DNA of 40,206 nt from an uncultured Oscillospiraceae bacterium (GTDB lineage Bacteria > Bacillota > Clostridia > Oscillospirales > Oscillospiraceae). The translations under genes were made by a program, and so were the position numbers. The notes below the pieces were generated by a model, which did not search any database, was not told the DNA's origin, and saw only the letters and a program-made list of their open reading frames with translations. Location of the stretch: NCBI GenBank assembly GCA_947599875.1, contig CANQFV010000023.1, positions 1 through 40,206 of the forward strand. The letters are read 5' to 3'. Each line of letters begins with the position of its first letter. Position 1 is the first letter of the stretch. Shown here piece by piece: positions 1 to 40,206 of this stretch.

Positions 1-60
1 CGGGGACGGTTTCTTTGTACCACCAGTGCGCACACTGGTGTGACTAAGGAACCGTCCCCG
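1..60. repeat. REP-like palindromic element, copy 1
   Basis: The outer arms GGGGACGGTT and AACCGTCCCC are inverted repeats, and an inner stem CACCAGTG / CACTGGTG closes on a CGCA loop. Related elements lie at 13158-13216 and, degenerate, at 13264-13313. The layout (fixed outer arms, variable inner stem) resembles REP/REPIN-type mobile palindromes. No REP transposase is present in the window. Confidence 0.7.
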
Positions 61-289
61 TGTAACACCGGCTTCCCGGTGACGCACAACGCTGCCCTTT
101 CCCCGTTTATTATACCGCCCTCAATCATCGCGACACGGGCCGCCGTGGGCGGCGGCCCCTACGGCAAATTTTAAAGTTTTCTATCTTAACGCAACCACTC
201 TGTCACCCAACCCGCCCGGGCCGATGAGGTCATCGGCCCCTACAGGCTTCCCGGCGACGCGCCCCCCAATCCAAATATTTTTTCCAAGG
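49..289 (+). repeat. Composite intergenic repeat, left copy
   Basis: This stretch matches the reverse complement of 12940-13168 with only scattered differences (above 90% by eye over about 230 bp). It contains short palindromic modules, for example a stem around GGGCCGATGAGGTCATCGGCCC near 220-241. No plausible gene was found in 1-436. The two copies bracket the fructan locus in inverted orientation. Confidence 0.8.
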
Positions 290-363
290 ACATGTGCCTT
301 GGAAAAAATCCCTCTTGCCGCGCAAGTGTCCAGTCCGCAGACTGGTCGCGCAGCGCGGCAGCA

Positions 364-407
364 GGAAAACGGCTCCTGAATTCCGCAGAATTCAGGAGCC
401 GTTTTCC
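364..407. terminator. 20-bp stem hairpin, likely terminator of the fructan operon
   Basis: Perfect 20-bp inverted arms (364-383 and 388-407) close on a CGCA loop beside GAATTC. The hairpin lies just downstream of the last operon gene (minus strand) and ends in a short T tract on either strand, so it could terminate in both directions. Confidence 0.6.
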
Positions 408-425
408 GCACGCATCTTCTTGGCA

Positions 426-449
426 GGGAAAGGCCTTTAGGCCTTTCCC
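426..449 (-). terminator. Hairpin overlapping the fructokinase stop codon
   Basis: The arms GGGAAAGGCC and GGCCTTTCCC close on a 4-base loop holding most of the TAA stop (437-439). The last codons of the gene are therefore part of the hairpin. The same arrangement is found at the yihY stop (13630-13649). Confidence 0.5.
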
Positions 450-1405
450 GCCAGTGCCTCCACCTCTTCCCTCTCCGGCATGGAGCGGATGGCGCCTTTT
501 TTTGTTGTCACCAGGTACGCCGCGGCGTTGGCGAAGCGGAGCATACCGGTGAGATCCTGCTCCGTCAGGGCCGCCGTGCCGTGATCCAGGACGAAATTCA
601 GCACGCAGGCGCAGAAGGTGTCCCCCGCGCCGGTGGTCTCGATGGTGCCGCCCAGCTTCACGCCGGGGACATACACCCGCTTGCCCCCGGAGTAGGCGAT
701 ACTGCCGTCAGGGCCGGCGGTGACGTTCAGGATCCGGATACCCGGGTGGTCTCTCAAAATTTTCGCGGCGCCGGTGTCAAAATCCTGGACGCCGGTGACG
801 AACTCCAGCTCGTTGTCGGCGATCTTCACCACGTCCGCCTGGTCAAGGCCCCAGTTGATCTGCTCCCTGGCCTCGTCAAGGCTCCCCCACAGGGGCGGGC
901 GCAGGTTGGGGTCAAAGGAGATCAGGGCGCCGGCGGCCTTGGCCGTCTCCACCGCTCTCTTTGTGGCCTCCCGGACGCCGGGGTGGGTCATGGAGAGGGT
1001 GCCGAAGTGGAAGATCCGGGCGCTGCCGATCAGCTCCAGGGGCAGCTCCTCCGCCGTCAGGGTCATATCCGCCCCGGGGTTGCGGTAGAAGGAGAAATCC
1101 CTGTCCCCGCCGGGGAGAGTCCGGACAAAGGCCAGTGTGGTGCGGGTCTCCCGATCCGTGAGGAGGCCGGAGGTGTTGATGCCCACCTCCTCCGCCACGG
1201 AGCGCAGGGTCTGGCCGAACATGTCGTCCCCCACCTTGCCGATGAAGGCGGTACTGCGGCCCAGCTTTTGGAGCATGGCCAGCACGTTGCAGGGCGCGCC
1301 GCCGGGGTTGGCCTCAAAGAGGATGTTCCCCTGGGGACTGCGGCCGTTCTCGGTGAAGTCCATCAGCAGCTCGCCCAGGGCCACCACGTCAAATTTCTTG
1401 CTCAT
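437..1405 (-). CDS. scrK: Fructokinase, PfkB/ribokinase family
   Basis: A 322-residue sugar kinase, predicted to phosphorylate cytoplasmic fructose to fructose 6-phosphate with ATP. The PfkB signature ETTGAGDTF lies at residues 256-264 with catalytic base Asp262, and the N-terminal GELLMDF and NPGGAPCNVA-like sugar-binding segments fit fructokinases. ATG at 1405 is chosen over GTG at 1411 because GAGGTG sits 5 nt before the ATG and too close to the GTG. The gene starts 9 nt after the GH32 stop and is the last of the operon, completing conversion of released fructose to a glycolytic intermediate. Specificity for fructose rests on the GH32 context; related PfkB kinases use other sugars. Confidence 0.9.
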   Translation of the reverse strand: MSKKFDVVALGELLMDFTENGRSPQGNILFEANPGGAPCNVLAMLQKLGRSTAFIGKVGDDMFGQTLRSVAEEVGINTSGLLTDRETRTTLAFVRTLPGGDRDFSFYRNPGADMTLTAEELPLELIGSARIFHFGTLSMTHPGVREATKRAVETAKAAGALISFDPNLRPPLWGSLDEAREQINWGLDQADVVKIADNELEFVTGVQDFDTGAAKILRDHPGIRILNVTAGPDGSIAYSGGKRVYVPGVKLGGTIETTGAGDTFCACVLNFVLDHGTAALTEQDLTGMLRFANAAAYLVTTKKGAIRSMPEREEVEALAGKA

Positions 1406-1414
1406 ATCCACACC

Positions 1415-2899
1415 TCAATCAAACAGAAGGTCGTATTTTTCCACGTCCATGATGACGCTGCCCATCGACTCGAAGCTGATGGCGTCGGCGCTCACGTCGG
1501 TATAGATCACCGTTGTGGCGGCCTGCTCCCCATCGTTGACGAAAAGCTCCAGGCTGTATTTGTCCAGCACCAGGCGGAGCTTGATCTCGCCGCCCCGGGG
1601 ACGAACCAGGAAGTCCCGGACGTTCACAATGTCGTGGGGGAAGCCGCACCGCGTCCGGTCCACCCGGACGGTGCTGCACTCCGGCTTGAAGCGCACCGTG
1701 GTCATATGCTCCCCGTCCCCGGCCACGTTGATCTTGAACCAGCTGTAGCCGTTCTGGGAGGCGGGGCGGACGTTGACGGTCATATCCACGATCCGGCCGC
1801 GGACATTTTGCAGAGTGGTCATGCCGTTTAAAAGCACGTTCCGGTACAGGATCTGATAGCTCCTGGCCGACTCCAGCTCCCGCACCGGGGCCTGGATCAA
1901 GCGGCCGTCCCGCAGGGACAGCTCCCGGGGCAGGGTCATCTGCCCGAAGCACCGGACGTTCCCGGGCTGACAGCCCACGGTCTCCCAGTTTTGCATCCAG
2001 CCGATCATCACCCGCCGCCCATCGGGGGTGAGGAGGGTCTGAGGGGCGTAGAAGTCCAGGCCGTAGTCGATGGCCTGCACGTTCTCCCGCACCAGGTGAC
2101 AGCGCTCCCGGTCATAGGTGCCCACGAGGCACACAGAGCCGTGGCCGGCGTGGAACTCAAGGCCGATGGCTGTCATCTCCTCCGGGCTTGTGAGCAGCAC
2201 ATGGCGGCCGTCAAGCTCAAAGAAATCCGGGCACTCCCACATCCGGCCAAACTGGTTGTGGCAGGCCGCCAGGACGCCCTTGTACGTCCACTTCCGGCAG
2301 TCGGCGCTCTCATACAGGAGGACGGAGCCGCTCCTGTCGGCAGGGCGGTTGCCCACCACGGCGAAGTAGCTGTCCCCCTCCCGCCAGATCTTGGGGTCCC
2401 GGAAGTCAAAGGGGCTCCCCCCCTCCGGCAGGTCTTTGGCCGTTATCACCGGGTTATCCGGGCATTTTTCATAGTTCAGGCCGTCGCCCACGGCCACGCA
2501 CTGGGTCTGGCGGTCCCGAAGCTCGCCGTTCTCCTCCCGCACCTGTTTGACGCCGGTGTACAGCAGCAGCTGACGCCCGTCGGGAAGCTCCACGGCGCTG
2601 CCGGAGAAGCAGCCGTTCCGGTCGTAGTCCATATCCGGCGCCAGGGCCACGGGGAGACGCTCCCAGTGGAGGAAGTCGCGGGTCTTTACATGGCCCCAGT
2701 GCATCGGCCCCCACTTTGTCTCGTAAGGGTTGTACTGGTAGAAGAGATGGATCTCTCCCTTGTAGACGGAGAAGCCGTTGGGATCGTTCATCCAGCCGAT
2801 GGTGGGCGTGAGATGAAAGGCAGGACGGCTTGACTCCTGGATAAACGGCCCGTAGTGGGCCTCAAAATCTCTGGCTTTTTTCAGCTTGTCACTGATCAT
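1415..2899 (-). CDS. Cytoplasmic GH32 beta-fructosidase (sucrose / fructo-oligosaccharide hydrolase)
   Basis: A 494-residue glycoside hydrolase of family 32. All three hallmark motifs are visible: WMNDPNG near residues 36-42 with nucleophile Asp39, FRDP (transition-state Asp) and ECPD (acid/base Glu). There is no signal peptide, so it should act on imported sucrose or short fructo-oligosaccharides, releasing fructose for the next gene's kinase. The C-terminal beta-sandwich typical of the family is present and the length is normal. The start is ATG 2899 or ATG 2908; the upstream GGAGGAG fits 2899 better. It overlaps the 3' end of yesL by 11 nt, indicating translational coupling. Whether it accepts phosphorylated sucrose cannot be told; ABC import suggests unphosphorylated substrate. 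Confidence 0.93.
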   Translation of the reverse strand: MISDKLKKARDFEAHYGPFIQESSRPAFHLTPTIGWMNDPNGFSVYKGEIHLFYQYNPYETKWGPMHWGHVKTRDFLHWERLPVALAPDMDYDRNGCFSGSAVELPDGRQLLLYTGVKQVREENGELRDRQTQCVAVGDGLNYEKCPDNPVITAKDLPEGGSPFDFRDPKIWREGDSYFAVVGNRPADRSGSVLLYESADCRKWTYKGVLAACHNQFGRMWECPDFFELDGRHVLLTSPEEMTAIGLEFHAGHGSVCLVGTYDRERCHLVRENVQAIDYGLDFYAPQTLLTPDGRRVMIGWMQNWETVGCQPGNVRCFGQMTLPRELSLRDGRLIQAPVRELESARSYQILYRNVLLNGMTTLQNVRGRIVDMTVNVRPASQNGYSWFKINVAGDGEHMTTVRFKPECSTVRVDRTRCGFPHDIVNVRDFLVRPRGGEIKLRLVLDKYSLELFVNDGEQAATTVIYTDVSADAISFESMGSVIMDVEKYDLLFD

Positions 2900-3557
2900 C
2901 AGTATCATTCTCCTCCCGGCTCCCGCCGCCCTGGACCCGCTCCAGATCCTCCGGGCGCATATGGAGCCTGAACACACTCTCCGTGGAGAAGCTGGCCACG
3001 GCGAAGGCCGCCCCCGGCACGATCAGGGCCATAAAGGGCACCAGCATGGTCAGGGCCAGACCTCCCACAACGGGGATCAGCACGCCCAGCGCCTTGATGG
3101 GGTGCAGGCCCATGAGCATCAGGGCAAATTTCAGCACATCCTTCACGGAGCCGTTGAACCTGGCCGCGTAGGCCGCCACATAGACCGCCCAGGTCAGCGC
3201 CACGCACCAGAAAACCAGGATGACGGTGTAAAATCCGCCCAGGGCGCCTCCGCTGGCGCGGATGCCCCGCAGGACAAAGACATCCACGGTGAGCAGGGCC
3301 ATCACCAGGAAGACCACAAGCCACAAAAACGTGGAACGTCTGAAATTTTCTTTGAAGGCCCCCCAAAAGCAGCTCCACAGGCCCGAGTCCTTCCTGCGCA
3401 CCACATGGTACGCCGCGGCGTACAGGGCGGTGGTGGAGGCGCCTATGGTGACGACAGGCAGGGAGAAGACGATCCAGAGGAAACTGAGGCAGATGCAGTC
3501 GCCTATGGTGGTCATGGCCCCCATCAGGGGACTGTCATATTCAAAGATCCCTTTCAT
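2889..3557 (-). CDS. yesL: YesL family (DUF624) membrane protein
   Basis: A 222-residue polytopic membrane protein with about five hydrophobic segments. The N-terminal SLPVVTIGASTTALYAAAY segment is characteristic of the YesL/DUF624 family, often found inside Firmicutes glycan-uptake operons beside CUT1 ABC transporters and LplB/YtcP-type permeases. Its biochemical role is not established; an accessory role in sugar uptake is inferred from context. RBS GGGAGA precedes the ATG. The 3' end overlaps the GH32 start, and 57 nt separate it from the upstream lipoprotein gene. Confidence 0.88.
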   Translation of the reverse strand: MKGIFEYDSPLMGAMTTIGDCICLSFLWIVFSLPVVTIGASTTALYAAAYHVVRRKDSGLWSCFWGAFKENFRRSTFLWLVVFLVMALLTVDVFVLRGIRASGGALGGFYTVILVFWCVALTWAVYVAAYAARFNGSVKDVLKFALMLMGLHPIKALGVLIPVVGGLALTMLVPFMALIVPGAAFAVASFSTESVFRLHMRPEDLERVQGGGSREENDTDDQ

Positions 3558-3614
3558 GTCTTCTCCCGGCCTTTCGTCAAATATTGGAGGGGTGAGGAAA
3601 GCTTTTTGATGGCC

Positions 3615-5354
3615 TTACGGCCTGGTGTACTCCCTGAGGGAGGTGAAGAGAACCGCGTTGTTCTCCGCAAAGAGGCTGATGGTCTTGCCGCTGACGCCGT
3701 AAAGGCGGACGGTCAAGGCGGCCACGCCGTCAATGTAGAAGATCCCCACGGAGCCTTCCTGGATGTAGGTGAAGGTGTAGGTCTCTCCCGCCTGGAGGGG
3801 GGCGGCCGTCTCGGTGATGGTCGTGCCGCCCTGGTTGAACTGGAGCTTCAAAAGCCCGTCGGAGGGGGAGATGGTGATGAACTTGTTCTTGTCGGCCCGG
3901 CCGTTGTAGTCGAAGCTCAGGCCGAAGGAGCCGGTGCCGGTGAAGGTGAATTCGCCCGTCAGCATGAAGCTCTCATAACAGGTGAAGGCGTCGGTGTAGT
4001 TGTAGGCCGATCCCGCCTCCACAAAGGCGTGGGTGCCGCCCTCGCAGGGCAGCTCCCGGCGGACGGAAAAGCTCTCCTCCACGTTGTCCACGGGGTCTAA
4101 ATAGAGAGTCCCGTCGGGGTTTTGCAGAACCTCCTGCACCGCTATATTGCCGGCCCAGGCCGCCACGTCCGTGGTGGAGGAGGGGGATTCCGATCTGCGC
4201 GCCCAGCCCACCATGTAGCACTTCTCGCCGTCCTCCACATGCTTGGCGGCGTAGAAGAGCTTGCCGTCCAGGCGCACGGGGTCGCCGTAGGGGCCGTAGG
4301 GGGTGTCGGAGACGGCATACCAGAGGGTGTCGTCCTGGGCGGAGTAGGTGATGTAATATTTACCGCCCAGCTCAAAGGTGTCGGAACACTCCAGGTTCCA
4401 GAAGTCGCCGTTTTTCTGCTCGTCGTTGGTGAAGATGACGCCGTCATAGTGGACGTTCTGAAGATCCGCGCTGACCGTGTACTTCAGGATCCGGGCCACG
4501 CCATCCTGAGCGGCGGTGACGGTGAGGATGATGTTGCCGGTATCCGGATCCACATAGCCCTGCGGGTCGCGGAAGTCGTTCTTCTGCCCAAGCTCCGCGG
4601 GGGGCGTGATCTCCCAGCCCTCTAACTTTTCAAAGGCGGTGGGGGTGGTCCCAACGGCTACCATGATCTTCTCGGCGTACTCCAAAACGGCGCCGTTGCC
4701 GTGTCCAGTATAGAAGAAATAATACTTCCCGTCAACCTTTACCACGGATCCGGTGCCGATCCAGCTGTCCTGACCGCCGTCGTGGTTGGCCTCCAGCACG
4801 GAGTCGTCGTACTCGGTGTAGCTCACGAAGTCCGTGGTGGTGGCCAGGTACGCGGAGTGGTTGTAGGAGTCCCCGGCCTCCTTCAGGTAGTAGATGTAGT
4901 AGGTGCCGTCCTCATAGTAGGGCATGGTGTCCCCCACGAAGGGCTGACTGGTGCCGTCCTTTTCGGGCTTGAAGAAGGCGCCGTACTCGTAGGCGTCCTC
5001 CTGGCTGCCGGGGGTGCGCAGGGAGGAGAAGTCCTTGTCGTTGCCGGGATCGGTGGGGGTGTCGCCGGTGTCCTTATCCCAGCCGGCGTAGAGGGTCATG
5101 TCGCCCTGCACCTTGTCGGAGGCGACGTCAAAGCCCTTTGTCAGCCCGGCGTCCTGAAACCAGCCGATGAAATTGTAGCCCTCTTTGGCAGGCTCCGCAG
5201 GGGCCGACAGCTTCTTCCCGGACTTGACGGTCTGGGACTCGATGCCGGTCCCGGCGGACGCGGCGTCAAAGCTCACGGTGTATTCGGCGCTGGAGCAGGC
5301 GGCCAGGGACAATGCCAGGATCACGCATAGCGCCGCGTAAAGAAATCTTTTCAT
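3615..5354 (-). CDS. Surface GH32-like fructan hydrolase lipoprotein
   Basis: A 579-residue lipoprotein. Signal peptide with lipobox LAAC (Cys20) predicts anchoring on the outer face of the membrane. Residues 25-92 form one InlB-type (Listeria-Bacteroides, Flg_new-like) repeat ending in LYAGW, followed by a Gly/Asp/Pro linker. From about residue 138 comes a five-bladed propeller with GDTMPYY (probable nucleophile Asp142), DFRDP (262-264) and LECSD (acid/base Glu322), matching the GH32 triad in its divergent form. A C-terminal beta-sandwich follows. The likely role is cleavage of fructan at the cell surface before import. ATG 5354 has GGAGG at 6 nt; the upstream ATG at 5405 lacks an RBS. GH43 is the main alternative because of fold similarity, but cytoplasmic GH32 and fructokinase neighbours favour fructan. 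Confidence 0.82.
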   Translation of the reverse strand: MKRFLYAALCVILALSLAACSSAEYTVSFDAASAGTGIESQTVKSGKKLSAPAEPAKEGYNFIGWFQDAGLTKGFDVASDKVQGDMTLYAGWDKDTGDTPTDPGNDKDFSSLRTPGSQEDAYEYGAFFKPEKDGTSQPFVGDTMPYYEDGTYYIYYLKEAGDSYNHSAYLATTTDFVSYTEYDDSVLEANHDGGQDSWIGTGSVVKVDGKYYFFYTGHGNGAVLEYAEKIMVAVGTTPTAFEKLEGWEITPPAELGQKNDFRDPQGYVDPDTGNIILTVTAAQDGVARILKYTVSADLQNVHYDGVIFTNDEQKNGDFWNLECSDTFELGGKYYITYSAQDDTLWYAVSDTPYGPYGDPVRLDGKLFYAAKHVEDGEKCYMVGWARRSESPSSTTDVAAWAGNIAVQEVLQNPDGTLYLDPVDNVEESFSVRRELPCEGGTHAFVEAGSAYNYTDAFTCYESFMLTGEFTFTGTGSFGLSFDYNGRADKNKFITISPSDGLLKLQFNQGGTTITETAAPLQAGETYTFTYIQEGSVGIFYIDGVAALTVRLYGVSGKTISLFAENNAVLFTSLREYTRP

Positions 5355-5380
5355 TGTTTCCTCCGTCTTGAATAACGCCA

Positions 5381-5414
5381 AAAAAGGGGATGGGAGTAGT
5401 CTCATCCCCTTTTT
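5381..5414 (-). terminator. Intra-operon hairpin with U-tract after the solute-binding protein gene
   Basis: AAAAAGGGGAT plus GAG pairs with CTCATCCCCTTTTT, with a 2-nt bulge. On the minus strand it ends in a run of Ts and lies 10 nt after the binding-protein stop codon. It probably terminates part of the transcription, or protects the 3' end, so that the binding protein is made in excess over the downstream enzymes. Confidence 0.65.
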
Positions 5415-5424
5415 GAGGTTTGGC

Positions 5425-8340
5425 TTACATCACGCTTCTCTGGTAAATGGTGATGCTGCTGATCTCGATGGTGACCTCTCCCATAGCCGCAAGGTCGCCG
5501 GAGCCGAACTGGAACAGCATCTCGAAGGGCATCTCCACGACGAGGGTGTCGGTGGTGTCAAAGGTGAAGGTCTGCTCCTCGGTGGTGAAGTCGATGCTCT
5601 CGGAAACTCTGGGATCCCAGCTTCCGGCGGGGTTCAGGAAGAAGCCGCAGGAGACGTTCTGGGTGGCCTTGCCGGTGATCTCCACGGTGAAGTAGCTGTC
5701 GGCGGGCAGATTGAAGTTCATGTAGAGCTTGTCGTGCCAGTCAACTGTGCCGCCCTGGTCGATGCGGTAGTAGAGCTTGCCGTCCTGGGTCCAGATGGTG
5801 CCGACGCCGCGCTCGTTGTCCTCGTCGGTGCCGTCGTAGTTGCCCCAGGTGTAGTCGGTGTACTGCTCGCCGGCGCGGGGAGCGGAGAACTTGTCAACGG
5901 TCTTGTGGGTCTCCAGGTCGCCCTCTAACTTGCCGAACTCCAGGCTCGTGACGGTGATGGTGTTGCTCTTGCCGGCAGCGGCGGCGGGATCCGGGCAGCC
6001 GATCTGCATACGGATGAAGGGGGCGTCGATGGAGTTCTCGGCGGTGAAGGTGTTGTAGATGGTGACCTCCTCCCCGGCCTTGAGGCTCAGGGCGTTGAAG
6101 TTGGCGCGGATGGAGGCGTCGGCGTTCTCGATGAGGAGTTCGCCGGTCTGGTCATTGGCGGCCACCACGGTGAACTTGTAGTAGTACTTGGCGCCCTGCT
6201 CGATGGCGTTGCCGCCCAGGCCCAGATCGGCCTTAACGGACCAGACGCCGCCGCCGTCCACGTTGAAGGTGTCGATCTGGTACACGGCCTTGCCGTCGCC
6301 GCAGCTGGCGGAGCCGGTGGCGCCGTCGCCGGTGCCCAGAACCACGCCGTCAATGCTGGGCTTGGAGAAGTCGCCGGTGTAGACGGGGGTCTCGGTCTGG
6401 GTGCCGGTGATCTCGTAGATCTCGATCTTGTCGATGGTCACGGTGAAGTTGGTGGGGGTGGTGTCGTCGGGGTTATCGGGGTTGGGGGTGATCTTGCCCA
6501 GATGCAGCAGGAGTTCCGCGCTGCCCTCGCCCTCGGAGGTGAAGGTAAGCTCGAAGGGGGCGATCTCGGTGCCGATCTTCACGTTGTAGGCGCCGCCAAA
6601 GGTCTCCCAACCCTCGGCGTTCTCGTTGCGGGCCAGGATGTGGGCGTAGGTCTCCTTGGTGGACTTGGCCCAGATCTTGATCCTGTAGTCGGCGGCCTTC
6701 AGCTCTTCGAGGTGGGTCCTGCCGTTGAGGTCGTTCTGGAAGGTGGTCCAGTCGCCGTCGGAGACGCCGCCGTTCATGAGCCATTTGATGAGGTTGGTAC
6801 GGATGTAGTCGTTCAGCGCGGATTCATACTGGGAGATGGTGTTCAGCTCCTTGGCGGTGAACTGGAGGTTGGGGGTGGGGGTGACGTTCTCGGGGATGTA
6901 GGGGGTCACATAGGCCTCCAGACGCTCAAGACGCAGCTTGGCGCGGGGCTCCATGTTGACAACATTGTTCCAGGCGTAGTCGCTGAGGTAGATGATGCCA
7001 AGGGGCGCGTTCTGGAGACGAAGCTCATCAGAGGTCATGCCATCGGGGATGGGCTTCTGCACCAGCATGCCGTTGGCGTCCAGCTCCTCCTCATAGACGA
7101 TGCCGATGGGGCCGTAGTTGATCTGCGCGGAGATCATGGGATCATAGTAGCGGTCAAAGTAGGTACAAAGGACTTCCACGTTGGGGACGTCAGCGAAGAT
7201 GATGACCTCGCCGGTGCTGATCTCCGGGTTGTTGGAGACGCAGGAGGTCTGGGACTTGCCGTCGGGGCCGACCAGAGGCGTGCAGACGATGTAGTTCTCG
7301 GGGTTGGAGACGACAGTCTCGCTCTCCCACCAATAGAAGAAGCCGTAAGTCTCGGCGCCCTTGCCGTTGGCCAGGAAGTTGTCCTGGCTGATCTCGAAGG
7401 AGACCTTGTCGATCAGGTTCTTGCTCACCCAGTCGGCGATGAAGTTGGTGGCCTCCTTGAAGCGGTCGTCCTGGACGGTGTAGGTGATCTTGCCGTCCAC
7501 CACAACGCGATGCTCCAGGTTGTCGTTAAGGCCGAACATGCCGTAGAGGTCGCACTGGTTGCCCTGCCAGTTGTTGTAGACGAAGCTCATGGGGCGCTCG
7601 TCGTCCGTTTTGCCGTTGCCGTTCATGTCGTTGTCGCGGAAGTAGGTCATGAGCTGCTCGGCCTGGGCGGCGGTGAGGGTCAGGCCGTCCTTCAGGTCGG
7701 CCTCGGTGATGCCGTCAACCTTGCCGGCCTTGATGGCGGCGGCAGCCCAGTCCTTGTTGAGGAACAGGATGTTGGGGCTCTGGAGCAGGCCCATCTCCTC
7801 TACGCGGGGCAGGGAGTAGATCTTGCCGTCCTCGGAAGTGAGCTGCGCCTTGATGTCGGGGCGCTCGTCCAGGATCTTCTTGAAGTTGGGCATGTACTCC
7901 AGATAATCGCTGATGGGGAGGAGCTTATGGCGCTGGGCGTACTTGTTGATCTCTCCGGTGGTCATGCCCGCGTGATAGATGGCGTCGGGCTGGGACTCAG
8001 CGTTGCTGAAAATGAGGTTCTTCTGCTGGCCGTACACGGACTCGGAGACGTTCTCCCAGGTCACATACACGCCGGTACTCTCGTAGAGGTCCTGCATGAT
8101 CTTCATGTCGTTGTAGTCGAGAGCGGAAGCGTTCTTAGAGGAGTAGATGTTGAAACTGATGGCCTTGGACCCCTCCTCGTTGAGGATGGGCTTGGTGGGG
8201 TCTTCCCACTGGTAGCCGTAATCGGAAACCAGTTTATCGACGCCGGCGTTCTCCCGGTCGTCATTCTTTCCGCCGCCGCCGCAGGACGCCAGCGTGAGGG
8301 TCAGCGCCAGAAGCAGCGTTATAGTCACAAACTTTTTCAT
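5425..8340 (-). CDS. ABC transporter solute-binding lipoprotein with C-terminal beta-sandwich extension
   Basis: A 971-residue lipoprotein with lipobox LASC (Cys20). Residues about 35-545 look like a large family-1 type sugar-binding protein of the LipO/YtcQ kind, as found with LplB/YtcP permeases. About 420 further residues follow, unusual for the family (typically 480-560). They look like three beta-rich modules at roughly 547-650, 660-805 and 820-971, each with alternating hydrophobic strands and aromatic residues, compatible with carbohydrate-binding domains, though I cannot assign a CBM family. The two permease genes lie immediately upstream and the surface hydrolase downstream, so it should capture fructan fragments. 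Role as binding protein is firm; the substrate and the function of the extension are inferred. Confidence 0.88.
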   Translation of the reverse strand: MKKFVTITLLLALTLTLASCGGGGKNDDRENAGVDKLVSDYGYQWEDPTKPILNEEGSKAISFNIYSSKNASALDYNDMKIMQDLYESTGVYVTWENVSESVYGQQKNLIFSNAESQPDAIYHAGMTTGEINKYAQRHKLLPISDYLEYMPNFKKILDERPDIKAQLTSEDGKIYSLPRVEEMGLLQSPNILFLNKDWAAAAIKAGKVDGITEADLKDGLTLTAAQAEQLMTYFRDNDMNGNGKTDDERPMSFVYNNWQGNQCDLYGMFGLNDNLEHRVVVDGKITYTVQDDRFKEATNFIADWVSKNLIDKVSFEISQDNFLANGKGAETYGFFYWWESETVVSNPENYIVCTPLVGPDGKSQTSCVSNNPEISTGEVIIFADVPNVEVLCTYFDRYYDPMISAQINYGPIGIVYEEELDANGMLVQKPIPDGMTSDELRLQNAPLGIIYLSDYAWNNVVNMEPRAKLRLERLEAYVTPYIPENVTPTPNLQFTAKELNTISQYESALNDYIRTNLIKWLMNGGVSDGDWTTFQNDLNGRTHLEELKAADYRIKIWAKSTKETYAHILARNENAEGWETFGGAYNVKIGTEIAPFELTFTSEGEGSAELLLHLGKITPNPDNPDDTTPTNFTVTIDKIEIYEITGTQTETPVYTGDFSKPSIDGVVLGTGDGATGSASCGDGKAVYQIDTFNVDGGGVWSVKADLGLGGNAIEQGAKYYYKFTVVAANDQTGELLIENADASIRANFNALSLKAGEEVTIYNTFTAENSIDAPFIRMQIGCPDPAAAAGKSNTITVTSLEFGKLEGDLETHKTVDKFSAPRAGEQYTDYTWGNYDGTDEDNERGVGTIWTQDGKLYYRIDQGGTVDWHDKLYMNFNLPADSYFTVEITGKATQNVSCGFFLNPAGSWDPRVSESIDFTTEEQTFTFDTTDTLVVEMPFEMLFQFGSGDLAAMGEVTIEISSITIYQRSVM

Positions 8341-8363
8341 AATTTACCTCCAAATCGAATTGT

Positions 8364-9275
8364 TTAACCCTTCAGGGAGCCTATCATAACGCCCTGGCTG
8401 AAGTACTTCTGCACGAAGGGGTAGAGGCACAGCACGGGGGCGCTGGATACGATAACGGATACATACTTGATCTGGTTGGCCATGCGGTACTGCTCCAGGA
8501 TGGTCTCGCCGGAGCCGCCGGTGGTGTTCTCGGAGGCGATGAGGATCTCCTTCAGCACCAGCTGCAGGGGGTATTTCGTCTCCTCCTGGAGGAAGATCAT
8601 GGCGTTGAAGTAGCTGTTCCACTGGCCGATGGCGTAGTAGAGGGCCATGACCGCCAGGATCGCCTTGGAGAGGGGCAGCACCAGGGAGGTGAACACCCTG
8701 TATTCGCCGGCACCGTCGATCTTGGCCGCCTCGATGAGTCCGTCGGGGATGCTGGACTCAAAGAAGGTCTTGGTCATAAAGAGGTTCCACACGGAGAGGA
8801 CCGAGGGGAGAATGATAGCCCACATGGAGCCGACCAGCCCCAAGGAACTCATGACATTGTAGAACGGGATGAGGCCGCCGCCGAAGAACATGGGGATGAT
8901 GAAGTAGATCATCAGGAACTTCTTGCCGGGGAGAGTCTTGCGGCTCAAGGCCCAGCCGGCGGGGATGGTGACCACCAGGGACAGGATCACCGTGAGGACG
9001 GTGTAGATGATGGTGTTCAGATACCCAGTCCAGATGCTCTTCTCCTGAAGGATGCGCTTGAAGCCGTCCATCGTGATCTGCACGGGGTAGAGTACCACCT
9101 TTCCGGCCAGAACCGCGTCCGGGTCGGAGATAGCGGCGATGATGATGAAATAGAGGGGATAGAGGACAATCAGAGCCATAAGGCCAAGGAAGAGGCCGTT
9201 GATGGCGTAGAAGACCTTGTCGCCTGTGCCCAGCTTAATGGGGCCGCGTTTTTTCGTTTCTTGTTTGACTGACAT
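8364..9275 (-). CDS. Carbohydrate ABC transporter permease (MalG/YtcP type)
   Basis: A 303-residue inner-membrane subunit with six predicted transmembrane segments. The permease EAA loop is visible as EAAKIDGAGEYRVFTSLVLP, which docks the ATPase. The C-terminal QKYFSQGVMIGSLKG end is typical of YtcP/LplC-type CUT1 permeases. ATG 9275 has GGAGGAG at 6 nt; the in-frame upstream start at 9296 lies inside the preceding gene and has no RBS. It forms the channel with the permease encoded just upstream (14 nt gap). Confidence 0.93.
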   Translation of the reverse strand: MSVKQETKKRGPIKLGTGDKVFYAINGLFLGLMALIVLYPLYFIIIAAISDPDAVLAGKVVLYPVQITMDGFKRILQEKSIWTGYLNTIIYTVLTVILSLVVTIPAGWALSRKTLPGKKFLMIYFIIPMFFGGGLIPFYNVMSSLGLVGSMWAIILPSVLSVWNLFMTKTFFESSIPDGLIEAAKIDGAGEYRVFTSLVLPLSKAILAVMALYYAIGQWNSYFNAMIFLQEETKYPLQLVLKEILIASENTTGGSGETILEQYRMANQIKYVSVIVSSAPVLCLYPFVQKYFSQGVMIGSLKG

Positions 9276-9289
9276 CGTTTTCTCCTCCT

Positions 9290-10264
9290 TTACCACAGGG
9301 AATTCTCAGAGAACTTCTTGGAGGTGGTGTTGGCGATGATGAGCAGGACCACGTTGATCACGGAGTTGAACAGGCCGATGGCCGTGGCGTAGCCTTGATC
9401 CGGCACGCCGGTAAGACCCTGTTTGTAAACGTAGGTGGCGATCAGCTCGCTGACCTCCAGGTTGCCGTCGGTCTGCATCAGCAGGGCCTTCTCGTAGCCC
9501 ACGCCCATGAGGCCGCCGATGGACATGATGAGCATGACGGAGATCATCGGCATGATGGCCGGGAGATCCACATGGATCACACGCTGGAACCGGGACGCGC
9601 CGTCCAGAATGGCCGCCTCGTGCTGGCCGGGGTCAACATTGGAGAGGGCCGCTATGTAGATGATGGCGCTCCAGCCGAAGTCCTGCCAGTTGGAGGAGAG
9701 GATGTACATGGGCCGGAAGGCCGACGCCTCCAGAGAGTAGGAGACACGCTCCGCGCCAAGGCTGGCGGCGATGTTGTTCACAAGGCCGTAACGCCCGAAG
9801 AAGAGGTTCAACATACCGACCAGAACCACCAGGGAGATGAAGTGCGGCCCGTTGAAGATGGTCTGGAGGGTCTTGCTCATTCTCTTGCCCTTCATGGCGT
9901 TGAGCATCAGGGAGATGATGATGGGCAGCGGGAAGCCGATGACGAAGCCGATGATGCACAGAAGGAAGGTGTTTTTCATCAGGGGCCAGAACTGCACATC
10001 GGTGAAGAACCTGGTGAAGTTATTAAAGCCGATCCAGTTGGTGTACTTGCCCAGGATGGGGTCGCCGGGCATGAAGTCCTGGAAGGCGATGAGGACACCG
10101 TAGATGGGCAGGTAGTTAAAGAGGAAAACCGCAAGCACCGCGGGGAAGACCATCACAAGGAACGGGTGGTTCTCCCGGAGCCTCCTCCAAGTCTTGCGGG
10201 CCTTGGACGGTTCGGGCTGGACCGCCAGCGCCGCGGAGTCAGGTCCGTTCTTTACTTTTTGCAT
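9290..10264 (-). CDS. Carbohydrate ABC transporter permease (MalF/LplB type)
   Basis: A 324-residue permease with an extended cytoplasmic N-terminus and six predicted membrane segments. The EAA motif reads HEAAILDGASRFQRVIHVDL. The pattern LPIYGVLIAFQDFMPGDPIL is typical of LplB-type permeases paired with large binding lipoproteins. ATG 10264 has AAGGAG at 8 nt; a TTG at 10282 is rejected because the RBS lies inside it. It pairs with the permease at 8364-9275. Confidence 0.93.
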   Translation of the reverse strand: MQKVKNGPDSAALAVQPEPSKARKTWRRLRENHPFLVMVFPAVLAVFLFNYLPIYGVLIAFQDFMPGDPILGKYTNWIGFNNFTRFFTDVQFWPLMKNTFLLCIIGFVIGFPLPIIISLMLNAMKGKRMSKTLQTIFNGPHFISLVVLVGMLNLFFGRYGLVNNIAASLGAERVSYSLEASAFRPMYILSSNWQDFGWSAIIYIAALSNVDPGQHEAAILDGASRFQRVIHVDLPAIMPMISVMLIMSIGGLMGVGYEKALLMQTDGNLEVSELIATYVYKQGLTGVPDQGYATAIGLFNSVINVVLLIIANTTSKKFSENSLW

Positions 10265-10303
10265 GTCACGTTCTCCTTTCAATGATTATTGTACTGCGTC
10301 TGA

Positions 10304-11491
<1,188 letters not shown>

Positions 11492-11550
11492 GAACTCTTA
11501 CCTCCTGTTGGATGATTTTGCCGGTTTTTCAGAAAAATTTATTTCCTGAT

Positions 11551-11570
11551 TGTAAACATCGATTTTTACA
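11551..11570. promoter_or_regulatory. Candidate LacI-family operator
   Basis: TGTAAA and TTTACA form a perfect 6-bp inverted pair around 8 bp. It lies about 20-35 nt downstream of the predicted operon transcription start, where a bound repressor would block elongation. Assignment to the adjacent LacI-type protein is inference. Confidence 0.5.
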
Positions 11571-11593
11571 TCAATGTTACATTTTCTGCCCTT

Positions 11594-11622
11594 ATTGTAA
11601 TCTCAAATTTACTAAATGTCAA
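11594..11622 (-). promoter_or_regulatory. Sigma-A promoter of the fructan operon
   Basis: On the minus strand, -35 TTGACA (11617-11622) and -10 TACAAT (11594-11599) are separated by exactly 17 bp. The spacer and flanks are AT-rich, in contrast to the GC-rich surroundings. It gives a leader of roughly 95 nt before the ATPase gene. Confidence 0.8.
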
Positions 11623-11648
11623 CAGAAGTTTTACGGAAATATCAAAAA

Positions 11649-11717
11649 TGTAAACTTAGCCAAAAATTCATTTTAAAATTTGTGCAAATGTAACAACAAG
11701 AATTTTATAAGTTTACA
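11649..11717. promoter_or_regulatory. Distal TGTAAAC / GTTTACA half-sites
   Basis: TGTAAAC at 11649-11655 and GTTTACA at 11711-11717 repeat the half-site seen in the 11551-11570 palindrome. They lie between the two divergent promoters and could be auxiliary sites for the regulator. Some such matches are expected by chance in AT-rich DNA. Confidence 0.3.
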
Positions 11718-11728
11718 AAATGCACATC

Positions 11729-11757
11729 TTGATTTTTCCACTCCGCTATGTTATAGT
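11729..11757 (+). promoter_or_regulatory. Sigma-A promoter of the lacI-type regulator
   Basis: -35 TTGATT (11729-11734) and -10 TATAGT (11752-11757) have 17-bp spacing. Transcription would start about 35 nt before the regulator ATG. Confidence 0.75.
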
Positions 11758-11798
11758 ACATATATAAAAAGTATTTTAGATTTAAGGGGGCTGGTAGC

Positions 11799-12830
11799 AT
11801 GGCACTCAGGCGCGTAACCATGCAGGACATTGCCGATGCCTGCGGACTTTCCCGGAACACGGTGTCCAAGATCTTCAACGGCAGGGGCGCTGTCCCCGAA
11901 GCCACGCGCAGGATGGTGCTGGACAAGGCCCAGGAGCTGGGCTACCGGCAGATACCTGACGACGAGGCGGGGCGGCCGGAGCCTCGGGCGCAGAATGTGG
12001 CGCTGTTCACCCGCCACATGCCCTCGGATTACCATTTCGGCACGTTCTTTGTGCCCGCCTTCGCCGCGCAGCTCAGCAGGGCCGGCTACACCCTGATGAT
12101 GTACGAGCTGACGGAGGAGGAGTTCTCCCAGAACCGCCTGCCCGCCCACATCTCCCTGGAGCAGACGGCGGGGATCCTGGGCATCGAGCTTTTCAGCAAG
12201 TCGTATCTGGAGATGATCTGCGGCCTGGGCATCCCGGCTATCTTCGTGGACGCCTACGCCGGGGCCAACACCTCCCTGTTGAAATATGACCTGATCTCTA
12301 TGGAGAACGTGGCAAGCACCGTGGCGATGGTCAACCGGATCATCGAGTCCGGCGCCTGGCGGCTGGGGTTTGTGGGGGATATGAACCACTGCAACAGCTT
12401 CCATGAGCGGTGGATCGGCTTTAATCTGGCCATCGAGAAGGCGGGCCTCACCCTGGATCGGGATCTGAGCATCCTGGATCGGGACGGGCCGGAGTACGCA
12501 GACCCGGCGTGGCTGTTGGAGAAGCTCCGGCGGATGCCGGTGCTGCCGGACGGGCTGATGTGCGCCAACGATCACATTGCCCTGCATGTGATGACGGCCT
12601 TAAAGCAGCTGGGCGTGGCGATCCCCGGGCGGGTGATGGTGGCGGGCTTTGACGGTACGCCCCAGTCGGCGGTGGTGGAGCCGGCGCTGACCACGGCGCA
12701 GATCCCCGGCGCGGATATCGGCAGACTGGCGGCGGAGATCCTCCTTGACCGGCTGGAGAACCCGGACCGGCCCTACCGCACCACCTATGTCAATTCCACC
12801 CCCATTTTACGGGCGTCAACAACAAGATAA
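11799..12830 (+). CDS. LacI-family transcriptional regulator of the fructan locus
   Basis: A 343-residue DNA-binding repressor. Residues 4-50 are a LacI-type helix-turn-helix plus hinge (VTMQDIADACGLSRNTVSKI, then the hinge region), and the remainder is a periplasmic-binding-protein-like effector domain with the usual CANDHIAL and VAGFDGTP segments. RBS AAGGGGG lies 8 nt before the ATG. It is transcribed away from the sugar operon, with operator-like palindromes between, so it most likely controls that operon in response to a sugar or sugar phosphate. The exact inducer is unknown. Confidence 0.93.
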   Translation: MALRRVTMQDIADACGLSRNTVSKIFNGRGAVPEATRRMVLDKAQELGYRQIPDDEAGRPEPRAQNVALFTRHMPSDYHFGTFFVPAFAAQLSRAGYTLMMYELTEEEFSQNRLPAHISLEQTAGILGIELFSKSYLEMICGLGIPAIFVDAYAGANTSLLKYDLISMENVASTVAMVNRIIESGAWRLGFVGDMNHCNSFHERWIGFNLAIEKAGLTLDRDLSILDRDGPEYADPAWLLEKLRRMPVLPDGLMCANDHIALHVMTALKQLGVAIPGRVMVAGFDGTPQSAVVEPALTTAQIPGADIGRLAAEILLDRLENPDRPYRTTYVNSTPILRASTTR

Positions 12831-12843
12831 AACTGGCTGGCGA

Positions 12844-12885
12844 AAAAGGGTTTCAGGTTCTCTGACGAGAACCTGAAACCCTTTT
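12844..12885. terminator. Terminator hairpin after the regulator
   Basis: Perfect 19-bp arms (12844-12862, 12867-12885) enclose a 4-base TGAC loop and are bordered by A and T runs. It begins about 14 nt after the regulator stop. Its flanks (read on the minus strand, TTGGCAG...CGCCAGCC) match those of the 13569-13624 hairpin, so it belongs to the same module family. Confidence 0.75.
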
Positions 12886-12939
12886 CCTGCCAAGGAGATG
12901 CGTGCGGGATTTTTTCCGACGTACATGCCGCCGGAAAAA

Positions 12940-13168
12940 ATATTGGAATTGGGGGGGAGCATCGCCGGGAAGCCTGTAGGGGCCGATGACCTCATCGGCC
13001 CGGGCGGGTTGGGTGACAGAGCGGTTGCGTTAAGATAGAAACCTTTAAAATTTGCCGTAGGGGCCGCCGCCCACGGCGGCCCGTGTCGTTGATTGAGGGC
13101 GGTATAATAAACGGGGAAAGGGCAGCGTCAAGCATCACCGGGAAGCCGGTGTGACACGGGGACGGTTC
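12940..13168 (-). repeat. Composite intergenic repeat, right copy
   Basis: Reverse-complement partner of 49-289, with the same order of palindromic modules and the same flanking GGGGACGGTTC arm. The region 12831-13638 contains only repeats and hairpins; I found no credible gene in it. Confidence 0.8.
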
Positions 13169-13216
13169 TTTAGTCCCATCTCCGCTTTGCTCCGATGTGA
13201 CGAAAGAACCGTCCCC
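13158..13216. repeat. REP-like palindromic element, copy 2
   Basis: GGGGACGGTTCTTT at the left and AAAGAACCGTCCCC at the right form the conserved outer stem, with a different, imperfect inner region from copy 1. Confidence 0.7.
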
Positions 13217-13263
13217 TTTGTCCCACCTCCTCAGAAGACGGGAAGCTCCTCTGTGAAAGGCGG

Positions 13264-13313
13264 GACTTGGTACCACCGCAGCGTCAGCGGAGGTGTGACA
13301 AAAGAACCGTCCC
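13264..13313. repeat. REP-like element, degenerate copy 3
   Basis: The right arm AAAGAACCGTCCC is intact; the left arm is degraded (only GACTTGGTACCACC remains recognisable). An inner stem CACCGC / GCGGAGGTG closes on AGCGTCA. Confidence 0.5.
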
Positions 13314-13370
13314 TCTGTAACGCCGGGTCAAGACCTCCAATCAACGGAAGCTGCCCCGTCCTCCACTCCC

Positions 13371-13515
13371 CCAATTCAAATATTTTTTGCGGGGCTTTGC
13401 CTCGCAAAAAATCCCTCTCGCCGCGCAAACGTGCGCCCTTGGGCGTGCGCTGCGGCGCGGCAGCAGAAAACACCCCATCGAATTCCGCAGAATTCGATGG
13501 GGTGTTTCCGCACGT
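13371..13515 (+). repeat. Hairpin-module block, copy B
   Basis: Linkers identical or nearly so to copy A (275-407) separate three hairpins: T6-GCGGGGC / GCCTCGC-A6, a GC-rich hairpin within GCCGCGC / GCGCGGC arms, and a long stem around GAATTC-CGCA-GAATTC. The stem arms differ from copy A on both sides, keeping base pairing. Confidence 0.7.
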
Positions 13516-13568
13516 CTCCCTTGGGATTGAAAGCCTAAAGGGCTTTCAACCCAGCCTTCGTCCTCCTT

Positions 13569-13624
13569 GGCAGAAAAAGGCTGAGGGGGTTCTCTTCAGA
13601 GAACCCCCTCATGCCTTTTTCGCC
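13569..13624. terminator. Long hairpin downstream of yihY
   Basis: Arms beginning GGCAGAAAAAGGC and ending GCCTTTTTCGCC enclose GAGGGGGTTCTC, TTCA and GAGAACCCCCTC. The near-perfect 26-bp stem lies just past the yihY stop (minus strand) and could terminate in either direction. Confidence 0.65.
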
Positions 13625-13629
13625 AGCCT

Positions 13630-13649
13630 AAAAGGCCTTTAGGCCTTTT
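13630..13649 (-). terminator. Hairpin overlapping the yihY stop codon
   Basis: AAAAGGCC and GGCCTTTT close on TTTA, which contains the TAA stop. It is nearly the same sequence as the hairpin over the fructokinase stop. Confidence 0.45.
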
Positions 13650-14547
13650 CATCCAGATCCTTCGCCTCGGGGAGCTGGGGGTCGTCCGCCGGCTCAAGCT
13701 CCTTCAGGGCGGTGCGGATCCTCTCCGGCTCCTCCCGGACGAACCGGTTGATATACGCCCCCACAAGGAGGATGAAAAGGCAGTAGTACATCCACAGCAG
13801 GGCCACGATCACCGTGCCCAGGATGCCGTAGACGCCGTAGCGGTCGGAATACTCCACATACAGGGAGAAGACCCAGGAGAAGATCAGCCACGCCACGGTG
13901 GAGAACAGCGCGCCGGGCCACTGCTGCCGGAGCTTCCGCTTCCCCGCGGGCATCCACTTATAAAACACCAAAAACACGAAGAAGAGGAACAGCATCATCA
14001 CCGGATACCGGGCCACCTTCACCGTCCCCAGAATCAGCCGCTCGGCCCAGGTGCCGTCCACATGGGCGCTGATGAGATCCAGGATCTTTCCGCCGTAGAC
14101 GATCCCGCACAGGGTCAGCAGGACGGCGGCCAGGGCGATGACCATGAAGAAACAGGCCCGGAGGCGAAAGAGGATGAAATTCTCCCGCCGCACCAGATCG
14201 TGGGCCGCGTCCATGCCCCGCATCAGGGAGAGCATGGCCAGGGACGCCGTCCAGACGGAGGCCACGGCCGTGATGGACAGGGTGGCGGTGGAGGTGTCGT
14301 AGATGCTGATGACGATCCCCGACAGGACGGAGTACACGTCCTCCGGAGCCAGCCTCTGCAAAAAGCCGAGGAAAATCTCCTCCGTAAGGGGGGTGTAGGG
14401 CATCAGCGAGCAGACAAGGCCCAGGATCGGCGCAAGGGACATGAAGAGATAAAAGGCCGCGGCGGCCGCGAAGGTCCAGATCTTCCTGGCCCCGATGCCG
14501 TTAAAAAAGTCCACTGTCACGGTGACAGCCCGCCTGAGTTTTGTCAT
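13639..14547 (-). CDS. YihY/BrkB-family inner-membrane protein
   Basis: A 302-residue polytopic membrane protein of the YihY/virulence factor BrkB family, sometimes misannotated as ribonuclease BN. About six transmembrane segments alternate with amphipathic stretches; the family-typical AAAAAFYLFMSLAPIL segment is near residues 27-42 and the YGVYGILGTVIVALLWMYY segment near the end. A charged Pro/Glu-rich cytoplasmic tail follows. ATG 14547 has GGAGG upstream (11 nt). Molecular function is not established. It lies 41 nt after the dipeptidase gene on the same strand and is probably co-transcribed with it. Confidence 0.9.
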   Translation of the reverse strand: MTKLRRAVTVTVDFFNGIGARKIWTFAAAAAFYLFMSLAPILGLVCSLMPYTPLTEEIFLGFLQRLAPEDVYSVLSGIVISIYDTSTATLSITAVASVWTASLAMLSLMRGMDAAHDLVRRENFILFRLRACFFMVIALAAVLLTLCGIVYGGKILDLISAHVDGTWAERLILGTVKVARYPVMMLFLFFVFLVFYKWMPAGKRKLRQQWPGALFSTVAWLIFSWVFSLYVEYSDRYGVYGILGTVIVALLWMYYCLFILLVGAYINRFVREEPERIRTALKELEPADDPQLPEAKDLDEKA

Positions 14548-14588
14548 GGGTGAGATTTCCTCCGTTTCACCGGGGATTTCCCCGGAGC

Positions 14589-15890
14589 TTATTGGCAAAA
14601 GCGCGCCACGGCCTGGGCGAACATCTGTCCGGCAAGCATCAGCTCCCGGATCTCCACCCGCTCGTCCGGCTCGTGCATGTGAACGTCGGAGCCGGGAAAT
14701 TCCGCCCCGAAGGCCACGCCGCCCCGGATGTCGTGGACGTAGGTGCCGCCGCCCATCGCCAGGGCCTGCGCGGGCTTGCCGGTGGCGTCTTGATAGATCT
14801 CCAAAAGTCCCTGGACGAAGGGCGAGTCCGCCGGGGTGTGGTGGGGCTGGGAGAGGCCCAGGATCTCCACCCTGGCCGCGCCGTCCAGTTTGGCGGCGAA
14901 GGCGGCGGCGATCTTCTCCCCGTCGCCGCAGATGGGCACACGGCAGTCCACGTCGATGCGCAGGCCGTTTTCCTCATCATAAGTCATCACGCCGGGATTC
15001 ACGGTGAGGGCGCCGGAGATCTCATCCCGGCAGGCCGCGCCCACGGCCTCCCCCGACACGTCGCCGTGGGGGAACGCCTCACGCAGTCTGCGGAAAAGGT
15101 GGAAACCGGGGCCGTCAAGGGCGGACAGCCGCTGGATCATCCCTGTCACCGCGTTGTCCCCCTCCCAGGGCAGGCTGGCGTGGGCGGCGCGGCCCTGGAT
15201 GCTCAGGCGCGTGCCGTCGGATAGGACGGCCTCGCAGACGGAGGGCACGGCGTTCACCACCGAGCCGCCCCGCAGGGACGCCACATGTCTCCCCTCCCCC
15301 GCATAGGCCGGGGCGGTGACGCAAAAGTGGAGCCGCCCCTTCTCCGTGTTCACGACGGGGAAATTCCCGTCCGGGGTGAAGACCTGGGGCGGCATGGGGT
15401 AGTGTTCCATGTACCAGGCCAGGTCGCCGGAGCCGCACTCCTCATCGGAGCCGAGCATCAGGCGGACGCCCTTTTTCAAAAGCCCCAGCTCCCGGGCGCA
15501 GAGGATGGCCCACAGGGCGGCCACGGCGGGGCCTTTGTCGTCGATGACGCCCCGGCCGTAGATTTTTCCGTCCAGAACGCGCATGGTGTAGGGGTCGGTG
15601 ACGCTCCACGCCCCTCCGGGGGGCACCACGTCCAGGTGGGCCAGGATGCCCAGCTCCTCCTGCCCCTGGCCGGCGTGGATCACCAGCATCCGGTCACCCG
15701 CGATCTCCCCCTGAAGTCCGTGGGAACGGGCGATCTCAAGCGCCGTGTCCAACGCCCTCCTGGGGCCGGGGCCGAAGGGCGCGCCCTCCCGCGGCTCTCC
15801 CCTGACGCTGTCCACCTGAACAAGGCGGGCGATGTCGGCGAGGATCTCCTCCTCATGCCGGGCAAAAAAATCCTGGATCCTGCTGTCCAT
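14589..15890 (-). CDS. M20-family (PepV/Sapep-like) metallo-dipeptidase
   Basis: A 433-residue zinc peptidase predicted to hydrolyse dipeptides in the cytoplasm. Zinc-site and catalytic segments are visible: ILAHLDVVPPG (His, Asp), GRGVIDDKGP and GSDEECGSGD (catalytic Glu-Glu pair), with the C-terminal metal His in GSDVHMHEPDE. Size and the GRGVIDDKGP pattern match the PepV / SACOL1801-type group rather than PepT or DapE. ATG 15890 has GGAGGAGG at 6 nt; upstream ATGs lack an RBS. It is transcribed from a well-formed promoter divergently from slp1. Confidence 0.92.
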   Translation of the reverse strand: MDSRIQDFFARHEEEILADIARLVQVDSVRGEPREGAPFGPGPRRALDTALEIARSHGLQGEIAGDRMLVIHAGQGQEELGILAHLDVVPPGGAWSVTDPYTMRVLDGKIYGRGVIDDKGPAVAALWAILCARELGLLKKGVRLMLGSDEECGSGDLAWYMEHYPMPPQVFTPDGNFPVVNTEKGRLHFCVTAPAYAGEGRHVASLRGGSVVNAVPSVCEAVLSDGTRLSIQGRAAHASLPWEGDNAVTGMIQRLSALDGPGFHLFRRLREAFPHGDVSGEAVGAACRDEISGALTVNPGVMTYDEENGLRIDVDCRVPICGDGEKIAAAFAAKLDGAARVEILGLSQPHHTPADSPFVQGLLEIYQDATGKPAQALAMGGGTYVHDIRGGVAFGAEFPGSDVHMHEPDERVEIRELMLAGQMFAQAVARFCQ

Positions 15891-15941
15891 AATTTCCTCC
15901 TCCAAAACCGGATTTTTATCCGGGAAACACCGTTTTGCCCT

Positions 15942-15970
15942 ATTGTACCACCAAGGAGGCGACTTTTCAA
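15942..15970 (-). promoter_or_regulatory. Sigma-A promoter of the dipeptidase-yihY operon
   Basis: Minus-strand -35 TTGAAA (15965-15970) and -10 TACAAT (15942-15947) with 17-bp spacing. A CCGGAT / ATCCGG hairpin (15908-15923) lies in the leader. Confidence 0.75.
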
Positions 15971-15996
15971 CCACTTCCATAAAATGTACATGTCAC

Positions 15997-16010
15997 GCGC
16001 AAGACACACG
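15997..16010 (-). repeat. Isolated copy of the recombinase-flanking 9-mer
   Basis: GCGCAAGACACACG contains CAAGACACA (16000-16008), the 9-mer found in tandem on both sides of the recombinase gene (19026-19045, 20365-20384). It lies about 100 bp outside the left 95-bp inverted repeat, upstream of slp1. I did not find one upstream of slp2. Confidence 0.45.
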
Positions 16011-16110
16011 CCTTTTTTCCAGTTGTCCTGTTTCGTACCTGAAACGCCCCTTTTGGTCGAAATTCCGGTATTTTTTCTCCGGAAAAGTGGCTGGCATGTG
16101 TTTCCAGTTG

Positions 16111-16205
16111 TTATTAAGGAGGAAACACTACATGAAGACTCTCAAGAAGACCCTGTGCTTGGTCTTGGCGGTAGTCATGGCGGTTGGCGTTCTCGTCTTG
16201 CCCGC
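16111..16205 (+). repeat. 95-bp perfect inverted repeat, left copy (RBS plus signal peptide of slp1)
   Basis: Base-for-base identical to the reverse complement of 23568-23662. It covers the RBS AAGGAGG, the ATG and about 24 codons of signal peptide, then identity stops abruptly. Within it AAGACC (16147-16152) and GGTCTT (16161-16166) form inverted arms around an 8-bp spacer, a layout typical of tyrosine-recombinase crossover sites. Confidence 0.95.
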
Positions 16206-18897
16206 GTATGCTGTGGACACCACGGCTGCGGTCACCACGGCTGCGGACGCTGATGCCACTGCGGCGTTCGCAGCCCTGAAGATGTACGGCGTCGTCAGGG
16301 GCGTTGATGCTGCTGGTGACGGCGACCTCGGACGTAATGTCCATCGTGAGGACGTCGCCGCGATCGTCTATCGTATCATGACCGGCGACACCACGGAGAC
16401 CCAGCTGAAGAACTACGAGAAGTACGCTGACGATTATGCCGACAGCGCCACCTTCTCCAAGTGGTCCAAGGGCTACATCGGCTACGCCGCCGTTAATGAC
16501 ATTTTCGTCGGCGATGCCCAGGGCAATTTCAAGCCCAAGGACGACGTGACCGGCCGTGAGCTGGTTATCGTTCTTCTCCGCTGTATCGGCTACGGCCAGA
16601 ACCATGAGTTCGAGGGCGCGAACTGGTCCAAGAACGCTCTTGCTCAGGCTCAGGCGATCAACATGTTCGGCGGCACCGGTCGCTACACCGTCAGCACCGA
16701 CATGAAGAACGCCATCTCCCGCGGCGTTGTTATGAAGCTCGTTTCCAACGCTGTCAAGACCCCCCGCGTTACTTACTACAGCGGCGCTTACTCCAACCAC
16801 AAGGATATGGCTCGTCCCTCCCTCAACAACAATGGGCAGGCCGATATCAACACCCCGCTGATCGACGTCACTTCTGTGGGCGGCGCTACTGAGGCCGGTG
16901 TGAATGACTGGGGCATTCCTTACTCCGCTGTCACGGAGAAGACTGTGACTTGGACCTTCACCAATCCTGTTGTTGCCGTTTCCGGCTCCACCAAGATTCC
17001 TGCCAGCTCCAAGCTTGATACCCCCCTCTATGATTCCTTCACTTATGAGGATCACTGCGACGTGGCCGACAAGGCCGGCATCAAGGCTGATGCTGTTGCC
17101 CTGACCTACCTCAACGGCAAGGCCGGTGCGAACCTGACCATCGACGTGAGCGATGAGGACACCATCATCGGCACCAATGGCCGTCACACCCTGCTTTATG
17201 CTAACACCGATGCCAACACCAAGGAAGCTGCTCCTTATGTCCTTGTCCAGATCGACACCTATCTGGCTGTCGTCACCTCTGTTGCCACCAGCAGCAAAGT
17301 CGTTGACAAGAACGGCCATGTGATTGTCGAGAGCAAGACCAACGGTAGTGTTGCCGTCTATGTGAACAACCAGAAGACCGTTCCTCTGGCTCTGGCTGCC
17401 ACTCTTCCCGATGGCTCCAAGGTTGGCGATCTGGTTCTCGTCAATGTGAACGAGAAGGCCGCTGCCGCTGTCATGTCCGATCCTACTGTCGCTGCTGCCG
17501 ACGTGACCGTCTGCGCTCCCAAGACCGCGACCGTCACCGTTAAGGAGATCACCAAGGGCCACAACGGCGTTGAGAACATCATCGGCTTCGTTGACACCAC
17601 CGGACATCAGTATTATTACAGCAACACCTTCTGCGGCGACAAGCTCCAGGAGAACGCCATCGGCAAGGGCACCTACACGCTGGTTCTTGACCGTCAGGGC
17701 TATGTCCTTGATTGCGCTCTGGTCACCACCACCGATTCCAACTTCGGCGTTGTCACCGGCAGCAAGGTTGTCACTCTCGAGGACGACAAGGGCTATGTCA
17801 TCCAGCTGACCCTGCTTGATCCCGAGGGCAAGACCGTCACCGTGAACGTGGGCGATTACGACACTGCCGGCAAACCTTGGGCTGACAAGGCTGACGCCAC
17901 TGCCGAGATGAACAACATCTTCGGCGTTGGCTACCTGATCCACTACACTCTGGGCACTGGCGGCTATTATTGCGACACCTCCAAGGGTTACACCAATGGC
18001 CTGACCACTCCCACTGAGAGCGCTGTTAACAAGGTCGTTCCCGGCCGTGTGGACATCACCGATACTTACGGTGCTGACTTCGTCCGCGGCACCGCCGGCG
18101 CCCAGGGCTTCCTGGTCAACGACGACACCATCATCTTCGTGGCGCAGAATGTCATTGACAACACCACCATCGATGACAAGAACGACTACAAGTTTGTTGG
18201 CTACGCTCTGTACTCCTTCAAGAACCTGCCCATCCTCACTGTTGAGAACGGCGTCTCCGCTATTACCGGTATGCCCGGCTTCTCTGTGAGCCAGGTCAGC
18301 CTCCAGGCCCTCACCGCTGCTGGCAAGGCTCCTGCTGCCGGCGAGTATGCCAAGTACGTTGTGATCAACGGCTCCACCAAGCAGATCACCACGCCCGAGA
18401 AGATCGACACCATCAACTATGCCTTCATCTTCGGCAACAGCGAGATGAAGCAGGTGGGCGACTCCTACTTCACCTTCCAGGCGTATGTGAACGGCGGCAA
18501 GACTCCCATCAAGGTCAGCCTGAATGCCGGTAACGGTGTGGTTGCCAACGGCCTGTACGCTTACGGCACTGCTGTCAACGTCAACGGCGAGATCGCCTAC
18601 ACTGAGGTCACCCTTATGGATGGCAACAGCGGCTTCGCTTCTCCCTACGGCGCCAGCTTCAAGATCGCGAAGAACGGCTTCAACTACAGCAAGGGCGTTC
18701 TGACCGACACTGCCAACAACGTGTTCTACAACGTGGCTTCCAACTGCAAGGTCTACACCGTTGCTCCTAACGCCAACGAGGGCCGCGAGATTGTCAATGG
18801 CGTCGCTGAGCTGAACGCTTATGCCGATCACGACATCTGGTATCAGCTTGACGAGCTGGGCAACATCAGCCTCATCTACGTTGACATGAGCAAGTGA
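16132..18897 (+). CDS. S-layer homology (SLH) domain surface protein, slp1
   Basis: A 921-residue exported protein. A signal peptide (KTLKKTLCLVLAVVMAVGVL, cleavage near AYA) is followed by SLH-type repeats over about residues 38-205; the second is clear around YADSATFSKWSKGYIGYA and FKPKDDVTGRELVIVLLRCIGYG. SLH domains bind secondary cell-wall polymers. The remaining roughly 700 residues are Thr/Val/Gly-rich beta-strand-like sequence, as in S-layer arrays. Codon use is strongly biased (GCT, GTT, CGT and AAG frequent), unlike its neighbours and consistent with high expression. AAGGAGG lies 9 nt before the ATG. I see no convincing promoter in the 240 bp before it, in contrast to slp2. The first 74 bp of the gene are identical to slp2. 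Confidence 0.9.
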   Translation: MKTLKKTLCLVLAVVMAVGVLVLPAYAVDTTAAVTTAADADATAAFAALKMYGVVRGVDAAGDGDLGRNVHREDVAAIVYRIMTGDTTETQLKNYEKYADDYADSATFSKWSKGYIGYAAVNDIFVGDAQGNFKPKDDVTGRELVIVLLRCIGYGQNHEFEGANWSKNALAQAQAINMFGGTGRYTVSTDMKNAISRGVVMKLVSNAVKTPRVTYYSGAYSNHKDMARPSLNNNGQADINTPLIDVTSVGGATEAGVNDWGIPYSAVTEKTVTWTFTNPVVAVSGSTKIPASSKLDTPLYDSFTYEDHCDVADKAGIKADAVALTYLNGKAGANLTIDVSDEDTIIGTNGRHTLLYANTDANTKEAAPYVLVQIDTYLAVVTSVATSSKVVDKNGHVIVESKTNGSVAVYVNNQKTVPLALAATLPDGSKVGDLVLVNVNEKAAAAVMSDPTVAAADVTVCAPKTATVTVKEITKGHNGVENIIGFVDTTGHQYYYSNTFCGDKLQENAIGKGTYTLVLDRQGYVLDCALVTTTDSNFGVVTGSKVVTLEDDKGYVIQLTLLDPEGKTVTVNVGDYDTAGKPWADKADATAEMNNIFGVGYLIHYTLGTGGYYCDTSKGYTNGLTTPTESAVNKVVPGRVDITDTYGADFVRGTAGAQGFLVNDDTIIFVAQNVIDNTTIDDKNDYKFVGYALYSFKNLPILTVENGVSAITGMPGFSVSQVSLQALTAAGKAPAAGEYAKYVVINGSTKQITTPEKIDTINYAFIFGNSEMKQVGDSYFTFQAYVNGGKTPIKVSLNAGNGVVANGLYAYGTAVNVNGEIAYTEVTLMDGNSGFASPYGASFKIAKNGFNYSKGVLTDTANNVFYNVASNCKVYTVAPNANEGREIVNGVAELNAYADHDIWYQLDELGNISLIYVDMSK

Positions 18898-18939
18898 TTG
18901 GTTCTCCCCTGAACCGTCACATCGCAACGTGATAACCTG

Positions 18940-18975
18940 GATCCCCCTCGGCGAAAGCCGAGGGGGATCTTTTTA
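18940..18975 (+). terminator. Intrinsic terminator of slp1
   Basis: GATCCCCCTCGGC, GAAA loop, GCCGAGGGGGATC, then TTTTT. It lies 43 nt after the slp1 stop. Confidence 0.95.
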
Positions 18976-19020
18976 TCTCTTCCCGCCGGGGATCCTTAGA
19001 CCCCCACGGGGTTCGTTGAA

Positions 19021-19078
19021 AATTTTGTGTCTTGTGTGTGTCTTGCGGCAAAAAACTGGGGGATATTCCCTGGAAATC
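19021..19078 (+). repeat. Recombinase-flanking inverted repeat, left
   Basis: Two TGTGTCTTG 9-mers (19026-19034 and 19037-19045, 11-nt period) are followed by CGG, an A run, TGGG and GGATATT. The reverse complement of 20331-20385 shows the same order with a few differences. Tandem short direct repeats of this sort resemble arm-type binding sites of tyrosine integrases. Confidence 0.75.
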
Positions 19079-19081
19079 AAC

Positions 19082-20164
19082 TTAACAATCGTAAGAGATC
19101 TTATCCACCTCGCCAATCAGCTCCGGGATGTCCTTGTGGGTGTAGCGGTCGGTCACGTCACGCTGGCTGTGGCCCACGATAAACATCACGGCCCCACGGC
19201 GGACGCCGGCACTGTCCAATGCGGAAACAAAGGTGTGCCGGGTGTCGTGGGGCGTGTGATCCATGCCAAGGCCGGGTAGGGTCTTGTCGAACCAGCCGTA
19301 TTTATATTGCGCGTAGGTGAGCTTTCCGCCGTCCGGGGCGGGGAGGAGGTTGTCGCCGCCCCGGGAGATCATCCGCTCCATCACGGGCAGGATCTGCCGG
19401 TGCAGGGGCACCTGCCGGCGGGCCGCCCGGGTCTTCGTCCCCCGCAGGTCGATATATCGCTCCCGGAGCTTCACGTCCTGTCGCCTCAGCTCCAATAGCT
19501 CCCCAACCCGCAGGCCGGTATACAGGAGCAGCAGCACCGAACCCGTGAGTCCCAGGCCCCGGAACCGCTCCGGCTCCGTGGGCAGCGGCCTCTCCCCGCG
19601 CCAAACCTCCCAGAGGATCCGGATCTCCTGCGGGGTGAACACCCGGCGGCGCGTCTCCCTCTCCTCCGCCGTCAGCTCCACAAACTGCGACCAGTCCCGG
19701 TCTACGATCCCCCGGCTCATGCCCCAGCGAAAGAGCATGTGCATCAGCGACCGCACCTTGGACTGATACCCCCGGGACTTGTCCCCCATGAGGCGGATCA
19801 CCTCCTGAAGCTCCCCGGTGCGCAGCTCCCGAAGCGGGACATTCCAAATCGGCCGGCACAGGGCCATCGCGCTCTCCGTGACCCGCTGGGTGCTGGGGTA
19901 TTTCTGAAAATACTCCGGTCGCCAGCGCTCGTACACCTGGGCGAAGGTCATGCTCCTGTTCCCGAGATCATACGGCCCCCGGTTATATTCCGCCAGGGCG
20001 ATCATGGCCTCGCTGCGGGTCTCGTAATACCCCAGGGTGGTGAACTGCTGCAGGTCCGTCCCGTCGGAGCGCGTGTCCCACCCGGTGGTGATCCGCACCC
20101 GGTAGGGCCGCCGCCTGTTCCCCGGCAGTCTGCTGACGCCGCCGTACCCGTTAGGATTCCTCAT
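19082..20164 (-). CDS. Tyrosine site-specific recombinase / integrase
   Basis: A 360-residue recombinase. The N-terminal part (about 15-65) resembles the integrase arm-binding domain, residues about 72-165 the SAM-like core-binding domain, and 175-360 the catalytic domain. The catalytic set is complete: Arg219 (TGLRVGE), Lys near 244, His306-x-x-Arg309 (HDTRH), His332 (GHS) and nucleophile Tyr341. AGGAGG lies 8-9 nt before the ATG. No excisionase, phage, plasmid or conjugation gene is nearby, so it is not part of an intact prophage. Its position between two S-layer genes with inverted 5' ends suggests a role in inverting that segment. Target sites are unproven; it could also be a relic integrase. 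Confidence 0.93.
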   Translation of the reverse strand: MRNPNGYGGVSRLPGNRRRPYRVRITTGWDTRSDGTDLQQFTTLGYYETRSEAMIALAEYNRGPYDLGNRSMTFAQVYERWRPEYFQKYPSTQRVTESAMALCRPIWNVPLRELRTGELQEVIRLMGDKSRGYQSKVRSLMHMLFRWGMSRGIVDRDWSQFVELTAEERETRRRVFTPQEIRILWEVWRGERPLPTEPERFRGLGLTGSVLLLLYTGLRVGELLELRRQDVKLRERYIDLRGTKTRAARRQVPLHRQILPVMERMISRGGDNLLPAPDGGKLTYAQYKYGWFDKTLPGLGMDHTPHDTRHTFVSALDSAGVRRGAVMFIVGHSQRDVTDRYTHKDIPELIGEVDKISYDC

Positions 20165-20330
20165 CCAATCAACCTCCTGTCGTGATGGTAATGTTGTCCA
20201 TTATGAGGTCTGCGGCCCGGTTTGGCAAGGCCGGAGGGACGAAAATTATGGATAAATTCCGAAAATCGATCCCCAAACCGCCCGATGCCTGCTCTAAAAA
20301 CCGGCCTTCGCCACAACCGTTAATCTCCCC

Positions 20331-20385
20331 AATTTGCCAGCGAAATATCCACCCATTTCTCCCGCAAGACACAAACAAGACACAC
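20331..20385 (-). repeat. Recombinase-flanking inverted repeat, right
   Basis: CAAGACACA occurs twice (20365-20373, 20376-20384) with an 11-nt period, preceded by AATATCC, CCCA and a TTTCT stretch mirroring 19021-19078. Together the two copies bracket only the recombinase gene. The stretch 20165-20457 holds this repeat and a GCACGG / CCGTGC hairpin (20391-20406), and I see no gene. Confidence 0.75.
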
Positions 20386-20457
20386 GGGAAGCACGGTCAA
20401 CCGTGCGGTTTACATAATTTTCTGCGTTACGGATGCGATCTCCATACAGACAAAGGT

Positions 20458-20485
20458 GTCCCCCTGCCCATACGGGCAGGGGGAC
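20458..20485 (-). terminator. Terminator hairpin of slp2
   Basis: GTCCCCCTGCCC and GGGCAGGGGGAC enclose a 4-base loop, about 30 nt after the slp2 stop. The following T tract on the minus strand is short. Confidence 0.75.
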
Positions 20486-20515
20486 AGTTGCTTGGAAATC
20501 AGTTGCTCGCCTTAA

Positions 20516-23500
20516 TCAGCCAATGGTGAAGATCTCAGTGGTGACAGTGGGCAGAACCTTGGTAGCGAGGGTGGTGTCAACCACGTTCAGCGTAGCGGTG
20601 GCAGCGATGGAGGCATCCTTGACAGCAATCGCGATGGAGGCATAATAGGTGCCCTTCACGAAGATGTCGCCCTCATAGACCTCGAACTTGCCGGTGGTCT
20701 CGTTGGCCTTGTACCAAGTGACCGTGGCAGTGCCGGTAGTGGCGGCGGTAGCCGTGTCAACCGTAACAGTGAAGTACTCGTCCTTGGTGGACTTGTTCAC
20801 GGCAACAGCCTTGGTCTGCTTCAGGGTAAGAGCGGAGACGACGTTGGGGGTGGTAGCACCCGTGCCGCCAGCAGCGCCCTGACGCTCAACGGCGTAGATG
20901 GTGCTGACGTAGCCGTCAACATTCAGCTCAAAGAAGAACTCAAACGCGCCCTTGTAGAGCTTGTAGAGCTGCTCAATGGTCTGGGTAGTGGCCTGAATCT
21001 TACCGTTCACGGTGTTGAACTGATAGATGGCGACGTTGGGAACAACGGTCAAATAAGAAGTCGTCGCGGTAGTGCCGTTCAGGGCAACAGGGGTGCCCAG
21101 AGTGATAACGCCATCCTTGTAAGTCCAGTTGCCGGTGACCTGGTTCACAATGCCAGTGGGAACCTTGCTGGTACCGTTGGTGTCCTTCTCCAGGATGCGC
21201 AGGCCGGGGATCTTAACGTCCTTAGCGTAGTCGTTGTTCACGGGCAGAACGGTGTCCACGCCATTCTGGAAGATGTTGAAGTTGTAGTTGTTATCAACGA
21301 TGGTTCCGGAGACATTGACGCCAGTCTTGAACAGGGCGTACTCAGGAACGGTCTGCGTGGAAGTACTCCACTGAGTGGCGTAGTTGACAAGGACATAATC
21401 CATGTCAGCGTCGTCCACGTCAGCATTGTTGAAATAAGAGACATCCATTCCGGCGACGCCGGTAACTTCCTTGCCATTGACGAAAACCTTGCCGGACTGA
21501 TAGGACAAGTCGCGGAGGCCGTCAGCCTGGAAACCGGTGAAGACCTGATAGCCGTCGAAGCTGTAGCCGCCCAGGGAGTTCTTCATGGAGTACTTGGCAA
21601 CGAAGAACACGGTGGTGTTGTTGACCAGCTTGTCGGAGGCATACGCATTAGCGACGCCAGCATCAAACTTGGAACTCACTGTAGTCGGCAGATAAGTGCC
21701 CTTTGTAAGCGTATAGTAGTTATTCTTGGAATCGATGAGACGCCAGTTCACCAGGGTGCCGAAAGCGGGAATGAGATGATTATCCTCATCCGCAGCGGTG
21801 AAGCCCTCAACGGTGCCGGTCGTAGTACCAAGGCCCTTGACAACCGTCATGGTCTTGGTCTCGCCCTTCTCGGTGAGAACAGTGACCTGGATAGCGTACT
21901 GGGAAGCGGTAGTACCCGCGCCGGGAATCACGCTGCCGGTGCCGGTAATGGCTGTAGAGGTGCCAACGCCGGTGACAACGCCGTAACCGGTGTCGGAAGC
22001 GCCGACCTCACGGTCAATACCGATGATGTTGTTGTGGCCGTCGGTGTAGACAACATAGGTCTTGCCGATGTCGGTAGCCTGAGGAACATAAGTGTTGCAG
22101 CCGTTGGGGGAAGCAACAGTGCTGTTGTAGGAGTAGGAAATGCTGTAGTAGTAGTCCTTGCCGCCGTCCCGGATACCAACGATCTCAGGAACGCCGTTGA
22201 CATAAACGAAGATAGGCTCGGTGAAGGTGATGGTCTCGGCCTTAACGGCGGCATCCTTCACAACCAGGGTCTTTTCCGCGCTCGTCACTGCCGCATTGCC
22301 GGCGGAGGTGAGGACATAGCTGGAGAAGAAGGACTTCTCAGCGGGGCCGGTGACGTCAGTCTTGTTGTCAGTGACGCAATTGCCGTTAGCAACCGACAGT
22401 CCAGTTGCCGGGCGCACAGCGCCGTTGGGGACAGCCAGACCGAGCATCGCGTTGTTGTACCAGACAGAGCTGACTTCCCTGGTCTCCTTGGCACCAGCGG
22501 TGACATGGCCGCCGAAATCGGTGGTTGAGCTGCCAGCAGCGATGGTGGCACCGGTCTTGGCAAGAACGACATCCTTGAAGACGATGCTGTAGACATCAGC
22601 GCCGGCGGCGTTCTTGTAGACGTAGATGTTGGTCTCACGGCCATAGGCGCCGATGGTAGTGGTGGTGTCATCAGTGATCTTGATGGCGCCCACATTGCCC
22701 TTACCGTTGGTATAGGTGATAAAGGTCTTGTCCTTCGCAGCGGAAACAGCGGTGACGATGTCGCACATGGTCATCGGGGTGTAGAACGTGAGAACAGGCG
22801 TGGCAGCCGCATCGGGTCCACCCTTGATCTCAGCGGACGTAAGCTCGCGGGGAACAACGGGGAAGTTGCAGGTGGCAACAACCTTGTAGCTGGCGGTGGT
22901 GCCGGCGGCAGGAGCGCCGAAGTCGTCAACCGTGGAGTTGGCCTTGACGGCGGCAGCGGTCTCGACATTCTTGATGTCAACCAGCTTCTTGCCGGTGTCA
23001 ACATACTTGTGGCCGTCCCAGGTCACGATGTTGTTGCCGCAGGCGTTCACAACCATGATGAAGGCCTGGCCGCGGGTAGCGGCTTTGCTGGGATCGTAGT
23101 TGGTGAGGCCCTTGAGAAGAGCCAGACGATTGGCCTCCTCCTTGACGCCCTTAGACCAACCGGTGCCCTCGAACTCGCCCTGCTTGCCGTAGCCCAGAGC
23201 GCGGAGCAACATGGCCAGCAGCTCAGTGCCGGTGACGTTGTCCTTGGGGGCGAAGGTGCTGTCGCCCTTACCCTTGACGATCTCGTGATGCCAGCCGTAG
23301 CCAATGTAGCCCTTTTCCCATTTGGCAAAGCTGGCGGAGTCGGCGAAGTTCTTCGCGTCCTCCACGGTGGCGCTGGTGTACTCATCCTTGACGTCCGCGG
23401 TCATCAGACGGTACATAATGGCAACAACGTCAGAGCGGGAGAGATTCCTTCCCAGCTCAGCGTCGCCGCTGGCATTAGTACCCTTCAGAATCCCGACGGC

Positions 23501-23641
23501 ATGGAGCGTGTCGTAAGCGTCCTTGCCAACCGTCGCAGCAGCTGCAGTAGTAGTATCCGCAGCAGCAGCGGGCAAGACGAGAACGCCAACCGCCATGACT
23601 ACCGCCAAGACCAAGCACAGGGTCTTCTTGAGAGTCTTCAT
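20516..23641 (-). CDS. S-layer homology (SLH) domain surface protein, slp2
   Basis: A 1041-residue exported protein. The signal peptide is identical to that of slp1 and ends near AAAAD. SLH repeats cover about residues 38-210, with FADSASFAKWEKGYIGYG and FAPKDNVTGTELLAMLLRALGYG corresponding to the slp1 segments but clearly diverged (roughly half identical by eye). The rest is Thr/Ala/Val/Gly-rich and different from slp1. ATG 23641 has AAGGAGG at 9 nt; a start upstream at 23704 has no support. Two promoters and a leader of about 360 nt precede it, as is common for abundant S-layer proteins. This is the likely expressed S-layer gene in the orientation shown. Confidence 0.9.
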   Translation of the reverse strand: MKTLKKTLCLVLAVVMAVGVLVLPAAAADTTTAAAATVGKDAYDTLHAVGILKGTNASGDAELGRNLSRSDVVAIMYRLMTADVKDEYTSATVEDAKNFADSASFAKWEKGYIGYGWHHEIVKGKGDSTFAPKDNVTGTELLAMLLRALGYGKQGEFEGTGWSKGVKEEANRLALLKGLTNYDPSKAATRGQAFIMVVNACGNNIVTWDGHKYVDTGKKLVDIKNVETAAAVKANSTVDDFGAPAAGTTASYKVVATCNFPVVPRELTSAEIKGGPDAAATPVLTFYTPMTMCDIVTAVSAAKDKTFITYTNGKGNVGAIKITDDTTTTIGAYGRETNIYVYKNAAGADVYSIVFKDVVLAKTGATIAAGSSTTDFGGHVTAGAKETREVSSVWYNNAMLGLAVPNGAVRPATGLSVANGNCVTDNKTDVTGPAEKSFFSSYVLTSAGNAAVTSAEKTLVVKDAAVKAETITFTEPIFVYVNGVPEIVGIRDGGKDYYYSISYSYNSTVASPNGCNTYVPQATDIGKTYVVYTDGHNNIIGIDREVGASDTGYGVVTGVGTSTAITGTGSVIPGAGTTASQYAIQVTVLTEKGETKTMTVVKGLGTTTGTVEGFTAADEDNHLIPAFGTLVNWRLIDSKNNYYTLTKGTYLPTTVSSKFDAGVANAYASDKLVNNTTVFFVAKYSMKNSLGGYSFDGYQVFTGFQADGLRDLSYQSGKVFVNGKEVTGVAGMDVSYFNNADVDDADMDYVLVNYATQWSTSTQTVPEYALFKTGVNVSGTIVDNNYNFNIFQNGVDTVLPVNNDYAKDVKIPGLRILEKDTNGTSKVPTGIVNQVTGNWTYKDGVITLGTPVALNGTTATTSYLTVVPNVAIYQFNTVNGKIQATTQTIEQLYKLYKGAFEFFFELNVDGYVSTIYAVERQGAAGGTGATTPNVVSALTLKQTKAVAVNKSTKDEYFTVTVDTATAATTGTATVTWYKANETTGKFEVYEGDIFVKGTYYASIAIAVKDASIAATATLNVVDTTLATKVLPTVTTEIFTIG

Positions 23642-23662
23642 GTAGTGTTTCCTCCTTAATAA
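23568..23662 (-). repeat. 95-bp perfect inverted repeat, right copy (RBS plus signal peptide of slp2)
   Basis: Exact reverse complement of 16111-16205. Flanking sequence differs on both sides, so the shared block has sharp edges. Confidence 0.95.
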
Positions 23663-23999
23663 AATTTGTTGATTTGGTTTTCGCCCGTTACATGAACCGG
23701 ACAATTTGTTATGTAAACGCCGGACCGGTGCCGGTCGGCATTAACACCAAGGTCTGGGATCGGCGCCCGATCCCGATTCACGCCCTTTTGACTGAACCCG
23801 GGGGTCTTTTGTTCCACCTTTTTTCCCGAAAAATTTTGGAATTTTTCCGAAAGGAGGAGTACGGCGAAGGATCTCGGTTGGGCGGTTCCTTGACCCCCCG
23901 CCGTACACTTACAAAATGAAGACTGTTGCCGCTCCGCGTGCTTGACGGTGCGGATCTTCAGACCCTGTCGGGGTAAATCCACGGCTGTTCCGCGGATTT
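23663..23999 (-). other. Long untranslated leader of slp2
   Basis: About 360 nt from the predicted start site to the ATG, with no credible ORF. Several hairpins are visible, including AAATCC / GGATTT arms around 23979-24002 and a GATCGGGCGCCGATC-like stem near 23757-23772. Long structured leaders often stabilise S-layer mRNAs. It lies outside the inverted repeat and would stay in place if the segment inverted. Confidence 0.55.
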
Positions 24000-24005
24000 G
24001 ATGAC

Positions 24006-24034
24006 ATTTTATCACAACCTTATGTCAATGTCAA
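24006..24034 (-). promoter_or_regulatory. Strong sigma-A promoter of slp2 (P1)
   Basis: Minus-strand -35 TTGACA (24029-24034) is a perfect consensus; -10 TAAAAT (24006-24011) has 17-bp spacing. Confidence 0.85.
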
Positions 24035-24221
24035 CATTTATGCGAAAAAAAGTAACAAATTTGTAACAGGGCGAAAAGATGGGCAAATCCCTACGGCCCC
24101 AAGGGTTTTCAAATTTTCGGCCCAAATCCGGTGGAAAAATTTTCGATTTTCGTTACAAAAAATCACAGGTTTTCCCGAAAATTCGCGGGAAACCGCCCCT
24201 GGCGGATGGGGGCATATCACT

Positions 24222-24249
24222 ATTGTACTCGAATTGGGCAATTTTGCAA
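24222..24249 (-). promoter_or_regulatory. Second promoter upstream of slp2 (P2)
   Basis: Minus-strand -35 TTGCAA (24244-24249) and -10 TACAAT (24222-24227), 16-bp spacing, in an AT-rich stretch. The region between P2 and P1 (24035-24221) shows no gene. Confidence 0.55.
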
Positions 24250-24287
24250 GTCTTTTTTTCAATTTTTTTGGATTTTTTGTACAGAAC

Positions 24288-24326
24288 GAAAAACGGGGCC
24301 GATTCCTTGCGCGGAACCGGCCCCGT
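24288..24326 (-). terminator. Intrinsic terminator of pheST
   Basis: ACGGGGCCGGTTCC and GGAATCGGCCCCGT (one wobble pair) around a 6-base loop, followed by TTTTT on the minus strand, about 12 nt after the pheT stop. Confidence 0.9.
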
Positions 24327-24338
24327 GGGGGGATCTTG

Positions 24339-27035
24339 TCACCTGATGACGGCTCCCAGCTCCTCCGAGAGGGCCGCCAGGATCCTGGTCAGCGCCTCGT
24401 CGGCGTGGGCGTCGGTGAGCGTTCCGCCGTCGGAGCGCAGGGACAGGGAATAGGCGGTGGAGCGCTTGTTCTCCGGGATGCCGGGCCCCTCGTACACGTC
24501 GAACAGGGCCACGGACTCCAGGGTCTTGCCGCCGGCCCGGCGGATGCAGGACTCGATGCGGGCGACGGTGACAGAGCGGTCGGCGATCAGCGCCAGGTCC
24601 CGGGTGACTGAGGGGTACTTGGGCAGGGGCCGGTACTCCGGGTCGGGGCCTACGCTGGCCAGAAGGCCGTTAAAATCAAGCTCGGCGCAGTAAAGCTCCT
24701 GATCCACGCCGTAGTTCCTGGCCACACTGGGGTGGATCTGGCCCAGGACGCCGACGCAGCGGTCCCCGGCATACACCTGGGCGCAGCGGCCCGGGTGGTA
24801 GGAGGGATTTTCCTGGCAGGGCGGCTCAAAGGACACCCCCTCCGCCCGGATGCCCCGGAGGACGGCCTCCACGGCGCCCTTGAGGGCGAAGAAGTCCATG
24901 TTCTCCCCGTAGGCGCCCAGGGTCAGGACCCGGTTCTCCACGGCCAGGCCGTCCTCCCCGCCGGGGAGGTAGACGCGGCCAAGCTCGTAGAGCTTTACGT
25001 TCTTGTTCCGGTAATTGAAGTTGCGGGCCAGAATCTCCAGCATGGACGGCAGGGCCGTGGTGCGCATGATGGAGGTGTCCTCCCCCAGGGGGTTCAGGAT
25101 CTTGAAGGACTGGCGGCGGGGATCCTGGGCGTCCCAGCCGATCCGGTCATAGGCGGAGGGGGAGATAAAGGAGTAGGTGATGATCTCGTCATAGCCGCAG
25201 TTGCGGGCAATCTCGCCCAGGCGGTTCTCCAGCTTCTGCTCCCGGCTGAAGCCGCCCTGGGTGGTCTGGCCGGACATCAGCGTCACGGGGATGTTGTTGT
25301 ACCCGAAGAAACGGGCCACCTCCTCCGCCAGGTCGGCCATGCGCCGCACGTCGCCGCGCCAGGAGGGGACGGTGACGTCCCGGCCCTCCACGGTGAAGTC
25401 GAGCTTGCGCAGGATGCGAACCATGTCCTCCTCCGGGATGTCCGTTCCCAGCAGGGCGTTGATCTTATCCGGCTCCAGGCGCATGTGCCACGGCTCCGGC
25501 ATCCGGTTGCGGATGTCGATGACGCCGTCCAGCACCTCCCCGGCGCCCAGCAGCTCCACCAGCTCGCAGGCACGGTTCACGGCGGGGAGGGTGTTCATAA
25601 TGTCCAGGCCCTTTTCAAACTTGGCGCTGGCCTCGGTGCGCATCCCCAGGGCCAGGGCGCCCTTGCGGATGCAGGTGCCGTCAAAGTTGGCGGATTCAAA
25701 GACCACGTCGGCGGTATCGGAGACGATCTCGGAGTTCAGGCCGCCCATGATGCCGGCAAGGCCCACGGCGCGGGTGTCGTCCGCGATCACCAGGTGGTTG
25801 GCGTTGAGGCGGTGAACCTGGCCGTCCAGGGTGGTCAGCTCCTCCCCCTCCGCGGCCCGGCGAACCACGATCTTGCCGCCCTTGACGTAGCGGTAGTCAA
25901 AGGCGTGCATGGGCTGGCCGTACTCCAGCATCACATAGTTTGTGATGTCCACGATGTTGTTGATGGGGCGCACGCCCATCGAGCGAAGGCGCTCCCGCAT
26001 CCACTTGGGGGAGGGGCCGATCTTCACGTTCCGCACCATCCGGGCGGTGTAGCGCGGGCACAGGTCGGGGTCGCGGGTCTCCACCGTCAGAAGGTCGGTG
26101 AGGATGCCGGGGCCGCCGCCCTTTACGACGGGGGTGTGGAGCGTCAAGGGTCTGTCAAATGTGGCCGCCGCCTCCCGGGCAAGGCCGATGACGGACAGGC
26201 AGTCCGGGCGGTTGGGGGTGATCTCAAACTCCACAACGCTGTCGTCGGCGTTGATGATGGGTTTTATATCGTCGCCGGGAGCGCAGTCCTCCCAGAGGAC
26301 GAAGATGCCGTCGGGGATGCAGTGGGGGAACTCCTGCTGCTGGGCGTGGAGGTCTGAAAGGGTGCAGACGGTATCTGTTTTGGTGTTGTAGGCCACCATG
26401 TCCCCCTCGTGGATGTTCTGGCACGGGGTATGCGTGGATCGCGTTCCGCTGCCGGTATCCAATTCACACGGATACAGGTCATACGGGCCTGCCTTGCCGG
26501 CGATCCCAACGACTTTCGCCGCGACAACGGGGCCGTAAATCTTGTCCCCGGGCCTTATGTCCGCGGGGATGCTGGGCTTCTCGGGGTCCGTGGGGTGGTA
26601 GTCATTTAAAAGGGCGGCGGCGGTGATGCCGGCGTAAGGGAAGTCCCGCTCGTCCAGGCCCAATTCCTTCAGGGAGCAGAGCATCCCGTCGGACAGCACG
26701 CCCCGGAGCTTGCCCCGCTCGATCTTCTTCCCGCCGGGGAGGGTGGATTTGTGGAGCGCCACGGGCACCATATCCCCCGCGTGGATGTTCCAGGCGCCGG
26801 TGACGATCTGGACAGGCTCCTCCCGGCCCACATCCACCTGGCACACCCACATGTGGTCGGAGTCCGGGTGGCGCTCCATCGTCACGATGCGGCCCGCCAC
26901 CACGCCGGAGATCTCCGCCCCCAGGTCACGGGTGCCCTCCACCTTGGAGCCGGAGAGAGTCATGGCCTCGGCAAAATCCCTGTCGGAGGCGTCCACGTTC
27001 ACAAATTCATTCAGCCATTTTCTTGATAAGTTCAT
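24339..27035 (-). CDS. pheT: Phenylalanine-tRNA ligase beta subunit, with duplicated OB-fold
   Basis: An 898-residue subunit of the tetrameric enzyme that charges tRNA-Phe. The order is standard: N-terminal B1 segment, OB-fold tRNA-binding domain (about 44-125), B3/B4 editing domain, B5, the core, and the C-terminal ferredoxin-fold anticodon-binding domain (from about 810, PKYPSVTRDLALI). Length exceeds the usual ~800 because about 105 residues (135-240) are inserted after GMLCSLKELGL. This insert looks like a second OB-fold: VVAAKVV, YPCELDTG and NIHEGDMV align with VVAGRIV, WVCQVDVG and NIHAGDMV of the first. GGAGG lies 7 nt before the ATG. It follows pheS by 12 nt. Confidence 0.96.
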   Translation of the reverse strand: MNLSRKWLNEFVNVDASDRDFAEAMTLSGSKVEGTRDLGAEISGVVAGRIVTMERHPDSDHMWVCQVDVGREEPVQIVTGAWNIHAGDMVPVALHKSTLPGGKKIERGKLRGVLSDGMLCSLKELGLDERDFPYAGITAAALLNDYHPTDPEKPSIPADIRPGDKIYGPVVAAKVVGIAGKAGPYDLYPCELDTGSGTRSTHTPCQNIHEGDMVAYNTKTDTVCTLSDLHAQQQEFPHCIPDGIFVLWEDCAPGDDIKPIINADDSVVEFEITPNRPDCLSVIGLAREAAATFDRPLTLHTPVVKGGGPGILTDLLTVETRDPDLCPRYTARMVRNVKIGPSPKWMRERLRSMGVRPINNIVDITNYVMLEYGQPMHAFDYRYVKGGKIVVRRAAEGEELTTLDGQVHRLNANHLVIADDTRAVGLAGIMGGLNSEIVSDTADVVFESANFDGTCIRKGALALGMRTEASAKFEKGLDIMNTLPAVNRACELVELLGAGEVLDGVIDIRNRMPEPWHMRLEPDKINALLGTDIPEEDMVRILRKLDFTVEGRDVTVPSWRGDVRRMADLAEEVARFFGYNNIPVTLMSGQTTQGGFSREQKLENRLGEIARNCGYDEIITYSFISPSAYDRIGWDAQDPRRQSFKILNPLGEDTSIMRTTALPSMLEILARNFNYRNKNVKLYELGRVYLPGGEDGLAVENRVLTLGAYGENMDFFALKGAVEAVLRGIRAEGVSFEPPCQENPSYHPGRCAQVYAGDRCVGVLGQIHPSVARNYGVDQELYCAELDFNGLLASVGPDPEYRPLPKYPSVTRDLALIADRSVTVARIESCIRRAGGKTLESVALFDVYEGPGIPENKRSTAYSLSLRSDGGTLTDAHADEALTRILAALSEELGAVIR

Positions 27036-27047
27036 CTCAGCGCCTCC

Positions 27048-28073
27048 TTAAAACTGTTCCAGGAACCGCACGTCATTTTCAAAGATGAGGCGCAGGTCGT
27101 CAATCTTAAATCTCCGCATGGCAGTGCGCTCCAGACCGAAGCCGAAGGCCCAGCCGGACCACACGTCCGGGTCGATCCCGGCCATCTCCAGGACGTGGGG
27201 GTGGATCATCCCCGCGCCCAAAAGCTCGATCCAGCCCTCGCCCTTGCAGGTGGGGCAGCCGGCGCCGCCGCACTTGTGGCACTGGACGTCCACCTCGCAG
27301 CTCGGCTCGGTGAAGGGGAAGTGGTGGGGGCGGAAGCGGGTCTGGGTGTTCTCGCCGTACATCTTGCGGATCACGGTGTTCAGGGTGCCCTTCAGGTCGG
27401 CCATCGTGACGCCCCGGTCGATGACCATGCCCTCCACCTGGTGGAACATGGGGGAGTGGGTGGCGTCCACCTCGTCCTTGCGGTAGACCCGCCCCGGGGC
27501 CACCATGCGGATGGGTAGGGGCAGGGTGTCCATAGCCCGAACCTGCATGGGGGAGGTCTGGCTGCGCAGCATCACCCGGCTGTCCCTGTCAAAATAGAAG
27601 GTGTCCGACCAGTCCCGGCTGGGGTGGCCCTCCTCCGCGTTGAGGCGGTCAAAGTTCAGCTCGGCCAGCTCGATCTCCGGGCCGTCCACGACGGTGAAGC
27701 CCATGCCGATGAAGATCTCCTTCATCTCGTCCAGGGCGATATACATGGGGTGGCGGTGGCCAATGTCCGGGACCCTGCCGGGGATGGTGACATCCACCGT
27801 CTCGGCCCGGAGCTTCAGCTCCAGCGCCTGGGCGTCCACGCGTTTTTTGGCCTCCGCCAGCTTCTCCTCGATGGCGGCGCGCACCTCGTTGGCCAGCTTG
27901 CCCATGTCCGGCCGCTCCTCGGCGGGGAGGCGGCCCATCTGCTTCAGAACGGCGGTCATCTCGCCCTTCTTCCCCAGATAGCGCACCCGCAGCTCCTCCA
28001 GCTCGCCGCTGTCCCGGACGGCGGCGAGCCTCGATAAGGCGTCCTCGCGGATCTTTGCTAACTGTTCTCTCAT
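27048..28073 (-). CDS. pheS: Phenylalanine-tRNA ligase alpha subunit
   Basis: A 341-residue class II catalytic subunit with an N-terminal coiled coil (about 1-85) that grips tRNA and a catalytic domain carrying motif 2 around RVYRKDEVDATHSPMFHQVE and motif 3 GFGLERTAMRRF. The phenylalanine pocket segment ELLGAGMIHPHVL is intact. Length is normal. It is first of the tight pheST pair and lies downstream of a T-box leader. Confidence 0.97.
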   Translation of the reverse strand: MREQLAKIREDALSRLAAVRDSGELEELRVRYLGKKGEMTAVLKQMGRLPAEERPDMGKLANEVRAAIEEKLAEAKKRVDAQALELKLRAETVDVTIPGRVPDIGHRHPMYIALDEMKEIFIGMGFTVVDGPEIELAELNFDRLNAEEGHPSRDWSDTFYFDRDSRVMLRSQTSPMQVRAMDTLPLPIRMVAPGRVYRKDEVDATHSPMFHQVEGMVIDRGVTMADLKGTLNTVIRKMYGENTQTRFRPHHFPFTEPSCEVDVQCHKCGGAGCPTCKGEGWIELLGAGMIHPHVLEMAGIDPDVWSGWAFGFGLERTAMRRFKIDDLRLIFENDVRFLEQF

Positions 28074-28088
28074 GGTATCACTCCGTAT

Positions 28089-28118
28089 ATTATATTATAA
28101 ATGTATAAGATTGGACAA
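28089..28118 (-). promoter_or_regulatory. Possible internal promoter before pheS
   Basis: Minus-strand TTGTCC (28113-28118) and TATAAT (28089-28094), 18-bp spacing, in an AT-rich patch. The predicted start lies almost on the RBS, giving a very short leader, so this may be only an AT-rich spacer. Confidence 0.35.
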
Positions 28119-28123
28119 ACCTG

Positions 28124-28243
28124 TTATTTGAGGGGCGGCGCGAACCACTCGCACTTCGCGCCGTCCTCGCCCCGGTAAAGGGCGATGGCCCACTTGGCGG
28201 ATTCCGCGATCTCAAGGCTTTGGGATGTGTAAACGCCGGTCAT
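28124..28243 (-). CDS. Small 39-residue ORF between the T-box leader and pheS
   Basis: A complete ATG-to-TAA reading frame of 39 codons with a very good RBS (GGAGGAAAAA directly before the ATG). The product begins MTGVYTSQSLEIAESAKW and ends WFAPPLK. It has no signal peptide or membrane segment and I do not recognise a family. It lies 26 nt after the P-loop remnant and 50 nt before pheS, on the same strand and under the same T-box. It could be a real small protein, or a leader ORF affecting pheS translation. Confidence 0.55.
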   Translation of the reverse strand: MTGVYTSQSLEIAESAKWAIALYRGEDGAKCEWFAPPLK

Positions 28244-28269
28244 TTTTTCCTCCTCAGGCATTCGGCCTA

Positions 28270-28503
28270 TCATAAAAAGGATGTAATAAGGTTCACGTTT
28301 TCCTCAACGGGCCGCGTCCCGTCCACACGCCTCACGGGGCAGCTTAAATGGCGCAGCCACTTTTTGACTGTATCCTCTTCCCTGGAGCGGACGAGGGCAA
28401 AGAAGCGCTCCTCCCGCTCATAATGATAGTGAAGTCTCCCCGCCAAGGCCCTTCCCAGCGTACTTTTTCCAGCGCCGTTCAGGCCGCATACGATAAGTCC
28501 CAT
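28270..28503 (-). pseudogene. Internally deleted P-loop kinase-like gene
   Basis: A 77-residue frame. Residues 1-28 carry an intact Walker A (GLNGAGKST) of an AAA/shikimate-kinase-like nucleotide kinase. It then jumps directly to a C-terminal segment (EERFFALVRSREEDTVKKW, then RVDGTRPVEENV), which in full-length relatives I recall lies about 100 residues further on. The middle, with the substrate and Walker B regions, is missing while the frame stays open, so it looks like an in-frame deletion remnant. ATG 28503 is preferred over 28509 because AGGA is 6 nt upstream. It lies directly after the T-box terminator. Confidence 0.6.
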
Positions 28504-28540
28504 TCCCATTCCTATTCCCCGCTCAACAAGAAAACGTCAG

Positions 28541-28580
28541 AAAAACAGCTCCCCCATCCCAGCATGGGACGGAAGGAGCT
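28541..28580 (-). terminator. T-box regulatory terminator
   Basis: On the minus strand AGCTCCTTCCGTCCCA pairs with GGGATGGGGGAGCT across a 4-base loop, followed by GTTTTT. Its 5' arm overlaps the 3' side of the antiterminator region, as expected of the T-box switch. Confidence 0.8.
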
Positions 28581-28761
28581 TCTCCGCGGTACCACCCAAA
28601 TTCGCGCAAAGCGCGCACTCGACGCCCTTAACGCGGGCCGACGCCGGGGATTGGCCGGGACTCCAAGGCGAACCAAGCGGGCAACACCCGGGGGCTTTCA
28701 GCCAAGGCCCCCTCTCTGTCAGGGATCACGCGCCGCTATTTTCCTCTTCAACGCCTGTATC
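28541..28761 (-). promoter_or_regulatory. T-box riboswitch leader, probable tRNA-Phe (UUC specifier)
   Basis: The minus strand carries the conserved T-box sequence TGGGTGGTACCGCGG (28584-28598). Upstream, a Stem I-like region has AGAGAGGGGGCC...GGCCCCC-type pairing (about 28690-28715), a GAAGAGGAAAATAG stretch near its start, and TTC at 28670-28672 followed by GCCTTGGAGT, where the specifier codon is expected. UUC is a Phe codon, matching the downstream pheST genes. Uncharged tRNA-Phe would pair and prevent the terminator. The specifier position is judged by eye. Confidence 0.88.
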
Positions 28762-28767
28762 GTGCCT

Positions 28768-28796
28768 ATTTTAGCACAGGATGTCCGGGTTTTCAA
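28768..28796 (-). promoter_or_regulatory. Sigma-A promoter of the T-box transcript
   Basis: Minus-strand -35 TTGAAA (28791-28796) and -10 TAAAAT (28768-28773), 17-bp spacing. The start falls at the 5' edge of the T-box leader. Confidence 0.82.
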
Positions 28797-28823
28797 GGAT
28801 AATTTGCGCTTTTTGCGGCGCGT

Positions 28824-28860
28824 AGCCTGTCGAAAAAGCCCTGGGGGTTTCCGACAGGCT
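28824..28860 (-). terminator. Hairpin after the DUF2974 gene
   Basis: AGCCTGTCG and CGACAGGCT arms directly follow the stop at 28862. The loop is long and no T tract follows, so termination strength is uncertain. Confidence 0.45.
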
Positions 28861-28861
28861 C

Positions 28862-29968
28862 TCACACGGTCTGTCTGTGCCCCGGCATGTTTTCCCGGGC
28901 GCCGCGCCCGGCGTTGATGAGCAGGAGCTTGACGCACTCCATCACGGCCCTGCGGGTATCCTCGTCCATGTCCCCCACCGAGCGGGCGATGCTCACCACG
29001 GTGGAGGGCAGGTTCTCCCGCATCTGGTGGAGGGTGCGGGCGTTGGTGTCGGCCATCACCTTGTAGATGGCGTCCGCGAACAGCTCAAACTGCTCCGGCG
29101 TCATCTGAGCGATCCAGCCCTTCAGAGCGGAATCCACGAATTTGCTGCCCCCCGTGACGGTACCCATCTGGATGAAGCGGTTCCCCAGCATCTCCCAGGA
29201 GTAGATGTCGTGCTGGTGAAGCCCGCTCTCGGTGCTGTGGACCACCAGGGATTCCTCGTCCCGGCCCAGGAGCATCCCCACCACGGAAAACTGGGGCACA
29301 AAGGTGTGAATCCTGGGGTAGATCCGCTTGTAGGCGGGGGTCTCCAGGATGTTGTCGAAGAAGCCCGGCCCGTCAAAGTTGTAGACGGCCTGGATCCGGT
29401 CCTGAACCGGTTCCTCGCAGAAGGCCCCGGCGTAGCAGGCCAGGTTTCCGCCCTTGGAGTGACCGCCCAGGATGAGCCGTCCCTTCACCAGCCCGGCCAC
29501 GGAATTGACGGTCTCCGCCGCCAGTCTCTGGCCAGGTATGGGGCACAGGTAGGACATATTCAGATCCTCCTTCCACCCCACGATGGTGTTGTCCGTGCCG
29601 CGAAAGGCGATGTAGCTCATCTCCGGGGAGAGCTTCACGGTGATGGCGGAGAACTGGGTCTGCACCTGCTCGTCAAACCGCTCCGTGAAGAGGCCCGCCT
29701 CCAGCGTGCCGAAGCGGCGGCTGGCCCCCATCGCCTCCATCAGCTCCCGGTCCCGGAGCTTCCAGCGCCCCTCCAGATCCAGGCGTCCGTCGGAGAGGGC
29801 GCGGGCCGCCAGCTCCGCCACGGGGAGGAAGCCCTGGGGCGCGGCGGCGAAATATTCAAAGGGCATGTAGGAAAACCGCGCCAAAATCGCCGCGTCCACC
29901 GGGTTGAACCCGTCCGCCTCCAGCGGCAGGTCCCCCCGCCAGGCGATGTAATCCAGCATACAGGACAT
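28862..29968 (-). CDS. DUF2974 (Mbeg1-like) alpha/beta hydrolase
   Basis: A 368-residue lipase-like protein. The nucleophile elbow GGHSKGGN is at residues 168-175 with Ser171, and the oxyanion segment IAFRGTD at 120-126; both are standard for DUF2974, whose members resemble class 3 lipases. There is no signal peptide, so it is probably cytoplasmic. The substrate is unknown. GTGGGGG lies just before the ATG. It is single, between ppdK and the T-box promoter, and might be read through from ppdK. Confidence 0.87.
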   Translation of the reverse strand: MSCMLDYIAWRGDLPLEADGFNPVDAAILARFSYMPFEYFAAAPQGFLPVAELAARALSDGRLDLEGRWKLRDRELMEAMGASRRFGTLEAGLFTERFDEQVQTQFSAITVKLSPEMSYIAFRGTDNTIVGWKEDLNMSYLCPIPGQRLAAETVNSVAGLVKGRLILGGHSKGGNLACYAGAFCEEPVQDRIQAVYNFDGPGFFDNILETPAYKRIYPRIHTFVPQFSVVGMLLGRDEESLVVHSTESGLHQHDIYSWEMLGNRFIQMGTVTGGSKFVDSALKGWIAQMTPEQFELFADAIYKVMADTNARTLHQMRENLPSTVVSIARSVGDMDEDTRRAVMECVKLLLINAGRGARENMPGHRQTV

Positions 29969-30065
29969 TATAAAACCCCCACATGTTATTTTGCCCCCCG
30001 CTCAGGCCGGGCGGCCTGTCAAATCGGTTTGACCCTTTTCCGGCAGCCTGAGACCGGGGAGAAAT

Positions 30066-30092
30066 CCCCCCTGGCCGTCAGGGCCAGGGGGG
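30066..30092 (-). terminator. Hairpin downstream of ppdK
   Basis: CCCCCCTGGCC and GGCCAGGGGGG around a 5-base loop, 25 nt after the ppdK stop. Only a weak T-rich stretch follows on the minus strand. Confidence 0.6.
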
Positions 30093-30116
30093 AGGTGAGA
30101 TTTATCCGGGTGTGTC

Positions 30117-32750
<2,634 letters not shown>

Positions 32751-32814
32751 TTTGTTTTATCCTTCCTCGTATAAAATTTTGTAATTTTAACGTGTCTCAA
32801 AAAAACCGTTCATT

Positions 32815-32843
32815 ATTATACCAACGCGGATCGGATTTTTCAA
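32815..32843 (-). promoter_or_regulatory. Sigma-A promoter of ppdK
   Basis: Minus-strand -35 TTGAAA (32838-32843) and consensus -10 TATAAT (32815-32820), 17-bp spacing. Confidence 0.85.
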
Positions 32844-32976
32844 GCGGTTGCAGGAAAAATTTCATGAAAATCTCCAAGTTTTCCGTTCCCGCCGCGGGGC
32901 CGTCCACCGTTTTCCCGCGTGGAGGCGGAAGGATTCGGGATTCCTTCTATTTCAGTAAAAAAGATTGAATAAAAGG

Positions 32977-33005
32977 TTGACTTTACTATCAGCGTCTGAT
33001 AAACT
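32977..33005 (+). promoter_or_regulatory. Sigma-A promoter of the small membrane protein gene
   Basis: -35 TTGACT (32977-32982) and -10 TAAACT (33000-33005), 17-bp spacing. It gives a leader of about 135 nt containing a tiny GGAGGTG-preceded frame (three codons and stop, near 33081). Confidence 0.7.
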
Positions 33006-33147
33006 ATGTTTATAGACGTCTGTGTGAAATAGTGTTCGTGTTCGGTGTCCGGTGTATGCGACCGGGAGGTGGTGACGCAGGATGATCAAGTAGGAAAACC
33101 AAGTAGTCGGAAGTAGTTTTTTGTGTCTGTACGAATAGGAGGTTAAA

Positions 33148-33609
33148 GTGAAAAAGTTCTTCAAAAGCAGCTCTGTCCGGTTAGTTCTCTCAGGGCTTCT
33201 TGTCCCGCTGGTTTTCGGGTATATTCTGGAACTGCTTGTTCTCCATTTTTCGTGGGCAGTCGCCCAAATTTTCCTCCTCCTCTATACGATGGCGTTCCTG
33301 CTGATCTGGTCTATCTGCGCGACCTTGGCGGCCGATCCCGGCAGGGACGACCTGCTCCAGTCGTTTCTGATGTGTGCCCCGGGTCTGGTGCTGCTGATCC
33401 CGGCCCTTCTCCCGTCGTCGGTGGCGCTGTCTAATAATATCTGGCTCACCCTTCCTCTCGCACTGTCCAGAACTTATTATGAACCGGCCGTTTTTCTTAA
33501 CATTATTCTTTCACCTTTTTACGAACGTGCGTTGGGCTTCATAGCGTGTGCGATTATCCTTCTCGTTATGTTCAGTCTGAGCCGTGTCTGCATTCGCGTG
33601 AAAAGGTAA
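33148..33609 (+). CDS. Small integral membrane protein of unknown function
   Basis: A 153-residue protein with four hydrophobic segments (about 10-30, 35-60, 70-95 and 115-148) and basic ends, so a four-helix membrane protein. I do not recognise a family. The start is GTG at 33148, with a perfect AGGAGG 5 nt upstream. Base composition of the gene and leader is lower in GC than both neighbours and codon use is less biased, hinting at recent acquisition. It is the only plus-strand gene between slp1 and ldhA and has its own promoter and terminator, so it is an independent unit. Confidence 0.75.
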   Translation: MKKFFKSSSVRLVLSGLLVPLVFGYILELLVLHFSWAVAQIFLLLYTMAFLLIWSICATLAADPGRDDLLQSFLMCAPGLVLLIPALLPSSVALSNNIWLTLPLALSRTYYEPAVFLNIILSPFYERALGFIACAIILLVMFSLSRVCIRVKR

Positions 33610-33649
33610 AAACGCCGGCGCCCGGATCTCCGGCTCCGGCTCATAAAAA

Positions 33650-33683
33650 ACAAGCGGTCAGGTCCCCACGCCTGGCCGCTTGT
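33650..33683. terminator. Bidirectional terminator between the membrane protein gene and mnmE
   Basis: ACAAGCGGTCAGG and CCTGGCCGCTTGT arms (one wobble pair) with an A run before and a T run after, serving both convergent genes. Confidence 0.9.
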
Positions 33684-33696
33684 TTTTGTCCCCTAT

Positions 33697-35049
33697 TCAT
33701 TTCCCCACGCAGAACCGCTGAAAGATCCTCTCCGTCACGTCGCCGGCCAGCGTCCTCCCGGAGAGTCTGCCCAGGGCCGCCAGGGCCGCCTCGATCTCCG
33801 TCAGCACGGCGTCGGGGGTGACCCCGGCCAGAAGCGCCTCCCGGGCCGCCTCCACGCTGTCCAGGGCGGCGGCGACCTCGCCGGCCTGGCGGGCGTTTGT
33901 CAAAATCTCCCCCGCCGGCACGTCCGAACGCCCCGGCAGAAGCGCCGCCACGGTCTGGGTCAGGCGGTCTATCCCCTCCCCCGTCCTGGCGCTCACCGCC
34001 ACGGCGGGGATCCGGGTAAGCTCCTCCGGAAGCTCCAGCCTCCGGGGCAGGTCTGACTTGTTCAGGGCCAGGACGCCGGCCCTCCGGGCCGGGGTCAGAT
34101 CCTCCGGCGTCAGGGGCTGGGAGGCGTCCAGCACGGCGATGACCACATCCGCCGCGTCCATCGCCGCAAGGCTCCGCTCCACGCCCATGCGCTCCACGGC
34201 GTCGCAGGTGTCCCGCAGGCCCGCCGTGTCCACCAGCCGGAGCTTGACGCCCCCGGCCACGCAGGTGTCCTCCACCGTGTCCCGGGTGGTGCCCGGAACG
34301 TCGGTGACGATGGCCCGGTCAAAGCCCAAAAGGGCGTTGAGCAGGGAGGATTTCCCCACGTTGGGCCGCCCCACAAGGGCGCATCTGACGCCGTCGCGCA
34401 AGACCCGGCCCCGGTCAAACGTGTCAAGGAGGCCCCGGAGGGCGCCCCCGGCGGCGTTGAGGGTGTCCAGATAGGACAGCGCCTGAAAATCCTCAATATC
34501 CTCGTCGGGCCAGTCCACAACGGCGTGGAAATGGGCCGTCATGTCCAAAAGCCGGTCATACACCGCGTCGGTCTTCTTCCTCACGGCCCCGGCCAGCTGG
34601 GCCGAGGCGTTCAGGGCGGCCCCCCCGGTCTGGGCGTCGATCAGGTCGATGACGGCCTCCGCCTGGGTGAGGTCCAGCTTCCCGTTTAAAAAGGCCCGCT
34701 TGGTAAACTCCCCCGGCAGGGCCTGGCGCGCCCCGGCCCGGAAAAGCTCCCCCAGAATGGCGGCCAGCGCCACAGGCGAGCCGTGGCACTGAAGCTCCGC
34801 CGTGTCCTCCCCGGTGTAGCTGTGGGGGGCGCGGGATACGGTGCAAAGGCCGGTGTCCAGGAGTGCCCCGTCCAGGCCCTGGACTTCCCCGAAAATCAGC
34901 CGGTTTGCCGGGGCGTCCCCCATCCTACCCCCATTTTTGGGGTGAAAAAGCCTGTCCACGCAGGCGACGGCCCCGTCGCCGGAGAGGCGGATGATCCCAA
35001 TGGCCGACCGGACGTTCCCCGTGGCCAGGGCGGCGATAAGCTCAGACAT
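33697..35049 (-). CDS. mnmE: tRNA modification GTPase MnmE
   Basis: A 450-residue GTPase which, with MnmG, adds the carboxymethylaminomethyl-type group to U34 of certain tRNAs. The N-terminal formyl-THF-binding domain (about 1-118) contains LPGEFTKRAFLNGKLDLTQA, followed by a helical domain with an inserted G domain: GRPNVGKSS (G1), DVPGTTRD, DTAGLRD (G3), NKSD (G4). The C-terminal RFCVGK keeps the catalytic cysteine motif. ATG 35049 has GGAGGAG at 4 nt; the longer upstream frame runs inside nadE and is rejected. It overlaps the nadE stop by 8 nt, so the two are translationally coupled. Confidence 0.96.
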   Translation of the reverse strand: MSELIAALATGNVRSAIGIIRLSGDGAVACVDRLFHPKNGGRMGDAPANRLIFGEVQGLDGALLDTGLCTVSRAPHSYTGEDTAELQCHGSPVALAAILGELFRAGARQALPGEFTKRAFLNGKLDLTQAEAVIDLIDAQTGGAALNASAQLAGAVRKKTDAVYDRLLDMTAHFHAVVDWPDEDIEDFQALSYLDTLNAAGGALRGLLDTFDRGRVLRDGVRCALVGRPNVGKSSLLNALLGFDRAIVTDVPGTTRDTVEDTCVAGGVKLRLVDTAGLRDTCDAVERMGVERSLAAMDAADVVIAVLDASQPLTPEDLTPARRAGVLALNKSDLPRRLELPEELTRIPAVAVSARTGEGIDRLTQTVAALLPGRSDVPAGEILTNARQAGEVAAALDSVEAAREALLAGVTPDAVLTEIEAALAALGRLSGRTLAGDVTERIFQRFCVGK

Positions 35050-36973
35050 CCGTCTCCTCCAGCCCGGACAGCCACGCGCGGGATACGGCGTCGGAGGGCA
35101 TCCGCCAGTCGCCCCGGGGGGACAGGGCCACGGAGCCAACCTTCGGCCCGTCGGGCAGGCAGGAGCGCTTGAACTGCTGGGCAAAAAAGCGGCGGACAAA
35201 GGTGCGCAGCCACTTTACGATGCACGCCTCGTCATACACCCCGGCGAAGGCGTATTTGGCCAGGCGGCAGATCTTCCGGGGGCTCATCCCCCACCGCACG
35301 AAATAGTACAGGAAGAAGTCGTGAAGCTCATACGGCCCCACCAGGTCTTCGGTCTTTTGACTGATCTCCCCGTCCTCCGCCGGGAGAAGCTCCGGGGACA
35401 CGGGGGTGGCCAGGATGTCGTTGAGGACGCGGGAAAGCTCCACGTCGCCGCAGGTGTCGGCATACCAGCCCACCACATAGCGGACTAAGGTCTTGGGCAC
35501 GCCGGCGTTGACGCCGTACATGCTCATGTGGTCGCCGTTGTAGGTGGCCCAGCCCAGGGCCAGCTCGCTGAGGTCCCCGGTGCCCACCACAAGGCCGTTT
35601 TGGGAATTGGCAATGTCCATCAGCACCTGGGTGCGCTCCCGGGCCTGGGCGTTCTCATAGGTGACGGAGCGGTCGGCCTCGTCGTGGCCGATGTCCGCAA
35701 AGTGCTGCCGGACGGATTTTGTGATGTCCACCACCCGAAGCTCCGCCCCCAGCTTCTCCGCCAGGATCATGGCGTTGGACTTGGTGCGCTCCGTCGTCCC
35801 GAAGCAGGGCATGGTGACGGCCAGGAGGCTCTGGGGGGGAAGCCCCAGCTCCCGCACCGTCATGGCGGAGACGAGCATGGCGAGCGTGGAGTCCAGCCCG
35901 CCGGAGACGCCCACCACCAGCTTCCGGGAGCCGGTATGCTCCAGGCGCTTTTTCAGACCCTGGGTCTGGATGGCGAAGATCTCCCGGCAGCGCTCCTCCC
36001 GCTGATCCTTCTCCGCGGGGACGAAGGGGCTGCGGGATATGGGCCTTGTCAGGACGGTGTCGGCAAGGCTCAGCGTGAAGGGGGAGCGCCAGAACTCGTC
36101 GGCAAGCTTTTTCGGGGTGAAGGTGGTGTTGCGGCGGCGGTCATAGGCCAGGCGCTCCACGTCGATCTCCGTGACGGTGAGGCCGGTTTTAAAGCGGCTC
36201 TCCGCCAGCACCGTGCCGTTCTCGGCGATGATGTTGTGTCCCGCGAACACCAGATCCGTGGTACTCTCCCCCTCCCCGGCGTCGGCGTAGATGTAGGCGC
36301 AGTGGAGCCGGGCGGACTGGTTCTTCACCAGCTCCCGCCGGTAGGCGGCCTTGCCCACCAGCTCATTGGAGGCGGAGAGGTTCAGGATGATCGCCGCCCC
36401 GGCCCGGGCGAGGCCCGTGGACGGGGGGTCCGCGGCCCACAGATCCTCGCAGATCTCCACGCCCACGGAAATTTCCGGAAGCTCCCTGCAAAAATAATAC
36501 CCGTTGGCGCTGATTTGGTCGTCGAAGCGCTGACCGGCGAATTGCGCGTCGCCGGTCCACCCCTCGCCCCCGGCGCTGAACCAGCGCTGCTCGTAAAACT
36601 CCCCGTAGTTGGGGATATTCCTCTTGGGCTGTAGTCCCCGGATGTCCCCGTGGTTGAGGATCACGGCGCAGTTATAGGTCTTGCCGCACCAGCCCTCCCG
36701 CACGGGGCAGCCCACGGCGATGAGCATGTCCAGCTCCCGCGTCTCCTCCGCGATGCGTGTCACGGCCCGCATGGCGGCCTCCAGCAGCGTGTCCTGTAAA
36801 AAGAGGTCCCCGCAGGTGTAGCCGGTGACGCAAAGCTCCGGGAAGGCCAGGATCTTCACACCCAGGGCGTCCGCCTCACGGCAGAGCCGTATGATCTCAG
36901 AAGCGTTATATGCGCAGTCCGCCACCCTTATTTTCGGCGTGGCGGCCGCCACCTTGATGAAGCCGTCCTTCAT
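35042..36973 (-). CDS. nadE: Glutamine-dependent NAD+ synthetase
   Basis: A 643-residue two-domain enzyme making NAD+ from deamido-NAD+ with glutamine as nitrogen source. The N-terminal nitrilase-type glutaminase has the Glu46 (FPELC), Lys117 (LQPKRNIPNYGEFYE) and Cys175 (EICEDLW) triad. The C-terminal synthetase starts around residue 330, with PP-loop GVSGGLDST near 355, and GTGDLSELALGWATYNGDHMS-type segments follow. Length matches the fused form. The ATG overlaps the stop of the preceding small gene (ATGA). Confidence 0.96.
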   Translation of the reverse strand: MKDGFIKVAAATPKIRVADCAYNASEIIRLCREADALGVKILAFPELCVTGYTCGDLFLQDTLLEAAMRAVTRIAEETRELDMLIAVGCPVREGWCGKTYNCAVILNHGDIRGLQPKRNIPNYGEFYEQRWFSAGGEGWTGDAQFAGQRFDDQISANGYYFCRELPEISVGVEICEDLWAADPPSTGLARAGAAIILNLSASNELVGKAAYRRELVKNQSARLHCAYIYADAGEGESTTDLVFAGHNIIAENGTVLAESRFKTGLTVTEIDVERLAYDRRRNTTFTPKKLADEFWRSPFTLSLADTVLTRPISRSPFVPAEKDQREERCREIFAIQTQGLKKRLEHTGSRKLVVGVSGGLDSTLAMLVSAMTVRELGLPPQSLLAVTMPCFGTTERTKSNAMILAEKLGAELRVVDITKSVRQHFADIGHDEADRSVTYENAQARERTQVLMDIANSQNGLVVGTGDLSELALGWATYNGDHMSMYGVNAGVPKTLVRYVVGWYADTCGDVELSRVLNDILATPVSPELLPAEDGEISQKTEDLVGPYELHDFFLYYFVRWGMSPRKICRLAKYAFAGVYDEACIVKWLRTFVRRFFAQQFKRSCLPDGPKVGSVALSPRGDWRMPSDAVSRAWLSGLEETDV

Positions 36974-37317
36974 TCCCGCACCTCCGTAAAAGTAAACAGT
37001 GCCTCGTCGTAGTAGTAGATAATGGCCATTCTGGCCTTGTGGAGAGCCGCCTGGCCGCCGGAGACGACTACCTTGTCCCCGTCAACCGTAAGCTCCACCC
37101 CATCCGCCCCGGCCATCGGCAGGAGGACATCCTCCACCTGGGCGCAAAGCTCCTGGGGGTGTTGGGCATAATACTCGTCGGTCTGGGGCTTCTCATACCC
37201 CTTCACCGGCGTGCCCCGGGCGGTGAACATCGCGGCCGTGGCGATGATGCCCAGCACCAGTACGGCAACGGCCCCGCCGACGCCCAGTTTTTTGGCAAAT
37301 TCCTGTCCCGTGCCCAC
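36970..37317 (-). CDS. Hypothetical single-pass membrane protein
   Basis: A 115-residue protein. One hydrophobic helix (about 13-32) looks like an uncleaved signal anchor, leaving an ~80-residue extracytoplasmic domain with alternating polar and hydrophobic strands (VELTVDGDKVVVSGGQAAL). GTG 37317 is used as start, with GGAGGGA 5 nt upstream. It sits 18 nt after glyQS and overlaps nadE by 4 nt, so it is in the operon. No family recognised. Confidence 0.75.
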   Translation of the reverse strand: MGTGQEFAKKLGVGGAVAVLVLGIIATAAMFTARGTPVKGYEKPQTDEYYAQHPQELCAQVEDVLLPMAGADGVELTVDGDKVVVSGGQAALHKARMAIIYYYDEALFTFTEVRE

Positions 37318-37335
37318 GGCGGTCCCTCCCTCCGG

Positions 37336-38733
37336 TCAGAAGCCGATCCGCTCCTGGATATAGTCCCTCAGCTCGCTGATGGGGATGCGCACCTGCTCCA
37401 TCGTGTCCCGCTCCCGGACGGTGACGCAGTTGTCCGTCTCGGAGTCGAAGTCATAGGTGACGCAGAACGGCGTGCCGATCTCGTCCTCCCGGCGGTAGCG
37501 CTTGCCGATGGAGCCGGCGTCGTCAAAGTCCACCATAAAGCTCCTGGCCAGGTCGTTCCGGATCTCCATCGCCTTGTCCGACAGCTTTTTGGACAGGGGC
37601 AGAACGGCGCACTTGTAGGGGGCCAGGAACGGGTGGAGCCGCAGCACCACGCGCACGTCCTCGCGGCCCTTGGCGTCCTCCAGGTGTTCCTCGTCGTAGG
37701 CCTCGCACAAAAACGCCAGGGCCACCCGGTCACACCCCAGGGACGGCTCGATCACATAGGGGATATAATGCTCGTTCGTCTCCTGGTCGTAGTAGGTCAG
37801 ATCCTTGCCGGAGGCCTCCTGGTGGCGGCCAAGGTCATAGTCCGTCCTGTCGGCGATGCCCCACAGCTCCCCCCAGTCGGTAAAGGGGAAGGCGTACTCG
37901 ATATCCGTGGTGGCCTTGGAGTAGAAGGCCAGCTCCGCCGGCTCGTGATCCCGGTAGCGCATGTTCTCCTCGGAAAGTCCCAGTGACTTGAGCCAGTCGA
38001 TGCAGAATTTCTTCCAGTAGGCGAACCACTCCAGATCCGTCCCCGGCTTGCAGAAGAACTCGCACTCCATCTGCTCAAACTCGCGGGTGCGGAAAGTGAA
38101 GTTGCCCGGGGTGATCTCGTTGCGGAAGGCCTTGCCCACCTGGCAGACGCCGAAGGGCAGCTTCTTTCTTGTGGTGCGCTGGATGTTGGGGAAATTCACA
38201 AAGATGCCCTGGGCCGTCTCAGGCCGGAGATAGCAGGTGGAGGAGGAGTCCTCCGTCACGCCGATGGCGGTCTTGAACATCAGGTTGAATTTGCGGATAG
38301 GGGTGAAGTCGTGCTTGCCGCACACGGGGCAGACCACGTCCTCGTGCTGGGCGATATATTTGTCCATCTCGTCGAAGCTCATGGCGTCCGTGTTCACCTC
38401 GGGATGCTCATCGCCGATGAGCTTATCCGCCCGGTGCCTGGACTTGCAGGCGCGGCAGTCCAGAAGGGGGTCGGAGAAGCTGGACACATGTCCGGTGGTG
38501 ACCCAGGTCTGGGGGTTCATGATGATGGCGGCGTCAAGCCCCACGTTGTACGGGGACTCCTGCACGAACTTCTTGAGCCACGCCTTCTTCACGTTGTTCT
38601 TAAACTCCACGCCCAAAGGCCCGTAGTCCCAGGAGTTGGCAAGGCCGCCGTAGATCTCGCTCCCGGCGTAGATGAAGCCCCGGCTCTTGCAGAGGTTGAC
38701 GATCATGTCAAGGGTTTTTTCAGCGTTTTTCAT
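37336..38733 (-). CDS. glyQS: Glycyl-tRNA synthetase, single-chain class II type
   Basis: A 465-residue homodimeric-type enzyme, not the alpha2-beta2 form. Class II motif 2 appears as [21 protein letters not shown] and motif 3 as [13 protein letters not shown]; the N-terminal [20 protein letters not shown] segment is diagnostic. A Cys cluster ([11 protein letters not shown], then CPVCGKHDF) suggests the zinc-like insertion typical of some members. The C-terminal anticodon-binding domain follows from about residue 365. First gene of a four-gene operon with the hypothetical protein, nadE and mnmE. I saw no T-box before it. Confidence 0.96.
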
Positions 38734-38795
38734 ATTCTGTCCTTCCCGCGGCTGGCTGCCGCGTAATCATTTACGCCCGTGGGCGCATTATGGGT

Positions 38796-38824
38796 ATTAT
38801 ATACCACCTTATCCGCTTTTTCCA
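38796..38824 (-). promoter_or_regulatory. Promoter of the glyQS operon
   Basis: Minus-strand consensus -10 TATAAT (38796-38801) and a weaker -35 TGGAAA (38819-38824), 17-bp spacing. Confidence 0.65.
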
Positions 38825-38999
38825 CAGTTTTTTTGAATAAATCCCGGGGCAAATCCCGGCCCCGCCGCGTCAAGTTGGCGCCTTCCGCCCTCTCCCGGCG
38901 CCGCGGGCCGCAAAGGAGGCGGTTTTGCCCTGAATGGGGGCCGTTCCGGGTGGTTATACTACCCTCACGGTAAGTATTTTTTAGTAAAGGAGAGGGAAA

Positions 39000-40004
39000 A
39001 TGGAATCCATCGCATTTTTTGACGCCCGCCCCTATGACCGGGTGTACTTTGAGGTCCTGGCCCCCAAATCGGGGCTGGAGCTGATGTTTCTGGAGGACAA
39101 GCTCAACCCCCGGACGGCCGTCCTGGCCAGGGGCTGCCCCGGGGTGTGCGCCTTCGTCAACGACGACCTGGGGGCGGAGACCCTGGGGGCGCTGGCCGAA
39201 AACGGCGTCCGGGCCGTGGCCATGCGGTGCGCCGGCACAAACAATGTGGATCTGAGGGCGGCGGAGCGGTGGGGCATCCGGGTCTTCCGCGTCCCGGCCT
39301 ACTCCCCCGCCAGTGTGGCGGAACACGCCCTGGCGCTGCTGCTGACCCTGACCCGCCAAACCCACCGGGCCTTCACCAGGACCCGGGAGCGGAATTTCAG
39401 TCTGGACGGCCTGGTGGGCACGAATCTGGAGGGCCGGACTGTGGGCGTTGTGGGCACAGGCCGGGTGGGGGCCAAATTTGCCGCCATCTGCCGGGGCCTT
39501 GCCATGAATGTCCTGGCCTATGACCCGGACCCCCGGTGGGGCGCCGGTGTGGAGTATGTGCGCCTGGACGAGCTGATCCGCCGCTCCGATGTGATCTCCC
39601 TCCACTGTCCCCTGACGCCCCAGACCTACCACCTGCTCAGCCGCACGGCCTTTCACGCCATGCGCCCGGGGGTGATCATCATCAACACCTCCCGCGGGGC
39701 GCTTATCGACTCCGAGGCCCTGCTGGACAACGTAAAGTCCGGCAAGGTGGGGGCGGCGGGCCTGGACGTGTACGAGGAGGAGGCGGATGTCTTCTATGAG
39801 GACGTCTCCAACAAGGTGATGCGGGACGACACCCTGAATCTGCTGCTCAGCCAGCCCAATGTCCTGGTCACCGGCCACCAGGCTTTTTTGACGCAGGAGG
39901 CGCTGCGGGCCATCGCCGAGACGACGGTGGAGAATCTCCGGAGATTCTTTTCCGGGGAAAAGGTGGAAAATGAGCTTCGGGCAAGCACCCCCACGGAGGT
40001 GTAA
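39000..40004 (+). CDS. ldhA: D-lactate dehydrogenase (2-hydroxyacid dehydrogenase family)
   Basis: A 334-residue NADH-dependent enzyme reducing pyruvate to D-lactate. The order of conserved segments closely follows E. coli LdhA: AMRCAGTNNVDL, VPAYSPASVAEHA, nucleotide-binding VVGTGRVG (about 150-157), CPLTPQTYHLL, NTSRGALIDS (Arg232), DVYEEEAD (catalytic Glu near 260) and TGHQAFLT (His293). AAAGGAG precedes the ATG by 7 nt. Single gene; a TATACT-like -10 lies at about 38955-38960 with no clear -35. Confidence 0.93.
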   Translation: MESIAFFDARPYDRVYFEVLAPKSGLELMFLEDKLNPRTAVLARGCPGVCAFVNDDLGAETLGALAENGVRAVAMRCAGTNNVDLRAAERWGIRVFRVPAYSPASVAEHALALLLTLTRQTHRAFTRTRERNFSLDGLVGTNLEGRTVGVVGTGRVGAKFAAICRGLAMNVLAYDPDPRWGAGVEYVRLDELIRRSDVISLHCPLTPQTYHLLSRTAFHAMRPGVIIINTSRGALIDSEALLDNVKSGKVGAAGLDVYEEEADVFYEDVSNKVMRDDTLNLLLSQPNVLVTGHQAFLTQEALRAIAETTVENLRRFFSGEKVENELRASTPTEV

Positions 40005-40008
40005 AAAA

Positions 40009-40125
40009 GTCCGCCTGAAAGGCGGGGGGATTCCCGGAGGGAAAAAGGTGTCCGCCCGTAGGGCGGACGGGGGCTCTTCCCGACGGGGGAATATGGTGTC
40101 CGCCCGAAGGGCGGACGGGGGCGAT
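40009..40125. repeat. Tandem GTCCGCCC hairpin repeats after ldhA
   Basis: Three units each contain a GTCCGCC(C) / GGGCGGAC-type stem with a short loop. The last two start at 40047 and 40095 (48-nt period) and share GGTGTCCGCCCG plus GGGCGGACGGGGGC. The first unit begins 5 nt after the ldhA stop and may act as its terminator. The remaining window end (40126-40206) shows nothing I can assign. Confidence 0.7.
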
Positions 40126-40206
40126 TTACGAAACTTGTCAAGATTAGTGGACACCTAAAAGAGAGAAAAACCTACTTGGTGCGTAGTATCCGATGCTGGA
40201 GTGGAG

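Follow-up and report, generated by a model that had tools for sequence, protein, structure and literature searches.

Why do two convergent genes for SLH proteins begin with the same DNA in inverted orientation, with a gene for a tyrosine recombinase between them, and does this arrangement select the protein that coats the cell? We analyzed a stretch of 40,206 nucleotides (the window) from an uncultured Oscillospiraceae bacterium, apparently a gut bacterium from rabbits, together with the genomes of its genus (34, including the source genome). We consider the locus likely (probability roughly 0.8) to be a surface-coat switch, that is, a recombinase-linked choice of the S-layer gene behind one expression site; judged from sequence, switching is the reading that the relatives favor most. 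The features of the window are as follows.

14589..15980, minus strand: M20 peptidase, silent-side flank (Pfam; same place in several relatives)
15987..16008, plus: tandem motif upstream of silent slp1, candidate arm-type site (starts 145 bp before the ATG; five consensus mismatches)
16111..16205, plus: left copy of the 95-bp block, slp1 (spans the RBS, start codon and signal peptide; identical to 23568-23662 in inverse orientation)
16132..18897, plus: slp1, SLH protein, 921 aa, presumably silent in the present arrangement (Pfam SLH; no upstream promoter-like site)
16147..16166, plus: candidate crossover site AAGACC-CTGTGCTT-GGTCTT, slp1 codons 6-12 (within DNA-conserved codons)
18939..18970, plus: slp1 terminator-like hairpin (terminator scan)
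19026..19047, minus: same tandem motif, downstream of the recombinase gene
19082..20164, minus: tyrosine recombinase, integrase type, 360 aa (PF00589; model and PDB matches; orthologues)
20363..20384, plus: same tandem motif, upstream of the recombinase gene
20457..20486, minus: hairpin 3' of slp2 (terminator scan)
20516..23641, minus: slp2, SLH protein, 1041 aa, at the expression site (Pfam SLH; promoter-like site and conserved leader upstream)
23568..23662, minus: 95-bp block, right copy, at slp2 (exact match; two copies in genome)
23607..23626, minus: candidate crossover site AAGACC-CTGTGCTT-GGTCTT in slp2 (within DNA-conserved codons)
23663..24000, minus: expression-site 5' leader, conserved, with approximate boundaries (alignment of 18 leaders)
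23851..23924, minus: conserved part of the leader that contains a GC-rich stem of 8 bp, GUACGGCG/CGCCGUAC (26 upstream regions)
24006..24034, minus: promoter-like site TTGACA-17-TAAAAT, in which TG precedes the second hexamer (11 of 12 matches)
24339..27035, minus: pheT, expression-side flank (Pfam; same place in several relatives)

The common 5' end of the SLH genes

The initial annotation had proposed that both SLH genes start with an exact, sharply bounded inverted block of 95 bp, and pairwise comparison bears this out. The two copies agree at 95 of 95 bases (21 lie 5' of the ATG and 74 lie 3' of it), whereas ungapped identity between slp1 and slp2 is 32% in the 20-60 bp upstream of the block and 51%, then 26%, downstream of it. 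A repeat scan lists the block among the inverted repeats (I2; 119 nt if mismatches are allowed), and a whole-genome search for further copies, which the annotation had suggested, returned two matches, both inside the window. A further large repeat in inverted orientation (39-267 / 12952-13178) was set aside as unrelated; it is a dispersed repeat with at least 80 matches, about 40 of them nearly full length. Rfam gave no match in the window at gathering thresholds.

The two genes had also been described as unrelated beyond their SLH part, which does not hold: the proteins align with 34% identity across slp1 residues 1-868 (E 1.2e-54). Each has one Pfam SLH hit above the cut-off and an N terminus that is signal-like, judged by eye, and size, SLH domain and promoter suggest that the products form an S-layer lattice. 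The Pfam scan of seven window proteins identified SLH, integrase, M20 peptidase, PheS, PheT and Mbeg1-like proteins.

The part of the block that is conserved between species is shorter than 95 bp, at about 65-70 bp. This core has 56 matches in the 18 genomes that carry the recombinase, with zero mismatches to a pattern with two degenerate positions, and every one of these genomes has from two to six. Among the 16 recombinase-free genomes, four have two or three matches, eight have one and four have none; the genomes with several cores in which no recombinase was found are G010, G012, G014 and G030, and in all four contigs end at cores. With one cassette taken per genome, 18 genomes have the same codon at positions 2, 3, 6-9 and 11 (at position 11, the 17 with Val), and this identity exceeds the control of 125 invariant recombinase residues in the same genomes (mean codon identity 0.63, 14% fully identical). 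The core is partly common to single-copy recombinase-free genomes (RBS and first codons), so translation initiation explains part of the conservation. In some cassettes the 3' part of the core is broken, near codons 11-13 in G013 C72 and G022 C5 and at codon 7 at the right end of G015 C41. A phage origin was considered and rejected, since the core had no exact match in viral_contigs. The core dyad is without significance by itself (254 of 2,000 shuffles were equally good).

The recombinase and the tandem motif

The enclosed gene encodes a complete tyrosine recombinase, as first annotated: its PF00589 catalytic domain matches with E 4.5e-20, and R219, K244, H306, R309, H332 and Y341, which we take to be the catalytic residues (R-K-HxxR-H-Y), are invariant in the 18 aligned orthologues. 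The enzyme resembles the Tn1549/Tn916 and lambda integrases in profile (best match, Tn1549 Int), in fold (PDB matches to Tn1549 first, then to the Brujita phage and lambda integrases) and in its predicted N-terminal strand-strand-strand-helix domain. Unlike these integrases, it adjoins S-layer genes in this genus. No conjugation gene was found among the seven neighbors scanned by Pfam.

Orthologues occur in 18 of the 34 genomes, flanked by two SLH genes in 15; in G019 and G020 an SLH gene stands on one side only, and in G028 the gene lies near a contig end, so that 17 of 18 adjoin an slp gene. Distant matches to the recombinase (39% identity or less) numbered 33; at all 22 loci checked the core was absent, and no exact inverted repeat of at least 22 bp spanned the gene. 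Recombinase orientation could be scored in 11 of the 18 genomes (from one flank only in G013, G017 and G018), with six one way and five the other, at least four changes on the recombinase tree, and no clustering (366 of 500 shuffles as low). We do not take orientation to prove that the segment inverts. In several species the recombinase gene is bounded by inverted repeats of its own, either copies of the motif or longer sequences, and the cassette identities do not decide whether it flips alone; we count orientation as evidence for rearrangement only.

The tandem motif is a candidate arm-type site for the recombinase. Copies of the core that lack the leader mostly have this motif approximately 130-145 bp upstream, in place of the leader; the motif and its spacing are common to silent sites, being missing from the usual place at 3 of 41, and none was seen at leader sites. 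A sequence resembling the motif also lies upstream of many recombinase orthologues.

Expression site and alternative arrangements

In the window the conserved promoter and leader are found on the slp2 side only, and slp1 has no promoter-like site within 600 bp upstream; there is thus one promoter, and the copy without it shares the inverted 5' end. Across the genus, the leader occupies one place per genome in 17 of the 18 recombinase genomes (one place assigned from a short contig end), and no leader place was found in G020. An 11-of-12 promoter-like site is present at all 18 leader sites that have at least 300 bp of upstream DNA, two of which belong to genomes without a detected recombinase. 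The leader stem pairs are identical in 26 of 26 upstream regions, although the pattern used to choose these regions itself fixes some of the 3' side. Among the 49 non-leader sites, promoter matches of 11-12 of 12 occur at 9 and matches of 9-10 at 15; eight of the nine strong matches are in leader-like or recombinase-free genomes and the other is in G021, where a silent site (C103) has a full match.

The source genome contig displays one arrangement. A switch would predict a fixed flank and leader with changing cassettes behind the block, and the comparison with relatives called for in the initial annotation reveals this between sister species, in which cassettes and segments are exchanged with the joint at the 5' block. 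G015 and G024 carry different cassettes in the same context and the same cassette in different contexts; a 15.8-kb segment, 95.6% identical, follows the leader in one genome and has a different location in its sister. G016 was compared with G025, and G033 with G020, by BLAST.

Within single samples, a change of cassette is implied by contig ends alone. As judged from these ends rather than from reads, five relatives would have one flank followed by at least two slp genes per sample (the leader flank in two of them); the flank contig itself was among the contigs examined only in G024. At five of seven contig starts upstream of the core, the distance from start to ATG (47, 58, 39, 50 and 50 bp) and the distance to cassette divergence (30, 19, 38, 27 and 27) add up to 77, although in G015 and G024 several divergence distances were present and one fitted. 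The same number is the overlap between contig ends in G014, G021 and G024 (of 13 overlaps, seven are of 41-71 bp, four of 77 and two of 127), and we infer that k = 77. Such contig ends could come from mixed strains or chimeric reads. Contig ends at which two flanks merge (G014, G017, G018, G020, G021, G029, G030 and G032) may reflect a repeat longer than k and were left uncounted.

The proposed switch and known systems

We propose that one expression site (promoter, long leader and RBS) adjoins pheT, and that the other SLH cassettes, here slp1, lack the leader yet start with the same RBS and signal-peptide DNA. The Tn1549/lambda-type recombinase encoded between the convergent cassettes would recombine the 5' cores. 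Because the core sites are inverted, the segment would flip and place another slp gene under the fixed promoter with reading frame and signal peptide kept; the flank upstream of the core, whether or not it carries the tandem motif, would remain in place. On this proposal the source genome would itself undergo inversion, the window recombinase would catalyze it, with crossover perhaps at the candidate core site and the tandem motif as putative arm site, and the arrangement would set the expressed protein and the surface coat. The switch first proposed for two genes is thereby retained, but its limit to two is not: the family is genus-wide, and a genome can have as many as six matches to the core. 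The tandem motif is a second element, additional to those in the initial annotation.

Cassettes are exchanged at their 3' ends too, exact repeats downstream of the ATG reach 453 bp in G029 and 491 bp in G027, and the core dyad is weak, all of which would suit a real switch in which the repeats recombine by the homologous pathway of RecA, with the recombinase a passenger or acting on its own flanking motifs. We think this unlikely, given the position of the recombinase between two cassettes in most genomes that have it, the peak of interspecies codon identity in codons 1-16, and the arm-like motif at fixed spacing before silent cores only. The inverted repeats around the recombinase gene and its variable orientation would also be expected if the enzyme served a mini mobile element or flipped its own gene alone, the S-layer repeats being incidental; with every orthologue except the one near a contig end adjoining an slp gene, and the tandem motif also preceding silent slp cores with constant spacing, this is quite improbable. 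Gene conversion or selection for translation might keep the 5' ends alike without any switching, and the similarity of RBS and first codons in single-copy genomes fits that, but whole cassettes and segments beyond the 95 bp move between sister species, the leader keeps to one place per genome, and the contig ends point to a single flank followed by two cassettes; we give this explanation very little credence.

The recombinase-linked switch would work in a manner analogous to C. fetus sap, L. acidophilus slp and the mycoplasma vpma and vsa loci. The Sap proteins of C. fetus are not known to have SLH domains, and their genes share a long conserved 5' region and recombine in a RecA-dependent way, whereas the window system combines a short core and a tandem motif with a tyrosine recombinase encoded at the locus. 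The parallel with sap drawn in the initial annotation is one of switch logic; since the proteins here have SLH domains, which are not known from Sap, we take sap as an analogue only. In sap, only the homologue directly behind one conserved promoter region is transcribed, and homologues are frequently exchanged (PMC3887049); the title of a cited paper refers to silent homologues with a conserved N terminus.

In L. acidophilus, slpA and slpB are two genes in opposite orientation with shared 5' ends, and they encode a different type of S-layer protein; we know of no recombinase between them. The window system is alike in its inverted genes and shared 5' ends and differs in its recombinase between the genes, SLH type and genus-wide family. 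A dominant SlpB is described as arising there by chromosomal inversion (PMC5893755). In the mycoplasma vpma, vsp and vsa systems (Xer1, Mbr and HvsR), a tyrosine recombinase is encoded near the locus and inversions join a silent gene to a unique promoter; the vpma recombination sites occupy positions -1 to -72 relative to the start codon, and vsa inversion joins a silent 3' end to the promoter, the RBS and the initial 714 nt (PMC2268961). Those switches concern lipoproteins; here SLH genes on several contigs are involved, the core extends into the signal peptide, the N-terminal domain of the recombinase is predicted to be of integrase type, and only silent copies have arm-like motifs. Among the matches listed for open-access titles and abstract openings, an SLH S-layer switch of this kind was unreported.

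More tentatively, and as rather less than an even bet, the locus may represent asymmetric and directional antigenic variation by a recruited mobile-element-type integrase, in which arms are confined to the silent cassettes (attP-like) and the single expression site has a core without them (attB-like). In productive synapsis the expression site would then always meet a silent cassette, with several loci of the chromosome taking part, and the system would allow a clean test of an arm-bearing integrase as a directional gene selector. Phages, host antibodies and neighbors make their outermost contact with the cell at the S-layer; if the switch is real, a genus of gut Clostridia would have a recombinase-linked means of changing it, and S-layer variation in commensals would become testable.

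The inverted slp ends and their distribution

As the initial annotation had described, the two convergent SLH (S-layer type) genes of the window, slp1 and slp2, begin with the same 95 bases in inverted orientation and enclose a tyrosine recombinase. Of the 95 bases, 21 lie 5' and 74 lie 3' of the ATG; the enzyme has 360 residues.

16111-16205 and 23568-23662, inverted: the 95-bp exact repeat (block)
16132-18897 (+): slp1
23641-20516 (-): slp2
20164-19082 (-): tyrosine recombinase gene

Identity between the genes drops immediately beyond the edges of the block, so its edges are as sharp as claimed; the genes are not, however, unrelated further on, as had also been stated, because their proteins are homologous over most of their length (34% identity). 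The proposed genome search for further copies found the block at the two slp starts only, and the core (its part conserved across species) occurs in this genome on the window's contig only. The same genome holds 37 SLH domain matches, spread over 14 contigs. It also has eight tyrosine recombinase matches of near-equal score (98-102 bits to PF00589; contigs C6, C7, C8, C12, C17, C25 and C42; two lie <150 bases from a contig start), which could represent either further switches or an element present in several copies, and a repeat of about 230 bp in dispersed copies (in the window 39-267 and 12952-13178; 80 matches listed in the genome, about 40 nearly full length and several close to contig ends), which looks like an interspersed element.

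The recombinase has an orthologue, 63-74% identical to the window's enzyme where it is not that enzyme itself, in 18 of 34 genomes of the genus, the window's included. SLH genes flank it on both sides in 14 of these (ORF search); G017 is a fifteenth, by a match to slp1 on the other side; G019 and G020 have an SLH gene on one side only, and in G028 the recombinase lies close to a contig end. The 18 recombinase loci of at least 60% identity in genome_contigs all belong to uncultured Oscillospiraceae 'Lapin' MAGs, the French word suggesting a rabbit gut origin; one of these loci, L205, seems to come from G237, a genome of another genus.

The core was searched as a 35-base pattern with two degenerate positions and up to three mismatches permitted. 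It is present in 30 of the 34 genus genomes (74 sites), and in 11 of 400 genomes of the family sample: all 10 drawn members of this genus, and G237 from outside it. The 18 recombinase-bearing genomes account for 56 sites, two to six each and all without mismatch (a site split by contig ends may count twice, as with C71/C11 of G024, which are one place, and slp genes starting beyond a contig end are left out); among the 16 genomes without a found recombinase, four have no match, eight have one and four have two or three. Six single-copy genomes (G003-G008) have a common change of ACT to ACC in codon 3.

This conservation was measured on one cassette (the slp gene behind a core) per genome in the 18 recombinase-bearing genomes. 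Codons 2, 3, 6, 7, 8 and 9 are identical in 18/18, codon 11 is identical in all 17 genomes with Val there, and codon identity declines past codon 16. At 125 invariant recombinase residues in the same genomes, a control matched for ancestry but unmatched for translation-initiation selection, mean codon identity is 0.63 and 14% of codons are fully identical. The 3' part of the core is broken in other cassettes (G013 C72, G022 C5 left, G015 C41 right). A candidate crossover site, not significant alone, is AAGACC-N8-GGTCTT in codons 6-12.

Expression sites, silent sites and the enzyme

On the slp2 side a strong promoter-like site, TTGACA-17-TAAAAT with TG preceding the second hexamer, lies 393 bp 5' of the ATG; no such site occurs in the 600 bp upstream of slp1. 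A pattern search for a conserved leader, defined by GTTCATGTAACGGG and relatives at most 80 bp from the ATG, located it in 16 of the 18 recombinase-bearing genomes, at a single place in each. In G024 this place is two contig ends overlapping by 77 bp, the place in G016 is assigned from a 39-base contig end, and G020 yielded no leader. The leader adjoins pheT or an Mbeg1-like gene in the window and at the 11 other leader loci examined for flanks.

Leader sites with 300 bp or more of upstream DNA number 18 (from 16 recombinase-bearing genomes and from G014 and G030), and each shows a promoter-like site matching at 11 of 12 positions between -384 and -540. The 49 non-leader sites with as much upstream DNA comprise nine with an 11-12-of-12 match, 15 with 9-10 and 25 with none; these are consensus matches, which do not themselves show transcription. 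Eight of the nine (one in each of G003-G008, G010 and G012) resemble divergent versions of the conserved leader, and the ninth (G021 C103, L181), a 12-of-12 site about 410 bp 5' of the ATG of a core without the conserved leader, is the clear departure from a single strong promoter in each genome. A conserved segment of the leader, 23851-23924 (-), has an 8-bp stem and occurs in 26 pattern-picked upstream regions, genomes without a found recombinase included; it has no Rfam match in the window and is possibly an RNA element controlling S-layer expression.

Most silent sites (cores without leader) have another element in common, a tandem motif with the consensus CGCAATACACGCGCAAGACACA. It occurs 5' of the recombinase gene in many species and flanks that gene on both sides in some, and a AAGACACA-like sequence (up to two mismatches, -140 to -95) precedes 38 of 41 silent sites with sufficient upstream DNA, the eight leader-like sites being excluded. 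It starts at -130 to -137 at these 38, a near-constant spacing, and is missing from that range at G016 C12, G025 C19 left and G032 C27 27055, the last of which has a tandem motif match closer to the ATG. Within 300 bp, the best match to the 22-base consensus differs from it at 3-8 positions in 38 of the 41 silent sites (at 8 in six of them), at 8-11 in the 18 leader sites and at 8-12 in shuffled sequence (one per site). This score is not independent because the motif was derived from the same loci, and the spacing and the absence at leader sites are the stronger points. The sequence CGCAAGACACA has three copies in the window and four outside (own-genome C4, C10, C59 and C70), about chance expectation.

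The recombinase model (mean pLDDT 85.5, pTM 0.62) has an N-terminal domain of three strands and a helix; the best PDB match by sequence profile is the Tn1549 integrase, and those by fold are the Tn1549, Brujita and lambda integrases. Lambda-type integrases use such a domain to bind arm sites, and the tandem motif is therefore a candidate arm site. Inverted repeats also surround the recombinase gene itself, at L205 (4134-4326 / 5532-5724, stretches of 113 and 71 bp; apparently contig C121 of G237, from contig number and position) and likewise at L106, L110, L104 and L108; they are often slp terminator hairpins, and the recombinase gene might invert independently.

Exchange of cassettes between species and possible exchange within samples

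On the recombinase tree G015 and G024 pair as sisters. The two genomes share 96% identity in their leader contexts (282 aligned bases, with an insertion in G015) and 93% in their silent M20 contexts, yet the cassettes in those contexts differ (68% and 67%; other pairs 67-76%). The G015 leader cassette instead matches the G024 M20-site cassette (81%; 83% over 2.5 kb; protein 80% over 569 residues), and the G024 leader cassette matches a G015 cassette at another site (87%; protein 96% over 575 residues); in protein, the next-best matches reach 38-40%. Between its leader and M20, G024 carries a 15.8-kb segment whose counterpart in G015 (95.6% identical) is on another contig; the leader-M20 locus of G015 contains the recombinase segment. 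The exchange joint falls between about -30 and +75 to +125 relative to the ATG, and is not sharper because the SLH parts are alike. Exchange has affected the 3' ends of cassettes too, and recombination at the core cannot by itself account for this. Both genomes also have core-bounded convergent slp pairs enclosing about 14-16 kb without the recombinase between them (G015 C41, L121; G024 C11, L122).

Contig ends give signs of alternative arrangements within samples. Of the 74 core sites, 28 are no more than 200 bp away from a contig end, 18 of them in recombinase-bearing genomes. Record titles bear SPAdes-style NODE names, and end overlaps (13, counted from a minimum of 20-25 bp) are exactly 77 in four (G014, G021 and G024 twice), exactly 127 in two (G010, G012) and 41-71 in seven, from which we infer an assembly k of 77. 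Seven contigs begin just 5' of a core, and for five of them the start and the divergence from another cassette of the same genome sum to 77:

Contig starts and divergence points at five cores
Genome; start, bp 5' of ATG; divergence, bp 3' of ATG
G013; 47; 30
G015; 58; 19
G016; 39; 38
G022; 50; 27
G024; 50; 27

In G015 and G024 several divergence distances existed, one of which fits this sum. The terminal 77-mer therefore includes bases specific to the flank and stops at the point of divergence between known cassettes, which is the expected picture if one flank were joined to two or more cassettes in a sample. The remaining two starts, 28 bp (G015) and 24 bp (G024), are as long as the upstream sequence held in common and agree with a single cassette preceded by two flanks. 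In G016 and G024 this one flank is the leader; its own contig was among those fetched for G024 alone (C71), and ends where merging flanks have a common repeat of at least k were left out as ambiguous. Mixed strains or chimeric reads are a possible source of this pattern. No such break is present in the window's own genome.

A proposed switch of the surface coat

The best reading of these observations is recombinase-driven inversion between expression and silent cores, switching the coat. In logic the closest known systems are C. fetus sap, L. acidophilus slp and mycoplasma vpma/vsa; the combination of elements is not known to have been reported before and did not appear among the titles and abstract openings listed by open-access literature searches. 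The recombinase would bring a silent core together with that of the expression site and invert the DNA between them, each flank retaining its own elements. A different coat would then be produced, and since the block is identical, switching would leave the mature proteins themselves unchanged.
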